From: Gemmatimonadaceae bacterium | GTDB taxonomy: Bacteria > Gemmatimonadota > Gemmatimonadetes > Gemmatimonadales > Gemmatimonadaceae | Reading direction: 5' to 3' | NCBI GenBank assembly: GCA_019752115.1 | Contig: JAIEMN010000022.1 | Span: forward strand, 1-64,000 | DNA: 64,000 bases | Part shown: positions 1 to 64,000 of the stretch, in pieces | How the letters are laid out: each line of letters opens with the position of its first letter | Numbering within the stretch: position 1 is the stretch's first letter | The notes under the pieces: generated by a model | The model's database searches: none | What the model was told of the DNA's origin: nothing | The model's input: only the letters and a program-made list of their open reading frames with translations | Program-made: the position numbers and the translations under genes

Positions 1-13
1 TGACCGATCCCAA

Positions 14-502
14 GTGCTCAAATACCCATCCACACGCGTGTGGATCGGGCCTCGGGCAGCGGACCTGTCGTCGCTCCGTTTCACTTTGGGGGCCACCCCC
101 GGGATCCGGCCGAGACCTAAGTGCTCAAATACCCATCCACACGCGTGTGGATGGGGCCTCGGGCAGCAGACCTGTCGTCGCTCCGTTTCACCTTGGGGGC
201 CACCTCTGAGATCCGACCGGAGCCCCAACTGCTCAAATACCCATCCACACGCGTGTGGATGGGGGCCTCAGACAGCGGACCTGTCGTCGCTCCATTTCAG
301 TTTTTCCCGCTTCACCCATGCTGAGGGGGACGAGCTGTCCTTTTAGTGCGCCACACGCGAGTGGAGTGCGCGTCGGCGTCGCCCGACCTGTCGTCGCGCC
401 CTTTCACTTACGCTGACCCGAGCAACGGCGTGGCAACCCGAACTTTGGTTTTCTATCGCCGAAAGTACTGATCGGGAATATCCAGCGCCGAGCCTGTCGT
501 CG
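14..502. repeat. Tandem ~107-bp repeat array with 18-bp palindromes (5 decaying units)
   Basis: The decamer CCTGTCGTCG (last unit slightly shorter match) recurs at 64, 171, 280, 387 and 493, spacing 107, 109, 107 and 106 bp. The first three units also share the stretch starting GTGCTCAAATACCCATCC, at 14, 121 and (as CTGCTCAAAT) 229. Each of these three holds the perfect 18-bp palindrome ATCCACACGCGTGTGGAT at 28-45, 135-152 and 243-260. In units two and three the palindrome grows to 22-24 bp. Unit four keeps an imperfect version (CCACACGCGAGTGG, 351-364) and unit five only the decamer. The whole unit is repeated, so there are no unique spacers. It lies directly upstream of the small gene at 666 and the three-paralogue operon. 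Possible roles are operator array, structured RNA or att/iteron cluster; none can be decided from sequence alone. Confidence 0.85.
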
Positions 503-665
503 CTTCTCCTCTGCTAGTACCACCCCGGGAATTGGCAGCGCGATCGCTTCAGTCGATGAGATGCAGCTGCGCGCCGACGCCATATAAACGGGTTGTTGGG
601 AATTTTGCCTGCGTTTTGGCGCGGCCATCCGTATCTTCTCGCGCCCTCAAACCCAAGGAGTGCGC

Positions 666-962
666 ATGGCCCGAATGAAGCGCCGCGTGGCGACCACGCC
701 GCCGACCCCACCCACGCCCACGAGCCTGTTCACCGAGGCGGAGTTCCAGGAACTCCTCACCCTGCCAGAGTGGGAGGAGTCGCGTGAGCTCGCGCTGCTA
801 CTGGTGCTGGACGACGAGCTGTGGGCGAAGACGAAGCCTCTCATTCTGCGCCGGATGCTGGTGCGGCTGGAGGGCGAAGTCTTGTGCGAGGAGTCGACCG
901 CGATTCAGCGAGCGATCGACGTGTTCTTCGTGACGAACGGATTGGTGACGAGCCCAGCGTAG
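666..962 (+). CDS. Small hypothetical protein (98 aa) heading the paralogue operon
   Basis: An unrecognised small protein. The ATG at 666 is chosen because AAGGAG (655-660) sits five bases upstream; an in-frame GTG at 660 would overlap that site. The N-terminus is basic (MARMKRRV) and followed by a Thr/Pro-rich linker. The rest is acidic and helical in character, with Trp-containing stretches (LPEWEESRELALLLV, DDELWAKTKPLILRRML). No signal peptide, membrane segment or known motif is visible. It lies 166 bp upstream of three tandem paralogous genes on the same strand and just downstream of a palindromic repeat array, so it may be a partner or regulator of that group; this is inference from position only. 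Confidence 0.6.
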   Translation: MARMKRRVATTPPTPPTPTSLFTEAEFQELLTLPEWEESRELALLLVLDDELWAKTKPLILRRMLVRLEGEVLCEESTAIQRAIDVFFVTNGLVTSPA

Positions 963-1128
963 TCGCTCGCGCCCCATCGCGTCCCACGACCAGTGCGGAC
1001 GTGGTGGGGCGGGCGTTGTCGCGGGCGCCAAACCGCTCGCACCCTCATGCATGGGCGATCGGCAGCATCGTGGCGAATCGCTACGGTGCGCTGGTCCACG
1101 GCTGTCCCTCGCCACTGGAGGAGTACGC

Positions 1129-2118
1129 ATGCATGCGCCATCGCACGTCAACGATCAGGATATCGCGCTGCTGGTCGCGCAGTGCGAGGCAGGAACACCA
1201 CACGAGTTCATGGGGGAGTGGCCAGAGGACGTGATCGCGGAGACGGTGCATCGGATCCCCGTGGTGTGTCCCGAACTGGCTACCTACGTGATAGCCTGCG
1301 GCTATCCGAAGTACCTGCTACTTCGGCCCGACATTCCGCGGCGATCGATGGATGCGGTCTGGGCGCATTTGATCGGGGACTTCTGCGACGACGCGGAGAG
1401 TAGCTGGCAGTGGTCAGGAACGGTCGGACTGCTCCTGCGCGAGGATGCGTGGCGGACCAGTGTGGTGTGCTTTCTGGCCCCGTCATTTCGGGCGATGCGC
1501 CGACGCGGCGCGCTCAAGCGCCTCGCCCCGGGGGAGGTGAGTGCGGGCTACGCGGCGACGGCCTTTCTCATCACCGACCCCAGCGAGCCCCTCCGGCGTC
1601 GGGCGCGCATGCTGCGAGCCCTCGTGGCCCACACGGCCGACACGTTCTTCTCGCCGTTGTGGCATTTGGCGATCTCGGAGGACGTCCTGCGGGCAGCGTA
1701 CCGTGACCAGTTCTCCACCTCTCCCTTTGTCGCCGAGGTCCTGCTGAATCACGGGTGTGTGCTGCGGGATGCGCCCTGGTGTGCGGCGTTGACGACCAAC
1801 GTGAGCCCGTATGTCCTAGCCGAACTTCCCCTGCGGACCCTGGAGGCACTGCCCGCGCCCGACAATGTGGTGCGGGCCATCGCCATCGTGCAGAACCACG
1901 TCTTTGCCAGTGCGGAGGCCACGCGGGTGTTCGCCGCGCAGGTGTGCCGGATGGCGCCAAGGCTGCTCCCGATTCTGACGCGGGCCGATGTGCTGCGTTG
2001 CGTGGCGGCGACCGATGTCATCGACGTGCGGAGCGCGCTGCTTCGCATGCTGAGTCGCGTCCGCGCCGACGCTGATTCTGTGAACACTTCGAGCGACGTC
2101 GCGGGGGAGCGCGCATGA
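1129..2118 (+). CDS. Hypothetical protein, first of three tandem paralogues
   Basis: A 329-residue protein of unknown function. The ATG at 1129 is preferred over upstream in-frame starts because GGAGGAG (1117-1123) precedes it at good spacing. It aligns along its full length with the next two genes. Shared blocks include an N-terminal LxxQC segment, ELATYVxxxGYP followed by LLLRPDIP, MDAVWAHLI, a TDPSEPLRxRA segment near residue 160, EDVLRAAYRDQF and a C-terminal TRADVLRC. The pattern suggests repeated helical units (HEAT-like), but I cannot name a family. It is the most diverged of the three. Its stop overlaps the next start (ATGA at 2115), so the three are surely cotranslated. No signal peptide or catalytic motif is seen. 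Confidence 0.75.
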   Translation: MHAPSHVNDQDIALLVAQCEAGTPHEFMGEWPEDVIAETVHRIPVVCPELATYVIACGYPKYLLLRPDIPRRSMDAVWAHLIGDFCDDAESSWQWSGTVGLLLREDAWRTSVVCFLAPSFRAMRRRGALKRLAPGEVSAGYAATAFLITDPSEPLRRRARMLRALVAHTADTFFSPLWHLAISEDVLRAAYRDQFSTSPFVAEVLLNHGCVLRDAPWCAALTTNVSPYVLAELPLRTLEALPAPDNVVRAIAIVQNHVFASAEATRVFAAQVCRMAPRLLPILTRADVLRCVAATDVIDVRSALLRMLSRVRADADSVNTSSDVAGERA

Positions 2119-3089
2119 GCCTGCCGCCCGAGGTGCTCGAACAGGAGGTCGCGCGTCTGCTCCATCAGTGTCACTCGGACGTACCGCTTGAGGGCATGTG
2201 GTCGTGGCGCCGAGAAATTATCGCTGCGGCCGTGCAGTCCGTGGATCTCGTCACCCCCGCGTTGGCGACGTACGTGGTGAGCCGCGGTTATCCAGAAATC
2301 CTCCTAATGCGGGACGATCTCCCGGCGGAGGCGATGGACGCCGTGTGGGCGCTGCTGATGCTCGATCTCCCAAACCAGCATGGCATCTCGGTACGCTGGT
2401 TCACAGCCGTCCCCGTCCTCTTGGGCCAGCTGGCGTGGCGCCAGCGCGCGGAACGGTTTCTCAAGCGCTCATTCGCTGTCTTTCGCATCGGCGGGATGCT
2501 CGGCGACTTAGCAACCGGTCGCGAGCACGAGGGGTACGCGGCGGCGGCCTATTTGATCATCGACCCCGCTGAACCCCTGCACGTTCGCGCGGAGCTCCTG
2601 CGCGAACTCGAGCGGGAGCAGGTCTATACTCCGCTGCGATCGCTGCCGCTCACGGAGGACGTGCTCCGCGCGGCGTACCGGCACGATCCATTCATCGAAC
2701 CGGCGGCGGCAGACGCACTGCTGGAATATCCGTGCGTCCTGGCCGACGCGGCGTGGTGTGCCGCGTTGATCGAGCACGTGTCTCACCACGTCGTCGCGGA
2801 TCTGCCGCAGCGGGCGCTTGAGCTGCTGCCGACGCCCCGCAATCGGGAGCGGGCGATCGCCATCCTCCACGACCACGTCCTTGAGGATCCGGCGACGGCG
2901 CACGCCTTCGCCCATCACCTGTGGTGGGAGCCGCCTCTGCACGCCGTTGTGACCCGCGCCGACGTGCTGCGATGCCTCGCAGTCGTCGGGAGTGCCGAGG
3001 TGCGCGTCGCGCTCCTTCGCGTGCTGAGTACCGTCGGCGCCGACGCGGCCGTGCACCCGCCGTGTGGAGTTGCTGAGGAGAGCGTATGA
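2115..3089 (+). CDS. Hypothetical protein, second of three tandem paralogues
   Basis: A 324-residue protein of unknown function. It starts at an ATG overlapping the stop of the previous paralogue by four bases and ends in the same kind of overlap with the third copy. Closest to the third copy: both have HQCHSD/RQCHSE near the N-terminus, ATYVVSRG/ARYVVSRG, MDAVWALLM/IDAVWALLM, DPAEPLHVRAELLRE, EDVLRAAYRHDPF and RADVLRC in the same order. There is no signal peptide and no visible nucleotide-binding or nuclease motif. High similarity to its neighbour at both protein and DNA level indicates tandem duplication. Retention of three full-length open copies suggests that each is functional, perhaps as a hetero-oligomer or by specificity diversification (inference). 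Confidence 0.75.
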   Translation: MSLPPEVLEQEVARLLHQCHSDVPLEGMWSWRREIIAAAVQSVDLVTPALATYVVSRGYPEILLMRDDLPAEAMDAVWALLMLDLPNQHGISVRWFTAVPVLLGQLAWRQRAERFLKRSFAVFRIGGMLGDLATGREHEGYAAAAYLIIDPAEPLHVRAELLRELEREQVYTPLRSLPLTEDVLRAAYRHDPFIEPAAADALLEYPCVLADAAWCAALIEHVSHHVVADLPQRALELLPTPRNRERAIAILHDHVLEDPATAHAFAHHLWWEPPLHAVVTRADVLRCLAVVGSAEVRVALLRVLSTVGADAAVHPPCGVAEESV

Positions 3090-4030
3090 GCGCGGCTCAC
3101 GTGGTCCGCGACGAGGACGTGGAGCAACTGCTGCGACAGTGTCACTCGGAGATACCGCTCGATGCCATGTGGACGTGGGGCAGCAACACAATTCTCGAGG
3201 CCGTGCGCCGGGTGGATGTCGTTACGCCGGACTTGGCGAGGTACGTGGTGAGCCGCGGGCATTCGGAGCATCTGTTGACGCGGGACGATATCCCGCTGGA
3301 ATCGATCGATGCCGTGTGGGCGCTGCTGATGATTGATCTGCCCACTCTGCTGGGGCTTGTCATGCGTTGGTTCGCGGCGATTGGCGTGCTGCTCCAAGAA
3401 CCCAGGTGGCGCGCCCGCGCTGAGCGAGTTCTCGCCCCGTCGTTCGCCGCCGTTCGTGTGGGAGGCGCGCTGGAGCAGCTCCCGACCGGTCGGGAGCGGG
3501 AGGGGCTCGCTGCGGCGGTCTTCATCATCACCGATCCCGCTGAGCCGCTACACGTCCGCGCCGAGCTTCTGCGGGAGGTCGAGCGAGAGCAGCTTGGAGC
3601 GCCGCTCACGTCTCTGAGTCTTGCGGAGGACGTGCTTCGGGCCGCCTACCGCCATGATCCATTCCTCCACAGCGAGCGCGCCGAGGCGCTCCTGACCCAC
3701 GCGAGTGTGCTGGCCGATGCCGCCTGGTGCGCGGAGTTGATTCCACTGGCGTCGAACTACGCGGTCGCCAATCTGCCGGTCCGGGCCTTGGAGGTGCTTC
3801 CTGCGCCGCAGAACGCTGAATTGGCCAAGGCCCTCCTGCACGAGCATGTGTTCCCCAATGCGGACGCGCTCCGGGAGTTTGCGCACCACCTCTGGCTGAC
3901 GCCCTCGTTCCTTCAGCCAATTGTGACCCGGGCCGACGTGCTCCGATGCATTGCCCTCGTGCACGACGCCGACATCCGCGCGGGGCTCCTGCGGCTCGTT
4001 GCAAGGATCCCCGGCGACGACGGGCTGTAG
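3086..4030 (+). CDS. Hypothetical protein, third of three tandem paralogues
   Basis: A 314-residue protein of unknown function, starting within the stop of the preceding gene (ATGA at 3086). It shares with the second copy the CHSE/CHSD N-terminal motif, the VVSRG block, IDAVWALLM, DPAEPLHVRAELLRE, AEDVLRAAYRHDPF and TRADVLRC. The C-terminus stops sooner than in the other two, lacking their polar tail. It is the last gene of the operon: the following 500 bases have no convincing reading frame. GC-rich codon use resembles the host part of the window more than the defence block downstream, so the locus may have a different origin from the island genes. Confidence 0.75.
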   Translation: MSAAHVVRDEDVEQLLRQCHSEIPLDAMWTWGSNTILEAVRRVDVVTPDLARYVVSRGHSEHLLTRDDIPLESIDAVWALLMIDLPTLLGLVMRWFAAIGVLLQEPRWRARAERVLAPSFAAVRVGGALEQLPTGREREGLAAAVFIITDPAEPLHVRAELLREVEREQLGAPLTSLSLAEDVLRAAYRHDPFLHSERAEALLTHASVLADAAWCAELIPLASNYAVANLPVRALEVLPAPQNAELAKALLHEHVFPNADALREFAHHLWLTPSFLQPIVTRADVLRCIALVHDADIRAGLLRLVARIPGDDGL

Positions 4031-4534
4031 CGACGCGCGGCGGGCGCGGGCAGGATATCGCCCCGACCGCGGGCGGGTCAATTCGCGCACGCAGACAATC
4101 TGGGCATCATGGCACGGCAAATGGCGATCCGTAGCCCGTCGGCAACTCGAAATCCATCGTGAGTCCTCGCGCGCTCCATGGTGCGGCTCGCTCGGAAGCA
4201 AACGCTTTGGGCGTCTACGCACCTCCCGGTTCAAGGAGGGGGATCCGAACGCGGCGCGATATCGGCATGCCTACAGAAGACCGATAGGCCCAAGTCACTG
4301 AGGCATCGGGTGGGTCGATTGGCTTCGTCACATTCGAGGATCTGAGCCAGCTGGCGCCAACGCCTGGCAAGGTCATCATGGTAGCGTGCCCGCTCCCGGA
4401 GGCGTTCGACGAGGGTGGATTCATGAATCATGAAGGAACGGTAAGTCAGCTTGTCACCGCGGCGTCATCAGGAAATTCGCCGCCGCCGCCGGCGTCGCTA
4501 AGGTCGCTCCACACCCTTCCCGTGGAGGTCGGCT
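4031..4534. other. Intergenic stretch, no supported gene
   Basis: About 500 bases between the paralogue operon and the helicase. Short open frames exist on both strands. One, in the frame of 4321, is open until 4617 and overlaps the helicase start; it reads with a fairly protein-like composition (FVTFEDLSQLAPTPGKV). It has no clear ribosome binding site and could be a decayed gene end or a frameshifted upstream part of the helicase. I see no clear terminator or repeat. Confidence 0.5.
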
Positions 4535-6445
4535 GTGCCGGCACCGAGTTGCTCGAGCGAGGTAATGAAGGCAACCAAGATGATGGCGGGAGCGATGGCT
4601 ATCGCCCTATCCCATGAGCTGAAGGCAAAGCGACAAGCTGCTATTCGGTATCCCATCATTCGGGCCCAACACGCGAGTGGAGGAGTTGGGTCAGTCCTGG
4701 AGCTTACACTGGACATGCGCCAGCGTAGGCCCCTTCCCAATCACGAGCTCGACCTTGGACGAATTACCCTCCGAGAGAAATGGATCGCGGTAGAGCTCGA
4801 GCGCCAAATCAAGGGTGGTGTGCGGGTCATATCCAGCGAACCAGTTGATCCGTGCTCGCTAGTCGGCGCTACCCTGGAGATCGATCAGAGCTGGTTGCTG
4901 GAACGACAGATAGCCGTAATGCGTGAGATAGTTGGAGAAATGGATCGACCGCATTCTGATGGCTTCAATTACGAACTGGCGCTACGGGCGCTGAATGACC
5001 CATCAGTTTCGGCGGGTTCGCCGCCCTCGGTGAACGTAGATCTTGAGCGTGCTTCCGAGGTGCTGAACGAAGAGCAACTCACGTGTCTGGCGCGCTGCAG
5101 CAATGCCGACGTCACGTTGATCTGGGGACCGCCCGGGACGGGAAAATCCACCACCCTGACCGAAATAGCCATATCTCACGCGCTCGCCGGGCAACGCGTG
5201 CTGGTCGCTACTCCGAGCAACGCCACCGCTGATCAGATCGCGACACGCTGTATGCGTCGCTACCAAGCCGTCGTGGGGCGAGACTATGATGCACAAGTGA
5301 TCCGCCTGGGTCCCCGTGACAAAAAGCTGAGCGCCGACGAAAAGGAGCGTTTACTGCCATCGCGCGTGGCGGAGCGGTGGGCCGCGGACTACCTACACCA
5401 TCTTCGAACCGCTCCGAGCGGAGTGTCCATGGAGCTGGTCAACACAGTGATTCCCATGGACCCAACGCCCGAAATGGTGCGTCAATGGACTTCTGAGGTG
5501 GTTGAGCGAGCACAGATCGTAGTTTGTCCCGTAGCGCAGCTCTACCTGAACCGGACGCACTTCCAAGGTGCGTTCGACACGCTTTTGATCGATGAAGCCT
5601 CCATGATGCTGCCGCCGACGGTCTGGATTGCAGCCGGCCTGCCTCGTAAGCGGCTGATAATTGCCGGCGACCCGATGCAGCTCGGGGCTCCATTGCAGAA
5701 GCCCCTGGGCGAGCTTCGACAAGACGTCTTTCGACGTCATGGCGCAGCAACCGACCGCGGCGACTGCAGTGGACCCACATGGGTCATGTTGACGGAGCAG
5801 TATCGAATGGTCCCAGCGATAGCAGACTTCGTGTCCGGCGCATTCTATGAGGGCCGGCTACGTACGGCACCCTCGACTATCCCCCGGCTTCGTCCAATAT
5901 CCTGGCCGATGGATCCTACGGCTGGATCAATGGTGGTCGTTGACACGTCGTCAATTGGACGGACAATCGACAAGGCATACGGTGGCCATGCAGTGGTGGA
6001 GCACGCATCGATAGTAGCCGACATCGTTCGCCAAGTATCGGGCCATCCAAATCAGCAGGCCTCTGGCTCGATCCTCATCCTCTCCGCTTATCGAGCTCAG
6101 ACACACCTCATCCGATCGCTGCTGGAGCGCAATGTGCCCCCTTCCACGGGCAGCAGCCTAGCGCAGGCCGTCTCGACCATCCATGCCGCTCAGGGAGACG
6201 AGGCGGATGTTGTGGTGCTGACGATTGACGACGATCCCGCGAAGCCGGTCTTCTTGGGAAGTGCGGATGGCAAGCGATTGCTGAACGTTGCCCTCTCACG
6301 GGCGCGTCGAGGTCTGGTGATTGTAGGCGAAATCAGCCGTCTAAGCCAAAGCACGCATGTCGCGGTTGCGACGCGGCAAGTCCTCCTGTCACTAGCAAAC
6401 CATTCGTTCGCGCTACCGCCACTGAAGGTTGCGCTGGCGATCTAG
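4535..6445 (+). CDS. SF1 (UPF1/IGHMBP2/Dna2-like) DNA/RNA helicase
   Basis: An AAA_11/AAA_12-type superfamily 1 helicase of up to 636 residues. Motifs visible in order: Walker A WGPPGTGKST near residues 196-205, motif Ia VATPSNATADQIA, Walker B LLIDEAS around residue 353, motif III GDPMQLGAP, motif IV LTEQYRM, motif V TIHAAQGDEADVVVLT and motif VI NVALSRARRGLVIVG. The N-terminal 190 residues probably form the small beta-barrel typical of the UPF1-like group; no nuclease domain is seen. GTG at 4535 follows GGAGG with seven bases between; ATG at 4565 is an alternative. It stands alone between two hypothetical regions. UPF1-like helicases often occur in prokaryotic defence loci, but nothing here fixes its role. 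Confidence 0.85.
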   Translation: MPAPSCSSEVMKATKMMAGAMAIALSHELKAKRQAAIRYPIIRAQHASGGVGSVLELTLDMRQRRPLPNHELDLGRITLREKWIAVELERQIKGGVRVISSEPVDPCSLVGATLEIDQSWLLERQIAVMREIVGEMDRPHSDGFNYELALRALNDPSVSAGSPPSVNVDLERASEVLNEEQLTCLARCSNADVTLIWGPPGTGKSTTLTEIAISHALAGQRVLVATPSNATADQIATRCMRRYQAVVGRDYDAQVIRLGPRDKKLSADEKERLLPSRVAERWAADYLHHLRTAPSGVSMELVNTVIPMDPTPEMVRQWTSEVVERAQIVVCPVAQLYLNRTHFQGAFDTLLIDEASMMLPPTVWIAAGLPRKRLIIAGDPMQLGAPLQKPLGELRQDVFRRHGAATDRGDCSGPTWVMLTEQYRMVPAIADFVSGAFYEGRLRTAPSTIPRLRPISWPMDPTAGSMVVVDTSSIGRTIDKAYGGHAVVEHASIVADIVRQVSGHPNQQASGSILILSAYRAQTHLIRSLLERNVPPSTGSSLAQAVSTIHAAQGDEADVVVLTIDDDPAKPVFLGSADGKRLLNVALSRARRGLVIVGEISRLSQSTHVAVATRQVLLSLANHSFALPPLKVALAI

Positions 6446-7382
6446 CCTCAGCCATCGATGCGGCGAATCATGGCCTCGCCAACCTGCGACCAATTGATAA
6501 CGACGTGAGTCCGCGCCCTTTTCGTTCTCGAAAATCATGCCCACTAGAGGTCCTCCCTCTCGAAGGTCCTGCCGAGCGAAAAGGCCTCACGGATTATCCC
6601 GATGTAGTCGGAAATTCTGGTCCAGCAGATCGCTTGCGGTGACAGAGGAAGAACAATCGTTTGGCTATCAGAAATGCGAAGGTGGAAGTCAACATTCCAA
6701 CATGATTTTGCAGAGTCAATTGACCGGCGGTTCAGTTGGATGAATGATCCGTAGGGAATCTGGACCCAAAGCTCCTCGAGCTCGAGCGCCAGAAGATCGC
6801 AAGCTGCGGGATCTGTAATTGCGGGATCAATGAGCAGTTCAAGCGTCTCTGCCTTGATCGGCTCATCGAGGCGAATCTGGAGAACGGAGTAGTGCATACC
6901 CCAGCAAGCCACGTAGGCGGATCTGTTGTCAATGAATTGGGTTGCTATCGACTACCTCGCATGCCAAGCCGTAGAGGTAGTGGCGATGCGATGCTGTGAT
7001 CACAAAGACCGCGTCAGGCATGTTGTGCCGGGACCGGCGGCGAACGCACGGTAAGTCGTGCGAAGGGGTGCTCGATCAGCCTTACGATTCGGCGCCTCGG
7101 CACTCGGCAAGGGTCTGCCTGAATCGCGACCACCTAAAGCGTTTAACGAACCAGCCTTAACCGAGGTGGTCACCGAACGGCGCGGATTACCATCCTGCAA
7201 AGTCTCAGGGTGCTGTTCGGAATTGCTGAACTTCCGACCGGTAAGAACAACGACTTAGCATGCCTGCAACCAGCCCGAACCCAAGTGAACTGGTGTGGAT
7301 TCGTAACTCGAGCACGTCGATGCGGTGTTGCACCGGCGTGTTGTGACCCAGCCGACCATGTCGAGTCTGCGGAGAGCAGCTT
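6446..7382. other. Gene-poor stretch upstream of the recombinase
   Basis: Roughly 900 bases between the helicase and the recombinase. The only plausible gene is a minus-strand frame at 6544-6897, annotated separately. The segment 6900-7382 shows no convincing frame on either strand and should hold the recombinase promoter, which I cannot place. A/T content is higher than in the host DNA further right. Confidence 0.5.
6544..6897 (-). CDS. Hypothetical protein (117 aa)
   Basis: An open frame of 117 residues from ATG at 6897 (a GTG at 6912 is also possible, giving 122). Its composition is protein-like: acidic and hydrophobic residues alternate in VLQIRLDEPIKAETLELLI and CDLLALELEELWVQIPYG. This is less Arg/Pro-rich than typical antisense noise in this genome. 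There is no homology that I recognise, no signal peptide and no membrane segment. The ribosome binding site is weak. It lies alone, opposite in direction to both neighbours. It could be a small cargo gene of the island or spurious. Confidence 0.4.
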   Translation of the reverse strand: MHYSVLQIRLDEPIKAETLELLIDPAITDPAACDLLALELEELWVQIPYGSFIQLNRRSIDSAKSCWNVDFHLRISDSQTIVLPLSPQAICWTRISDYIGIIREAFSLGRTFEREDL

Positions 7383-9860
7383 ATGATTACCTTGTCAGAG
7401 GCGACGGCTCGCTTTCGAGCGTTAGCAACCGCTGGCGACATTATCAACCGGAAAACAGGAGCGAAAGGGCCGTTTGCGGCCTCTCGTATCGCTCCGATCC
7501 TGTCTAATGTGACCGCCGCGGTTCGATACGCCGCCTACCGCATTCACGGCCGAGAGTTCTCCGACGCCGAGCTTCAGCAAGTGGATCTGGAGCCCCTCTG
7601 GTCAGCACTGCCGCAATTTGCCTATGAGGGTGCTCAAGCACCAGGCAACGAGCGCTCAGATCCCGCCAAGGAACGGGCCAACGTACGACTCTTCGTGAGC
7701 GCGGTGACAGGTCGTGATATCGAACGTACACCGCAGCCGGTATGTGAAAACCGGGTACCCGAGGATTGGCGCCAACTTTACGAAGCGATAGTCCAAGCCG
7801 AGGCAAATGAACAGATCAAGCACGGGACTGCAAAGGGTTATCGACGCGGCATCCTTCGCCTCGCGCAGTTAGCTCTCTTACACGGAGTGACTCGCCCAGA
7901 GGATCTGCCGGCCGAGGCGGTGCATATCTATCAATGGGGAGTGCAGTCAGGGTGGCGACGAAAGGAGATTGACCTTGCACTCAGCTCGTACCGACGTGCC
8001 GCGGAGCTGATCGGCGCCAACCACCTACCACGCGCCTATGAGTTAGTTCGTCGAGACGGGTTGGGGATCAAGAGCCTGCCGGACTACCCGGAACGACTGC
8101 TGGCGGCTGGCTATGTTGGAGATCCACGAACTATTACGACTCTAGACGCAATCAAACTATTGGCACCGCTCTTGGGAACGTCGCTAGAGCGAGTTCTGGA
8201 TGGCGCACAACATCGTGGACTATCGCCGGGGTGGGTGTCAGCGCGAGTGGACATGGCGAGTTGGGTGGTGGCCACACTGATTCGAGAGCGCGCCGATATT
8301 CCAGCCGAACTCACAACGCTTAAATGGATGGATCTATGGCTGCAAACGCGTCCGACTGAGGTCCGCTCTGATGATGAGCGCCGCGCACAACTTGCCGATT
8401 ATCTCGGATCCGACAGTGCCGGTGATCTGACACTGGAGCATCGCTCCTTGATGCGCCTTCTCCTTGAAGCATCTGCCGCCCGATCGTACGCGAACAGCCC
8501 GCTCACGTTGGCGAACCCTGCCCATGAACGTGACGTCGTTCCGGTGTACACCGAAAAGCTCCAGGCGCATCTTGAGTCAGCGTGGATGGTTACCTATGCC
8601 TTCTTTGGGGACGTAATTCAGAAGAAGAAGCCCGAGCTCTGGGCACGGGTACGTAATGAGTATGAAGCCATTGTACGGCATATCGGCGAGTACAATCGTC
8701 CTCGAGCTCTGACCGGCCGCAAGAATAAGGCCTCCCTGCCCATCTCGTGGCCGCAAATGATGTGCATGGGCCTCCCGTTCCTCATGCAAGAGGCTTACGA
8801 GGCGCGCCGGGCCATAAATGAACGACTCTATCGCGTTGGGAACGTCGACTCGCGCGATAGCGGTCGACTAGTAGCCAAGTACTGTGAGGCGCTTCGGCGA
8901 TGGATGGTGACACTAATCCTCACAGACGACGGACTCCGAATTAAGAACTACGCCGGTGCAATGCTCGGAGAGCAGATCATTCCTACGTGGGAGCGGGACA
9001 AGGATGGGCGCATTTGCGGATTGCTCAAGCTATCGACCCGGTGGAGTGGACTCGATCCACAGTCCGTCCGCTTGAAAGTGACCAGCAAGGCCAAGGAGAC
9101 GAATGAGCGGCGACGGGATATTACCCCGGCATTCCTCGATCCAATTCTCGCCTTTGACTATCTGACTCTGGCGCGACCACGAGCCTTGGCGGACGCCGGC
9201 CTGCTCAATTCTGTTGAGGACTATAAACCGGATACCGATTGCTGGTCATTCTTTGTCACGCCGCGTCCGCGAGCAGCCCAAGTGTCAAAGTATGTGGCGC
9301 AACAGAACCTTAATGAGTCGGCTTTGGTGATGGCCGCCGAGCCAGCGTCATTCAGCAAACCAGCGCCTCCAGATTGGCGAGGAAACTTTAGCGAAGACAT
9401 GCTCTCGAACATCTACGGCGAGGCTATGCATCGAGTCTGCACAAAAGTACTGAAGCGCGACCTTCCAACGTACGACTCCCCCGATCTCACCGATCGTTAT
9501 CGTAGCATATTTTCGGCTCACATTACTCGGACAGAGATCGCCTGCTACTGGGGTGGCATTCGACAGGATTGGACGACAGCGATGTGGCTCACCAACGATG
9601 AGGAGCATACGCTTCGCAAGCATTACCATCAGCTACAAGCCGCGTTTGAACGACACCGCAATGCGCGTAGCTGTGAGAATCCGCGATGGTTTGACGCTGT
9701 GGTTGATCGGGCGCTCGGCAACTATCCTGAAGACGACTGGATGGCATTCTGGCGATCCTTTGATCCCCATCACCCAGATGCATGCCTCCAGCGAATGCTG
9801 GAGAAGACAGAGAGCCGACGACCGACTAACCGCATGAAGAAGGGCAAGGCTAGCCCCTAG
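7383..9860 (+). CDS. Large atypical tyrosine recombinase / integrase
   Basis: An 825-residue protein whose C-terminal third carries a tyrosine recombinase signature. R519 lies in DDGLRIKNYAGAMLG (first catalytic Arg), a candidate beta-hairpin Lys in the LKVTSKAKETNERRRDI segment, then H713-I-T-R716 and Y748 in HTLRKHYH. The H-to-Y distance of 35 residues equals that of XerD. The usual LGH before the nucleophile is replaced by LTND, as in other very large recombinases of this type. The roughly 500-residue N-terminal part is much longer than in phage integrases and presumably includes core-binding and extra DNA-binding regions. ATG at 7383. It is followed after 63 bp by a zinc-ribbon gene. It is the likely mobilising enzyme of the surrounding island. 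Confidence 0.75.
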   Translation: MITLSEATARFRALATAGDIINRKTGAKGPFAASRIAPILSNVTAAVRYAAYRIHGREFSDAELQQVDLEPLWSALPQFAYEGAQAPGNERSDPAKERANVRLFVSAVTGRDIERTPQPVCENRVPEDWRQLYEAIVQAEANEQIKHGTAKGYRRGILRLAQLALLHGVTRPEDLPAEAVHIYQWGVQSGWRRKEIDLALSSYRRAAELIGANHLPRAYELVRRDGLGIKSLPDYPERLLAAGYVGDPRTITTLDAIKLLAPLLGTSLERVLDGAQHRGLSPGWVSARVDMASWVVATLIRERADIPAELTTLKWMDLWLQTRPTEVRSDDERRAQLADYLGSDSAGDLTLEHRSLMRLLLEASAARSYANSPLTLANPAHERDVVPVYTEKLQAHLESAWMVTYAFFGDVIQKKKPELWARVRNEYEAIVRHIGEYNRPRALTGRKNKASLPISWPQMMCMGLPFLMQEAYEARRAINERLYRVGNVDSRDSGRLVAKYCEALRRWMVTLILTDDGLRIKNYAGAMLGEQIIPTWERDKDGRICGLLKLSTRWSGLDPQSVRLKVTSKAKETNERRRDITPAFLDPILAFDYLTLARPRALADAGLLNSVEDYKPDTDCWSFFVTPRPRAAQVSKYVAQQNLNESALVMAAEPASFSKPAPPDWRGNFSEDMLSNIYGEAMHRVCTKVLKRDLPTYDSPDLTDRYRSIFSAHITRTEIACYWGGIRQDWTTAMWLTNDEEHTLRKHYHQLQAAFERHRNARSCENPRWFDAVVDRALGNYPEDDWMAFWRSFDPHHPDACLQRMLEKTESRRPTNRMKKGKASP

Positions 9861-9923
9861 ACAGGGGCTGGGCGGTGAAGGCAAGGTCGACGAGAGCCTT
9901 CATTTACGTCGACTTATCCTCCT

Positions 9924-10268
9924 ATGCCTCGCCCACCTGCTCGCATGTATCGCCGCGAGTTTGAGCAGCTCGCCGGCATCAGTAAGACTCGTTACTTTAG
10001 CCTGTTGGGCGACCCGTTACTGAGGCATCGCCTTGATGCTGGCAAGGATGAGAATGGCTGCTTCGTCAATCGACGAAAGGCAGAGCGGTTCATCAAAGAG
10101 CTGCTTCAGAAGCGGGAGGCTGCACGGCTTCGTGTGCGTGAGAATCTTGGAGCATATGCGTCGAAAGATGCCCCGCCGCGCGGCCGCCCCTGCCCTACGT
10201 GCGGACGTCGAATCACCAGAAAGCGAACTACGTGTCGACATTGCGGCGAATTTGTCGATGCAGTATAG
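9924..10268 (+). CDS. Small zinc-ribbon DNA-binding protein, recombinase partner
   Basis: 114 residues. The N-terminal half (REFEQLAGISKTRYFSLL, then a DENGCFVNRRKAERFIKEL segment) resembles a small excisionase-like or helix-turn-helix fold. The C-terminal half has a zinc ribbon, CPTCG - 10 residues - CRHCG, rich in Arg/Lys. It lies 63 bp after the large recombinase on the same strand, so it is probably cotranscribed and may act as a recombination directionality or accessory factor. ATG at 9924; no strong ribosome binding site is seen. The function is inferred from context and zinc ligands only. Confidence 0.6.
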   Translation: MPRPPARMYRREFEQLAGISKTRYFSLLGDPLLRHRLDAGKDENGCFVNRRKAERFIKELLQKREAARLRVRENLGAYASKDAPPRGRPCPTCGRRITRKRTTCRHCGEFVDAV

Positions 10269-10841
10269 CCGCGCTCTACGCAGCCGACCGGGTGGGAGCG
10301 GTCGTAACGTAGCCTCTGCAATACGCCGCTGGGGAGCATGGGAGTCTCTCGTTTGGGGGAATCGTTTGCAACTTAATGTCCGTTTTAAGAAATCGTCCAC
10401 GACTCTGCGGGTTGCGTGCTCGACCAACGAGTCACACCAAGCCACCACAGTGAGGACGCGTGGGTTTTCCATGCCGCCGGCCCCAAGTTCGCCAGGCCAA
10501 TCGCGTCAGCCGTTCAAGACAGTTCGCGCGCTCGGACGTCGGCTCCCCCCGAAATGGCGTGATACGTCCATTCAGGTATGGCGCAACTCCAGAATCTAGT
10601 CCGGCCTGTGCTTTAGAGGCTTAGCGCCTCTCTGCTGCTCATGAAAGCCTTGCTCCGAGAGGTTCCGCGGGATCGCGTCGCGACTATCGGGTGGAGACGT
10701 ATTGGATGAACGCGACTATAGCCGGCATAATGATGTGATTGTAATACGAAGGCACTAACCGGGAATTCCATCGGCTCATCCGGGGTATGACGTGCTGGCG
10801 ATGCTCCCGGCCATAGATGCTTTCAGGCTGAATGCGTATAG
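10269..10841. other. Convergent intergenic region
   Basis: About 570 bases between the plus-strand recombinase pair and the 3' end of the minus-strand defence operon. No convincing gene was found. A short inverted repeat (AGAGGC / GCCTCT around 10614-10631) could end transcription from either side, but it lacks a strong T tract. Confidence 0.4.
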
Positions 10842-13800
10842 TCACGCAATTTCGCAGGTCTCCGCGAGATACAAACGCTGGCGAAGCGCGTATGCCAGCC
10901 TTGTTTCCACGTACTCAGGAAATGTCTTGGCGACGGAAGCGAGAAACTCGGCGCACGCTGACGCGCGCTTCGAGAAAAAGCCCAAGTGTACGGCCGCTTC
11001 AAACGAGGCCACGTGAAGTGCAGCAACTGCGCCTCCGTCGGGATGGTCGCCACGCCGGAGCCACTCACGGGCTAGCACGCATTCGCGCCGTACGTTTGGT
11101 GGCAGTAACTCGAGATCCGCAGGACTGCAGGGCGCATTCCGAGCGAGCGTAATGATCCAGGCATTCTTCTGGGGATCTCCAGAATTCCACCAGCTGCGCA
11201 CCTCAAGGAGCCCACGTGCGCGTCCGTTTATTGAGAGCACTGATGCCTCGATCCTTCTTAAGCTCCTAAGGACAGAGTTAAGCGACCGAATCGACGCATG
11301 TCGCGCTCGCGAACCCAGCAGATCCTCAAACGTAAGGGGAGCATCTGAAAACACTCCCGACATTTCGGCAAAGCGCTCTCGCGACCACGGTGAGCGATCG
11401 CTTGAACACTTCAACAGACGTAAGAGCGTCGGCCCTTCGTCTGGCCACTCGCGCAGGTCGCCTCCACCGATCACGTACGCCATCAATCGCGCGCTTGCGC
11501 GTACGACCACCGATCTTGATCCGGCTAATGCAACTGCCTCATCTGCCCCTCGCAACCATTGCTCACCGGGGAGTGCCAGCGTTCGTATCAGCGCCTGCGC
11601 TGCGCGGCTGTCGCAGCGATCAGAACCGAGTAGCGTCATCGCCGCGCTTACGGCAGCGCCGGGGCTTCGGAGCGTTGGAGTCGGATAATCAGAGCGCACC
11701 AATATCCGGAGCAGATGCTCTCGCTCGTCCTCAGGCTCTCCAAAGTCCTCGATTCGCTGTGGCCATGGGATCTCAATATGTGCGGGCGCGGAGCTCTCCA
11801 GCTTGTGGAACTCACCATTCGCATCATGGAGCACCAGCTCAACGCTGTATCGACCAGGCAGCAGGCGCGTGCAAGCGACGTTACCCTCAGCGCCCTGCTC
11901 GTGCAAGTACTCAATGACCGGACGGGTCCAAGGACGGTCCAATGAGGCGATTTGGAGTGCTCGGCCTGCAAGCCTTCGGCTATCCGAGAGTCGAAAATGA
12001 AGCCATCGGTCCGTGGGGGTACCGGAAAGAGTTACCGCTTCGAGAGTCACTGAAATTGACTCCTCGAAGCGAGCTAGCAGTGACGAACGTTCTCGCCAAT
12101 GGAGAATCACATCGAAGTACAGATTCTCATCGGAGATCGCATCAGCGATGACACTGGAGAGGTCAACGCAGGTGATCGGCCCCGACTTGACCTGAAACTT
12201 GCTTGAACCGCCGCCATTCCCCTGAACCAACTCGATCTCAGCCGCGCTATTGAACTCAGATAAGTCCAAGATTAGCTGAACATTCGGAACTGTCTTTGCA
12301 GAATACGTAGCTGTGATGGCGGTGCTGTCGAATTGCGAGAATCTGGACTCGCTCACGATTCGCCAGCGAACGATCGGCAGTCGCAGCTGTACTGAGAGGT
12401 ATTCGCCGCCCGAACCGACCGTGAATGTCTGGCGCGCGTTGTCAGCACTTATGCTCAGCGGCCATTCTCTAGAGAATCCATCCATCACCCAACACCCTGG
12501 CCCGATCTCAATGCGCACGTCGGTGCTCTCCCCGGGCATCAAGGCATGTGAAGGCCCTAAAACCTGAATTCGGGGAGCAATGGCGCACGTGTACCTGATG
12601 CTCTCCCCCATAGGTCCAAGCATCCGGAGCGTCAGCGCCGGCATGAACTTCCCGCCGAGTAAACTGGCGATTTGTCTTGAGAAGGCATCGGGTGTAGCGG
12701 CCGGCTGTAGGGACGCGATTACGCCCGTGCCTTGCCTCACCACAATACGCCACAGCGACTCAGCACCATCCTCCCACGGGACAGCGCGGAATATCGGCGG
12801 ACCGTCCAGTATCGGATGGCCCTCTGCAGTCGAGACGAAAGGCACTTCGTTTTCAACATTGAGCGCCCTTCTTGACTGCCTACCGAGGTTAATCCGAAAT
12901 CGATCGAGCCCCAAGGCACCGGTTAACGTCGCGCTCCCGCCGAGTTCCAAATGGTGAACCGTCCACCCGTCCCATCCTTTTGAGCGAAGCTCATAATGCT
13001 GAACTACACGTACCTCGTCATCGCTAGACTCCAGCAACGTTGGCGCAAGCACGACAACACTCGAAACAGGGCAGAACCTACCGTCATTAATCTGCTCGCC
13101 ATTGTCCAAGCGGAACACCAGAAACGGTCGCTCCTCCGTGACGCCCGCAACACCCGAGTGATGCATGCTCCCGTCATCCGCGCTCATATAAGTAACGCGC
13201 CAACGCGGCGCGGGCTGGATAAGGAGGGCTGCATCCGCTCCGCCGGTTACCGTGACCTGCGTGGATGTTCTTCCGGAGTTCTGGTGAATAACCTCTACCG
13301 GTGAGTACCTCTCGTTCGAGGGGATTTGCAGTTCCGGACCCGACAGCGCTTCATACCTGAACAAGAGGCGGGGACGCGGACACATTCGAAGTACGCGCGT
13401 GCCGCTGTCCAGACTTGCTTGAAGGCGTCGGTACTCCTGTACCACGTACGACGGAAGGCCGACCTCTGCCGCCAGATCAGCGCTCGCCAATGCACCGTCT
13501 GCGGCCTCTGGCAATTCCAGAACGCGCTCGAGAAAGTCCGCACCGATACTCCCGGAGGAGCACAGAAAGCGCACTATCGGGCGATCGAGCTGCACTCCGA
13601 GTTGTGCCCCGTCGCGAAGAAGGTCGATAATCTCCTGTTCGTCCCCAAACCCACGTGCTCGCGCCTGATGCACTAGGCGAAAGAGATCGCCTAGGCAGTA
13701 GACCGGCACCCCACCGTGCGCAAGGACGCGTGAAACATAGCGAGACGCGGACTGCTCATCGAACGCGCGAAAGGTCTCTAGTCCTAAGCTTGCAATTGCG

Positions 13801-14111
13801 AATTCAAATGCTTTGCCGACTTCCCATCCACCACTATGCGGCAGTCTAATCCGGCCCCACAGGTCACCCTCATGGTATTCAAAGACTCCCTCCGCCGCGA
13901 TTGCGACAGAAAGGAGCGCAGGATAGTGGGAGGCGAGCAACATGTAGTTGGCTCCGCACTCATGCTCGATGACGCCAAGCACGCGCTCAAGCACAGCATC
14001 ACGAAATGACTTGTCGATCCCTATTTCGAAAATGAGCCGACGACCGGCAAGAGCATTGCGCAATTCGGTCTCAGCATTTGCTGCTGAATCTGCAAGCGTA
14101 ATCTCAGCCAT
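10842..14111 (-). CDS. Large protein of unknown function, last gene of DISARM-like operon
   Basis: 1089 residues from ATG at 14111, seven bases after the upstream stop; a TTG at 14141 overlapping that gene is less likely. No family recognised. The N-terminal 250 residues look alpha/beta. A long central region (about 270-800) is dominated by short alternating beta-strand patterns (TYMSADDGSM, VVVLAPTLLES, YSVELVLHDANGEF), like stacked immunoglobulin-type domains. The C-terminal 250 residues are helical and Arg/Leu-rich. No Walker, nuclease HKD, methyltransferase or membrane motif is seen, so it is not the phospholipase-D protein DrmC. Its place at the end of a drmA-drmB operon suggests a structural or target-recognition role; that is inference. 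Confidence 0.75.
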   Translation of the reverse strand: MAEITLADSAANAETELRNALAGRRLIFEIGIDKSFRDAVLERVLGVIEHECGANYMLLASHYPALLSVAIAAEGVFEYHEGDLWGRIRLPHSGGWEVGKAFEFAIASLGLETFRAFDEQSASRYVSRVLAHGGVPVYCLGDLFRLVHQARARGFGDEQEIIDLLRDGAQLGVQLDRPIVRFLCSSGSIGADFLERVLELPEAADGALASADLAAEVGLPSYVVQEYRRLQASLDSGTRVLRMCPRPRLLFRYEALSGPELQIPSNERYSPVEVIHQNSGRTSTQVTVTGGADAALLIQPAPRWRVTYMSADDGSMHHSGVAGVTEERPFLVFRLDNGEQINDGRFCPVSSVVVLAPTLLESSDDEVRVVQHYELRSKGWDGWTVHHLELGGSATLTGALGLDRFRINLGRQSRRALNVENEVPFVSTAEGHPILDGPPIFRAVPWEDGAESLWRIVVRQGTGVIASLQPAATPDAFSRQIASLLGGKFMPALTLRMLGPMGESIRYTCAIAPRIQVLGPSHALMPGESTDVRIEIGPGCWVMDGFSREWPLSISADNARQTFTVGSGGEYLSVQLRLPIVRWRIVSESRFSQFDSTAITATYSAKTVPNVQLILDLSEFNSAAEIELVQGNGGGSSKFQVKSGPITCVDLSSVIADAISDENLYFDVILHWRERSSLLARFEESISVTLEAVTLSGTPTDRWLHFRLSDSRRLAGRALQIASLDRPWTRPVIEYLHEQGAEGNVACTRLLPGRYSVELVLHDANGEFHKLESSAPAHIEIPWPQRIEDFGEPEDEREHLLRILVRSDYPTPTLRSPGAAVSAAMTLLGSDRCDSRAAQALIRTLALPGEQWLRGADEAVALAGSRSVVVRASARLMAYVIGGGDLREWPDEGPTLLRLLKCSSDRSPWSRERFAEMSGVFSDAPLTFEDLLGSRARHASIRSLNSVLRSLRRIEASVLSINGRARGLLEVRSWWNSGDPQKNAWIITLARNAPCSPADLELLPPNVRRECVLAREWLRRGDHPDGGAVAALHVASFEAAVHLGFFSKRASACAEFLASVAKTFPEYVETRLAYALRQRLYLAETCEIA

Positions 14112-14118
14112 ATGAGCT

Positions 14119-15828
14119 TTACTCTTTACGCTCGCTCTCAACCTTGGTTTGGGTGTTCCGCTTCACTCGCTTATTTGCTGGCGCGCGGTTGGCAGTGGAT
14201 TGCGTTGACCAGAACTCGAGTAGCCGTTCAACCCCTGCCTGGAGAGATGCGCTGGTGATCGCGTCGGAGAGGAAAAGCGATACAGAAATACCTGCCGAAT
14301 CAGCGCTGAGATCGTACACAAGACCAGCGCGACCGATGGCTTCTGAGATCTGCATCCTAGCGGACGCTGTCTTCGGCGACGCGATGGATAGCGTCAGCCG
14401 CACGAGATCTTGAGATGGGAACAGGAACGCCGGCGCGACCATTTGCGCAGCGAGCGTAATCGAGTTCCCATTGCGTTCGACCAAAATGGCGGGACCGTTG
14501 TCAGAGGCACCGATCTGCAGCCCGGCCTCGTTCGCGGCAACCGCGAATCGCTCATACCACTTCGGCATCCCGACTTCTGAGCGCCTAACCACGCGACCGA
14601 AAAGACTGAGTGCTCTAAAGGCAGTGCCATTCTCATATAGAGTTGATGCTCCACTCTCGACTCGAGCGCCATACCCAATCGCCTCGGCAAGCTGCCCTAG
14701 ACCCCAAAGTCGTTCCTTCGTACTGGCCTTTATGTCCCTTGGCAGAGCAAAGATCCCCTCTAGATAGCCAGCCAAGAACATTGCGAATGTCGCAACATGA
14801 CTCCCTACGCGTCCTCCACGAACCGCCGTCGCGGCAAGCTTCTCGACTGATGGCGAGCGCAGGAACGCCGTCACCCCACGTAGAACAATAGCACCGCCAT
14901 CCTGCAAGAGCTCTCGATTACCACCAGGATGCAATGACACCAGTGGCTTAGCGGCGGCAATAAACCGATCCAAGCCGGCAAGGTCGGCTAACCGCCCCGT
15001 CGAGTGCACATCCGCATAGATCGCATCCAAGAACTGAATGGGCTCAAAACCTGTTTGGGCCGAAATTGAGCCTAGTCTCCGAAGAACAGCGACCAAAACC
15101 TCACTTGAGAGCTCGTCAACGGATTCAACGCTGAGGGAACTGCCGAGCGCCAGCCCGAGCATGATGTCTGCATCCTGTCCTCCCACGGAGGCACCGAGAG
15201 CGTTCCAGACATCCTCCGCACGCTCGCGAGACAGAAGGCCAGCGTCGATCGCTGCGAGAATTCCTGCGACTGCCCCAGCGCATTTTTCGGGTCTACGATC
15301 GACCGCCGCTTCACGTGGGGTGCTTAGGATCTCATAGTTCGCCTGCGCAGCACTCACACTTGAAAACAAATGCGGCTCAACGCGAAACTCGACTCCGTCC
15401 AGTACCACATCCGGAAATTCACTAATACGCGCGATAAGCTGGTCACGATACTGTCGCGATCTCACCGAGACAGCAGAGATCTTACTCAACGGTATTGGCA
15501 AACGGACCGCGCCGGCATTAACCGAATCCCGGCCTAAGCTTGTTACGTCAATGGTAAAGACAAATAGCTCACCGCTGTCACTCACGATCCCGCGTGACTC
15601 TGCTAGCTGAGCGGCAGGAACTCCGTCTATCCAGCAGGGAATGTCCGCCCCAGGACGCCAAACGTTTAGCGACGGCATGATCGCGCCGCCGCTTAAGGCG
15701 AGAAGCGCCTCAGTTTCGGGCAGGCAAACGAAGACGTGCAACACCTCCGTTCGCTTCGAAGCGTTGCGGGGCCGCCTCTTGGCCTTGGGAGCCTCCGAGT
15801 TGCCTACGGCAGCTTTCGATTCTTTCAC
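14119..15828 (-). CDS. Protein of unknown function (569 aa) in DISARM-like operon
   Basis: 569 residues. GTG start at 15828 with GGAGAG upstream, directly abutting the stop of the UvrD-like gene. Both ends are highly basic and low in complexity (KAKRRPRNASKR near the start, ANKRVKRNTQTKVESERKE at the end), suggesting nucleic-acid contact. The middle is alpha-helical and Ala/Leu/Ser-rich. No ATPase, nuclease or methylase motif is visible and I recognise no family. It is tightly coupled to the genes on both sides, so it probably works in a complex with the downstream 1089-residue protein. It could be a diverged equivalent of an uncharacterised DISARM accessory protein. Confidence 0.75.
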   Translation of the reverse strand: MKESKAAVGNSEAPKAKRRPRNASKRTEVLHVFVCLPETEALLALSGGAIMPSLNVWRPGADIPCWIDGVPAAQLAESRGIVSDSGELFVFTIDVTSLGRDSVNAGAVRLPIPLSKISAVSVRSRQYRDQLIARISEFPDVVLDGVEFRVEPHLFSSVSAAQANYEILSTPREAAVDRRPEKCAGAVAGILAAIDAGLLSRERAEDVWNALGASVGGQDADIMLGLALGSSLSVESVDELSSEVLVAVLRRLGSISAQTGFEPIQFLDAIYADVHSTGRLADLAGLDRFIAAAKPLVSLHPGGNRELLQDGGAIVLRGVTAFLRSPSVEKLAATAVRGGRVGSHVATFAMFLAGYLEGIFALPRDIKASTKERLWGLGQLAEAIGYGARVESGASTLYENGTAFRALSLFGRVVRRSEVGMPKWYERFAVAANEAGLQIGASDNGPAILVERNGNSITLAAQMVAPAFLFPSQDLVRLTLSIASPKTASARMQISEAIGRAGLVYDLSADSAGISVSLFLSDAITSASLQAGVERLLEFWSTQSTANRAPANKRVKRNTQTKVESERKE

Positions 15829-17013
15829 CTATCTCTCCAAGACCTCGTAGAGCGCCTCGGCAGGCGCTGGTAAGTGCCGTCGGACCATATCAGGATCGGA
15901 AACGAAGCAGAGCTGCAGGTACTCGCGTGCTCGCGAACATGAAACATACATGTTCATCTTGAACTGTTGTTCTCCTGAGCCCTCCGCAGAGGCCAACAAA
16001 AATGGGTCGACCACTACTACCGCATCGAATTCAAGTCCCTTTACGCTCGGCCTAGAGAGCACCGTCACCGTATTAGAGTAGTCAAACTTCAGGTCCGACG
16101 CCTTCAACGACTCGTCCTTGTAGGAGTACGACTGCACCACGACATCGTCGTCACTGGCATAGCGCTCCTGAAGCTGGCTGTAGATGTACTTTCTAGTTCG
16201 GTCCTTGGGACATACGATTCCGACGTCCCAATTACGGTCGCGCGCCTCCTCGATCAATTCAATGATCGATTCGAGCATGGCTGGCTGTCCTCGATGAAAC
16301 GAGACCACCGGCTTGGGTCCCTCGCGACTAGGTGCGCGTGGAATTCCGCTCCTTAGGCCGCAGTAGTAGTGCGCGGCGAACCTGGCGATCTGCTTCGTAT
16401 TGCGATAGTTCCTGCTCAACTCAAACACTCGCTTCTCACCTAATAGCGCTAGAGCTTGCCGAATATCTGCTATCGTCGAGTTCTGCTCGGTCAGCCGCTG
16501 GTTTTCGTCCGCGAAAACGGATAGCGCCGGCGCACTTGCATCAGACCACACGAGCCGAAGGAGCATCGCGAGCGTGCCATACATCGCTGGAGGAAAATCC
16601 TGCCCCTCGTCGACAATGAGATGTCCCCAGTTTGCCCGTTCCGCCCTGCCGCCAGCCGCTACGCGCTGGACCGACGCGGCAATCGCCCCCCAGTCATGAA
16701 CATGTGGGGCAATCATTGGCGGGCTGCCTGCGCCCATTCGCCTAAACCACCGCGTGGCCCAAGAGTGCATCGTAGAGACGTCGATGTCCTTGGCATGGCT
16801 ATTATTCGCGCCGGCGTAATTTGCGAGCACGGAGCTGAACATGATCAGGGACGGCGACTGCCCAAGTTTCCTTAGGTACGTGGCACGATGAAACGCCATC
16901 ACAGTCTTGCCGGTACCCGGGGGGCCGACCACAAGGATGGAGCCATCGGGCGGGGCTCCCTGATAGATCGATCGCTGTTCATCGTCGAGATCAGCAAACC
17001 TCGGCATCTTCAC
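15829..17013 (-). CDS. UvrD/Rep-like SF1 ATPase in DISARM-like operon
   Basis: 394 residues, short for a helicase of this type. Walker A GPPGTGKT at residues 30-37, Walker B LIVDEGQDF at 132-140, motif IV RNYRNTKQIA at 201-210, motif V KGLEFDAVVVVDPF near 320 and motif VI YVSCSRAREYL near 360 are all present, so a minimal 1A/2A core is complete. The large 1B/2B insertions of UvrD are mostly missing. GTG start at 17013, with a GGAG sequence nine bases upstream that overlaps the stop region of drmB; ATG at 17007 is an alternative. It is followed without gap by the 569-residue gene. A UvrD-like ATPase is not one of the classical DISARM core proteins, which makes this arrangement noteworthy. Confidence 0.85.
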   Translation of the reverse strand: MKMPRFADLDDEQRSIYQGAPPDGSILVVGPPGTGKTVMAFHRATYLRKLGQSPSLIMFSSVLANYAGANNSHAKDIDVSTMHSWATRWFRRMGAGSPPMIAPHVHDWGAIAASVQRVAAGGRAERANWGHLIVDEGQDFPPAMYGTLAMLLRLVWSDASAPALSVFADENQRLTEQNSTIADIRQALALLGEKRVFELSRNYRNTKQIARFAAHYYCGLRSGIPRAPSREGPKPVVSFHRGQPAMLESIIELIEEARDRNWDVGIVCPKDRTRKYIYSQLQERYASDDDVVVQSYSYKDESLKASDLKFDYSNTVTVLSRPSVKGLEFDAVVVVDPFLLASAEGSGEQQFKMNMYVSCSRAREYLQLCFVSDPDMVRRHLPAPAEALYEVLER

Positions 17014-17019
17014 AAGTCA

Positions 17020-18798
17020 TTACTCCGGAAGCGGGGGAACGGGGAGCAACCCCGAATCCATTCGACCATCTTCGACACTTAAAAGGAAGTGTCGATCGAG
17101 CAACTGATTATGAAACGTGCAGCTTGTCTCTGAAATGAGGGAGCAGGCATGACACGCCGACCCGTTCATCCCTCGCACGCCCTGAGAGCGCGTTTCTGCG
17201 CATACCGGATCCGCGGAACACCATGCAGCGTCGTTCAGAGCGGCTTCAAGAGTTCTGCCCAGAGTCGCCGGTTCACCCATACGAACCAGTCCACCTAGCG
17301 AACCCTCAGAGTCCGCGTCTGCCGTGTAGATGAGGAGTCCGGCCATGCCATCGCCGGCGTAGACTCTCTCGCGCAACGCTGTCGAAGAATAGCCGGCGTC
17401 AAATGCCAGACGCCTTATAAGCGCATGGCTGAGGGTATGCACAGCCAAAAACCGTGCGGTTACCGTGGCGGGGGATCGACCACTTCCTTGGTGAAGCTGC
17501 GCTAGCCTTTGAAGTCTCGCGAGCAGCGAAGGCGAAAGGCTGTTCTCCCATCGGGATACATACTCCTCTGAAAGTCGAATGAAGACTCCTTCGCCCCACA
17601 CCTCTACACCGGGCAGCCAGTGATTCTCGATAGCAGAGTGAAGCGGCTGCCGAAGCCCTCCATCTGACACTCGTCGAAAGGAGAGCAATGCGCGTACTTC
17701 GCGAAGCCGAGGCAGTAGACTGATGCTCTCAACTGCGTCTTTGAGCTGTAGCGACCAGTCTTCGTGCGGCGGGCGCACCCTGATTATCAGTGATGGGTGC
17801 TCAAGGTCGCTCCTGCGGGAGAGCACTGGCCACTCTCGACGAAGTATCTCCTCTTGAGTCGCACCCGATAGATCATGGTCATTCGCCTCGACGTTTGGCT
17901 TACCCTCCAACTCGAGGATAAAGGCCTCTTCAATCTCCGCAAGCGATACTCCACGTTCTTGCGCAAGGTCGCTGAGTAACTGCCTCCAGGCTTGTGCCAC
18001 GTCCTTTGGCGCAAAAGCTTGAGCCATAGTGCGCGCTGGAGCCCATGTCGGCTTCGCCAACTGTTCTGCCAGAAAGGCTCGCAATCCGCCCGTCGGCATC
18101 GCACCATCAACAACTATGTCGATAGCAGAGAGCTGATCGGGAAAGTAGAGATTGGAATCACCGCGCCGATGACCGAACGGCTGCTTATCACAAGGATCGC
18201 CGTCTTGACTCATCCACGGCTGGCGTCCACGACACTTACCAGGCAATGGACGGGTGGTGAGACCCTCAAGGGTATTTCGTGCTCCGCATTCGCATTCGAT
18301 GCGAAGCGTCTCCCAGTCACCGCCGCGCGCTCCGGTTGTCTTGAAATGCATTCGGGCAGCTCCCGGCGCGCACTGTCCGCTTGATGCAACATGGTTGTTC
18401 CGATGAGCCCAACGAAACCAATCGATCTCGTCGAGATGACCGTCTTCACAGGCCTGAACGAAGCCCATTGGCGTTAACTCCGCCTTTTTGCACTCAGCAC
18501 ATCTCGGGGTGGTGAAGCCCTTCGTTATCAGCTCCGCTTCCTTGTCCGGCGTAAGCTTGACCATGATTCTGCACAACGGGCAGAACAACCAACGCGGAAA
18601 CCGGACAAACGGTGCGCTCGCGAAGGGCGTTCGAATCTCTCGTCGCGTAATTCGCTGAAGTTCGGATTCGGGCAGAGCGAGCGTATCCGCGGGTGCCCAA
18701 CGCGATAGATCCGCACACACAAAGCTATCCTGACCAACTTCGACGATAGCGCCTACCCCAAATGGGGTGACGAGCTGTCCACGGCGAACTCCGCTCAT
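17020..18798 (-). CDS. drmB: DISARM protein DrmB (DUF1998)
   Basis: 592 residues. The N-terminus VRRGQLVTPFGVGAIVE is the typical DrmB opening. Zinc-binding cysteines follow (C73, C76, C100, C103), then ACEDGHLDEIDWFRWAH from residue 117. The C-terminal DUF1998 block contains HTLSHALIRRLAFDAGY, a GLLIYTADADSEGSLGGL segment and a late Cys cluster (SACHACSLISETSC). In characterised DISARM, DrmA and DrmB form a complex that loads on phage DNA 5' ends. The ATG at 18798 overlaps the drmA stop (ATGA), as expected for a complex. Length and motif order are normal for the family. Confidence 0.92.
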   Translation of the reverse strand: MSGVRRGQLVTPFGVGAIVEVGQDSFVCADLSRWAPADTLALPESELQRITRREIRTPFASAPFVRFPRWLFCPLCRIMVKLTPDKEAELITKGFTTPRCAECKKAELTPMGFVQACEDGHLDEIDWFRWAHRNNHVASSGQCAPGAARMHFKTTGARGGDWETLRIECECGARNTLEGLTTRPLPGKCRGRQPWMSQDGDPCDKQPFGHRRGDSNLYFPDQLSAIDIVVDGAMPTGGLRAFLAEQLAKPTWAPARTMAQAFAPKDVAQAWRQLLSDLAQERGVSLAEIEEAFILELEGKPNVEANDHDLSGATQEEILRREWPVLSRRSDLEHPSLIIRVRPPHEDWSLQLKDAVESISLLPRLREVRALLSFRRVSDGGLRQPLHSAIENHWLPGVEVWGEGVFIRLSEEYVSRWENSLSPSLLARLQRLAQLHQGSGRSPATVTARFLAVHTLSHALIRRLAFDAGYSSTALRERVYAGDGMAGLLIYTADADSEGSLGGLVRMGEPATLGRTLEAALNDAAWCSADPVCAETRSQGVRGMNGSACHACSLISETSCTFHNQLLDRHFLLSVEDGRMDSGLLPVPPLPE

Positions 18799-21700
18799 CG
18801 GGTGGATCCAGGTCGCACGATTCGGACGCTAACCTCACTGTCTACATGTCGCATCGTCTGCATCGTTTTCAGGCCCGACTGATCAGCTCCTCCATACGTG
18901 CTCAGAAGGGTCTCGTATTGGGCGCCAGCAACGCCGCGGTGATAGAGGAGGTTGTGCTGCTGATGATCCCGCCAATAATCAACAATTCCTTTCAGCTCTG
19001 ATTGGACTCGTTGCGCGCTCTGCGGCTCTGCAGCAGCCACTCGCTCTGCGAGAGACACCACTAGCTGCTGCACCTCGTCGCCATCGAGGTCGACGAGGGG
19101 CGCGGCCTGATTACTTCCCCAGACGGTTGTATTGCGGATTACAGCGACTAGCGAGGCATGCAGCGTTCGACTAAGAGCAGGAGGAGCCAAGGGGGTTACG
19201 CTCGTCGGCTCCACGAATCGATATAGGTTCTCGTGGAAGGCTTTGAAGTCTTCATAGTGGGATCGATCACGCGACTTCATCGCACTGAAGACGGTTACCA
19301 CGAGGCCTTGGACATCACCACGCCCGACCCTGCTCGTAGCTTGGATGTACTCTGCGGCGAGCTTGGGCTGCCCATTTACCAGCATCAGTCCTAATCGATC
19401 GATATCTATGCCGACCGACATAATGCTTGTACAAGGGACGATGTCTAAGCACGGTTCACCTGACTGCAAAGATGTCTCGAGTCGACGTATCGCATTGTCG
19501 AGCGTCGTCGACATGGTTGCACTCAGTTGCATAACACCTTGCCCACCAAATTCACGGGCGCCTGTTGGCGCGCTCGCGATGACCTGAACACGAGCAGGAA
19601 TCTCGTCGCGGGCGGCGGTCATCGTTCGCCCGAGTTCGCGCCGGCTATTGTGATATGCAACTAAAGTCCAGAATGCATCACGTTCATCGTCAGTGAGGGA
19701 GTTCGATTCCTGCACGGCCTGCAAGAGCGCCGCCGAGGTCCAGACAAGACCCATCAGCGCTCTGGTGTAGCCCTGCCCCATCACTCCGACGTATCTGCGG
19801 GTCCGTTCGTAGTCACTCCGGAAGAAGAACGCGTCATCCCACCTCCTAATTGGCGCAGGGAACACGTAAGAGGGCCTTGCGTACAGCCCGCGTACTTGCT
19901 CGGAGGCATTCTTGATTGTGGCAGTCGAGCAAATGATCTTCGGAACACTGCCGCCACTCCGCACGATGATTTGCTCGATTGCAGCTTCATAGGCCGAGTC
20001 CAGAGTACCGAGCGGCCCGGCAATCAAGTGCAATTCGTCTTGGATTAGGAGGCTAGGCGGAGTGGAGCGACCGTCGACGCCAGAGAAGAACACTCGCGCG
20101 CTCTCTCGCCATGTAAGCTGCGCAAACTTGTCGACGGTTCCGATCAGCATGCTCGGCGGATGCCGATACAGAGATTCGTCGACCAAATCGACTGGAAGTT
20201 GCTCGTGAAACTCGCATCGACTATTTGGGCAGAAGAGTCGGAACTCTTGCTCGGTAGCGACAACTCCCCACTTCTTCGAGTCGTCTGGAAACAGGTCTGC
20301 CGCGCAGCGAGGGCAACGTGACAGGAGGAATGGATTTTTTCGATCTCCCACTCCGCTGCGGAAGTCCTCGAGCTTCTCGTGCGCCTCCACGTAGGTGTTT
20401 GGCGTGAGGCCTTTGTCTCTGCCACCAACCCAAAGCCCCAGGCGAAATGACCGATCTCCGAGCAATCGGGGATCGGCCCGCCTGAGGCGCTCTAATGCCA
20501 CGAATAGCGCGGACGTTCTTTGGAACTGCTGTGCGGTGAGCATCCTCAAGGTGTAACGACTGAGGATTGCAGTGGCACCTTCGCTAACGTGATCGTGCAG
20601 CCTTCGACGTATTAATTCAAATGCCGCAAGCAGTAAGTAGGCCTCCGTCTTTCCGCCGCCAGTCGGAAACCATATCACGTCTGCGGTAAGCCGCTCTGGT
20701 GCCTCCTCATTACACAGTCCCTCCAGCACTCCGAGAAAGAACGCTATCTGGAATGGACGCCACACTCTTCCTTCGTAGTGAGCAAGCTCTGGAGGGGTCG
20801 GATCGATTAAATGCTGGTTCTTTCGAGCAACTTCCTTGAGATAGGAGGTGAGAACCATCTGCTCACCCATCGCAGTATTCGCCATTCCGAATGCCCGGCG
20901 TGCGATCGCGTCTGACTCAAGGCGGCGCACGCCCTGACGCATTCTCTTTGCCCACCCCCCAGCGCGAGACGCGAGCTCGACCGCTACCTGCTCGTGTAAC
21001 ATCCCGGCTTCAGCACGTTGCTGTTCGATCCATTCTTCATATGCTTCAACGAATCGACCGAGAACTCGCGCCAGCTGGTCAGGCTGGTCGACCTGCTCCG
21101 AGAGCCACTTTACAGACAGTGCCGATGGGTCGATAGCCGCGGACGCTGGCAGCGTGAATGTTGCGAGTGGTACGTCAGTCGAGGGGAGGAAGTTGATCGA
21201 CACCTCGGTACAGCGCCCCCCCTCTAGCTTCCAGTCGCCCGAGACCCCATGGCCACGTGCGAATGGAACGGACGCGCGATAGAGAAACTGCTCCTCTCGC
21301 AGAGCGTCTGAAGCCTTAGCCGGCAGCGGATACGGGTGCACGGTACCCGAGCTCGGGCTACACGAGAGAGCAACCTGAAACAGCGCGCGCTCCGTGTCCA
21401 ACGCCGATCGCTGCCGTTGCTGATTGACTAGAGAGACCGTAACGAGCCGCTTGTCTCGGAGTGTGCGCCACCGCGACGTGACCACAGCGCGCCCATCAAA
21501 GATCACTGCGGTTGGGCTTCCTTGCGACAATTCGACAACATGGCCACTTCCATCCGCCAGCGGGATCCGTTGCCATCTCTCCTGCGACCGGCCCCTTGCG
21601 GGCTCTGGACTCTCTGCGGGGATCTGCTCATATCGTGCGCCGTTGACTGTGCACGAGACTGTAACACCTGCATCGACTACGAAACTGATACCGACGGCGC

Positions 21701-21968
21701 TAGGCAGCGTCTCGTCCGCAAGAGATAACCAGTCGTCTGCGCCACCGTCGTCTTCCTTCCTTCCCGTTGCCTGCGGCGACGGAAGATCAACGCCGGCGGC
21801 GACTTGATCAGCGGCTCCATCTATAGAACCGCCTTGCCCGAAAAGAATCCCCATCATGTACTGTAGCCAGATGCGTCCCTCGACGACCTCCGTCGCTCCC
21901 GAGCGCGGCCCAACAAGCCGACTCGAGAGAAATGAGACAATAGAAGCGCGTCCGTCAGATGCGGTCAT
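18795..21968 (-). CDS. drmA: DISARM helicase DrmA
   Basis: An SF2 helicase of about 1057 residues from the ATG at 21968; an upstream TTG at 22046 would add 26 residues with an unlikely hydrophobic stretch. The N-terminus (IVSFLSSRLVGP) is typical of DrmA. Walker A is WFPTGGGKTEAY and the DExH region reads LIQDELHLIAGPLGTLDS, both diagnostic for the family. A CPRCAADLF...CPNSRCEFH zinc element lies between them. The helicase C-terminal part has SVGIDIDRLGLMLVNGQPK and ATSRVGRGDVQG. In known DISARM systems this ATPase is the core motor with DrmB. It is translationally coupled to drmB downstream and separated by about 180 bases from the NERD-ATPase gene upstream. Confidence 0.92.
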   Translation of the reverse strand: MTASDGRASIVSFLSSRLVGPRSGATEVVEGRIWLQYMMGILFGQGGSIDGAADQVAAGVDLPSPQATGRKEDDGGADDWLSLADETLPSAVGISFVVDAGVTVSCTVNGARYEQIPAESPEPARGRSQERWQRIPLADGSGHVVELSQGSPTAVIFDGRAVVTSRWRTLRDKRLVTVSLVNQQRQRSALDTERALFQVALSCSPSSGTVHPYPLPAKASDALREEQFLYRASVPFARGHGVSGDWKLEGGRCTEVSINFLPSTDVPLATFTLPASAAIDPSALSVKWLSEQVDQPDQLARVLGRFVEAYEEWIEQQRAEAGMLHEQVAVELASRAGGWAKRMRQGVRRLESDAIARRAFGMANTAMGEQMVLTSYLKEVARKNQHLIDPTPPELAHYEGRVWRPFQIAFFLGVLEGLCNEEAPERLTADVIWFPTGGGKTEAYLLLAAFELIRRRLHDHVSEGATAILSRYTLRMLTAQQFQRTSALFVALERLRRADPRLLGDRSFRLGLWVGGRDKGLTPNTYVEAHEKLEDFRSGVGDRKNPFLLSRCPRCAADLFPDDSKKWGVVATEQEFRLFCPNSRCEFHEQLPVDLVDESLYRHPPSMLIGTVDKFAQLTWRESARVFFSGVDGRSTPPSLLIQDELHLIAGPLGTLDSAYEAAIEQIIVRSGGSVPKIICSTATIKNASEQVRGLYARPSYVFPAPIRRWDDAFFFRSDYERTRRYVGVMGQGYTRALMGLVWTSAALLQAVQESNSLTDDERDAFWTLVAYHNSRRELGRTMTAARDEIPARVQVIASAPTGAREFGGQGVMQLSATMSTTLDNAIRRLETSLQSGEPCLDIVPCTSIMSVGIDIDRLGLMLVNGQPKLAAEYIQATSRVGRGDVQGLVVTVFSAMKSRDRSHYEDFKAFHENLYRFVEPTSVTPLAPPALSRTLHASLVAVIRNTTVWGSNQAAPLVDLDGDEVQQLVVSLAERVAAAEPQSAQRVQSELKGIVDYWRDHQQHNLLYHRGVAGAQYETLLSTYGGADQSGLKTMQTMRHVDSEVSVRIVRPGSTR

Positions 21969-22151
21969 AAGGGCCCCGGAGGCAAGCAGCAAACATAGAG
22001 CGGATTTGAGCCAGCGTTCAGGCAGGGTGTGCCCGAGCGTTAACAATTAGCTCGATTGTACGCGGAAGACAGTCATCAGTCAAACGCGCACCCACACCAC
22101 GGGTTTACGATCGCGCAGGCCTTGAGGCAAGACTAATTGAGTAATGGCTCT

Positions 22152-23780
22152 CTAGGACACGCCTGATACGGCAAGCGCCAGCATTCGCGTTTTTATACCG
22201 GTAGTACAGGCGATCACACCTGCAAACGTTGCACGCGTGACTGCGAGATATGCCAGTCCACGCAACTCTTCGTCAGACAAAACATCATCCAATCCGAAAA
22301 TCTGTACGTACTCACTCTCGAGACCTCTGAACTCATCGATCGCGGCAAGGGCAACCGATCGCCCACGCTTCGCCATCGCGAAGGAAGAGCCCCAAGGAGC
22401 CGGTTCGAGAGCAGCCTTGCGTGAACATGCAATCGCGTCGCTCCTTCCCGCTTCACTAGCGTATAGCAGTACAATCTCGTCCGGAGGCGTCTCAGCGATT
22501 ATCCAGCTTGATAGCTGCGCGGCAGCGGCGGCGGCTACATCAGACCTTCGATGAGCGACTGCCCATCCTAGCTGCGGACCAGCTCCGCGCACCCTCGCAG
22601 TGCCGATGCGAATCCCAGACAGGGTTTCCGCAGCAGCCAAGAGCTGAGGAGTGTTTCGGCAGTTCTGAAATATTTGTTGCGGCAATGCCCATCGACGGAG
22701 CTCATCTAGAACCGACTTATCAACGGGCGCCTTGATTGATATTTGACTCTTATAGTCGCCAAACCAGCACCAGCGTCCGGAGGACAGTCCACCCGCAACG
22801 CACGTATCGAGCGCTAGGGCGTAATCAACGTTGGTGATCTGCTGCCCCTCATCGACAACCAGAACATCTGCGATCGGCTTTCCCTTCCGGTCAATGAGTG
22901 AGCTCGCGGCCACAACCTCAACGTTCTCAGGTAGTCCAGCCGTCACGCTTAGGTATTGAGCAAGGGCTTCCGCGCCGCACACGAAGAGCACCCTGCGCCC
23001 ACAAGTGGCTTCGCGGCGCGCGAACTCGATGGCAAGAAAGGTCTTTCCGCACCCGGCACCTCCGGTGACGAGGAGTCGAGGCTCAGTGCTTAGCTGATCG
23101 AGAAGCTCGTACTGTTCCTCCGTGAGCTGAACACGCTCTTCGCGCGTCGCTCGCAAACGAAGCGAAAGAGGAACTGCGCGGTCGAACTCAGGCCGAAGTC
23201 GGCGCACTACGCTTTGAATTGTCGTACTGCTCCAGTCGCCCTTGGCGCTACTGTGCTTCTGCCAGTAACGCACCACACGATTCAGAAATGCCACCAGCGA
23301 TCGAGAATTCTCGAGGTCCTCACAGCTGCCCGTGAGCTCTGCCGGCATCTCTGGACCACCGACAATTCCTTCTAGATCCTTTCGACGCATGCTCGCAAGG
23401 ATGACGCAAAAACCACCAAGCACAGGCTTGGATAGTCCAAGCGACGCGTCTCGTGCCAGGAGTCCCTCGAGAGCAAAGAACCCACCGCTTGCCTGAGCAA
23501 ACGGACTTTCCTTGCGACGTATAGTTCCTCGGTCTGAGCGATATTGCCATTCTCCGTCGTGACACGAGACCGCGCCTCCTTTGACTTCAATGGCAATCAG
23601 CCCAAACGGGCTGAGCACCACAAAGTCGATCTCTCCCCATCTCTTGCGCTCATTCTCGGACAGGTTGACGGACGACAGCGCGACTGTGTCTTTTGCCCAA
23701 TCGGTCGCCTGCAGCAGTTGAAACACGTGCTGCTCGGTCCAGGTGAGTCCTACACTTGGAGAGGTGGGGATAATCTTCAC
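22152..23780 (-). CDS. NERD-domain nuclease/SF1 ATPase fusion
   Basis: 542 residues. N-terminal NERD-type nuclease domain: E near residue 18, then GEIDFVVLSPFGLIAIEVKGG (about 48-68) giving the D...E-x-K catalytic pattern. C-terminal SF1 ATPase: Walker A GGAGCGKTFLA, Walker B LVVDEGQQ, a Q-sensing NCRNT motif, DEFRGLESEYVQIFG and YLAVTRAT. GTG start at 23780. It sits immediately upstream of drmA, about where accessory genes lie in DISARM class 2 loci; I cannot tell whether it corresponds to DrmE. A DNA-end-acting nuclease/translocase fits phage DNA degradation (inference). Confidence 0.85.
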   Translation of the reverse strand: MKIIPTSPSVGLTWTEQHVFQLLQATDWAKDTVALSSVNLSENERKRWGEIDFVVLSPFGLIAIEVKGGAVSCHDGEWQYRSDRGTIRRKESPFAQASGGFFALEGLLARDASLGLSKPVLGGFCVILASMRRKDLEGIVGGPEMPAELTGSCEDLENSRSLVAFLNRVVRYWQKHSSAKGDWSSTTIQSVVRRLRPEFDRAVPLSLRLRATREERVQLTEEQYELLDQLSTEPRLLVTGGAGCGKTFLAIEFARREATCGRRVLFVCGAEALAQYLSVTAGLPENVEVVAASSLIDRKGKPIADVLVVDEGQQITNVDYALALDTCVAGGLSSGRWCWFGDYKSQISIKAPVDKSVLDELRRWALPQQIFQNCRNTPQLLAAAETLSGIRIGTARVRGAGPQLGWAVAHRRSDVAAAAAAQLSSWIIAETPPDEIVLLYASEAGRSDAIACSRKAALEPAPWGSSFAMAKRGRSVALAAIDEFRGLESEYVQIFGLDDVLSDEELRGLAYLAVTRATFAGVIACTTGIKTRMLALAVSGVS

Positions 23781-23871
23781 GGGTCAGGCGCTTGGAGATT
23801 CGTTTGCACGAAGGCGGCGAAGTAGCCGTATCCCGGACTGCCAGGATCCCACATTCGCTTTCGTTCGACTT

Positions 23872-24987
23872 TCAGTCGGCTGAGAAGAGATCCGTCGCCT
23901 TTGAGAGCATTGTTTTCGCCTCGGCCGGCCTCGATTTCTTTCTTGCCCCCCCACGCATCGCACCGGTGCCGCCCGCCGCCTGAGCGGCGCGGCGCTGTTC
24001 TCGTAAAGCCTTAGCCCTGTTGCGAAGCTCAATGATCTCCGCCTCATGCGCGCGGATACGATTCATCGACTCCGGAGATAGACTCGCCAGCCTGAAGGCA
24101 CGATGCCGATCAGTACGCAGGTTGGCAGCTTCAGCTGCAAGCGCTTCGCGCAGCCCAGTACCTGCGCGTGCACCGATGCCATTCTTGCTAAAAAATTCGC
24201 TCAGCTGTAGCGCGACGCCGCTCTCGCTCGCTTTACCCCAGTAGTTCCCGCCCGTAACCCGAGAGGCTCGAAGGCATTCTAGTCGCTTGGGATTGTACTT
24301 GGTTTTGTTTGTGGGCACCGTCGCGAAAGCGTAGCTAAATCGCTTGAATGACTGAGGATGGTACCCCTTCACTCCCACCGAGACAGACAGGTCTGGCACC
24401 TTGGAGTGATAGACGATGTCCCAGAGCATTGGGATTTGCGCATTCTCGTTCCAGTTGGTCTTACACTGAATCACCGCTAAAGACGTCTTTGAGATCAACT
24501 GAGAACACGCAAAATCAAGTTGAGCATCAAGCGAGGACGAGACTGTCAGCGCGTTATTGAGCACCTCGTGCCCATCAGGAAACGAGACTGCAACTAGATC
24601 AGACTCTGAGTTTGCCGTTACTGATTCATAAATGATCGTAACGGCGTTCTGAATGGACTTAGGCGCCATCGCCCGCTTGAAGACAACAGCGTCCGATCCG
24701 ATCAACGCCAGGTTCAGGTACCAGCAGACGAGCGACTCCCAGTTGTTTCCTGCATTCGCAACGGCGTCTTGACCGCGCTCGCCGGCCCTTCGACTCAGAA
24801 AAACGTCGCGTAGGTGGCCGCTCAACGCGAAAACGCTGTCAGCAGTCGGAGTATCGCCCAGCTCATGATTGATTTTCGGGGCCCAATCCAACCAGGCAAA
24901 TTCAAAGTCAGATGGAGTTCCCTTCTTCGAACGCGCAAAGAGGGCGTCGATTACCCAAGCTCGAGCGTTTTCACAGAGAATGGACAT
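23872..24987 (-). CDS. Putative type II restriction endonuclease
   Basis: 371 residues from ATG at 24987, preceded by AGG-rich sequence. Between the C5 methyltransferase gene and the NERD-ATPase, on the same strand. A PD-(D/E)XK-like core is suggested by QLDFACSQLI followed by LAVIQCKTNWN, where Q-x-K replaces E-x-K, and by a preceding ESDLVAVSFPDG. Downstream are AQIPMLWDIVY and a Lys/Arg-rich tail rich in Ala. This layout resembles sequence-specific endonucleases paired with cytosine-5 methylases. I do not recognise the specificity. The long basic C-terminal segment (residues 290-371) is unusual. An alternative is a modification-dependent or regulatory protein of the same locus. Confidence 0.6.
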   Translation of the reverse strand: MSILCENARAWVIDALFARSKKGTPSDFEFAWLDWAPKINHELGDTPTADSVFALSGHLRDVFLSRRAGERGQDAVANAGNNWESLVCWYLNLALIGSDAVVFKRAMAPKSIQNAVTIIYESVTANSESDLVAVSFPDGHEVLNNALTVSSSLDAQLDFACSQLISKTSLAVIQCKTNWNENAQIPMLWDIVYHSKVPDLSVSVGVKGYHPQSFKRFSYAFATVPTNKTKYNPKRLECLRASRVTGGNYWGKASESGVALQLSEFFSKNGIGARAGTGLREALAAEAANLRTDRHRAFRLASLSPESMNRIRAHEAEIIELRNRAKALREQRRAAQAAGGTGAMRGGARKKSRPAEAKTMLSKATDLFSAD

Positions 24988-25057
24988 TCGCCTGAACCTA
25001 GTTGATGCGGTTTGGGATCTCGCGCGGAGCGAAAGAGAGAAACTTCCAAGGACATCG

Positions 25058-26314
25058 CTATAGCGCAGTCGGATTGTGTCCTTCCAACAGTGCACGCAAG
25101 TGCAACCCGAGCTCCCGCGCGAGCCCCACTGGCACTGCATTACCGATTTGAGTGTACCTCGGCACCTCGCGCTCCCACATGTCTAGATCTGGGATTCCGG
25201 CACGCCGGTGACCACCAGTCGTGCGGGGCCCCCTAAACTTGTACCAGTCGGGAAAAGCCTGAAGGCGCGCCCACTCACGGACGGTAAGAATTCTAGGCTG
25301 CGAGTAGTGAACGAAATCATCAGGGAGCGAAGTGGCCGTGATTGTCGGCCCCACTGACGTCCAACGGGGAGGCAGCCATCGTTGGGCGAATTTCTTCGTT
25401 TTGTGCTTGTCTGAAATCGCTCCACGATTGTCAATCATGTACTGGAACTTTTCGACAACACGCGCGGAGTGCTTAGCGTAGTCTTGCTCCAGCAGCTCAT
25501 CGCCTGCGCGCATCAAGCTTCCGTCCGGCTTAGTGCGCATCATTCGCTGGTAGTTCGTCTGGGGCTCTCGCAGGTAGCGTTCCGTCTTACCCTGAGACAA
25601 GTAGTCCTTGTCTACAAGATCATCGAGGACATCCACGAGATCCGGCGCAGGTATCGCACGCTGAGGGATAAGTCCGCGGGGATTATCCGTGAGGTTATCC
25701 CGCACGCTTGTCGCGATCGGAAGCTTCAGGTCCTTCCGAGCGCCGACTAGAAGAATTCGCGGACGATTCTGCGGAATGCCGAAGCTCTTGGCTTGCACGA
25801 GCTGCCACCCGACCTCGTAGCCAGGAATTCTCTCGAAAGTGTGACGAACCTCATCCCAGATCTCACCCTTGCGCCCTTCTTGCGTCCAGCGACCTGAGAG
25901 TAGACCACGAACATTTTCAAAGATGAAGAACTTCGGGCGAATAGAGGAAACCACGCGCACCATCTCTCGGAAGAGATGGTTGGACGGGATCTGCTCCTTC
26001 TGAACGCTGTAGCTCCGGCGATGTCCGATTCCTGAAAAGCCCTGACACGGCGGTCCGCCCGCCACGATATCCACTTCAATGTCTCGCTTCTTCCAGCCCT
26101 TCTTCAAGGCAGTTAGGCGAGCATCAGACAACTCCTCGATCCCTCCGACTCGTTCAACGTCAACTCCTCCAAGATTCTCCTCGAAGGTGTCCGCAGCATC
26201 TCGGTTGATCTCTGAGAACAGGATGGTCCTAAATCCCGCCTGGTGAAGGCCTAGCGAAAGGCCTCCACACCCCGAGAAGAGGTCGACCACGTTTAGCTGC
26301 TTGCCAGGTTGCAT
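25058..26314 (-). CDS. DNA (cytosine-5-)-methyltransferase
   Basis: 418 residues from ATG at 26314. All main C5-methylase motifs are present: I VVDLFSGCGGLSLGLHQAG (residues 9-27), IV GGPPCQGFSG with catalytic C90, VI FENVRG with E133, VIII PQNRPRILLVG, and X QIGNAVPVGLA near the C-terminus. The target-recognition region lies between about 250 and 370. It is the first gene of the long minus-strand block and is followed by a putative restriction enzyme, so it could protect DNA against that enzyme, against the DISARM-like machinery (DrmMII of class 2 DISARM is also a C5 methylase), or both. A vsr-type gene starts 41 bp away in the opposite direction. Confidence 0.93.
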   Translation of the reverse strand: MQPGKQLNVVDLFSGCGGLSLGLHQAGFRTILFSEINRDAADTFEENLGGVDVERVGGIEELSDARLTALKKGWKKRDIEVDIVAGGPPCQGFSGIGHRRSYSVQKEQIPSNHLFREMVRVVSSIRPKFFIFENVRGLLSGRWTQEGRKGEIWDEVRHTFERIPGYEVGWQLVQAKSFGIPQNRPRILLVGARKDLKLPIATSVRDNLTDNPRGLIPQRAIPAPDLVDVLDDLVDKDYLSQGKTERYLREPQTNYQRMMRTKPDGSLMRAGDELLEQDYAKHSARVVEKFQYMIDNRGAISDKHKTKKFAQRWLPPRWTSVGPTITATSLPDDFVHYSQPRILTVREWARLQAFPDWYKFRGPRTTGGHRRAGIPDLDMWEREVPRYTQIGNAVPVGLARELGLHLRALLEGHNPTAL

Positions 26315-26355
26315 TCGGTTACGAGTCTGTTGAAGCGTGCACTGAGGAGGACACC

Positions 26356-26796
26356 GTGGGACAAGACACCAAGAATCGCGGGATCGTTTCGCCTCCAAGC
26401 TCCGCAAGATCGCGGATTATGAGCGCCATAAAGTCGAGAGGTAATCGTTCTACCGAGATGAAGCTGGCGGAGCTATTGCGTAGGGTTCCCGCCCTAAAGG
26501 GGTGGCGAAGACACGCTCCACTTGCTGGAACCCCCGACTTTACTTGGAGAAAGGCAAAGTTGGCTGTTTTTGTAGACGGCTGCTTCTGGCACGGTTGTCC
26601 TCGATGCTATGCCAAACCCAGAAAGAACGCGGAGTTCTGGGCGGCAAAGGTCGAGAGCAACCGCCGACGCGACCGGCGAGTAAACAACGAGCTTCGAGCT
26701 GCGGGCTGGACTGTTCTCCGGGTGTGGGAGTGCAGAGTCTCTAATTCAGGAACGCTTGGGCGAATCTCTCGTGCGCTTCGTGCATCGCGCAGTTAG
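26356..26796 (+). CDS. vsr: Very short patch repair endonuclease (Vsr)
   Basis: 146 residues. GTG start at 26356 with an excellent GAGGAGG site five bases upstream. Vsr hallmarks: RSRIMSAIKSRGNRSTEMKL at residues 19-38, GTPDF (metal-binding Asp), then FVDGCFWHGCPRCY with the zinc/catalytic His and Cys, FWAAKVESNRRRDRRVN, and AAGWTVLRVWEC. Vsr nicks T:G mismatches arising from deamination of 5-methylcytosine, which fits its position divergent from the C5 methylase. The short intergenic region (41 bp) must hold both promoters or one of them. Length is normal for the family. Confidence 0.93.
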   Translation: MGQDTKNRGIVSPPSSARSRIMSAIKSRGNRSTEMKLAELLRRVPALKGWRRHAPLAGTPDFTWRKAKLAVFVDGCFWHGCPRCYAKPRKNAEFWAAKVESNRRRDRRVNNELRAAGWTVLRVWECRVSNSGTLGRISRALRASRS

Positions 26797-27099
26797 TCCC
26801 ATATTCTAGCAAACTACAGAGACGGCCTGACAGTACCCGTAAGTTATTAGCGGGTAAGCTGTTATAAACCCAGGTTCGGCTAGTAGCTCCAGCGAAGAGT
26901 TTACGGTGGTGTATTTGGTGACGGTGTTGGCCGTTACGTCAAGAACTCGGCTTGGACGCCGAAGGGCTACGTTCGGCGAAGTGACCTGTGGATCGGTCAG
27001 AGGTGCCGATTGGCAAGGAAGCGGGCGCTGTCTGCAAAGTCGGAAGGAGCAATGTCGCCCACCCGGCGCGCTCCACGCCGTTTTTTCGCCAACATTTCG

Positions 27100-27139
27100 G
27101 CACTACGGGTGTGTCGAGATGCCTGTAATGACCTCCGTG
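27100..27139 (+). repeat. Diverged copy of queG junction (candidate attachment site)
   Basis: The 11-mer TACGGGTGTGT at 27104-27114 recurs at 27528-27538 inside queG, with similarity continuing downstream (CCTG, AA, GA steps in register for about 25 bases). Read in the queG frame this copy gives RVCRDACND, compared with RVCGHSCND in queG. The 424-bp spaced pair looks like a duplicated recombination site of an element that targets the Cys-rich part of queG. This is inference; the exact crossover cannot be defined from one sequence. Confidence 0.45.
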
Positions 27140-27307
27140 CGATAATCCCGACTCCCTAAGGGCCTCGCGTGGGATTGCCGCGTCCAGTCGCGCCCGTGCT
27201 TGTACGGCGGTCCGCCGCGGGAGTTCGCGCTTCGGTTCTTAAGAGTCAGCATGCCGAGTACATCGAACTGTTTCGCGCCTTGGCCACTAAGCGCGCAGGC
27301 TCCCGTT

Positions 27308-27479
27308 CCTTGGATCAGCGATCGAGACAATGGGAGACACGGTCCTGCCCCCGCTTCGACCGAGGTGCCGACGGGTCGACACCCTCACCTAAGCCTTGGA
27401 TCAGCGATCGAGATAATGGGAGACACGGTCCTGCCCCCGCTTCGACCGAGGTGCCGACGGGTCGACACCCTCACCTAAG
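27308..27479. repeat. 86-bp direct tandem duplication
   Basis: Two nearly identical 86-bp units, 27308-27393 and 27394-27479, beginning CCTTGGATCAGCGATCGAGA and ending CTCACCTAAG. I see one difference (GAGACAATGG versus GAGATAATGG). A third unit starts (CCTTTGAT) but diverges at once. The array stops about 45 bases before the queG remnant. No coding role is apparent. Confidence 0.9.
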
Positions 27480-27520
27480 CCTTTGATTTCTTTAAGGTTG
27501 CAGCCCCAGTCAACAACTGA

Positions 27521-27934
27521 ACCGCAATACGGGTGTGTGGACACTCCTGCAACGATGTGTGCCCCTGGAACCAGCGCTTCAGCCGCACGCCGAGCTTCGA
27601 CGAGTTCGCGCCGCGCGAGCTCTTCGCCGAGGCGACCGACCGCGACGGAGTGCGTGCGCTGGCGCGTGAGCTGTGCATGATGGGGCCCGCCGAGTACGCC
27701 ACCGCGTTCCGTGGCAGTGCCGTCAAGCGCGCCAAGCTCTGGATGCTGCAGCGCAACGCCTGTGTGGTGCTAGGCAACATCGGCACCGAGGAGGATCTGC
27801 CCGTGCTGACGGCCATGCAGCATCACGAGCAGGCGGTGGTGCGGGAGCATGCCCAGTGGGCGGCCCGACGCCTCCTGGTGCGGGCGCTGCCAGCGGGCGA
27901 TCCGACGCGGTCGCACTCCCCAACCGTTCCATAG
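27521..27934 (+). pseudogene. queG: 3' remnant of epoxyqueuosine reductase (QueG)
   Basis: The frame opens just after a stop at 27518 and runs to 27934 without a plausible full N-terminus. It begins with the second Fe-S cysteine cluster (C-x3-C-x3-C in CGHSCNDVCPWN), followed by the normal QueG C-terminal region: FRGSAVKRAKLWMLQRNACV, LGNIG and the HEAT-like end AVVREHAQWAARRLL. The cobalamin-binding and catalytic N-terminal two thirds are absent. QueG reduces epoxyqueuosine to queuosine in tRNA, so this copy cannot be active unless joined to the missing part. The break coincides with the end of the accessory region, so the gene was probably interrupted by integration; the 5' part should lie at the other island end. 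GTG at 27533 could give a 133-residue fragment. Confidence 0.8.
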
Positions 27935-27944
27935 CGGACTGTTT

Positions 27945-28766
27945 ATGCCTGACATGATGCGCCTCGCCAATCGCACGGCGGTCATCACCGGCGCGGGGAG
28001 CGGCATCGGCCGCGGCCTCGCGCTGGCCCTCGCGCGCCGCGGCTGTCATCTCGCGCTCGCCGATATGGATGCCAGCGGCCTCGCCGAGACGGTCTCGCAG
28101 CTGCCGACCGGGCTCCGCGTCTCCTCGCACGTACTCGATGTGGCCGATCGGGCCGCGGTAGCGGCGCTGCCGGCGACCGTGCTGAGCGCACACGGACAGG
28201 TCGACGTGCTCGTGAACAATGCGGGCGTCGCACTGGGCGGCACCTTCGAGCAGGTGGCCGCCGATGACTTCGACTGGTTGATGGAGATCAACTTCGGCGC
28301 CGTGGTGCGACTCACGCGGGCCTTTCTCCCGCTCTTGCGCGCAAGCGATGATGCGCGGCTGGTGAACCTCTCCAGCGTCTTCGGTCTCGTGGCGCCTGCC
28401 GAACAGGTGGCGTATGCGGCCAGCAAGTTCGCGGTGCGCGGCTTCACCGAAGCGCTCCGCCACGAGCTCGTCGGCTCCACCGTGGGCGTGACGGTCGTCC
28501 ATCCGGGTGGCGTGCGTACGAACATTTCCGAACGCGCCCGGGCGCCGCGCGACATCGACCCGGCTGAAGTCCAGCGGCGACGCGCTCAGTTCCGGAAGTT
28601 CCTGCGCATGCCACCGAACGAGGCGGGCGAGATCATCGCCCGCGGCATTGAACGTCGGCAGCAGCGCATCCTCGTCGGGACGGATGCCAAGGTGCTCTCC
28701 CTGCTCGTGCGACTGATGCCGGTCCGATACTGGGACCTCATGCGCATGACACTGCCGTCGGCATGA
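27945..28766 (+). CDS. Short-chain dehydrogenase/reductase (SDR)
   Basis: 273 residues from ATG at 27945, ten bases after the queG stop. Classical SDR features: cofactor motif TGAGSGIG at residues 15-22, NNAG at 91-94, catalytic Ser in NLSSVFG (143-144), and Y157-x-x-x-K161 in YAASK. D40 after strand beta-2 (ALADMD) suggests preference for NAD(H). The C-terminal part (MPPNEAGEIIARGIERRQQR) is typical of SDRs annotated as acting on lipids or steroid-like compounds, but the substrate cannot be fixed. It may be cotranscribed with queG in the uninterrupted chromosome. Confidence 0.9.
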   Translation: MPDMMRLANRTAVITGAGSGIGRGLALALARRGCHLALADMDASGLAETVSQLPTGLRVSSHVLDVADRAAVAALPATVLSAHGQVDVLVNNAGVALGGTFEQVAADDFDWLMEINFGAVVRLTRAFLPLLRASDDARLVNLSSVFGLVAPAEQVAYAASKFAVRGFTEALRHELVGSTVGVTVVHPGGVRTNISERARAPRDIDPAEVQRRRAQFRKFLRMPPNEAGEIIARGIERRQQRILVGTDAKVLSLLVRLMPVRYWDLMRMTLPSA

Positions 28767-28782
28767 TGACGCGCATCATGCC
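28760..28782. terminator. Hairpin between convergent genes
   Basis: A perfect 9-bp stem, GGCATGATG and CATCATGCC, separated by ACGCG. The left arm overlaps the SDR stop codon. It lies between the SDR (plus) and the beta-lactamase-like gene (minus), so it could end both transcripts. No T tract follows, hence moderate confidence. Confidence 0.4.
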
Positions 28783-28803
28783 AACCGACCAACCACCGCG
28801 CAA

Positions 28804-30294
28804 TTACTCGCGCGTCGACTTCCGCGTGAGCAGGACGTCGCGTCCCGACACCTGCACCCTGACGCCGGTCACCCCATTGGCCGCCGTGAGCTGAAAGCGC
28901 ACACGCGTGTTGCCGCCCAGAACGAACTCTGTCTCCGACAGGGGTTCGAGTGGGCTCCACCCGCCGCCCGCATTCAGCTGCAGGACACCGGTGTCGAGCC
29001 GAACGGTGACATCGAGTGCGGCATCCGCATATTGACCCGCGTAGCGCTCCAGAACGTCCGACGTGAGCGTTACCCGCGGCGTCGTGATCGCCGGGTAGTA
29101 GCCGCGCGGCACCGGTGCCGCCTCGCTGTCCCACGCGTAGGCGCGACGCACACGACGCAGAATCTCATTCATCAGCGGACCACCATTATCGCCGTTGGTC
29201 ATAAGGGCGACCCCGTAGCCCTTGACCGTGTGCATGATGAGGTTGGACTGAAAGCCCCAATTGGAACCACCGTGGCTGAAGTACCAGCCTTCTCCCTGCT
29301 TCGAGAGCGAGAACCCGACAGCATACGCACCGACACCAACCGGCGTCAGCATCTCCCGCGCCATGGCCGGCGACAGTACCCGGTTGGACTTCCCCTTCGC
29401 CGAGCGCTCGACCTCGATCGCAAAGCGCGCGAGATCGGAGGGCGTGGTCCAGAGACCGGCCGCAGCGAGTTCCGGGTACACGTGCCACTTGGGACCGCGA
29501 CCCTTGCCGAATCGGTCGTGGGCGCGGGCAGCGTTCCGGTCGTTCGTCGCGGAGAGTGGTTGCTCGAAGGTGCTCCGGGTCAGCCCGATCGGCGTGAGAA
29601 TGGTCTGCGTGAGGAGATCGGCATAGGGCCGCTTCCGCGCATCGATGAGCGCCAACTGCAGCAGCGTCACGCCACCACCGGAGTACTCGAAGGCGGTCCA
29701 CGGTTCGCGCTCCATGAAGAGCGGGCCGGTGATCGAGGGACTAGTTCCGTCGAGCAGCTGCACCATCGTCGGGAGCGTCGCACCGGGGGTATAACCGGGA
29801 TACCCAAACGCATCGCCCAGTCCGGACACATGGCTCGCCAGCGTGCGAGGCGTAACGGGCTGCCGGCGCGTGAAGTCGCCGCCGTTGAGATGCCACGACT
29901 TCAGAATCGTGTTGATGTCGTCGTCCAGGCCGAAGAGCCCATCCTGCGCGGCCTTCAGCACGGCCATGGCATTGAACGTCTTGCTGATGGACGCGGCCTG
30001 AAAGAGCGTCCCGGTGTCAACCGGCGCCCCGGTCTCGGCGTCCGCCGTTCCGTATCCCTTCGCCCAGTGAATACGCGAGTCGCGAATCACGGCGACGCTT
30101 AGGCCCGGGACCTTGAACGTGCGCAGCAGCTCGGCAACCGTCATCCGGCTGAGGCTGTCCGTTCCCGTTTGCGACCCTTCGATCGCGGCGATGAAGTCAA
30201 CGGCCGCACGCGGCTGCGCTGATGCCGGGGAGGCCTGGAGGGCGAACAACGCCGCCCAGGCCGAGCGCGCCCCCATCCGCATCCACCGGTTCAT
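28804..30294 (-). CDS. Serine hydrolase of the beta-lactamase (class C/PBP4*-like) family
   Basis: 496 residues with an N-terminal signal peptide (cleavage after ASAQ, about residue 27). Active-site S102-I-S-K105 (SxxK), a YSGGG element in place of the YxN motif, and HGGSNWG as the third box (KTG-like). A C-terminal beta-rich domain of about 110 residues (PAITTPRVTLTSDVLERYAG onward) resembles the lipocalin-like tail found on many of these hydrolases. It probably acts in the periplasm as a peptidase or esterase; a real beta-lactamase role is not indicated. It lies just downstream of the DUF1501 gene on the same strand. Confidence 0.88.
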   Translation of the reverse strand: MNRWMRMGARSAWAALFALQASPASAQPRAAVDFIAAIEGSQTGTDSLSRMTVAELLRTFKVPGLSVAVIRDSRIHWAKGYGTADAETGAPVDTGTLFQAASISKTFNAMAVLKAAQDGLFGLDDDINTILKSWHLNGGDFTRRQPVTPRTLASHVSGLGDAFGYPGYTPGATLPTMVQLLDGTSPSITGPLFMEREPWTAFEYSGGGVTLLQLALIDARKRPYADLLTQTILTPIGLTRSTFEQPLSATNDRNAARAHDRFGKGRGPKWHVYPELAAAGLWTTPSDLARFAIEVERSAKGKSNRVLSPAMAREMLTPVGVGAYAVGFSLSKQGEGWYFSHGGSNWGFQSNLIMHTVKGYGVALMTNGDNGGPLMNEILRRVRRAYAWDSEAAPVPRGYYPAITTPRVTLTSDVLERYAGQYADAALDVTVRLDTGVLQLNAGGGWSPLEPLSETEFVLGGNTRVRFQLTAANGVTGVRVQVSGRDVLLTRKSTRE

Positions 30295-30303
30295 GCAGAC
30301 CCC

Positions 30304-31788
30304 CTAGGCGATGATGTCGTGAATGACCTTCCCCGCCACGTCGGTCAGCCGGAAGTCGCGACCGCTGTAGTTGTACGTCAGCTTCTCGTGGTTGATGCCG
30401 AGCAGGTGCAAGATGGTCGCGTGCAGGTCGTGAATGTGCACCGGATTCTCGATCGCCTTGAAGCCGAAATCGTCGGTGCGGCCATACGTGGTGCCGCCCT
30501 TCACACCGCCACCCGCCAGCCAGACACTGAAGCCGAACGGGTTGTGGTCACGTCCGTTCGTAACCCGACCGCCCGCGCCGCCACCGCCGGTTTCGAGTAC
30601 CGGCGTGCGACCGAACTCGGTCCCGCAGACCACCAGCGTCTCATCCAGCAACCCGCGTGACTTGAGGTCCTTCACCACCGCCGCGAACGCCCGGTCGGAG
30701 TTGCGGGCGTTGATGCGATGCTTCGTGATGTCGTCGTGATGGTCCCACGGATCGCCCTTGGCATAGTACACCTGGACCATACGCACGCCCTTCTGCACGA
30801 GACGCACGGCCATCAGACAGCCGCGCGCGGTGCTGCCGGGGCCGTAGAGTTTCTGGGTGGCCTCGCTCTCCTTGCGGATGTCGAATACGTCCGGCGCTTC
30901 GGTCTGCATGCGATAGGCGGTCTCCATCGCCTTGATCGCACCTTCGAGCTCCTCGTCATGTTGCCCAAGGCGATTCATGCGGGCCCGGTTCAGCTTCTCC
31001 ACCAGATCTACCTCGCGGCGCTGGTCGTCGAGCGAGGTGGAGTCGGAGTGAATGTTTGGGATCAGCTCGTACGGGTCGAAGTCATCGGCCAGGCGTGGGG
31101 CCTTGTCGGCGATGAACGTGCCCTGATGCATCGCGGGCAGGAAGCCGTTGCTCCAGAGCGGCGGCCCCACCACCGTCGGCTGCTCCGGGCACAGCACGAC
31201 AAACCCCGGAAGGTTCTTGTTCTCGGTCCCGAGCCCGTAGGTGAGCCAGGCGCCCATTGACGGCCGACCGGGCTGAATGTGCCCGGTATTCATCATGAGC
31301 AGCGACGGCTCATGATTCGGGATGTCGGTGTGCATCGAGCGAATCACGCAGATGTCGTCGGCGATGGAGCCGACCTCGGGAAAGAGCTCGCTGACTTCGA
31401 GCCCCGACTTCCCGTAGCGCGAGAACTTGAAGGGCGACTTCATGAGCGATCCCGTTTTCCGCTCGGTCTTGATGGCGTTCGGGATCGGCTTGCCGTCGTA
31501 CTTGTCCAGCTCCGGCTTGGGATCGAAGGTGTCGACCTGCGACACCCCGCCATTCATGAACAGGAAGATCACGTGCTTGGCGCGCGGCGCGAAGTGCGGG
31601 ACGAGTACCCGCTCTCCCATCGCCGACAGCACCGAGGTCGACGCCTGGGCCATCGACGCGCCGATCATCTGCGCGAACGCCATCATGCCGAATCCGGCCC
31701 CCATCGTCTTGAGCGCTTCGCGCCGCGTGCGGGGCTGGCAATGGATGATGCCGCAGCCGTCGTCGTGCCCGCCGTGTCCGTGTGACAT
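30304..31788 (-). CDS. DUF1501 domain protein, Tat-exported
   Basis: 494 residues. The N-terminus is His/Gly-rich, then has a twin-arginine motif TRREALKTMG (R22, R23) and a hydrophobic run ending MAQAS, so export by Tat is likely. The body matches the DUF1501 family, which has a sulfatase/alkaline-phosphatase-like fold: HVIFLFMNGGVSQVDTFDPK, IRSMHTDIPNHEPSLL, GTEFGRTP and RDHNPFGFSVWLAGGG, with a late HIHDLHATILHLLGI. It lies 22 bases downstream of the large DUF1549/DUF1553 protein. These two families are almost always paired in Planctomycetes, Verrucomicrobia and Gemmatimonadota, where they are linked to breakdown of complex polysaccharides. Its exact substrate is unknown. Confidence 0.92.
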   Translation of the reverse strand: MSHGHGGHDDGCGIIHCQPRTRREALKTMGAGFGMMAFAQMIGASMAQASTSVLSAMGERVLVPHFAPRAKHVIFLFMNGGVSQVDTFDPKPELDKYDGKPIPNAIKTERKTGSLMKSPFKFSRYGKSGLEVSELFPEVGSIADDICVIRSMHTDIPNHEPSLLMMNTGHIQPGRPSMGAWLTYGLGTENKNLPGFVVLCPEQPTVVGPPLWSNGFLPAMHQGTFIADKAPRLADDFDPYELIPNIHSDSTSLDDQRREVDLVEKLNRARMNRLGQHDEELEGAIKAMETAYRMQTEAPDVFDIRKESEATQKLYGPGSTARGCLMAVRLVQKGVRMVQVYYAKGDPWDHHDDITKHRINARNSDRAFAAVVKDLKSRGLLDETLVVCGTEFGRTPVLETGGGGAGGRVTNGRDHNPFGFSVWLAGGGVKGGTTYGRTDDFGFKAIENPVHIHDLHATILHLLGINHEKLTYNYSGRDFRLTDVAGKVIHDIIA

Positions 31789-31810
31789 CCGTGCTCCTGG
31801 AATGCGCCTG

Positions 31811-34800
31811 TCAGTCGATGAACCGAAACTCTGTCGCGCTGAACAGCGCGCGTGCGTACTGCGTCCACGCCTTCATGGAGACCCGGCGTGCAAGCAGCTC
31901 CTGCTTTGCCTGCGCGCTGCTGCTGTCGGCGGGTGCGGCCTTGGGCGCTGCGACCTTCGCGGCCGGCGACGCGCTGGCCGCCGCCTTCGTGGCCTCGGCC
32001 GCCGCCTTCGCGGTTTCGCTGGCCAGCAGCGTCGTCCGCTGATTGGCGAGGAACGCCAGCCCGAGCGTGATCTCCTCGTCGGTGGCGTCGCGTCCGTACA
32101 GCAGCGGATACGCGGCCTTGATCATGGCGCGATCGTCGAAGCGCTTGGGCGGCGGCGGGCCGGCAGAATCCTTGGCGGTATCCGCAACCGGGGGGACGAT
32201 CGTCTTGAGCGCGGTGCGACGGGGCGGCGCCGACGCCGCGGCACCGGCGGCCGCTGCCGCCCCCGGCGCACTGGCCGAATCGGTAAGCCGTCGCACGAGC
32301 GCCTGCGCTTGGCGCAGGACGAACGGCGAATTCATGAAGTACAGACTCTGCAGCGGCACGTTCGTGGCGAACCGTCGCTCCGCACTCAGACTCGGGCTCG
32401 GAAAGTCGAACGTCTGCAGGAAGATGTTGGGCTGAAACCGGCTCACTGTGCCGTACAGCGTCCGACGATTGTTCTTCTCGTCGTCGAGATCCTGCGAGGG
32501 GCCGCCAATCGAGTCAACGAGCTGACCCGAGACCGCCAGCAGCGCATCACGGACGCCTTCGGCGCTCAACCGCTGACGGTTGAAGCGCCAGAGATACTGA
32601 TTCTCCGGGTCGATCGCCGCCGACTTGGCGTCGTTGTCGGTGACCTGCTGATAGACCGCGGAGAGCATGATGTCGCGGTGCAGCTTCTTGATGGACCGCC
32701 CGTTCGCCACGAAGCGCGCGGCCAGATACTCCAGCAGCTCGGGGTGCGTCGGCCGCGCGCCGGCGAAACCGAAGTTGCTGGGCGTGCGCACGATCCCGGC
32801 GCCCATGTGCCAGCCCCACACGCGGTTCACGATGACGCGTGCGGCCAGCGGGTGGTTCGCGATATCCTGCGCCAGCTGCAGCCGTCCGCTGCCTTCGCGA
32901 TAGACCGTCGGCGTCCCCGGCTGCAGCACATGGAGGAAGCCGCGGGGCACGCGCTCGCCGAGGTTGAGCGGGCTGCCGCGAATGTGGAGCGCGATGTCCT
33001 CCAGCGATTCCTTCGGCTTGTCCTCCACGCCCATGACGAACGGAATGTTCGGCAGCTCCTTCTCGAGGCGCTTGGACTCCTCGCGCATCGCATTGAGATG
33101 ATCGGCGGCGACGCGACTGAGCTGGCGTTCCAGCCCCCATCCCGAAAAGCGCAGGAGCGCCGGCTTCGGGAAGAACGTGTCGAGCTCGTTGTCGAGGTCA
33201 AAGACAAAGACGTCGAGGTACAGGTTGAACCGCGCACGGTCCATCGTCGCCAGTTCCAGCTGATGCTGATCGAAGAAGCTCTCGAAGCCGTTGGGCATCG
33301 GGATGGACTTCACCTCGTCCAGCGGCGTGCCCTTGGCAATGATCTTCTTGTTCTTCTCCTCCAGCTTCTTCTGCTCGAGCGTCACGTCGATGAGCAGGCG
33401 CTGGAACGCATCGGCCAATCCCTGCGCCTTCTTCTTCGCCTCCGCCTTGGCCTCGTCCGTGGTCCCGACCGGCGTCGCGATCATCGCCTGCCAGTCGGTC
33501 AGGAACGGGTAGTGCTTGGGCGGATCGTTCAGGAAGTCGATCCAGCGTTCCAGCGTCTCGAGGTCCAGCCGGGCCTCGAGCGCCGCGCGCTCCTTGGGGA
33601 ACTGCTCGTGGCCCGTCACCCGCCACGCCGCCATCATGTACTTGGACGCCTGAAGCGTCAGCACGCGGGCGAGCTGATCGGACTCGGTGCGCATGTACTC
33701 GGCCATGCTCTCACCGAACTTCTTGATGAACTCCTTGTCCTTCTTGTACTTCTCCGCGCGCACCGAGTCCGCGATCGGATACTCGTGATAGTTGGCGTTG
33801 TTGAAGATGCCCGCGAGTGCGTAGTAGTCGTGCGTGCCGATCGGGTCGTACTTGTGGTCGTGGCAGCGCGCGCAGCCCACCGTGAGGCCGAGGAACCCGC
33901 GCGTCGTCACGTCCACGCGATCGTGGCGCTCATCGGCGCGCGCGACCGGCGGATCCGCGAGATCGTAGTACCACGGCCCCTGTCCCAGAAAGCCGAGCGC
34001 CGGCAGCAGATCCTTGCGGCGATTCGCCGGCATGAGGTCTGCGGCCAGATGGGCCATGACGATCGTGTCGTACGGCATGTCGGCGTTGAAGGCGTCGACG
34101 ATCCAGTCGCGGTAGAGATGGGCCATCGGATACCGCTCGCGCCCCGAGCCATCCTGCGCCAGACCGCGGGTATCATCTTCGCCGTAGCGGGTGACATCGA
34201 GCCAATGCCGCCCCCACTTCTCGCCGTAGTGCTCGGAGGCGAGGAGGCGGTCCACCACCTTCTCGAAGGCCTTGGCGCTGGTGTCGGCCAGAAACGCGTC
34301 GATCTCCTTCTTGCTCGGCGGAAGGCCGATGAGATCGAACGTGGCGCGGCGGATGAGTGTGCGTTTGTCGGCGGCGCGCGACGGAGACAGGCCGCGCTGC
34401 TCGAGACTGGCCAGCACAAAGTGATCGATCTCCGACTTCGCCCACGTGGTATTCTTTGGCGTGGGGACCGTGATCACCGGGTGCGGACTGAACGACCAGA
34501 ACTCGCGATCGGCCTTGCTGATGACGCGACGCGGGATGGCCGCGGGCGCCTCTGCATTTGCCCATTCGGCTCCCGCCTGAATCCACTCGACGAAGCCCTG
34601 AATCTCCGCGTCCGACAGCTTGGCCGCATTGCGCGGCATGCGGAGGTTCTCGCGTTCGTGGCGCAACGCGGCGATCAGCAGGCTCTGTTCCGGATTACCG
34701 GGAATGACGGCCGGCCCACGGCTTCCGCCCTTGAGGAGACGCTCGCGCGAATCGAGCCGCAGGCCGCCGCGCTCCTCGTTGGTGTGGCACGCGAAGCACT

Positions 34801-35281
34801 TCTGCTCGAGCACCGGACGCACCTTCGTGACGAAGAGCCGCGCGCCGGGCGTCATGCCGCCGTCACCGGTGGCGATAACCGAACTCGCCAGCACGATCGT
34901 GGGCGCGGACTCCGGCCACGGCGCGCCCATGTGAACCCACTGGACGAGTCCCTCGATGTCCTTGGCCGACAGCGGCGCGCCGTCCCGCGGCATCTCCAGC
35001 TTCGGGATCTCGTGCCGGATGACCTTGATGAGCAAACTCGCGCCAGCGTTCCCCGGCACGATGGCTGGCCCCGACTTCCCGCCCGCCAGCAGATCCGCCC
35101 GCGACGTGACCTTCAGGCGGCCGCGCGCGCGCCCTTCGGAATGACATTCCGCGCACTGCCTGGCCAGAATGGGCCGAACCCGTGATTCGAAGAACTCATC
35201 GGGCGACTGCGCCGCCATCGGGCTCGCGGTGGTAACGACGATCGTGACCAGCGACGTGACGAGCGAGCGGAAGGGCTTCAT
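31811..35281 (-). CDS. PSCyt1/DUF1549/DUF1553 cytochrome-type surface protein
   Basis: 1156 residues from ATG at 35281, giving a signal peptide ending near PMAAQ. Two c-type heme motifs in repeated planctomycete cytochrome C domains: C43AECH47 and C162FACH166, each followed by R-L-x-SR and G-G-x-S-G-P-A-x-V-P-G-N. Then DUF1549 (DHFVLASLEQRGLSPSRAAD..., GRHWLDVTRYGED) and DUF1553 (RVIVNRVWGWHMGAGIV, NRQRLSAEGVRDALLAVSGQ). Near residues 1030-1060 and 1120-1140 there are Ala/Pro-rich low-complexity inserts. It is translated upstream of the DUF1501 protein as a pair. It is expected in the periplasm or on the outer surface. Confidence 0.92.
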   Translation of the reverse strand: MKPFRSLVTSLVTIVVTTASPMAAQSPDEFFESRVRPILARQCAECHSEGRARGRLKVTSRADLLAGGKSGPAIVPGNAGASLLIKVIRHEIPKLEMPRDGAPLSAKDIEGLVQWVHMGAPWPESAPTIVLASSVIATGDGGMTPGARLFVTKVRPVLEQKCFACHTNEERGGLRLDSRERLLKGGSRGPAVIPGNPEQSLLIAALRHERENLRMPRNAAKLSDAEIQGFVEWIQAGAEWANAEAPAAIPRRVISKADREFWSFSPHPVITVPTPKNTTWAKSEIDHFVLASLEQRGLSPSRAADKRTLIRRATFDLIGLPPSKKEIDAFLADTSAKAFEKVVDRLLASEHYGEKWGRHWLDVTRYGEDDTRGLAQDGSGRERYPMAHLYRDWIVDAFNADMPYDTIVMAHLAADLMPANRRKDLLPALGFLGQGPWYYDLADPPVARADERHDRVDVTTRGFLGLTVGCARCHDHKYDPIGTHDYYALAGIFNNANYHEYPIADSVRAEKYKKDKEFIKKFGESMAEYMRTESDQLARVLTLQASKYMMAAWRVTGHEQFPKERAALEARLDLETLERWIDFLNDPPKHYPFLTDWQAMIATPVGTTDEAKAEAKKKAQGLADAFQRLLIDVTLEQKKLEEKNKKIIAKGTPLDEVKSIPMPNGFESFFDQHQLELATMDRARFNLYLDVFVFDLDNELDTFFPKPALLRFSGWGLERQLSRVAADHLNAMREESKRLEKELPNIPFVMGVEDKPKESLEDIALHIRGSPLNLGERVPRGFLHVLQPGTPTVYREGSGRLQLAQDIANHPLAARVIVNRVWGWHMGAGIVRTPSNFGFAGARPTHPELLEYLAARFVANGRSIKKLHRDIMLSAVYQQVTDNDAKSAAIDPENQYLWRFNRQRLSAEGVRDALLAVSGQLVDSIGGPSQDLDDEKNNRRTLYGTVSRFQPNIFLQTFDFPSPSLSAERRFATNVPLQSLYFMNSPFVLRQAQALVRRLTDSASAPGAAAAAGAAASAPPRRTALKTIVPPVADTAKDSAGPPPPKRFDDRAMIKAAYPLLYGRDATDEEITLGLAFLANQRTTLLASETAKAAAEATKAAASASPAAKVAAPKAAPADSSSAQAKQELLARRVSMKAWTQYARALFSATEFRFID

Positions 35282-35402
35282 TGCAACGTCCAGAACAGGG
35301 AGGACCTCGGTCAGCACCGACACAAGGCACGAGGCTAAATACCCGTTCTGCGCATGGCTTGTCAAATACACGGGGCACGGATGGTCCCCCGTGCGTCACT
35401 GC

Positions 35403-37007
35403 TCAGGGAGTGTTCGGTACGGCGCGGCAGGTCTCGTTGCCGGCGGCATCCACCGCACACACGCGCAGGTCGGCGGCCGTGCCCGGCACCAGTGCACGCC
35501 ACAAATACTCCCCGTACCAACTGAGCGGCGTTGCGCCCGCGCCGGAGCCGGTGGTATAGCGTATCTCGACCCGGCGCCATTCGGTGGGTAGGGTGGGCCC
35601 CTTCCGGTCGTGCACCCGTGCCCGCACAAGCACGCCGGTGCCTGAGGGCGCCCGCGTGATGGGGCCGACGACGGGCGGCGCCACATCGGGCGCGAGGCCG
35701 CGGCCGAGGAAGATCCGCTCACGCTCGGCCCCCTTCACTTCGCCCTGCCCCTGCACGACATCCAGGCGCCCGTCGCCGTCCAGGTCGCCCAAGGCGAGCC
35801 CGAGCGTACCCGGCGTATTGTCGCCGACGAACACCTCGCTGGCCAGCCGGAGATGGCCGGTGCCGTCGTTGAGCAGCAGCCGATCCGGTCCACTCAACGA
35901 GCCGATCACGAAGTCGGCATCCCCGTCCGAGTCGACGTCGAGGAACGCCACGACGTTGTCGTCCTCACCGATGTTCGCGCTCGTGGGCCACCAGCTGTCG
36001 GTCGCGTCGAGAAAGCGGCCCTTGCCGTCGTTGCGCAGCACATGCTCGCGGCGACTGGACGCATCGCCGCCCACGATCTCGCCATCGTTGATCGTGACGA
36101 GATCGAGGAAGCCGTCGCCGTTCAGGTCCATCGCCTCGTAGTCGTAGTTGTTCGTGTACTGCGGCAGTGCGCGCGGATCGGCCGTGAAGTGCCCCGCCCC
36201 ATCGTTGCGATAGAGCGACCCGCCGCCGCAGCGCTTGCACGACACGAGCACGTCGAGATCGAAGTCGTTGTCAACATCGACGAGCTCCAGATCCCACGAG
36301 AACCGTACGAGTTCATCGGGCAGTCGGCCGACGGTGCCATCCGTGAAGTGCCCCGCGCCATCGTTGAGCCACAGATGCACCCGACCGCCGGCGTTGGTCA
36401 TGTTGTTCCCCGATCCCCAGTCGGCGAGGACCAGATCGAGATCACCGTCACCGTCCACGTCACCGGCTTCCGCGTCGCCGACGCTGAGGGTCAGCGCGGG
36501 GAGATGCGTCGCGGTCCGTTCGACGAATGCGCCGGCGCCATCTGCGAGAAACAGACGACTCTGCGTCTGATACGTCGTCCCGACAAACACATCCACGCGA
36601 CCGTCCCCATTGAAGTCACGTGCCTTGACGACGCGCGCCAGCGACGGGGTCGTGCCAAAGAACTGCGTGGTCCGCTCCACGAACGGCTTTCCGGGTCCGG
36701 CGTTGAGGAACGCGCGCGTGGGCTCCGGCGTCCCCGGCGTCGAGTAATCCCCGCCGTTGGCGAACAGCAGATCGAGGCGCCCGTCGCCATTGAGATCCGC
36801 CAGCTCGACCTTGTTCGTCCATTCGGCCGTGGGCGCGAGCAGGGCATCGGTCGCGTCGATCCACAGCGCGCGCGGCAGCGGTGGCTGCGCCGCGGAGGCA
36901 TCCGCCCGATTGGTCACCGCTGGCTTCGCGCACGCCGCCAGAAGGAGCGCGACCGCGGCGAGGGCGGCGCGCGGAACGGAAAGAACAGCCGGACCAGGAA
37001 TGGGCAT
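35403..37007 (-). CDS. FG-GAP/VCBS repeat lipoprotein
   Basis: 534 residues. A lipoprotein signal with lipobox LLAAC (C26). The mature part contains many FG-GAP/VCBS-type repeats with DxNxDGxxD calcium-binding loops: DLNGDGRLDLL, DFNGDGRVDVF, DVDGDGDLDLV, DVDNDFDLDVL, DLNGDGFLDLV, DVDSDGDADFV and DLDGDGRLDVV, forming a likely beta-propeller. The last 100 residues form a separate beta domain (RARVHDRKGPTLPTEWRR). Outer-membrane or surface protein; may bind carbohydrate or protein. It lies about 120 bp upstream of the DUF1553 gene in the same direction and may belong to the same unit. Confidence 0.88.
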   Translation of the reverse strand: MPIPGPAVLSVPRAALAAVALLLAACAKPAVTNRADASAAQPPLPRALWIDATDALLAPTAEWTNKVELADLNGDGRLDLLFANGGDYSTPGTPEPTRAFLNAGPGKPFVERTTQFFGTTPSLARVVKARDFNGDGRVDVFVGTTYQTQSRLFLADGAGAFVERTATHLPALTLSVGDAEAGDVDGDGDLDLVLADWGSGNNMTNAGGRVHLWLNDGAGHFTDGTVGRLPDELVRFSWDLELVDVDNDFDLDVLVSCKRCGGGSLYRNDGAGHFTADPRALPQYTNNYDYEAMDLNGDGFLDLVTINDGEIVGGDASSRREHVLRNDGKGRFLDATDSWWPTSANIGEDDNVVAFLDVDSDGDADFVIGSLSGPDRLLLNDGTGHLRLASEVFVGDNTPGTLGLALGDLDGDGRLDVVQGQGEVKGAERERIFLGRGLAPDVAPPVVGPITRAPSGTGVLVRARVHDRKGPTLPTEWRRVEIRYTTGSGAGATPLSWYGEYLWRALVPGTAADLRVCAVDAAGNETCRAVPNTP

Positions 37008-37040
37008 GGACCACGTTACGGGTCGAGAGACACATCGGCA

Positions 37041-37292
37041 ATGCAGACGGTTGCTGGAGGAAGGGACCGTCTAGCGGGCCTGTCGATCCGAGCGCACACT
37101 AGGAGAGCCGGCGCGCCGATCGTGCTCGGCGCACTCAGTGGCGTGATCTCGTGCGAGTGGCTCTGGCCGACCAGCAACTTCTGCGGCGCAGTGCCACTGC
37201 TGCTGGCACTGCCGCTCGCCATCGTCGGCGGCCTCGCCGGCTACCTGTACAGCCGGCGGCCCGCCGATCGCGCCGACGCCAGCTCGCCGTGA
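37041..37292 (+). CDS. Small membrane protein (83 aa)
   Basis: 83 residues from ATG at 37041. Two hydrophobic stretches are visible: about residues 26-38 (PIVLGALSGVISC) and 50-70 (AVPLLLALPLAIVGGLAGYL), with a short polar, Trp/Cys-containing loop (EWLWPTSNFC) between. The tail is basic. No family is recognised. It is divergent from the FG-GAP lipoprotein and about 100 bp upstream of the VIT1-like transporter gene. The open frame continues far upstream as antisense of the lipoprotein gene, so the start is uncertain. Confidence 0.5.
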   Translation: MQTVAGGRDRLAGLSIRAHTRRAGAPIVLGALSGVISCEWLWPTSNFCGAVPLLLALPLAIVGGLAGYLYSRRPADRADASSP

Positions 37293-37394
37293 CGGCACGG
37301 CCGTCGCCTCGGGCGGTTCGCTGCAGCGCGGCCCCCATTCCCTGCTACGGCGAACCCTGACGGCGAGGGCGCCCGCCGCGCCCTAGCTTGGGGC

Positions 37395-38114
37395 ATGTCA
37401 CACATCCCCATGCCCAGTGCGCCCCCCGGGGCCCACGTCGAAGAACACTCGCAGGCCTCCGAAGTCGTCCGCGATGCCGTCATCGGCATGTCCGACGGCC
37501 TGACGGTACCGTTTGCCCTGGCCGCGGGTCTCAGCGGCGCGGTGACGGCCTCGACGCTCGTCGTCACGGCGGGGATCGCCGAGATCGTGGCCGGATCGAT
37601 CGCGATGGGGTTGGGCGGCTATCTCGCCGCGCGCAGCGAGGCCGAGCATTACGCGAGCGAGTTACGCCGCGAACAGCGCGAGATCGTGGAGCGTCATGCC
37701 GATGAAATCGCCGAAGTGCGCGAGATCTTCGAAACGTATGGTCTCGAACCCGAGGACAGCGCGCGCCTGGCGGACGCTCTGAGCAAACGTCCGGAGGCGT
37801 GGGTGGATTTCATGATGCGCTTCGAACTCGGGCTCGAGGCGCCCGATCCCAGGCGGGCACGCACCAGTGCGCTGACCATTGCCGCGGCGTACATCGTGGG
37901 CGGGTTCGTGCCGCTGGCTCCCTACATGCTGGTCCCGACGGCCAGCGCGGCGCTGATCCCGTCGGTGGGTGTGACGCTCGCGGCGCTGGCGGTCTTCGGG
38001 TACGTGAAGGGGCGCTTCACCGGCGCACCGGCGGTGCGCAGTGCCATCCAGACGGTCGTGATCGGTGGATTGGCCGCGGGCGCGGCGTTCGGCATTGCTC
38101 GGGTGATCAGCTGA
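37395..38114 (+). CDS. VIT1/CCC1-family Fe2+/Mn2+ transporter
   Basis: 239 residues. Contains the VIT1/CCC1 signature: VIGMSDGLTVPFALAAGLSGA in the first membrane helix, GSIAMGLGGYLAARSEAEHY in the second, a cytosolic helical metal-binding segment with many Glu residues (EIAEVREIFETYGLEPEDSARL), then three further hydrophobic segments (AAYIVGGFVPLAPYML and following). Five transmembrane helices in total, as expected. It likely exports or sequesters Fe2+ or Mn2+; no ferritin-like domain is fused. ATG at 37395. Its 3' end overlaps convergently with the KimA-like gene by a few bases. Confidence 0.92.
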   Translation: MSHIPMPSAPPGAHVEEHSQASEVVRDAVIGMSDGLTVPFALAAGLSGAVTASTLVVTAGIAEIVAGSIAMGLGGYLAARSEAEHYASELRREQREIVERHADEIAEVREIFETYGLEPEDSARLADALSKRPEAWVDFMMRFELGLEAPDPRRARTSALTIAAAYIVGGFVPLAPYMLVPTASAALIPSVGVTLAALAVFGYVKGRFTGAPAVRSAIQTVVIGGLAAGAAFGIARVIS

Positions 38115-40005
38115 GCGCCGCGGGCGCGCCCACCAGCTCAGCACTGGTCGGGCGGCCCACGCGGAATGGGACGTTGGTCACCACGACGTTCGGCGTGAAG
38201 AGCAGCGCCGTGCGAATGTAGAGCGCCGTTTTGTTGTGCAGCAGATGCTCCCACCAGTGCCGGGGGAGGATCTCCGGCACCACCACGGTGATCAGATCCG
38301 TCGTGCCGCTGGTGCGCAGGTCGTCCACATAGGCCGTGAACGGCTTGAGCACCGAGCGATACGGCGACGGCAGGACGACGAGCTCGACGCCGATATCCCA
38401 CGCCTCCCAGTCGCGACGCATACGCTCGGTGGCCGCCGGATCGACCTCGATATAGACCGCCCGCACATCTTTGGAAATGGCGGTCGCGTACACCAGCGCC
38501 GCATCCGTGGCCTTGGTGATCGCGTTGGTGGGCACCAGCACGGTGTGATGCAGAAAGAGCATCGGCGACTGCCCGCCGAACGCGACGTCTTTGGCGAAGT
38601 GCTCGTAGTGGCGATGAATGCGCGCCAGCAGCCACATGATGGCCGGAATGATCAGCACTACGACCCAGGCGCCGTGCACGAACTTTGTCACCACCTGGAT
38701 CACGGCGACGAGTGCCGTGGCCACCGCGCCCAGGCCGTTCAGGATCGCGCGCCAGCTCCACCCCTCTGAGCGCGCTACGAACCAGTGGCGCACCATTCCC
38801 GCCTGCGACAGGCTGAAGCAGACAAACACCCCAATCGCATACAGCGGGATGAGCGCGCTCGTGTCGCCGGCAAAGAGCGTGACCAGCACGGCGGCGAGCA
38901 CCGCCAGCACGATGATACCATTTGAGAAGGCGAGTCGGTCGCCGCGCGCGGCGAACTGTCGCGGCATGTAGCCATCGGTCGCCAGAATGCTCGCCAGCCG
39001 CGGAAAGTCGGCAAAGGCGGTGTTGGCGGCCAGCACCAGTACGGCGAAGGTGGCGTACTGCAGGGCGAAGTACAGCGCTCCGCTGCCGAAGATGTGGCGC
39101 GCCAGCTGCGACAGCACGGTTTCGGTGGGCGACGGCATCACGCCGTACTGCTTCGCCAACAGACTGGTGCCGATGAAGAACGTCGCCAGAATCGCCGCCA
39201 TCCACCCGAGGGTGATGGCCGCATTCCGGGAACTCGGCGCCTTGAAGGCGCCGACACCGTTGGAGATCGCTTCGGTGCCGGTCATGGCCACGCACCCTTC
39301 GGCAAAACCCCGCAGCATCAGAAACACGAGCGCAAAGCCGACCGGACCGCCAGCCGCATGCTGCGCCGACGCGGGGTCCACGCGCACCGCCAGCGTGGGA
39401 GCCTGCCCGTGCCCCTGCCACGCCAGCCACCCGCCGGTGCCGATCATCAGCAGCATCAGGACGATGAACACATACGTGGGCAAGCTGAACGCCATGCCGC
39501 TTTCGCGCACGCCGCGCAGGTTGACCAGCATGAGCAACGCGATCGCGGCGTTGCACAGGAGCACGGTATGCGGCGCGAGCTGGGGATACGCGGAGTTGAT
39601 CGCGGCGACGCCGCTCGAGATCGACACCGATACGGTGAGGATGTAGTCGGTCAGGAGCGCCGCCGCGGCGACGAGCCCGGGACCCGTGCCCAGGTTGTCC
39701 TTCGCGACGGTATAGGAGCCGCCACCGCCGGGATAGGCAAAGATCGTCTGCCGGTACGAGACGGCCACCAGCACCAGGAGCCCCACGATCACTGCCGAGA
39801 TGGGCACCACGTGGTCGAGCGCGGCCGTGCCCAGCACCGCGAGGACCAGCAAGATCTGCTCGGTCGCGTAGGCCACCGACGAGATGGCGTCAGAACTCAG
39901 CACCGCGAGCGCGGTGGTCTTGCTCAGGCGCTCGTGGTCCAGCCGGTCGGAGGCGAGCGGTTTGCCGAAGAGCACCGTCTTCAGCTGGCGAACGGAGACG
40001 GCCAT
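38107..40005 (-). CDS. kimA: KimA-like potassium importer (APC superfamily permease)
   Basis: 632 residues from ATG at 40005. An APC-type permease with about 12 hydrophobic segments, beginning with LSSDAISSVAYATEQILLVL, the characteristic KimA/YdaO opening, then AYPGGGGSYTVAKDNLG and GTEAISNGVGAFKAP. The C-terminal 150 residues are a soluble universal-stress-protein-like domain (TVLVPTNAITKATDAALVYA onward), which in KimA binds nucleotide. Bacillus KimA is a high-affinity K+/H+ symporter of 607 residues. Position next to kdpE/kdpD and shared promoter boxes (see regulatory features) support a potassium role. A generic amino-acid permease is the alternative. Confidence 0.8.
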   Translation of the reverse strand: MAVSVRQLKTVLFGKPLASDRLDHERLSKTTALAVLSSDAISSVAYATEQILLVLAVLGTAALDHVVPISAVIVGLLVLVAVSYRQTIFAYPGGGGSYTVAKDNLGTGPGLVAAAALLTDYILTVSVSISSGVAAINSAYPQLAPHTVLLCNAAIALLMLVNLRGVRESGMAFSLPTYVFIVLMLLMIGTGGWLAWQGHGQAPTLAVRVDPASAQHAAGGPVGFALVFLMLRGFAEGCVAMTGTEAISNGVGAFKAPSSRNAAITLGWMAAILATFFIGTSLLAKQYGVMPSPTETVLSQLARHIFGSGALYFALQYATFAVLVLAANTAFADFPRLASILATDGYMPRQFAARGDRLAFSNGIIVLAVLAAVLVTLFAGDTSALIPLYAIGVFVCFSLSQAGMVRHWFVARSEGWSWRAILNGLGAVATALVAVIQVVTKFVHGAWVVVLIIPAIMWLLARIHRHYEHFAKDVAFGGQSPMLFLHHTVLVPTNAITKATDAALVYATAISKDVRAVYIEVDPAATERMRRDWEAWDIGVELVVLPSPYRSVLKPFTAYVDDLRTSGTTDLITVVVPEILPRHWWEHLLHNKTALYIRTALLFTPNVVVTNVPFRVGRPTSAELVGAPAALS

Positions 40006-40077
40006 GAATGCGAGTCGGGGACGGACGGGACGATCGATATCGAAAGATTCGTCCCGCGCTCCCGAGCCGGCGCCTCG

Positions 40078-40100
40078 GACGCACAAAGATTCCACAAAAT
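40078..40100 (-). promoter_or_regulatory. Candidate KdpE box between kimA and kdpE
   Basis: On the minus strand TTTGTG occurs twice with 11-bp spacing (TTTGTG-N5-TTTGTG; plus-strand CACAAA at 40093-40098 and 40082-40087). The second element lies within ATCTTTGTGCG, identical over 11 bases to a site upstream of kdpF (42357-42367). OmpR/PhoB-type regulators such as KdpE bind such one-turn direct repeats. The site is 73-95 bases upstream of the kimA-like start and about 60-80 upstream of kdpE. Seen in sequence; the regulator is inferred. Confidence 0.5.
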
Positions 40101-40161
40101 TCCCCAGTTCTGTTCCATCGCGCGGCCGGCCCAACCGCAGACGGCGCAGTATCCTTCACGC

Positions 40162-40857
40162 ATGTCCGGCGCGACCATCCTGGTCATCGATGACGAAACC
40201 CCCATTCGCTCCATTGTCCGGGCGGCCGTGGAGTCCGACGGCGGCCGCGTGCTGGAGGCGGCGAACGCCCGGACGGGGCTGGAGCTGGCCCAGCGCGAGC
40301 GACCGGCGCTGATCGTGCTCGACCTCGGCCTCCCGGATCAGGACGGCCTGAGCGTGTGCCGGGCCCTCCGGAAATGGAGCGCCGCGCCGCTCCTCATTCT
40401 CTCGGCGCGGCACGCCGAAGCCGAGAAGGCGCAGTTGCTCGACGCTGGCGCCGACGACTACCTCACGAAGCCCTTCTCCACCCTCGAGCTGCAGGCCCGC
40501 CTGCGCGCGCTGCTCCGTCGCGCGCGCATGGCGCCGGTGCCCGGTGGCGACGCCCCACTCGTGGCGGGCGATCTGGTCATCGATCTCGCGCAGCGCGTCG
40601 TGAAGCGTGGCCAGGAGGCCATTCACCTCACCAAGACCGAGTGGGAACTGCTCAAGGCGCTGGTGTCGCACGCTGGTCGCCCGATGACCCATCAGCAGCT
40701 CTTCGATGCGGTCTGGGGGCGCGGCTACGGCGATGCGCAGCAGTATCTGCGCGTCTATATCGGGCACCTGCGGCGCAAGCTCGAGCCGGACCCGCTGCGC
40801 CCGGTGCTCATTCTGACCGAAGGCGGCGTCGGCTACCGCTTTGCCGGGCCCGGGTGA
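40162..40857 (+). CDS. kdpE: KdpE response regulator
   Basis: 231 residues from ATG at 40162. An OmpR-family regulator: receiver domain with acidic pair D10-D11, phosphorylation site D54 in IVLDLGLPDQDG, Lys in YLTKPFSTLELQAR, followed by a winged-helix DNA-binding domain (LTKTEWELLKALVSHAGRPM, YLRVYIGHLRRKLEPDP, EGGVGYRF). KdpE subfamily features (RALLRRA, E-P-D-P-x-R-P) and context fix the assignment. It activates kdpFABC transcription at low potassium or high salt. The stop lies four bases before the start of the kinase gene. Here it precedes the kinase, opposite to the enterobacterial order. Confidence 0.93.
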   Translation: MSGATILVIDDETPIRSIVRAAVESDGGRVLEAANARTGLELAQRERPALIVLDLGLPDQDGLSVCRALRKWSAAPLLILSARHAEAEKAQLLDAGADDYLTKPFSTLELQARLRALLRRARMAPVPGGDAPLVAGDLVIDLAQRVVKRGQEAIHLTKTEWELLKALVSHAGRPMTHQQLFDAVWGRGYGDAQQYLRVYIGHLRRKLEPDPLRPVLILTEGGVGYRFAGPG

Positions 40858-40861
40858 CCTG

Positions 40862-42340
40862 ATGCGTGGGCGGGCCTGGATCGGGGGCGCGCTGGCGCTG
40901 GCGCTCGTCACCGCGCTGCTCTACAGCGTGCGTGAGGCGCTCGACAAGGCACACGTCGCGCTCATGTTCCTGCTGGTGGTGCTGGGCGGGAGCGCGGCCG
41001 GCGGCCGCACGGTGGGAATTGTGCTTGCGCTGGCGAGCTTCTTTCTCTTCGACGTGCTCTTCTTGCCGCCATACAACACGGTGGTGGTCTCCGATCCGCT
41101 CGATTGGCTGGTGCTGGTGGCGTATCTGGTCACCAGCGTTGTCGCGGCGCAGTTGCTGGCGCGCGCGCAACGCGAGGCGGCGCGGGCGCAACAGCGGGCC
41201 GCGGAGGTCGATCGACTCGCCGCGCTCGGCGCCGATACGCTCAGCGCGCCACGTGCGGAAGATGCCCTGTCGGCCATTGCCCGCGTCATTCGCGAAACGC
41301 TGGGTGTGTCGGTGTGCGAGGTACTCCCGCAGCCGGTCGCCGCGCACGAGGCACTGGTGCAGTGGGTGGCGCAGGAGGGACGCGCAGCGTGGCGTCTGGA
41401 CGATGGCACCACGCGTACCGCCCGCGAGGGCGCCCTCGGGCTCGACATCGATGCGCCGGCGGCGCCGCGCATTCGGGAGGCGCTCTATCCGCTGCGCGTG
41501 CGCGATGCCGTCGTGGGGGTGCTGCGCCTCGCCGATGTCCGCGGGGTGGCGCTCGATCCCACCCGCCAGCGCTATCTCGATGCCCTCGCCCACTACGCCG
41601 CGCTGGGTGTGGAGCGACTGCGCCTCGCCGGCGAAGCCGAGCACGCCGCGGCGCTGCGCGAGGCCGATCGAATCAAGGACGCGCTCCTCGCCGCCGTCTC
41701 GCACGACCTCCGGACGCCGCTCACCACCATTCGCGGCCTCGCCCACGATATCGCGACCGACGGCGACGAACGCGGCGTGGTGATCGAAGACGAATCGATG
41801 CGGCTCAACACGCTCGTGTCCGATCTGCTCGACCTCTCGCGGCTGAATGCGGGCGGGGTGCCCCTCGATGTCGCCCTCAACACGGCCGATGACCTGATGG
41901 GCGCCGCCCTGCAGCGCGTGAGCGGACAACTGGGCGGTCGCGACCTGCGCGCCAGCATCGACCCGGCCGACCCGCTGCTCGTGGGCCGCTTCGATCTGGG
42001 GCACTCGCTGCGCATCGTGGGGAACCTGCTCGAGAATGCGCTCAAGTACGCCCCGGCCGACGCCCCCATCGATTTCACGGTGCGACGCGATGGCGCCTGG
42101 CTGGCGTTCGAAGTGGCGGACCGCGGGCCCGGCGTCTCGGCGGCCGAGCGCGATCGGATCTTTCAGCCCTTCTATCGCGCCCCCGATGCGCCGGCTGACG
42201 TAACGGGCGTGGGGCTGGGCCTCGCGATTGCCCGCGGGCTGGCCGAAGCACAGGGGGGATCGCTCACGGTGCACGAGCGCCCCGGTGGCGGCAGCGTGTT
42301 CTGCCTGCGCGTCCCGTCGGCCGATCTGCCGGTGAGCTGA
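40862..42340 (+). CDS. kdpD: KdpD kinase half (DUF4118 + histidine kinase)
   Basis: 492 residues from ATG at 40862. Membrane region with about four hydrophobic segments at residues 4-100 (DUF4118 type, including LASFFLFDVLFLPPYNTVVVSDP, here only named by position), then a GAF-like domain, then HisKA with H281 in AAVSHDLRTPLTTIRG, and HATPase with NLLENALKYA (N box), DRGPGVSAAERDRIFQPFYR (G1/F) and GLGLAIARGLAEAQGG (G2). This equals the C-terminal two thirds of E. coli KdpD. The N-terminal KdpD and USP domains are missing here but are encoded separately at 48134-49333, so the sensor is split in two. Cotranscribed with kdpE. Confidence 0.9.
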   Translation: MRGRAWIGGALALALVTALLYSVREALDKAHVALMFLLVVLGGSAAGGRTVGIVLALASFFLFDVLFLPPYNTVVVSDPLDWLVLVAYLVTSVVAAQLLARAQREAARAQQRAAEVDRLAALGADTLSAPRAEDALSAIARVIRETLGVSVCEVLPQPVAAHEALVQWVAQEGRAAWRLDDGTTRTAREGALGLDIDAPAAPRIREALYPLRVRDAVVGVLRLADVRGVALDPTRQRYLDALAHYAALGVERLRLAGEAEHAAALREADRIKDALLAAVSHDLRTPLTTIRGLAHDIATDGDERGVVIEDESMRLNTLVSDLLDLSRLNAGGVPLDVALNTADDLMGAALQRVSGQLGGRDLRASIDPADPLLVGRFDLGHSLRIVGNLLENALKYAPADAPIDFTVRRDGAWLAFEVADRGPGVSAAERDRIFQPFYRAPDAPADVTGVGLGLAIARGLAEAQGGSLTVHERPGGGSVFCLRVPSADLPVS

Positions 42341-42346
42341 TCGCGC

Positions 42347-42398
42347 TCTTTACGCGATCTTTGTGCGGACGGCCGCCGCTGTTTGTGCGGTCTTTACG
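42347..42398 (+). promoter_or_regulatory. Candidate double KdpE box upstream of kdpFABC
   Basis: Two one-turn direct-repeat pairs: TTTACG (42349-42354) with TTTGTG (42360-42365), and TTTGTG (42382-42387) with TTTACG (42393-42398); both pairs have 11-bp start-to-start spacing. The longer words TCTTTACG and TTTGTGCGG each occur twice here. E. coli KdpE recognises T-rich repeats of similar layout upstream of kdpFABC. The region lies 45-96 bases before the mini-protein start. The boxes are seen directly; binding by KdpE is inferred. Confidence 0.55.
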
Positions 42399-42442
42399 AC
42401 CGGGCTGGCACGCTTCACGTGTCCTTTCACCGTGAAGGCGTC

Positions 42443-42556
42443 ATGTCCGAGTTGTGGTACCTGTTGCTGGTGGCGCTCCTCTTTGCGCTGCTCTTCGCCT
42501 ATATAGGCGCCTGCGCCGCCCTCGGGGCGCGCGCAGACGACCGGGAGGCGCCGTGA
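42443..42556 (+). CDS. Small hydrophobic protein upstream of kdpF (37 aa)
   Basis: 37 residues, ATG at 42443. One transmembrane helix (LWYLLLVALLFALLFAYIGA), then a short polar tail with a charged end (ARADDREAP). Its stop overlaps the kdpF GTG start (GTGA), so the two are translationally coupled. Small membrane proteins at this position are common upstream of kdpF in GC-rich bacteria, but I know no assigned function. It may help assembly or stability of the Kdp complex like KdpF. Confidence 0.65.
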   Translation: MSELWYLLLVALLFALLFAYIGACAALGARADDREAP

Positions 42557-42642
42557 GCCTCTCCGATTCGATCGGGCTCGCCTGCGCCGTGCTGGTGCTG
42601 GGCTATCTGACGTACACGCTGCTGCGACCGGAGCGCTTCTGA
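42553..42642 (+). CDS. kdpF: KdpF, small subunit of K+-transporting ATPase
   Basis: 29 residues, GTG start at 42553. A single transmembrane helix ending in the family's typical LGYLTYTLLRPERF. E. coli KdpF has the same length and ends in the same kind of LL-x-P-E-x-F. KdpF stabilises the KdpFABC complex in the inner membrane. Overlaps the upstream mini-protein by four bases and is followed one base later by kdpA. Confidence 0.88.
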   Translation: MSLSDSIGLACAVLVLGYLTYTLLRPERF

Positions 42643-42643
42643 C

Positions 42644-44371
42644 ATGAGCGCCAACGGATGGTTGCAGATTGCCCTCTTTGCCGCGGCGGTGCTGGTCGTG
42701 ACCAAGCCGATGGGGCTCTACCTCACGGCCGTGTTCACCGGGCGCCTGCGCGCTCTGGCCTTTGTGGAGCGGCCGCTCTATCGCGTGGCCGGCATTGATG
42801 AGGCGCACGACCAGCACTGGACGCAGTACGCCGCCAGCCTGCTGTGCTTCTCGCTGCTGGCGGTGGTCGTGACGTACGCCGGACTGCGGCTGCAGGCGTG
42901 GCTGCCGCTCAATCCCGCGGCGCTGCCGGCCGTACCCGACCGACAGGCGTTCGAAACGGCCGTGTCGTTCGTGACCAATACGAACTGGCAGAGCTATGCC
43001 GGAGAAGGCACGATGTCGACCTTCTCGCAGATGACGTGGCTCACCGTGCAGAACTTCGTCTCGGCCGCCGTGGGGCTGGCGGTAGCGGTGGCGTTGACGC
43101 GCGGCGTGGCGCGTCGTGCGTCGGCGAAGGGGCGCGTGGGCAACTTCTGGGTCGATGTCACTCGCGCCACGCTCTACCTGCTGGTGCCGCTCTCGCTGCT
43201 GTTCGCGCTCCTCTTCGTGCACCAGGGCGTGCCCCAGACCTTCGGTGGCCCGGTCGCCGTCTCGACGCTCGAGGGCCCCACGCAAACCCTTGCGATCGGT
43301 CCCGTCGCCAGCCAGGAAGCGATCAAGCAGATCGGTACGAATGGCGGCGGCTACTTCAACGCCAACGCGGCACACCCCTTCGAGAACCCCACGCCGTGGA
43401 GCAACTGGCTCTCGATGTTTGCCATCTTCCTGATCCCCGCCGGCACGGTGTGGATGTTCGGCGAGATGGTGGGCAGTCGGCGCCACGGCTGGGCCATCTG
43501 GAGCGCGATGTTCGCCCTCTTTCTCGCGGGAACGGCCGTGACGTATTGGGCGGAGGCGCGCGGCACGCCAGCCCACGCGCAGCGCGGCGTGGATGTCGCC
43601 GGGGTGCTCCCCGGGCATAGCGGCGGCAACATGGAAGGCAAGGAAGTGCGCTTCGGCATCGCGAACTCCGCGCTGTACGCGGTGGTGACCACCGACGCGT
43701 CCTGCGGGGCCGTGAACGCCATGCACGATTCGTTCACCGCGCTGGGTGGCCTCGTGCCCCTCGTGAACATGCAGTTGGGTGAGCTGATCTTCGGCGGTGT
43801 CGGCGCTGGGCTCTACGGCATGCTCATCATGGTCGTGCTCACGGTGTTCATCGCCGGTCTCATGGTCGGACGGACACCAGAGTATCTCGGCAAGCGCATC
43901 CAGCAGCGCGAGATCCAGATGGCGATGCTCTATATCCTCGCCTTCCCGGCCATCGTGCTGGTACTCGCCGCGCTCTCACTGGTGCTCCCGAGCGGGCTCG
44001 CCGGGCTCAACAACCGCGGGCCGCATGGGCTGTCGGAGGTGCTCTATGCCTTCACCTCCACCGCAGCCAACAATGGCAGCGCATTCGCCGGCCTCACCGG
44101 TGCCACGACGTACTACAACACGCTCTTCGGCGTCGCGATGCTGCTCGGTCGCTTTGCGCTCATCGTCCCGGTGCTAGCGCTGGCCGGCTTTCTCGCCGAG
44201 CGCTCACCGGCACCGGCCACCAGCGGCACGTTCCCGGTCACCGGACCGATCTTCGTCGTGCTGCTGCTGGGCGTCATTCTCATCGTGGGCGCCCTCACCT
44301 TCTTTCCCGCACTCGCACTCGGCCCCGTTGTCGAGCATTTCCTGGCGCTGAGTGGGAGGGTCATCGCATGA
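42644..44371 (+). CDS. kdpA: K+-transporting ATPase subunit A
   Basis: 575 residues, ATG at 42644. KdpA forms the K+ channel-like subunit of the high-affinity pump. Selectivity-filter-type loops are visible: [13 protein letters not shown] (first), [19 protein letters not shown] (second), [21 protein letters not shown] (third) and [15 protein letters not shown] (fourth), in the expected order with about ten membrane helices. Length matches the family (557 in E. coli). The stop overlaps the kdpB start (ATGA at 44368). Confidence 0.97.
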
Positions 44372-46428
44372 GCGTCGCCGCCCGTCCACTCTTTGATGGA
44401 CCGATCGTGCGTCGCGCCTTGGGCGAATCGGTCCGCAAGCTCGACCCGCGCCACCTGGTGCGCAACCCGGTCATGTTCGTGGTGCTACTCGGCAGTGTGC
44501 TTACCACGTGCGTACTGATCGCGGATCTCATACAGCGCGCTGGCGCGGTGCTGTTCACCGCGCAGCTCGCCGCCTGGCTGTGGTTCACGGTGCTCTTCGC
44601 GAACTTTGCCGAGGCCATGGCCGAGGGGCGCGGCAAAGCGCAGGCCGACACGCTGCGCGCCTCGCGCGCTGATACGCAGGCCAAGAAGCTCGACGCGACC
44701 CGCGCGCCATACTCCATTCGCGAGTTTGAGCTGATCGGGGCCCCACAGCTTCGCCGTGGCGATCTCGTGGTCTGCTTTCCGGGCGACGTCATCCCCAGCG
44801 ATGGCGAAGTCATTGAAGGCGTGGCCTCGGTGGACGAATCGGCGATCACCGGCGAGAGCGCGCCGGTCATCCGCGAGAGCGGCGGTGATCGCTCGGCCGT
44901 AACCGGCGGCACGAAGGTGCTGAGCGACTACCTTGTCATTCGCATCAGCGCCGATCCGGGCGAGACGTTCATTGATCGCATGATCGCGCTGGTCGAAGGC
45001 GCCGCGCGCCAGAAGACCCCGAATGAGATCGCGCTGACGATCCTGCTCTCCGGGCTCACGATCGTCTTCCTGCTGGCAGTGGTCACGTTGCAGCCGTTCG
45101 CGCTGTACAGCGGGACGCGCCTGTCGGTGCCGGTGCTGGTCGCCCTGCTGGTGTGTCTCATCCCGACCACGATTGGCGGCCTGCTGTCGGCGATCGGCAT
45201 TGCCGGCATGGATCGCCTTATCCAGCAGAATGTCATCGCGATGAGCGGGCGCGCCGTGGAGGCTGCCGGCGATGTGAATACGCTGTTGCTGGACAAGACC
45301 GGGACCATCACCCTCGGCAACCGACAGGCGTGGCAGTTTCTGCCCCTGCCAACGGTATCGGAGCGGGAGTTGGCCGAGCGCGCGCAGTTGGCCAGCCTGG
45401 CCGATGAGACACCCGAGGGGCGCAGCATCGTCGTGCTCGCCAAGGAGCGATTCGGCATTCGCGGACAGGAAGTGGCCGCGTCGGAGTTCGTGCCGTTCTC
45501 GGCCGCCACCCGCATGAGCGGCGTGAATGCGGAAGGGGTGGTGCTGCGCAAAGGTGCCGGCGACGCCGTGGCCCGCTGGCTGGTGGAGCACGGCGCGATC
45601 GTGCCCCCCGAGCTCGAGCAACTCGTGCAGCGCGTGGCGCGCGAAGGGGGGACACCGCTCGTGGTCGGGGAGATCGTGGAGGCGCGCGCGCGCGCGCTCG
45701 GCGTCGTCTACCTCAAGGACGTCGTGAAGGGCGGCATGCGCGAACGGTTCGATCGCCTGCGGGCGATGGGGATTCGCACGGTGATGATCACCGGCGACAA
45801 CCCGCTGACCGCCGCCGCCATCGCCGCCGAAGCCGGTGTGGACGACTTTCTGGCCGAGGCGAAGCCGGAAGACAAGATGGCGCTCATCCGGCGGGAACAG
45901 AGCGGCGGGCGGCTCGTCGCCATGACGGGAGATGGCACCAACGACGCGCCGGCGCTGGCGCAGGCCGACGTGGGCGTGGCGATGAACACCGGCACGCAGG
46001 CGGCCAAAGAAGCCGGGAACATGATCGATCTCGACTCCAACCCGACCAAGCTCATCGAGATCGTGGAGATCGGCAAACAGCTGCTCATGACCCGTGGAGC
46101 GCTGACGACCTTCTCGATCGCCAATGATGTCGCGAAGTACTTCGCGATCATCCCGGCCATGTTCCTCGCGGCGTTCCCGGCACTCGCCGCGCTCAACATC
46201 ATGCGGCTCCACTCGCCGGAGAGCGCGATTTTGTCGAGTGTGATCTTCAACGCGCTGGTGATCGTGGCGCTCATCCCGCTGGCGTTGCGCGGGGTGACCT
46301 ATCGCCCGGCGGCCGCCGGCGTCGTCCTCCGCCGCAACCTCGTGATCTATGGGCTGGGCGGACTGATCGTGCCCTTCGTCGGCATCAAGTTGCTCGACGT
46401 GGCCCTCGTGGCCCTTCACCTCGTCTGA
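44368..46428 (+). CDS. kdpB: K+-transporting ATPase subunit B (P-type ATPase)
   Basis: 686 residues. P-type ATPase motifs: SGESAPV-like TGES in [18 protein letters not shown], phosphorylation site D309 in [13 protein letters not shown] (D307 in E. coli), [39 protein letters not shown] and the nucleotide-binding KGA region. Membrane helices match KdpB. It drives K+ import with KdpA, with KdpC as partner. Starts within the kdpA stop; kdpC follows after two bases. Confidence 0.97.
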
Positions 46429-46430
46429 TC

Positions 46431-47030
46431 ATGTCCCTCTCACTTCGCCTCAACCCTCACCTGCGCCCGGCGCTGGTCCTCACGCTGGTGCTCACCGTGC
46501 TTACTGGCCTGCTCTACCCGGGGCTCGTGACGCTCCTCGCGCAGACCCTCTTCCCGGCGCAGGCCAACGGATCGCTCGTGGTGCGCAACGGCCGTCGCGT
46601 GGGCAGTGCCCTCATCGGGCAGGCGTTCCGTGGCGCCGGGTACCTGCATCCGCGTCCGTCGGCGGCCGGCGGCGGGTACGACGCCTCCGCGTCCAGCGGC
46701 AGCAACAAGGGGCCGACCGACAGCACGCTGGCCGCGCAGATCGCGGCGCGGGTGGACAGCGCGGTCGCCGACGGCGCGACGCGAGGCCGAGTCCCGGCCG
46801 ATCTCGTGACCGCGTCGGCGTCGGGGCTCGACCCCGACCTCTCGCCGGCCAGCGCCCAGCTGCAGGCGGCGCGCGTGGCGACCGCCCGCCGCGTACCATT
46901 GGAAACCGTGAAAGCCCTGATCACGGCGCATATCACTCCGCGGCAGTTCGGCGTGCTCGGTGAGCCTCGCGTGAACGTGCTCGCGGTCAACCTGGCTCTC
47001 GACAGCGCGTTTGGCGTGGGACGTCCATGA
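46431..47030 (+). CDS. kdpC: K+-transporting ATPase subunit C
   Basis: 199 residues, ATG at 46431. One N-terminal transmembrane helix (ALVLTLVLTVLTGLLYPGLVTLL), then LIGQAFRGAGYLHPRPSAAGGGYD, S-G-SN-KGPT, VPADLVTASASGLDPDLSP and a final VNVLAVNLALD, all family hallmarks. KdpC is the accessory subunit of the high-affinity potassium pump. The stop overlaps the start of the downstream beta-barrel gene by four bases. Confidence 0.96.
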   Translation: MSLSLRLNPHLRPALVLTLVLTVLTGLLYPGLVTLLAQTLFPAQANGSLVVRNGRRVGSALIGQAFRGAGYLHPRPSAAGGGYDASASSGSNKGPTDSTLAAQIAARVDSAVADGATRGRVPADLVTASASGLDPDLSPASAQLQAARVATARRVPLETVKALITAHITPRQFGVLGEPRVNVLAVNLALDSAFGVGRP

Positions 47031-48127
47031 TCGCCCTCTGGCTCTGCATTCTCACCAGTGTCGCCGACACCACCCGCACGCTGGCCCGCGACACGGTTCC
47101 GGCCGATACCGCCGTCTCGGTGAAGGTCAGCGGCTTTGTTGATGGCTACGTCGCGTGGGATACGCACCGGCCGCGTTCCCTCGACCGCGCCTTCACCACG
47201 GCGGCGGCGCGTCACAGCGAGTTCAACATCAACCTCGCCTACCTCGATGCCACGCTGAGCGGCCCGCGGGTACGCGGCCGATTCGCCGCCCAGTTCGGGA
47301 CGTCGGTGCAGGCGAACTACGCCGCCGAACCGCGCGTCGGGAACAACAGTGGCCCCGACGTGAGCCGGTTCATCCAGGAAGCCTACGTGGGCTATCAGCT
47401 CCACCCCACCGTGTGGGTCGATGCCGGCGTCTTCTTCGCGCCCTTTGGGGCGGAGAACTGGATCAGCCGCGGCAATCCGGTCTACACGCGGTCGCTGATC
47501 GCCGACAACTGCCCCTACTACGAAAGCGGGGTGCGGCTGACCTGGCAGGCGCGCCCGTCACTGCAACTGCAGGGGCATGTCATCAACGGGTGGCAGAACA
47601 TCAGCGAAACGAATCAGAGCAAGGCGGTCGCCTTCCGCGCCGATTGGACGCCCCACGCTCGCGTGACCCTCACCTACGACACCTTCCTGGGCAACGAACA
47701 GCCCGACTCGCTGCCCGGGCGGCTCCGGCAGTTTCACGAAGGGATCGTCAAGGTCACGATCGATCCCCGTACCTCGCTCGCGGCGACCTTCGACTATGGC
47801 CGGCAACCCCGCTCGGTGGGTACCGGCGCCGATGCCTGGCGCGGCTACGCCGTACTCCTCCGCCGAGAGCTGAGCAGCCGGGTCGGACTCGGTGCACGTG
47901 TCGAGGGGTACAGCGATCCAGCGCAGGTCATCGTGAACACCGGCGGCCCGGCCGGGATCCGCTTGACCGGTGGTTCCGCGAATGTCGATGTGCGGCTGCA
48001 CGCACGCGCCGTCTGGCGGACGGAGTGGCGACAGCTCAGCGCCCGTGATCCCGTGTTTCCCAGTGGCGTGAGCGCGCGCGTGCGGACCAACGCCGTTGGC
48101 GTCAGCAGCCTGGCGCTGACCTTCTGA
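47027..48127 (+). CDS. Putative outer-membrane beta-barrel (porin-like) protein in the kdp operon
   Basis: 366 residues, ATG at 47027 overlapping the kdpC stop. A short signal peptide is likely (MIALWLCILTSVADT). The rest is an alternating hydrophobic/polar pattern typical of a beta-barrel: YVAWDTHRPRSLDRAF, FNINLAYLDATLSG, QEAYVGYQLHPTVWVDAGVFF, ARVTLTYDTFLGNE, and the last residues (VGVSSLALTF) end in Phe as in outer-membrane proteins. It resembles outer-membrane beta-barrel proteins found beside kdp genes in Gemmatimonadota and Bacteroidota-like genomes. It may assist K+ passage through the outer membrane (inference). Confidence 0.75.
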   Translation: MIALWLCILTSVADTTRTLARDTVPADTAVSVKVSGFVDGYVAWDTHRPRSLDRAFTTAAARHSEFNINLAYLDATLSGPRVRGRFAAQFGTSVQANYAAEPRVGNNSGPDVSRFIQEAYVGYQLHPTVWVDAGVFFAPFGAENWISRGNPVYTRSLIADNCPYYESGVRLTWQARPSLQLQGHVINGWQNISETNQSKAVAFRADWTPHARVTLTYDTFLGNEQPDSLPGRLRQFHEGIVKVTIDPRTSLAATFDYGRQPRSVGTGADAWRGYAVLLRRELSSRVGLGARVEGYSDPAQVIVNTGGPAGIRLTGGSANVDVRLHARAVWRTEWRQLSARDPVFPSGVSARVRTNAVGVSSLALTF

Positions 48128-48133
48128 CTCGCG

Positions 48134-49333
48134 ATGTCGGCGCCGAAGCCCCGTCCTGACCTCGGGCACGAGCGTGAACTGCTCGCGCTCGTGCCGAGAC
48201 CCGCCCGTGGGCGGCTCAAGGTGTATGTCGGGTCCGCGGCCGGCGTCGGGAAGACCTTCCGCATGCTGCAGGAGGGCCATGATCTGCGGCGCCGCGGCGT
48301 GGACGTGGTCATCGCCGCCATCGAAACGCACGGACGCCGCGACACGGCCGCGCAGCTGGGCGATCTGGAGCAGGTGCCACTGCGCGCCATCACCTATCGC
48401 GGCGTCACCTTGCACGAGCTCGATCTCGAAGGCGTGATCGCGCGACGCCCGCAGGTCGCCCTCGTGGATGAGCTGGCGCACTCGAACGTGCCCGGTGTCA
48501 CGAACACCAAGCGATGGGAGGATGTCCTCGCCCTGCTCGACGCCGGCGTGAGTGTGATCAGCGCCGTGAACGTGCAGCACGTGGAGTCGCTGAGTCGCGT
48601 GGTCGAGCAGACACTCGGGGTGTCGGTGCGCGAGACCGTGCCCGACTGGATGCTCGCGCGCGCGGATCAGGTCGTGAGCATCGACCTGCCGGCCGACGAG
48701 TTGCGCCAGCGCCTCATCGACGGCAAGGTCTACGCCCCGGAAAAGGTCCCCACCGCCCTCGAACATTTCTTCACCGAAGAGAACCTCACGACGCTGCGCG
48801 AGCTGGCGCTGCGCGAAGTCGCCAGCTCGGTGGATCGCGAGCGTGAAGAGATCGTACGCCGGGAAACGGGACGTCCGGCCCACGCCACGCGCGCGGCCGA
48901 CCGCATCATGGTGGCGATGGCCAGCCATCCCACCAAGACGGCGGCGCTCTTGCGCAAAGCCAGTCGCATCGCCGGGCGACTGAATACGGACTGGTACTGC
49001 GTCTACGTGCAGACCGCCGCCGAACGCGCGGACCGCATCAATGCCACACGCCAGCGCCAGCTGGTGGACAATATCCAGCTCGCCGAACGCATGGGGGCGG
49101 AGTTCGTGAAGCTGAGCGGCGAGGACATCGCCGAGGCACTCGCACGCTTTGCGCGCGAGAAAGGGGTCTCCCTGCTGCTGGTGGGGCAGAGCCGTCGCCG
49201 CTGGTGGCACCGATGGCGGCGCGGATCGGTGGTCGATGCACTGACCCGCAACACCTTCGGGCTCGACGTCCTCGTGGTGACGGAATCGCTGGACACCACC
49301 GGTGCGGGAGCGCGCGAGGATGCCCCGACATGA
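48134..49333 (+). CDS. kdpD: KdpD sensor half (KdpD N-terminal + USP domains)
   Basis: 399 residues, ATG at 48134, seven bases after the porin stop. The N-terminal KdpD domain has the Walker A-like GSAAGVGKT (33-41), then YRGVTLHELDLEGVIARRPQ, LVDELAHSNVPG (Walker B-like) and VNVQHVESL. Residues 245-380 form a universal-stress-protein-like domain (RIMVAMASHPTKTAALLRKAS, VSLLLVGQSRRRW). No membrane segments or kinase domain follow. This is the missing N-terminal part of the kinase encoded at 40862, in line with a split KdpD placed at both ends of the kdp operon. In E. coli this part senses ATP and possibly c-di-AMP or K+. Confidence 0.92.
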   Translation: MSAPKPRPDLGHERELLALVPRPARGRLKVYVGSAAGVGKTFRMLQEGHDLRRRGVDVVIAAIETHGRRDTAAQLGDLEQVPLRAITYRGVTLHELDLEGVIARRPQVALVDELAHSNVPGVTNTKRWEDVLALLDAGVSVISAVNVQHVESLSRVVEQTLGVSVRETVPDWMLARADQVVSIDLPADELRQRLIDGKVYAPEKVPTALEHFFTEENLTTLRELALREVASSVDREREEIVRRETGRPAHATRAADRIMVAMASHPTKTAALLRKASRIAGRLNTDWYCVYVQTAAERADRINATRQRQLVDNIQLAERMGAEFVKLSGEDIAEALARFAREKGVSLLLVGQSRRRWWHRWRRGSVVDALTRNTFGLDVLVVTESLDTTGAGAREDAPT

Positions 49334-50364
49334 AGGTCGCCACGCGGCTCAACCTGGCCATCCTGCCGGCGATTGTGGGGTTGGCGGTGCTGGCTGCCCT
49401 CGCCTACTGGGGGGACCGAGGGCGACAGGCCCCCGAAGTGGTGGTGGCGCTCGCCCTGGTCGCCACCATCGGCTCGGCGGCGCTCTCGTGGCGATCGACC
49501 CGCTTTGTGTCCACGCGCGTCGGCGCGCTCGCGGCGGAGTTCCGCGCGCTGGGGCTCAACGTGGTGCTGCGCGATGCCGCCGACGAGTTCGAAGAGCTCG
49601 CGCGCGTCCGGGAGTCGGTGCGCATGCTGGCGAGCGATCAGGCGCGGCTCCGCGATACCGCGGCCGCTGCGGTGCGGCAGGCGGATGCCGATCGCCGGCG
49701 ACATGATGCCGTGCTCGAGCAGGTGGCGACCACGGTGGCCACCCGACTCGAAGAGGCGCGGCTCGCGCTGCACATCCTGCAAACCAGTCCGTTCGGTGAT
49801 CTGAACGAGAATCAAGAGGAGTTGGTGAGTGCGGCGCGCACGGCGGCGGATGACGCCGACCGGGCGTTGCGGCGCTTCGCGCGACTGGTGAGCATGCCCG
49901 CACGACGTCGCGCGGCGACGCGTGAGTCGGTGCCCGTGCGCGCGCTGCTCGATCCGGTGCTCGCCATGCTGCGCGGTTCCACCAGTGACGACGGCATCTC
50001 GCTCGTGCTGGAGCTGCCGGACACGTTGCCCCCGGTGCTGGTCGATCGGCTGGCGGCCCAGGAGGCGCTGAGCCTGGTGTTCACCGAGCTCGCCGCCGGA
50101 TTGCAACCTGCTGGGGAATGGCGCATCGAGGCGGTTGAGTCGGCCGATGGAGTTACGATCACGGTGGTGCCGGGTCTGCCGGCGCAGGCCGACCACACGC
50201 TACAGCTGCTCCTCGCACGCGCCCTGCTGGAGTCACAATCCGGCGCGCTGCACTGCACGGACCAGTCGCTCACCATTCACCTGCCGGTGCCCCCCGATCG
50301 GATCTGGCGCGCGACGGCCCCCTCCGCCGACGCGCCTGAAAAGCCGAGCTCGTTTCAGCGCTGA
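49330..50364 (+). CDS. Membrane-anchored kinase-like protein, degenerate
   Basis: 344 residues, ATG at 49330 overlapping the stop of the KdpD sensor half. Two hydrophobic segments at the N-terminus (LAILPAIVGLAVLAALAYWG and VVVALALVATIGSAALSW), then a HAMP/coiled-coil-like helical region (100-200, many Ala/Arg/Glu), then a C-terminal fold with some likeness to histidine kinase ATP-binding domains (QEALSLVFTELAAGL, GVTITVVPGLPAQA, LARALLESQSGAL). The canonical HisKA His, N box and G boxes are not visible, so it may be a pseudokinase. It likely acts with the two KdpD parts in potassium sensing. Confidence 0.7.
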   Translation: MKVATRLNLAILPAIVGLAVLAALAYWGDRGRQAPEVVVALALVATIGSAALSWRSTRFVSTRVGALAAEFRALGLNVVLRDAADEFEELARVRESVRMLASDQARLRDTAAAAVRQADADRRRHDAVLEQVATTVATRLEEARLALHILQTSPFGDLNENQEELVSAARTAADDADRALRRFARLVSMPARRRAATRESVPVRALLDPVLAMLRGSTSDDGISLVLELPDTLPPVLVDRLAAQEALSLVFTELAAGLQPAGEWRIEAVESADGVTITVVPGLPAQADHTLQLLLARALLESQSGALHCTDQSLTIHLPVPPDRIWRATAPSADAPEKPSSFQR

Positions 50365-50442
50365 GAAAGCCGCGCGGCCAGTAGTCCGCCCCAAGAAGCC
50401 GTCGATCACACGGCTGAAACGCGCTATCGTTCCGGGCGTAGG

Positions 50443-52437
50443 ATGAGCACGACCCATCTGTCCCACGTCCTTCCTCTTCACATGACCCACTCTGCCCTTC
50501 GCGCGGCCGCCGTCGCGTCGGCGCTGGCCGCGCTCGCCGCCTGTGCGCCCAAGCAGTCGCCCAAGACGGCCCCGACCCCCGCGGTCAATCCCGCCGCCGA
50601 CCCGCGCAACAACCTGAAGGCCGGCCTGTTCGACGCCGAAAAGGCGCTCTCGAACATGAAGCTGGTCGCCGAAGCCAAGTCGCCCAATGGCTTCCTCGGG
50701 ATCACCAACTCCGACCTCGCCTTCACCGGCAAGTACGTCATTCAGGGCAACTACAACGGCCCGGTGGTGTGGGACATCTCCAACCCGTCGAGCCCGCAGC
50801 TTGTCGTAGCCTACGAGTGCCCCGCCTCGCAGAACGACGTCTCGGTGTACAAGAACCTGATGTTCATGTCGGCCGAGGCGAACAATGGCCGCATCGACTG
50901 CAAGCCGGGTGGCGTGAAGGAAGCCGTCAGCAAGGAGCGCATGCGCGGCGTGCGCATTTTCGACATCTCGAACATCAAGGAGCCCAAGCTCCTCGCCAAC
51001 GTGCAGACGTGCCGCGGCTCGCACACGCACACGGTACTCGAAGATCCGAAGGACAAGGAGAACATCTACATCTACGTCTCCGGCTCCTCAGCCATTCGCC
51101 CGAAGGGTGAGCTCGATGTCTGCTCCGCGGCGTCATCGGATTCGGCGAATTCGTCGCGCCTCCGCATCGAGATCATCAAGGTGCCGCTCGCCAATCCGGC
51201 GGCCGCGGCAGTCGTCGGTCGCGCCAACATCTTTGCCGGCCTGACCAACCCGAAGAGCCATGGCGCCACCGCCGCCGAGAAGGCGGAGATGGATGCCAAG
51301 AAGAAGGCGGGCGCGTTCACGTACATGATCCCGGTCATGAACGAAGAGATCGTGCTCCCCGACCAGCTCGTGAAGCCGGTCATCGACAGCATCATGAAGA
51401 AGCGTGGCGCCACGACGCCCAACGCGGCCGACACCGCGGCCGCTCGCCCGGTGGTGAACGCGGCGGTCGCCAAGCTGCTCGAGGCGCAGGGCCTTTCGGC
51501 GCCCAAGGGCAACGCCATCAGCGAAGGCTCGCAGTGCCACGACATCACCGTCTACCCGGCGCTCGGCCTGGCCGGCGGCGCCTGCGAAGGGCACGGCCTG
51601 CTGCTCGACATCAGCAATCCGGTGAATCCGGTGCGCCTTGACGCCGCGGCTGACTCCAACTTCGCCTACTGGCACTCGGCCACGTTCAACAACGACGGCA
51701 CCAAGATCCTCTTCTCCGACGAGTGGGGCGGCGGCGGCGCACCGAAGTGCCGCAACACCGACCAGCTCAACTGGGGTGCTGACGCAATCTTCTCGATCGA
51801 GAACAAGAAGCTCAAGTTCCACAGCTACTACAAGATTCCGACCTACCAGACGGACAAGGAAAACTGCGTCGCGCACAACGGTTCCCTGATTCCGATCCCG
51901 GGGCGTGACGTGATGGTGCAGGCCTTCTATCAGGGTGGCATCACGGTGTTCGACTGGACCGATCCCACGAAGCCGTTCGAAATTGCGAGCTTCGACCGTG
52001 GCCCGGTGGACGGCACGCGCATGCAGATGGGCGGCTCGTGGTCGGTGTACTGGTACAACGGCCATATCATCAGCTCTGAAATCGCGCGCGGCATGGACAT
52101 CGCCGAGCTCACGCCGAGCCAGTATCTCACGCAGAACGAGATCGACGCGGCCAAGACGGTGAAGTGGGACCAGCTGAACGCCCAGGGGCAGCCGAAGATC
52201 TCCTGGCCGCCCAGCTTCCCGCTGGCCAAGGCCTACACGGACCAGCTCGAGCGCAAGTCGTGCCAGGTGAGCACGCTGCGCACGCAGATCGCGGCCGCGG
52301 AGAAGGCAAGCGGCGCGGCGCGCAACACGGCGCTCAACGCGGCGATCGCAGCGGCCGATGCGGCCAAGGGCTGTGACAGCAAGAAGGCGGACCTGCTCAA
52401 GAAGGCGCTGCAGGATCTGATGGCGCCGGCGATGTAA
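50443..52437 (+). CDS. LVIVD-repeat lipoprotein
   Basis: 664 residues from ATG at 50443; an internal ATG at 50482 gives a cleaner lipoprotein signal (lipobox LAAC, C34 in the longer numbering). The mature protein carries LVIVD-type repeats (GPVVWDISNPSSPQLVVAYE, GVRIFDISNIKEPKLLANV, HGLLLDISNPVNPVRL, GITVFDWTDPTKPFEIASFD) that should form a beta-propeller, with inserts rich in Ala/Lys. The last 70 residues are helical. Paired Cys residues suggest disulfides. Located at the surface or in the periplasm; function unknown. The gene ends at a strong hairpin. Confidence 0.85.
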   Translation: MSTTHLSHVLPLHMTHSALRAAAVASALAALAACAPKQSPKTAPTPAVNPAADPRNNLKAGLFDAEKALSNMKLVAEAKSPNGFLGITNSDLAFTGKYVIQGNYNGPVVWDISNPSSPQLVVAYECPASQNDVSVYKNLMFMSAEANNGRIDCKPGGVKEAVSKERMRGVRIFDISNIKEPKLLANVQTCRGSHTHTVLEDPKDKENIYIYVSGSSAIRPKGELDVCSAASSDSANSSRLRIEIIKVPLANPAAAAVVGRANIFAGLTNPKSHGATAAEKAEMDAKKKAGAFTYMIPVMNEEIVLPDQLVKPVIDSIMKKRGATTPNAADTAAARPVVNAAVAKLLEAQGLSAPKGNAISEGSQCHDITVYPALGLAGGACEGHGLLLDISNPVNPVRLDAAADSNFAYWHSATFNNDGTKILFSDEWGGGGAPKCRNTDQLNWGADAIFSIENKKLKFHSYYKIPTYQTDKENCVAHNGSLIPIPGRDVMVQAFYQGGITVFDWTDPTKPFEIASFDRGPVDGTRMQMGGSWSVYWYNGHIISSEIARGMDIAELTPSQYLTQNEIDAAKTVKWDQLNAQGQPKISWPPSFPLAKAYTDQLERKSCQVSTLRTQIAAAEKASGAARNTALNAAIAAADAAKGCDSKKADLLKKALQDLMAPAM

Positions 52438-52456
52438 TCACCGCGCACGCGGGAGC

Positions 52457-52497
52457 AAAAGCGGGGCATGGGGCGTTTCCCCCCATGTCCCGCTTTT
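52457..52497 (+). terminator. Strong hairpin overlapping the next start codon
   Basis: A 17-bp stem (AAAAGCGGGGCATGGGG with CCCCATGTCCCGCTTTT, one G-T pair) around a seven-base loop CGTTTCC, ending in a T-rich arm. It looks like an intrinsic terminator for the LVIVD-protein gene. The start codon of the TonB-dependent receptor gene (ATG at 52485) lies in its 3' arm, so the structure could also control that gene. Confidence 0.75.
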
Positions 52498-54806
52498 CTC
52501 TTGTAGCCCTGCTGGGTGTGCTGGCGCCATGGTCGGCGACACGTGCCCAATCCACGCCCGCGACCGGTGTCATTACCGGCCGCGTCGTGACCATTGCCAC
52601 CGAGGCGCCCATCGTGGGCGCGTCGGTGCGCGTGCTCTCCGCCACGCGGTCGCCGGAGCTTGCCACGCAGACCGACTCGCTCGGTCGCTTCACAGTGCGC
52701 GGCGTACCGGTCGGCATCGTACAGCTCGATGTGCGCCGTGTAGGCTACGAAGCCGTCACCCGTGGCGATGTGGTCGTCTCGCCGGGCAAACCCGCCGAAG
52801 TCACGATCAGTCTGCGTCCGGTGGATGTGCGCCTGGCGACGGTCACCGTGCGCCCCACGGCCTTCCCCACCGTGCCCGCGGCGGCGACACCGGTCTCCAC
52901 CCAGCGGTATGACGCCGAGGAAGTGCGGCGCCAGCCGGGCGCCCAGGAAGACGTGTTGCGCGCGGTGTCGATCGCCCCGGGCGTTGGCGTCACCAGCGCC
53001 GGCCGCAATGATCTCATCGTGCGCGGCGGCGCGCCGTTCGAGAATCTGTTCGTGGTGGATAACATCGAGGTGCCGAACATCAATCACTTCGGCTCCCAGG
53101 GCTCCACCGGTGGGCCGATCTCGCTCATCAACATCCGCTTTGTCGAAGAGGCGGCGCTGTCGGCCGGCGGCTTTGGCGTGCGGTATGGCGATCGCACCTC
53201 GAGCGCGACCACGATTATGCTGCGTGAAGGCAATCGCGAGCGCCTCGCGGGCGAGGTGAACGTGGCCGCCACGCAGGTCGGCGCGGTGCTGGAAGGGCCA
53301 CTCGGATCGCGCGGGTCGTTCTTCGCGAATGTCCGCCAGAGCTACCTCGACCTGCTCTTCAAGGCGATCGGGCTGAGCTTCGTGCCGCAGTACACCGATG
53401 CCACGATCAAGGCCACGTGGCGCCCCTCCTCGCGCGATGCGTTCAGCGTTCTCACCATCGGCGCCCGTGGGACCATCACCTTCAACAACGAGACCGACAC
53501 CGCCCGCGTGAGCAACGCGCAGGTGCTGGCCCCCACGCAGACGCAGTACTTCAGCGGCCTCACCTGGAAGCGACGCCTCGACGCCGGCCTGCTGACCACC
53601 ACCCTTGGTCGCACCTTCACCCGCTACGAGAGCGCGCAGCGTGACACGCTGCTCAATCCGGTGTTCGAAAGTCGCTCACGCGAAGGGGAGACCAGCCTGC
53701 GCACCGATCTGACGCGCACCCTCGGCCCCACGCTGGCGCTCGAAACCGGCACCGTGTTCAAGGTCGCGCGCGCGCTCCGCTACGATGCCACGCTCGCCGG
53801 GTTCGTCCGCCGAGACGCGGCGGGCGCCCCGCAAGCGCTGCAGGTCGATACCACGTTCCGCGCGGCGCGCAACGGCACGTATGCGCAGCTCGCGTGGCAG
53901 GTCCATCCCCGCCTGCGCCTGACGGGTGGCGCCCGTGGCGACTGGTACGGGTTTCTGCAGAACGCGGTGCGCTTCGCGCCCCGTGGGAGTGCCACGTGGC
54001 AGCTCGATGCCACGACGACCGCCAGTCTGTCCGCCGGTCGCTACTGGCAGGCTCCGAGCTTCATCTGGCTTGTGGGAGACGCCGGCAACGGACAGCGCCT
54101 CACGCCGTTCCGCGCCGATCAGGTGGTCGCCAGCCTCGCGCGTCTCGTGACGCCAGAGCTCAAGGTGCAGCTGGAAGCGTACGGCAAGCGCTACGGGGAC
54201 TATCCGGTACGGCGCTATCGCCCGCAGGCCGTGCTCAGCCCCAGTGGCTTTGACGACGCCACGACCGACATTCCCTTCGGTCTCGAACCGCTTGCCTCGA
54301 CGGGCACCGGCACGGCGTACGGCGTGGAGCTGTTCGCGCAGAAGAAGCTCGGCGCCACCCCGTGGTACGGCCAGGCGAGTGTGTCACTCAACCGCACGCG
54401 CTTCACCGCCCTCAACGGCATCCCCACGCGGGGGGCGTTCGACACGCCGGTGCTCGCGAACGCGGTCGTTGGTTGGCGCCCCAACGCACGCTGGGAGCTC
54501 GCCACGCGCCTGCGCGGCAGCAGCGGCCTACCTTACACGCCGTTCCGCACCAGCGGCGCGCTCGCGGGCACGCTCGACTTCTCGCAGTACAACACGCAGC
54601 GCCTCGGCACCTTCTTCGCCGCCGACGTCCGCATCGACCGCCGTCTCCTCATCCGCGGCCGTCAGCTCATTGCGTTCGTGGATCTGCAGAACGTCACCAA
54701 CCGCCAGAACGACGCCCCACCGAGCTGGAACCCACGCCTGCGTATCGTGGAGCGCGAGGCCGGCATAGGGCTGCTGCCGTCGATCGGGCTCAACTTCGAG
54801 TTTTGA
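52485..54806 (+). CDS. TonB-dependent receptor with CarboxypepD-regulatory-like domain
   Basis: 773 residues. Signal peptide (SRFSLVALLGVLAPWSATRAQ) fits the ATG at 52485. Residues about 25-110 form a carboxypeptidase-regulatory-like beta domain (TGVITGRVVTIATEAPIVGA, SLGRFTVRGVPVGIVQLDV). Then a plug domain (VLRAVSIAPGVGVTSAGRND, LIVRGGAPFENLFVVDNIEVP) and a 22-strand-type barrel ending in F (PSIGLNFEF). Imports an unknown substrate through the outer membrane with TonB energy. Its start is inside a hairpin and no Shine-Dalgarno sequence is free, so translation may be leaderless or regulated. Confidence 0.9.
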   Translation: MSRFSLVALLGVLAPWSATRAQSTPATGVITGRVVTIATEAPIVGASVRVLSATRSPELATQTDSLGRFTVRGVPVGIVQLDVRRVGYEAVTRGDVVVSPGKPAEVTISLRPVDVRLATVTVRPTAFPTVPAAATPVSTQRYDAEEVRRQPGAQEDVLRAVSIAPGVGVTSAGRNDLIVRGGAPFENLFVVDNIEVPNINHFGSQGSTGGPISLINIRFVEEAALSAGGFGVRYGDRTSSATTIMLREGNRERLAGEVNVAATQVGAVLEGPLGSRGSFFANVRQSYLDLLFKAIGLSFVPQYTDATIKATWRPSSRDAFSVLTIGARGTITFNNETDTARVSNAQVLAPTQTQYFSGLTWKRRLDAGLLTTTLGRTFTRYESAQRDTLLNPVFESRSREGETSLRTDLTRTLGPTLALETGTVFKVARALRYDATLAGFVRRDAAGAPQALQVDTTFRAARNGTYAQLAWQVHPRLRLTGGARGDWYGFLQNAVRFAPRGSATWQLDATTTASLSAGRYWQAPSFIWLVGDAGNGQRLTPFRADQVVASLARLVTPELKVQLEAYGKRYGDYPVRRYRPQAVLSPSGFDDATTDIPFGLEPLASTGTGTAYGVELFAQKKLGATPWYGQASVSLNRTRFTALNGIPTRGAFDTPVLANAVVGWRPNARWELATRLRGSSGLPYTPFRTSGALAGTLDFSQYNTQRLGTFFAADVRIDRRLLIRGRQLIAFVDLQNVTNRQNDAPPSWNPRLRIVEREAGIGLLPSIGLNFEF

Positions 54807-54843
54807 GTGACTGCGGACGGGTCGCTATCGCGACTGGATGACT

Positions 54844-54967
54844 TGAACTGCCCTCACCAGGCATCCCAGACATCCCAGGCATCCCAGAACAGCGGAAGAA
54901 CTTCGCCCGTTTATTCCGCTAGTCTGGGATGCCTCGGATGCCCGGGATGCCTGGTGAGGTCAGTTCA
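54844..54967. repeat. Long inverted repeat with 54-bp arms between convergent genes
   Basis: Left arm 54844-54897 and right arm 54914-54967, nearly complementary with a few mismatches and a 16-base loop. Inside each arm, CATCCCAG-like octamers are repeated three times (CATCCCAGA, CATCCCAGG, CATCCCAGA). It sits between the TonB receptor gene (plus) and the nitrilase gene (minus), overlapping the last bases of the latter. It could be a bidirectional terminator, a REP-like palindrome or a remnant of a small mobile element. Confidence 0.85.
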
Positions 54968-55904
54968 GCGATCCCTGCTCACAGTACGACACCGGCGGCT
55001 TCGCTCCGACATCGACCGAGAGCCGGAACACATCCGGCCGCGCGTAGTGCCCCACGACATCCAGGTCATACTTGCCACGCGCGATCTCGTCGAGATCGAG
55101 GTCGGCCATCAGCAGCGAATGCGATCCATACACCGGCCCGGCCAGCACCTCACCGAACGGTGATACGATGCAGCTGCCGCCGCGGATCAGGACCGTGTCC
55201 GGCGCCTCGCCCTGCATCGGCACATAGTCGGCCGGATAGTCGCCGCGCACGGCATACTGGCACGCATTGAGCACAAAGCAGCGCCCTTCCACCGCGATAT
55301 GGCGCATCGTCGCATGCCACACATCGCGATCGTCCACCGTGGGCGCGCAGTAGAGCTGCACCTGCTGGCCATACATCGCCGTGCGCAGCAGCGGCATGTA
55401 GTTCTCCCAGCAGATCACCGCGCCCACCTTGCCCACGGCGGTATCGAACACCGGCAGCGTGGAGCCGTCGCCGAAGCCCCACACGAGGCGCTCCATCGCG
55501 GTCGGCATCAGCTTGCGGTGTTTGCCGCGCAGCGTGCCGTCGGGGGCAAAGAAGAGCACCGTGCAGTAGAGCGTGCCGCCATCGCGTTCGATCACACCGA
55601 TGACCAGCTCGATCGCGTGTGTCCGGGCGATATCGGCCAACACGCTGCACTCGGCGCTCGCCAGATCGAGGCTGCTCGCCCAGTACCGGCGGTACCACTC
55701 GCGCCCGTCCGGCGTACGGCTCCCCACGTGCGCCCCGAAGGTGATCCCTTTGGGATACGCCGAGACAAAGGCTTCGGGGAAGACCACAATCTGGGCGCCC
55801 TGCGACGCCGCCTCGGCGGTCAGCGTGCGGACCTTGTCCAGCGTGGCGGCCAGGTCGAAGGCGACCGGCGCATCCTGCACAACAGCAGCGCGAATGGTGG
55901 GCAT
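54960..55904 (-). CDS. Nitrilase-family carbon-nitrogen hydrolase
   Basis: 314 residues from ATG at 55904. Catalytic triad E44 (FPEAFVSAYPKG), K131 (GKHRKLMPT) and C165 (VICWENYMP) with conserved spacing. The sequence GTLRGKHRKLMPTAMERLVW and WENYMPLLRTAMYGQQVQLY are typical for true nitrilases (branch 1), which convert nitriles to acids and ammonia. The C-terminal GPVYGSHSLLMADLDLDEIA also fits. It is cytoplasmic, without signal peptide. It stands downstream of the Spy-like gene in the same direction. Cyanide hydratase-like activity is an alternative. Confidence 0.93.
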   Translation of the reverse strand: MPTIRAAVVQDAPVAFDLAATLDKVRTLTAEAASQGAQIVVFPEAFVSAYPKGITFGAHVGSRTPDGREWYRRYWASSLDLASAECSVLADIARTHAIELVIGVIERDGGTLYCTVLFFAPDGTLRGKHRKLMPTAMERLVWGFGDGSTLPVFDTAVGKVGAVICWENYMPLLRTAMYGQQVQLYCAPTVDDRDVWHATMRHIAVEGRCFVLNACQYAVRGDYPADYVPMQGEAPDTVLIRGGSCIVSPFGEVLAGPVYGSHSLLMADLDLDEIARGKYDLDVVGHYARPDVFRLSVDVGAKPPVSYCEQGSLN

Positions 55905-55914
55905 GCGCCCAAAA

Positions 55915-56391
55915 CTAGCGCGCCGACGAATCTCCGCCGCGCATCCCACGCCCACCCGGCCCACCGGGGCCGCCCGGGCCACCGGGGCCACCAGGCCCTC
56001 CGCGACCGCGCCGCTGCTTCCGCAGCTCGGCGAGCTTCGTGCGCTGCTCGGGGCTCAGCAGCGAGTCCACCTCGGCGCGCGAGATTTTCCAGACCGAGTC
56101 GTAGACCGGGCGCATGGCCTTGGTGATGGAATCCATCACGAAGAACTGCCGCGCGTAAATGCTGTCCATACGCAACCGCTGGGCGTCGGACAGGCCGAGG
56201 TCCTTGGTCATGCGCTCGGAGAAGCGCTTCCGCATCTCTTCCGGCGACGGCCGATTGTTCCGCTGCTGGCGGAACGCCTCGATGCGACGCGGGAGCAGGA
56301 CGTAGCGATCGACCGCAGCGCCGCCCACGAGGCCTGCCACGAGGGCGGCCCCGATCACCAGCATCGCGGTACGCTGCGACTGACCGATCAT
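55915..56391 (-). CDS. Spy/CpxP-like periplasmic protein with Gly/Pro-rich tail
   Basis: 158 residues. One N-terminal membrane anchor (TAMLVIGAALVAGLVGGAAV), then a helical region with LSDAQRLRMDSI and LSPEQRTKLAELRKQR, two LTxxQ-like elements typical of Spy/CpxP/heavy-metal sensor proteins. The C-terminal 30 residues are a GGPGGPGG tandem repeat followed by RGMRGGDSS. It overlaps the upstream anti-sigma-like gene by four bases and so belongs to an ECF sigma operon. It is likely a periplasmic chaperone or stress sensor. Confidence 0.75.
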   Translation of the reverse strand: MIGQSQRTAMLVIGAALVAGLVGGAAVDRYVLLPRRIEAFRQQRNNRPSPEEMRKRFSERMTKDLGLSDAQRLRMDSIYARQFFVMDSITKAMRPVYDSVWKISRAEVDSLLSPEQRTKLAELRKQRRGRGGPGGPGGPGGPGGPGGRGMRGGDSSAR

Positions 56392-56795
56392 CGGCCCTGC
56401 TCTCCCAGCAGCCAGCTTTCGGCGTCGCTCGGCATGAGCTGTTCGGTGGAGGTCCGGCTCATCGCCTCCACATCATCCGGCGTCTCGATGGCGATCGAGC
56501 TGGCCGTCTGCGACGCGAGCACTTCCGTGGCGCCGCCCACGGCGGGGGCCTGACGAAGCAGCAGGAGCGCCAACGCGGCGGCGGCCAGGCTGGCCGGGAT
56601 CAGGAAGCGACCGGCCCGACTGGTCACATCCCACCACGATGGCGGCTGGCGCCGCGCAGCCAGTTGCGGCGCCGCGGCCGCGAGGATGCGCGTGCGCAGC
56701 GCCGCGACGTCGAGCGTCGGGGCGCGATCGACCGCCAGCAGCGCATCGCGCAGGCGGGGATCGGGGGTGAGATCGTCTTCGGTCCGTTGAGTCAT
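56388..56795 (-). CDS. Putative anti-sigma factor (135 aa, one membrane helix)
   Basis: 135 residues from ATG at 56795, overlapping the end of the ECF sigma gene. A cytoplasmic N-terminal 65 residues (DPRLRDALLAVDRAPTLDVA...), one transmembrane helix (FLIPASLAAAALALLLLRQ) and a short periplasmic part. The organisation and place after the sigma gene suggest an anti-sigma factor, although no zinc-type HxxxCxxC motif is present. It is overlapped downstream by the Spy-like gene. The role is inferred mainly from context. Confidence 0.65.
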   Translation of the reverse strand: MTQRTEDDLTPDPRLRDALLAVDRAPTLDVAALRTRILAAAAPQLAARRQPPSWWDVTSRAGRFLIPASLAAAALALLLLRQAPAVGGATEVLASQTASSIAIETPDDVEAMSRTSTEQLMPSDAESWLLGEQGR

Positions 56796-57409
56796 GTGGC
56801 GCCGGCCTCCCTGGCCGCGTCCGGTTCTGAATCCCGCAGCACGCCCAAAGCGCGCCGCAGGGTGCGTCGTGCTTCGTGCAGATGCCAACGCACGGTGGCC
56901 TGTGACAGCGACAGGGCCTCGGCGATCTGCGGGGCGGTCCAACCATCCACTTCATGCCACATCACGATCTGGCGCTGGCGGGGCGGCAGCTCGGCCACGG
57001 CGGCGGAAAACCGCCGCCGTGTTTCGCGCTGCTCCACTTCCACATCGGGGGTGGCCCCGTCCGACGCCTCGAAGTCCGTGAGCTCGTCGGTCCTTCGCAC
57101 CTTCCGCACCCGCTGCGCGTTGAGCCCGAGGTTCACGAGAATCCGGAAGAACCACGGTGCAAACGCGCGCTGCTGATCGTGCTGATCGATGCGTTCGAGC
57201 GCGCGCAGACAGGCATCCTGCACGAGATCTTCGGCATCTTCCGCGTGATCCATCAGGCGACGAGCGAGTGAGGCGGCACGCGGCAGCAGCGGCGTGATGA
57301 GGGCATCGAACGCCTCCATCTCGCCTCCGGCCGCGCGAGCCACGAGCGCCGCTTCCCGGCGTCGGGCCAACTCATCGTCGAGGGCGGACCCTTCCTGAGG
57401 CTCACCCAA
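56792..57409 (-). CDS. ECF-type RNA polymerase sigma factor
   Basis: About 205 residues. Sigma region 2: AFDALITPLLPRAASLARRL, AEDLVQDACLRALERI, FAPWFFRILVNLGLNAQR. Region 4: LPPRQRQIVMWHEVDGWTAPQIAEALSLSQATVRWHLHEARRTLR (helix-turn-helix), named here by its segments. The longest frame starts at a TTG (57409); a GTG at 57343 or ATG at 57319 would cut into conserved region 2, so the TTG is kept. The next two genes (anti-sigma-like, Spy-like) overlap in series, forming a likely envelope-stress operon. Confidence 0.9.
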   Translation of the reverse strand: MGEPQEGSALDDELARRREAALVARAAGGEMEAFDALITPLLPRAASLARRLMDHAEDAEDLVQDACLRALERIDQHDQQRAFAPWFFRILVNLGLNAQRVRKVRRTDELTDFEASDGATPDVEVEQRETRRRFSAAVAELPPRQRQIVMWHEVDGWTAPQIAEALSLSQATVRWHLHEARRTLRRALGVLRDSEPDAAREAGAT

Positions 57410-57489
57410 GCGCGACCGCCACCACGATCATCCGCCTCCTCACAAATCTGCTCTGAACGGGCCCGGCACGCGGACGACGGGCTCGCATC

Positions 57490-59247
57490 TCATCTACCGC
57501 CCCCGGTCCGGGACCGTTGGGCCGGACGCGCCGGTGCCCCACCCGCCCGGGGCGCGGCCGGCAGCTCGGCGATCGCCGCCCCGTCTTTCCGGGGGTCGGA
57601 CGCCCCGGCATTGAGCTTCGTGGCCAGGTTCCGCTGGACGGCCTGCCCCGACCCCATCCGGGTGCTCGAGAAGTCCCCCCGCATGACGATCTGGTGCCCC
57701 ATGGCGGTCAGCGAGTCCCGGACCGCCTTGGGAATGCGCGATTCGAAGTTCACGTCGCACCCCGGGAACGTCTCCTTGGAGAACCGCGGCGCGTCGAGCG
57801 CGCCCTGAATGTTCATGCCGTGGTCCACGATGTTCGACACGAACTGGGCATGCGCCTGCGCCTGATTCCAGCCGCCCATGATGCCGAAGGCAATCTTGAG
57901 ATCGCCCTTCTCCATGAAGGCCGGAATGATCGTGTGCAGCGGCCGCTTGCGCCCCTCGAGCACGTTCGGGCTCGTGGCGTCGAGCGTGAAGCCGCCACCA
58001 CGGTTGTGCCACACAAAGCCCGTCCCATCGGCGATGAGACCGGCGCCGAAGCCCACCGTGCTGTAGTTGCTCTGGATGAAGGAGATGATGTTCCCCTCCT
58101 TGTCCACCACGCTCAGATACGTCGTGCCGTTATCGGTGCCGTTCGGCTTCCCGGCGGGCACCGTGCAGGTGGCCTTGTCGAGCGCAATGAGCTTCGCGCG
58201 CGCCGCGGCGTACGACTTGGAGCGCATCGCCTCCACCGGCACCTTGGCAAAGCGCGGATCGGCGTCGTATCGCTGCATGTCGGCATAGGCGAGCTTCTTC
58301 GCCTCGATCATGCGATGCAGGCTCGCCACCGAGTTGTGGCCGAGCGTGCTCATGGGGAACGACTCCATGATGTTGAGCATCTCGAGTGCCGCGATCCCCT
58401 GCCCATTGGGCGGGAGTTCGTACACCGTCCAGCCGCGATACGTCGTGCTGATCGGCTCCACCCACTCCACGTCGTAATCGGCCAGGTCCGCCGCGTTCAT
58501 CGTGCCGCCGTAGCGCTTCGCGCTGGCGAGCAGCTTCTGCGCGATGGGCCCGGTATAGAACGCCTTGGCGCCCTGCGCCGCGATCTGCCGGTAGCTCCAC
58601 GCCAGCTCGGGATTGCGGAAGATCTCGCCCACCTGCGGCGCGCGACCATTGGGGAGGAACGTCTTCGCGGTCAGCGCATCCTCGGCGAGGATCTTCTCGC
58701 TGTCCTTCCAGTAGACGCTCACGACTTCGCCCACCGGGAAGCCCTGCTCGGCGTGCTGAATGACCGGCGCCAGCACCTGCGACAGCGGCAGCTTGCCGAA
58801 CTTGTCGTGCAACGCGCCCCATCCCTTCACGGCACCGGGCACGGTCACGGTGTTGATACCGCGCCCCGGCATCTCGGTGAGCCCCTTGGCGCGCAGATAG
58901 TCGGCCGTGAGCCCCTTCGGCGCCCACCCGGAGGCGTTGAGGCCGTACAGCTTGCCGGTCTTGGCCTCGTACACGATGGCGAAGAGATCGCCGCCGATAC
59001 CGTCGTTCATGGGGGCCACGAGCCCCATCATGGCGTTGGTGGCGATGGCCGCGTCAATCGCATTACCGCCCATCTCGAGAATGCGGGCACCAACCTGCGA
59101 GGCGAGGACGCTTTCGCTGGCCACGATGCCCAGCGTGGACTGGACCATCGAGCGCGACTGCGAACGGTCCTGCGCACCGACCAGCGTAGGCAGAACGGCA
59201 CCTACCAGCGCCGAGGTGATCGAGAGGCGATGGAGCAGCGAGGCCAT
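57490..59247 (-). CDS. ggt: Gamma-glutamyltransferase
   Basis: 585 residues from ATG at 59247, with a signal peptide ending near LVGAQ (residue 26). Gamma-glutamyltranspeptidase family: GGNAIDAAIATNAMMGLVAP, GIGGDLFAIVYEAKTGK, PGAVKGWGALHDKFGKLP, the autoprocessing/catalytic Thr in DNGTTYLSVVDKEGN (about residue 373), NYSTVGFGAGLI, and PLHTIIPAFMEK. The enzyme cleaves gamma-glutamyl bonds (for example of glutathione) in the periplasm. A Pro/Ala-rich basic tail of about 30 residues follows the domain. It stands downstream of the P450 gene in the same direction, 17 bases away. Confidence 0.94.
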   Translation of the reverse strand: MASLLHRLSITSALVGAVLPTLVGAQDRSQSRSMVQSTLGIVASESVLASQVGARILEMGGNAIDAAIATNAMMGLVAPMNDGIGGDLFAIVYEAKTGKLYGLNASGWAPKGLTADYLRAKGLTEMPGRGINTVTVPGAVKGWGALHDKFGKLPLSQVLAPVIQHAEQGFPVGEVVSVYWKDSEKILAEDALTAKTFLPNGRAPQVGEIFRNPELAWSYRQIAAQGAKAFYTGPIAQKLLASAKRYGGTMNAADLADYDVEWVEPISTTYRGWTVYELPPNGQGIAALEMLNIMESFPMSTLGHNSVASLHRMIEAKKLAYADMQRYDADPRFAKVPVEAMRSKSYAAARAKLIALDKATCTVPAGKPNGTDNGTTYLSVVDKEGNIISFIQSNYSTVGFGAGLIADGTGFVWHNRGGGFTLDATSPNVLEGRKRPLHTIIPAFMEKGDLKIAFGIMGGWNQAQAHAQFVSNIVDHGMNIQGALDAPRFSKETFPGCDVNFESRIPKAVRDSLTAMGHQIVMRGDFSSTRMGSGQAVQRNLATKLNAGASDPRKDGAAIAELPAAPRAGGAPARPAQRSRTGGGR

Positions 59248-59264
59248 GAGCGGAGGGGGTTGAA

Positions 59265-60521
59265 TCAGGAAGACGGGGTGTGTTCGACGATCAGCTGGTC
59301 GAGGCCGTGGAAGTGCCAGCTGTCCTTCACCACCGGCGGCTCGACCAGCCGCAGCTGCGGGCAGCGCGCAAAGAGCACGCGCAGTGCCGTCGCCAGTTCG
59401 AGGCGCGCGAGGGGCGCCCCCACGCAAAAATGCACCCCGGCGCCAAAGCTCGTATGCGTCGCCCGCATGCGCACCGGGTCGAACTGATCGGGGTTGGCGT
59501 TGGCCTTCGGATCGCGCCCCGTAGCCCCATAGATCAGCGCGACCTGGTCCCCTTTCGTAAACGACACACCGCCCATCTCGAGATCTTCCAGCACGTAGCG
59601 CTTGAAGAGGTGCAGGGGTGGCGCGTATCGCAGCGCCTCCTCCACCAGCTGGCCGGCGCTCCAGTCGTCGGCCAGATACTGCGCCGGATCGGTGGTGCGC
59701 TCCAGCAACAGCCGAATGGCGTTGCCGAGCGCATGCACCGACGCTTCGTGCCCCGCGTTGAGCAGTAGAATGGCGGTGGAGACGATCTCCGGCTCACTCA
59801 TCAGCTCAAGCGCCTCGGCCTCGATGAGGATGGTGAGCATGTCGTCGGCCGGCGTGTCACGGCGCGCCGCAATCGTATCGCGCATGAACGCCGCGAAATC
59901 GGCCGCGGCCGCGTTCGCATCGACTTCCGTGTCGTGCGTGCGCGCCACGCCATACATGGTGATCATGCGATGCGACCACGCCACCAGCTGCGGCACGGCG
60001 GACTCGGGGACACCCATGATGCGTGCGATCATCCGCGCGGGAATGGGCGCCGCAAACGCCTCGATGAGGTCGAATGGGCCGCTCGGGAACGCATCGACGA
60101 GCTCATTGGCGAGCGCCGCGATCGCAGGCTTGAGCGCCTCCACGCGGCGGGGCACGAAGGCCTTGCTGACGAGCCGGCGCATGCGGGTATGGAACGGCGC
60201 TTCGCGCTCGAGCATCGAGTTGGCATCCACGGCATCGAAGTCGCGCGTGTGCGCGGGCGGCTCCAGCCACCCCAGCTCTTCACGCGAGGCGACGTGCAGC
60301 ACCTCCCGGCCAAAACGCCGGTCGCGGAGAATGGCGTTGACGTCGCGATCGCCAAAGAAGCACCAGCAGCCGATCTCCTCCCAGAACACCACCGGGCACT
60401 CGGCCAGGATGCGCGCATACGCCCCGTACGGATCGCGGTAGAACCGCGGATCGCGGGGGTCGAGGGACAAGCGACGCGTGGTCGCGTCGAGCTGCAGAGG
60501 AACCGGACCGTCCAACACCAC
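59265..60521 (-). CDS. Cytochrome P450
   Basis: 418 residues; GTG start directly follows the stop of the aldehyde dehydrogenase gene. I-helix motif LLNAGHEASVHALGNAI (the usual acid-Thr pair replaced by E-A-S), K-helix ExxR in EEALRYAPP, and heme-binding loop FGAGVHFCVGAPLARLEL with C366 as the heme ligand. No membrane anchor, as for soluble bacterial P450s (CYP107-like group). With the dehydrogenases upstream it likely forms an oxidation pathway for an alcohol- or aldehyde-bearing compound; a redox partner is not in this cluster. Confidence 0.94.
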   Translation of the reverse strand: MVLDGPVPLQLDATTRRLSLDPRDPRFYRDPYGAYARILAECPVVFWEEIGCWCFFGDRDVNAILRDRRFGREVLHVASREELGWLEPPAHTRDFDAVDANSMLEREAPFHTRMRRLVSKAFVPRRVEALKPAIAALANELVDAFPSGPFDLIEAFAAPIPARMIARIMGVPESAVPQLVAWSHRMITMYGVARTHDTEVDANAAAADFAAFMRDTIAARRDTPADDMLTILIEAEALELMSEPEIVSTAILLLNAGHEASVHALGNAIRLLLERTTDPAQYLADDWSAGQLVEEALRYAPPLHLFKRYVLEDLEMGGVSFTKGDQVALIYGATGRDPKANANPDQFDPVRMRATHTSFGAGVHFCVGAPLARLELATALRVLFARCPQLRLVEPPVVKDSWHFHGLDQLIVEHTPSS

Positions 60522-61955
60522 TCAGATGCCGCCGTAGCAGAGGTACTTGAGCTCGGTATAGGCCTCGAGGCCGTACTTGGACCCCTCGCGCCCCATCCCC
60601 GACTCCTTGACGCCCCCGAAGGGCGCCAGCTCAGTGGAGATCAACCCTTCGTTGATCCCGACCATGCCGTATTCCAGCGCCTCGGCGACCCGCCAGCAGC
60701 GACCGACATCCCGGCTGTAGAAATATGCGGCAAGCCCGTACGTCGTGGCATTGGCGAGCGCGATCGCCTCGGCTTCGGTCGTAAACCGAAACACGGGGGC
60801 CACCGGGCCAAAGATCTCCTCCTGCGCCACCCGCATCGACGCCGTCGCATTGGCGAGCACGGTGGGCGCATAGTAGCGCCCCGTCAGGCGGCGCCCGCCG
60901 GTCGCGACCGTGGCCCCCTGGCCGAGGGCATCGGCCACGAACGCTTCCACCTTGGCCACCGCCCGGTCCGAAATGAGCGGTCCCACCTGCACCGCCGGAT
61001 CCAGCACATCGCCGGTACGCAGCCCCTCCACCGCGCGCGTAAAGCGCTCGACGAAGGCGTCGTACACACCGTCCTGCACGTAGAGGCGATTCACGCACAC
61101 GCACGTCTGCCCGTTGTGCCGGTACTTCGCCAGCAGCGCCCCCTGCACCGCCGCGTCGAGGTCCGCATCGTCGAACACCAGAAACGGTGCGTTGCCACCC
61201 AGTTCAAGCGACAGCTTGGTGAGCGTCGGCGCGCACTGCGCCATCAGCAGCTTCCCCACCGCCGTGGAGCCCGTGAACGACAGCTTCCGCACCAGCGGGC
61301 TCGCGCAGAGCGCCTGCCCCACCTCACTCGCGCGCGTGGTCGTCACCGTGCTGTACACTCCCGGCGGGAACCCGGCCTCTTCGGCCAGCTGCGCCAGGGC
61401 GAGCGCGGTGAGCGGCGTTTCGGCGGGCGGCTTGATGACGACCGGGCAACCGGCCGCCAGCGCCGGCGCCACTTTGCGGGTGATCATGGCCAGCGGGAAG
61501 TTCCACGGCGTGATCGCCGCCGACACTCCCACGGATTGCCGCAACACCACCAAGCGGCGATCGCGCGTGTGCGCCGGAATCACGTCGCCGTACATGCGCT
61601 TCGCCTCTTCGGCGAACCACTCCACGAAGTTGGCGCCGTAGGTCACTTCGCCGAGGCTCTCGCTGATCACCTTGCCCGACTCGCGCGACATGAGCTGCGC
61701 GAGCGCGTCGCGATGCGTCATGATGAGCGTGAACCAGCGGCGGAGTACCGCGGCCCGCTCGTTGGCGGTCTGATCGCGCCACGCCGGCCACGCCGCGTGG
61801 GCGGCCGCAATCGCGCGTTCGGTATCGGCGACCCCGCAGTCGGGAACATGCGCCAGCAGTTCACCCGTGGCCGGGCTGTGCACGGCAAAGGTGGCCCCAT
61901 CACTCGCGGCAACCCAGGCGCCGGCGATGTACGTCGTATCCGTCGGAAATGCCAT
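60522..61955 (-). CDS. NAD(P)-dependent aldehyde dehydrogenase (succinate-semialdehyde dehydrogenase-like)
   Basis: 477 residues, ATG at 61955. Motifs: ITPWNFPLAMITRKVAPALA, FTGSTAVGKLL, catalytic Glu in LELGGNAPFLVF, catalytic C285 in HNGQTCVCVNR, and the C-terminal PFGGVKESGMGREGSKYGLE. The ending YTELKYLCYGGI is typical of the GabD (succinate-semialdehyde dehydrogenase) branch. It oxidises an aldehyde to the acid. It lies between the zinc alcohol dehydrogenase and P450 genes on the same strand, so its true substrate may be the alcohol dehydrogenase product rather than succinate semialdehyde. Confidence 0.93.
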   Translation of the reverse strand: MAFPTDTTYIAGAWVAASDGATFAVHSPATGELLAHVPDCGVADTERAIAAAHAAWPAWRDQTANERAAVLRRWFTLIMTHRDALAQLMSRESGKVISESLGEVTYGANFVEWFAEEAKRMYGDVIPAHTRDRRLVVLRQSVGVSAAITPWNFPLAMITRKVAPALAAGCPVVIKPPAETPLTALALAQLAEEAGFPPGVYSTVTTTRASEVGQALCASPLVRKLSFTGSTAVGKLLMAQCAPTLTKLSLELGGNAPFLVFDDADLDAAVQGALLAKYRHNGQTCVCVNRLYVQDGVYDAFVERFTRAVEGLRTGDVLDPAVQVGPLISDRAVAKVEAFVADALGQGATVATGGRRLTGRYYAPTVLANATASMRVAQEEIFGPVAPVFRFTTEAEAIALANATTYGLAAYFYSRDVGRCWRVAEALEYGMVGINEGLISTELAPFGGVKESGMGREGSKYGLEAYTELKYLCYGGI

Positions 61956-61987
61956 CCGGAATCTCTCGTCAGTAAGCGCGGCAGCGA

Positions 61988-63109
61988 TCAGGGCAACACG
62001 ACCTGGCGAATGGCCTCGCCCCGCGCCATGCGGTCAAAGCCCACGTTGATCTCGTGCAGTGGCATCGTATGCGTGAGCAGCCGATCGACCGGGAGCCGGC
62101 CGGTCTGGTAGAGCGCGATGTACGCCGGAATGTCCCGCATGGGCACACACCCGCCCAGATACGATCCGTGCAACGACCGCTCCTCGGCGACCAGCTGTAC
62201 CGGCGCGAGATCCATCCGCTTGGACGCATGTGGCAGGCCGACGGTGATCGTGCGCCCGCCACGACGCGTTGCGGCGTAGGTGAATGCCAACGCCTCCACC
62301 ACGCCGGCACACTCCAGCGCGACATCGGCGCCGCCATGGGTGAGATCGCGCACCTGCTCGGCCGCCTGCGGCACACTCGAGTTCACCGTGAGATGCGCGC
62401 CGAGCGCCCTGGCCTGCTCGAGCTTCTCGTCGTGCACATCGGCCACGATGACCTGACTGGCACCGGCGGCCAGCGCCCCCAACAACGCCGAAAACCCGAT
62501 GCCGCCCAGCCCGGTGATCAGCACGCGTTCACCGAGGCGGACCTGCGCCGTGTTCGCGATGGCGCCCACGCCGGTGAGCACGGCGCATCCGAACAGGGCC
62601 GCCACGGAAAACGGCAGCGTGCGATCGATGCGGACCACACTGCGCCGCGACGCCACCACATACTGCGCAAAGCCCGACACACCCAGATGATGATGCAGCG
62701 GTTCGTCGCGCATATCGGAGAGCCGGGTCGCACCATCGAGCAGCACGCCGGCCGCGTTGGCCGCCGCCCCCGGCTCACACAACGCCGGCCGCCCGGTCAT
62801 GCACGGGAGGCAGTGCCCGCATTGCGGGACAAAGGCGAACACGACGTGATCACCGACACGGATATCGGTGACCTCGCGCCCCACTTCGACGACCTCGCCG
62901 GCGGCCTCATGCCCGAGCACCATCGGCAGCGGTCGCGGCCGATTCCCCTCGATCACACTCAGGTCGGAGTGACACAGCCCCGCGGCCGCGACGCGAACCC
63001 GCACGTCGTGGGGGCCGGGCGCGGCGAGCATCACCTCCTCGACGTGCAACGGCTGAGAATCGGCGTAGGGGCGGGGGAGCCCCATCGTGCGCAAAATGGC
63101 GGCCTTCAT
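61988..63109 (-). CDS. Zinc-dependent alcohol dehydrogenase (MDR family)
   Basis: 373 residues from ATG at 63109 (MKAAILRTMG, a typical family start); ATG at 63127 would add six residues. Catalytic zinc ligands in GLCHSDLSVIEG and GHEAAGEVVEVG, structural zinc in CGHCLPCMTGRPALC, Rossmann motif GLGGIGFSALLGALAAG. The sequence matches class III-like and aryl/alcohol dehydrogenases. First gene of the presumed alcohol dehydrogenase-aldehyde dehydrogenase-P450 operon. Substrate unknown. Confidence 0.94.
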   Translation of the reverse strand: MKAAILRTMGLPRPYADSQPLHVEEVMLAAPGPHDVRVRVAAAGLCHSDLSVIEGNRPRPLPMVLGHEAAGEVVEVGREVTDIRVGDHVVFAFVPQCGHCLPCMTGRPALCEPGAAANAAGVLLDGATRLSDMRDEPLHHHLGVSGFAQYVVASRRSVVRIDRTLPFSVAALFGCAVLTGVGAIANTAQVRLGERVLITGLGGIGFSALLGALAAGASQVIVADVHDEKLEQARALGAHLTVNSSVPQAAEQVRDLTHGGADVALECAGVVEALAFTYAATRRGGRTITVGLPHASKRMDLAPVQLVAEERSLHGSYLGGCVPMRDIPAYIALYQTGRLPVDRLLTHTMPLHEINVGFDRMARGEAIRQVVLP

Positions 63110-63261
63110 GCCCTGCAATCTGGCCATTGGTGCGCGACGGCGCCTCCCGGCCTGGGCGCGGCCCGATTCCTGCCCGCCCGCAGGGCAGGACGGGGCCGAC
63201 CAACCCCGCCTCCGCACCGGAGGGACCGCGGAATCTCAAGGCTATCGCACCGGAGGATCGG

Positions 63262-63498
63262 ATGTCCAACAACGACGAACGCGCGCGCGGCGCCAAGCAG
63301 CGTCTCGATGGGATGGTGGATCAGGTGAAGGGCCGTGCACGGCAGGCGCTGGGAGGGCTGTCGGGGGAGACCGATGAACAGCTGCGCGGCAAGGGTGAGG
63401 AACTGCGCGGCAAAATGAAGAGCGGCATCGGCAAGCTGCGTCAGGACCTCGCCGATGATGACGAGGAGACGACTGACACCACGAAGGGCACGCGGTAA
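63262..63498 (+). CDS. CsbD-family stress protein
   Basis: 78 residues. ATG at 63262 with GGAGG eight bases upstream. Composition and motifs of the CsbD family: GAKQRLDGMVDQVKGRARQA, GKGEELRGK, helical, highly charged, without hydrophobic core. CsbD-like proteins are general-stress proteins of unknown exact role. The gene is divergent from the alcohol dehydrogenase gene and ends before a hairpin. Confidence 0.85.
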   Translation: MSNNDERARGAKQRLDGMVDQVKGRARQALGGLSGETDEQLRGKGEELRGKMKSGIGKLRQDLADDDEETTDTTKGTR

Positions 63499-63508
63499 CA
63501 CCACGCGA

Positions 63509-63541
63509 TGGGAGGTCGCCCCGCTCGGGGGTGACCTCCCA
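63509..63541 (+). terminator. Hairpin after the CsbD-like gene
   Basis: Inverted repeat TGGGAGGTC...GACCTCCCA with extra pairing of the inner GC-rich arms and a small loop near CGCTC, 11 bases after the stop. Followed by ATATTT, a weak T tract. Likely an intrinsic terminator. The next gene starts only 11 bases further. Confidence 0.6.
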
Positions 63542-63551
63542 TATTTGCGGG

Positions 63552-64000
63552 GTGACCGCTTCTCTGCTGCTTCCGCTCGATCCCCTCGGCCGCCGCCGGC
63601 TCAAGCTCGCCTTTGTCGGGACGCACGGCGTGGGCAAGACGACGCTCTGCTTCGACCTGGCCGCCCAGCTCAAGCGCCTTGATCTTGGCGTGGACATTGT
63701 GAAGGAGGTGGCGCGGCGCTGCCCGCTGCCCATCAACGAGGACACCACCCTCGATGCGCAGGCGTGGATTCTCCACACGCAGATCGCCGAGGAGATCGAG
63801 GCGAGCGCACTCTACGAGGTGGTCGTCTGCGATCGGTCCGTGCTCGACAACTACGCCTATCTCGTGGCCAAGGTCGGCCGGCGCCCGGAGCTCGAGCCAC
63901 TCGTGCGCGAGTGGGTCCGTGGGTATCAGGCGCTCTTCAAGGTCCCGGTCCTCGGCGCGCCCACATTCGACGGCAAGCGCGCGGTGAGCCCGACCTTTCA
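63552..64000 (+). CDS. P-loop ATPase/kinase (NadR-like, AAA_28), partial at window end
   Basis: The frame is open from GTG at 63552 to the window end (149 codons, incomplete). P-loop GTHGVGKTTL at residues 23-32, then a DIVKEVARRCPLP segment and DTTLDAQAWILHTQIAEEIEA, and a second acidic motif VVVCDRSVLDNYAYL, as seen in NadR-type kinases and AAA_28 ATPases. Such proteins often phosphorylate nucleoside-type substrates. The C-terminus is outside the window, so the family assignment is provisional. Confidence 0.75.
   Translation, partial: MTASLLLPLDPLGRRRLKLAFVGTHGVGKTTLCFDLAAQLKRLDLGVDIVKEVARRCPLPINEDTTLDAQAWILHTQIAEEIEASALYEVVVCDRSVLDNYAYLVAKVGRRPELEPLVREWVRGYQALFKVPVLGAPTFDGKRAVSPTF

Follow-up and report, generated by a model that had tools for sequence, protein, structure and literature searches.

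Within the window, by which we mean the whole 64,000-nt stretch of DNA analysed, an eight-gene operon occupies the minus strand between positions 10842 and 26407. A check of the open reading frame list and of the HMM identities found all eight frames on that strand, as the initial annotation had it, and the profile matches agreed with the identities it had given to the C5 methylase, the NERD-SF1 protein, DrmA, DrmB, and the UvrD-like ATPase. The features are as follows:

26356..26796, plus strand: 146-aa Vsr-type endonuclease, transcribed away from the methylase (PF03852, 1.6e-13)
25058..26407, minus strand: C5-cytosine DNA methyltransferase (PF00145, 8.7e-60; TIGR00675, 1.3e-51; PADLOC DrmMII, 1.9e-47)
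23872..25140, minus strand: 422-aa protein of no family, with a single motif, D209-x16-QCK
22152..23780, minus strand: P3, NERD nuclease domain plus SF1 ATPase, 542 aa (PF08378, 3.1e-9)
18795..22046, minus strand: DrmA (P4), YprA-family SF2 helicase, 1083 aa (NF038325, 6.3e-236)
17020..18798, minus strand: DrmB (P5), DUF1998/MZB zinc-binding protein, 592 aa (NF038324, 9.3e-117; PF09369, 5.3e-9)
15829..17013, minus strand: P6, UvrD/HelD-like SF1 ATPase without a nuclease domain, 394 aa (AAA_19, 2.7e-6)
14119..15828, minus strand: P7, 569 aa, three predicted domains (AlphaFold2 model and VIA-align)
10842..14141, minus strand: P8, 1089–1099 aa, 3′-most gene of the operon; searches gave no homologue

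The methylase probably starts at the ATG at 26314 and P8 at the ATG at 14111, and the 422-aa gene probably begins at the ATG at 24987, which would give a 371-aa product and remove its overlap with the methylase. The genes drmA and drmB overlap by 4 bp, and behind drmB the intervals are 6 bp (to P6), 0 (P6 to P7), and 7 bp (P7 to P8, counted from the ATG at 14111), in keeping with the tight coupling first proposed for this part of the operon. DrmB scored 391 bits against NF038324, over the cut-off of 240, and its MZB domain is the sole MZB match in the whole 5.17-Mb genome; DrmA scored 786 bits against NF038325, under the equivalog cut-off of 950, and matched the PADLOC DrmA model at 5e-183. 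The 422-, 569-, and 1099-aa proteins had no match in Pfam, NCBIfam, or PADLOC, and a plasmid collection likewise held no match to the 422-aa protein. The latter had been labeled a restriction enzyme; what stands of that label is one D...QCK motif, by which the protein could possibly be a PD-(D/E)XK restriction enzyme.

DISARM, as Ofir and colleagues are said to have described it in 2018, comprises classes 1 and 2, with drmA, drmB, and drmC accompanied by a methylase and by drmD (class 1) or drmE (class 2). The operon resembles DISARM in its DrmA helicase, in a separate adjoining DrmB (DUF1998) that makes a split tandem pair with it, in a nearby DNA methyltransferase (C5), and in an association with restriction-modification genes. 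It differs in that HMM searches found no DrmC or other phospholipase-D (PLD) protein, no DrmD, and no DrmE among its eight proteins, which sets it apart from canonical DISARM, and in that it carries NERD-SF1, P6, and P7 and a DrmA that falls on a separate branch (see below). The HKD motif (HxKx4D) was absent from all eight proteins and present in four of four control DrmC proteins, and no PLD match occurred on the 190-kb contig carrying the window; in the control genome G300, a PLD match lies directly 3′ of a drmB. Four annotated DrmC proteins were made into a profile, which picked up the neighbouring DrmC at further DISARM loci of Gemmatimonadota, the canonical positive controls, and found none in the window or in any of the 80 P6 loci described next. 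Annotated DISARM loci (L156, L192, L193, and L196) and the published DISARM structure (PMC9142583) were used for comparison.

Related loci were collected from several directions. Searching 394 genomes of the same class with DrmB led to 14 genomes, and scanning 84,980 species genomes with a P6 alignment gave 80 loci; one Gemmatimonadota MAG contig was recovered both ways (G342 in the first search, L126 in the second). In most of the 80 P6-seeded loci DrmA, DrmB, and P6 are consecutive, and in about 50, from many phyla, P7 follows immediately 3′ of P6, as established with iterative profiles (53 family matches). The order NERD-drmA-drmB-P6-P7 was seen at 12 loci, drmA-drmB-P6-P7-NERD at 22 (L134, from Rhodanobacter thiooxydans, is of this NERD-last form), and drmA-drmB-P6 at 27, chiefly in actinomycetes. 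Two loci from the DrmB search (L030 and L033) have drmA-drmB-P6 with a 620-aa protein of weak similarity to P7. Eight of the P6-seeded loci have P6-P7 without drmAB, so that the pair is not exclusive to a DISARM-like system. A DrmA search of plasmids, which did not depend on P6, yielded Deinococcus and Photobacterium operons with this set, P7 again directly after P6; in the annotation of the Photobacterium operons no NERD gene adjoins. Three independent seeds, namely DrmB in Gemmatimonadota, P6 in species genomes, and DrmA in plasmids, thus converge on one operon. In the actinomycete DrmA-DrmB-P6 members P7 was not detected and NERD often was not, and the core may therefore be smaller than the full set, or another partner may be used there. 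MzaA was considered as such a partner, but the protein encoded upstream of drmA at L154 fits MzaA no better than it fits general sigma-70 models, so it does not speak for an MZA system.

In a tree of 72 DrmA proteins, made by a quick search without bootstrap, drawn at the midpoint, and composed mostly of rows fetched with P6, all 51 P6-bearing rows formed one branch (SH-aLRT 98) and every DrmC-bearing row lay on the opposite side. DrmA from the window falls inside the P6 branch with those of an acidobacterial operon and one of Pseudomonas sp. BN102 (L072 and L062; support 100), and the rows seeded with DrmB or DrmA behaved consistently, lying inside the branch where P6 is present and outside it where P6 is missing. 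These results bear on the simplest alternative, in which the operon is ordinary DISARM whose drmC was lost or displaced, with a Type II restriction-modification pair and helicases as chance neighbours in a defence island. DrmA and DrmB do match DISARM HMMs strongly, a C5 methylase also belongs to class 2 DISARM, and drmAB without drmC does occur (L194, L195, and L198), albeit outside the P6 branch. Against this, P6 and P7 hold fixed positions behind drmB in many phyla, an order that a chance defence island would not produce, and the P6 rows branch apart from the DrmC rows, with DrmC absent throughout the P6 loci. We consider this alternative very improbable and largely refuted. With moderate confidence we instead assign the operon to a widespread, separate, and uncharacterised DISARM-like class with a core of NERD-SF1, DrmA, DrmB, P6, and P7, in which NERD would take the place of DrmC. 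The early suggestion of a DrmC-less subtype with a NERD nuclease is well supported by the single P6 branch, the DrmC count, and the conservation of the NERD residues. If this assignment is correct, there are two or more large DrmAB classes, DISARM being one; the second, spread over many phyla, works with another nuclease and additional motors and is overlooked by annotation based on DrmC.

DISARM-like systems beyond the canonical ones have been mentioned before: Bell et al. (2024; PMC11090510) mention, without characterising it, a DISARM-like system associated with McrBC, and many uncharacterised DISARM-like classes are noted by Bell et al. (2025; PMC12458937). McrBC-like genes also adjoin the operon in two relatives (L066 and L157), and these mentions probably include the present class. 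The available main text of neither paper describes the gene set or places a NERD nuclease, P6, or P7 in a DISARM-like operon, and targeted literature searches returned no paper joining DISARM with NERD, ART, or CesT components. According to PMC12458937, TALON shares with the operon a YprA-family helicase and a NERD nuclease, but its helicase is ARMADA-like and unsplit and is accompanied by TPR-CSD and TBP genes. ARMADA type II, described in the same paper, shares a YprA-family helicase with an SF1 (GajB-like UvrD) partner. The operon, however, has none of the further ARMADA features, namely BrxHII-like genes, PglX-like genes, and a Vsr-type nuclease fused C-terminally to the helicase. HMM searches of the operon proteins found no BrxHII-like, PglX-like, TPR-CSD, or TBP domain.

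All 40 NERD-SF1 homologues compared keep the NERD residues E50, D52, E65, and K67 unchanged, and the window protein has them, a pattern such as would be expected of an active PD-(D/E)XK enzyme. In P3 the ATPase motifs are almost invariant as well, and the P6 ATPase residues K36, D135, E136, R204, and R361 are essentially invariant in about 80 orthologues. Given this conservation of catalytic and ATPase motifs, NERD is the leading candidate for the nuclease function that DrmC fills in other systems. Judged by its genes, the operon is probably an anti-phage system related to DISARM. In such a system DrmA and the DrmB canopy would engage exposed single-stranded or 5′-end phage DNA and then translocate, a route of DNA entry that we borrow from the DISARM structural work. 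P6, as a second SF1 motor, and P7, as an adaptor, may couple DrmAB to NERD-SF1, a coupling and a role for P7 that we infer; NERD-SF1 would then cleave the invading DNA and so substitute for DrmC. The C5 methylase would mark host DNA, Vsr would repair m5C deamination, and the 422-aa protein would perhaps be the cognate restriction enzyme, with P8 as an accessory component.

Whether methylation belongs to this scheme depends on the form of the locus. Counting C5 enzymes, the one methylase type searched for systematically, a methylase occurs in the vicinity of 11 of 16 NERD-first loci vs. 0 of 22 NERD-last loci, so self-recognition may be methylation-based in only part of the class. Restriction genes accompany several loci (Vsr, MvaI/BcnI-like enzymes, and McrBC-like genes), and Vsr plus C5 methylase pairs adjoin the related loci L063, L066, L072, and L157. 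Alternatively, two independent systems may lie side by side in the window: a Type II restriction-modification system (methylase, 422-aa protein, and Vsr) and a methylation-independent DrmAB-P6-P7-NERD system recognising DNA ends or single-stranded DNA, with P8 as unrelated cargo. At the 22 NERD-last loci the core is complete although no C5 methylase is close by, their flanks, where scanned, hold mostly ordinary genes, and in most NERD-first relatives the methylase is on the opposite strand, all of which fits two systems. The shared strand and tight order of the eight window genes, and the recurrence of the methylase at NERD-first loci, speak for one, and we regard the two-system reading as possible but on the doubtful side. 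NERD-last members, having the core and no nearby C5 methylase, offer a direct test of recognition by DNA ends or single-stranded DNA vs. recognition by methylation. Among the scanned NERD-last flanks, the one upstream of L124 also holds an RNase T-type exonuclease gene, and a gene for a Type III-like restriction enzyme lies near L116.

P7 found only itself in BLAST-type searches of Gemmatimonadota, and its family surfaced only through syntenic loci and iterative profiles. An AlphaFold2 model built from 47 homologues (pLDDT 72, pTM 0.65) has three domains. In VIA-align, whose Z values for helical folds like these may reflect common arrangements, residues 28–156 resembled DarT (ART-like; Z 9.4, rmsd 3.2, 125 aligned), residues 175–394 resembled ARH3-type ADP-ribosylhydrolases, which ranked first (Z 12.7, rmsd 3.8, 204 aligned), and residues 420–549 resembled CesT-type chaperones and like proteins (Z about 10.8, rmsd 3.5, 120 aligned). 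A diverged PLD fold, which would have returned a DrmC-like nuclease to the operon, was sought here as well, and neither the listed fold matches nor the HKD motif gave any sign of one. Foldseek alone returned nothing for the model at E ≤ 0.001. The Pfam family 2CompART (PF22546) matched 9 of the 47 homologues, all below the Pfam cut-off (best 1.8e-5), and profile comparisons with DarT and ARH sequences were not significant, only the last ARH helix aligning; the domain calls thus rest on structure comparison and 2CompART. By inspection, the alignment has no conserved glutamate at the DarT catalytic position and lacks the acidic ARH metal-site motifs, which makes an adaptor or sensor likelier than an enzyme. 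P7 is therefore predicted, from a model of moderate quality, to be an ART-like/ARH-like/CesT-like protein, probably without catalytic residues, and most likely a scaffold or regulator in which degenerate ART-like and ARH-like domains are joined to a CesT-type protein-binding domain. Extra domains occur in some versions of P7, either a 2OG-Fe(II) oxygenase at the C-terminus or a transposase-type HTH at the N-terminus.

Two more active roles for P7 were weighed. It could be a working ART writer and ARH eraser that modifies DNA or protein on infection, an NAD-dependent effector instead of or besides NERD; the DarT, ARH3, and sub-threshold 2CompART matches would suit such a protein, and a broadly similar operon on an Azospirillum plasmid terminates in a DarT-family gene. 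The unconserved DarT glutamate, the missing ARH motifs, and the possibility that the Z values record common helical arrangements count against it, and we find an enzymatic P7 decidedly unlikely. It is also rather unlikely, though somewhat less so, that P7 reads or generates an ADP-ribose mark, carried by DNA or protein, with which it gates DrmAB and NERD, and so represents a new component of helicase-nuclease immunity; such gating would tie DISARM-like restriction to NAD/ADP-ribose chemistry. If the class is as proposed, P7 would bring an ADP-ribosylation-related fold into phage DNA restriction. Viral contigs scanned with P7, P8, and DarT gave nothing.

Searches with P8 in about 395 Gemmatimonadota genomes, in the collected plasmids, in viral contigs, and among the fetched loci brought up no homologue, and its single-sequence AlphaFold2 model (pLDDT 38) is uninformative. 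Recurrence near drmAB of the trio of UvrD-like, 569-aa, and 1089-aa proteins was a check that the initial annotation had called for; P6 and P7 are conserved there and P8 is not, so the trio is not supported as a unit and one of its genes is left unexplained. Druantia III (PMC13192584) is also a YprA-family helicase system, and in an Erythrobacter operon (L073) the slot after P7 is taken by a YjiT/DruH-family protein (4e-91). The window operon differs from Druantia III in its split DrmA and DrmB, which put it on the DISARM side, and in that P8 has no significant DruH similarity: as a distant DruH/YjiT candidate it scored 17.8, a value that 89 of 150 shuffles also reached (decoy ORFs were tested too), which gave the candidate no support. 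P8 and the YjiT/DruH protein of L073 share their operon slot, their length, and a short motif likeness.

P6, the UvrD/HelD-like SF1 ATPase of the operon, and P7, its predicted three-domain ART-like/ARH-like/CesT-like protein, also occur as pairs apart from drmAB, which was not detectable beside them in loci L085, L088, L093, L097, L100, L108, and L127 (L-numbered loci are from other genomes or plasmids, retrieved by P6, DrmB or DrmA searches). In several such drmAB-less loci a 2OG-Fe(II) oxygenase domain is joined to the C-terminus of P7, with the strongest PF13532 match (2.9e-22) in L088. The P6-P7 pair seems to be a transferable module. In two relatives, additional genes lie behind P7:

L073:12805-16134, YjiT/DruH-family protein directly after P7 (NF038336, 4e-91)
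L062:12941-16381, 546-aa unknown and 592-aa Hsp70/actin-like protein downstream of P7 (Pseudomonas sp. BN102)

L073 is possibly a Druantia-DISARM hybrid. L154 is an actinomycete drmA-drmB-P6 member without P7 and without NERD. It is listed here with other drmAB arrangements, of which L155, L032 and L159 include NERD:

L154:6123-9944, 1273-aa sigma-70-family protein directly upstream of drmA-drmB-P6 (Streptomyces fungicidicus plasmid)
L155:7615-16651, UvrD-drmA-drmB-NERD, DrmC-less (Rhizobium plasmid)
L032:1282-10963, DrmE-like, NERD-SF1, drmA, drmB, DrmC-less
L159:8254-15671, UvrD helicase, DrmA, DrmB, NERD, then a DarT-family gene (Azospirillum plasmid)
L195:9811-16589, drmD-methylase-drmA-drmB, then directly type I-E cas genes (Sphingomonas plasmid)

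The arrangements in L155 and L032 extend the NERD partnership beyond the P6 branch, the DrmA branch uniting P6-bearing operons. The cas genes of L195 occupy the position expected for drmC, which encodes the PLD-family protein of canonical DISARM.

In the window, the minus-strand operon is flanked on both sides by genes on the opposite strand:

4535-6445, plus strand, SF1 AAA_11/AAA_12 helicase, close by on the left of the operon
7383-9860, plus strand, 825-aa protein of no family, immediately left of the operon
26356-26796, plus strand, gene for a Vsr endonuclease, transcribed divergently to that of the C5 methylase

The Vsr endonuclease gene was missing from the gene list of the initial annotation.
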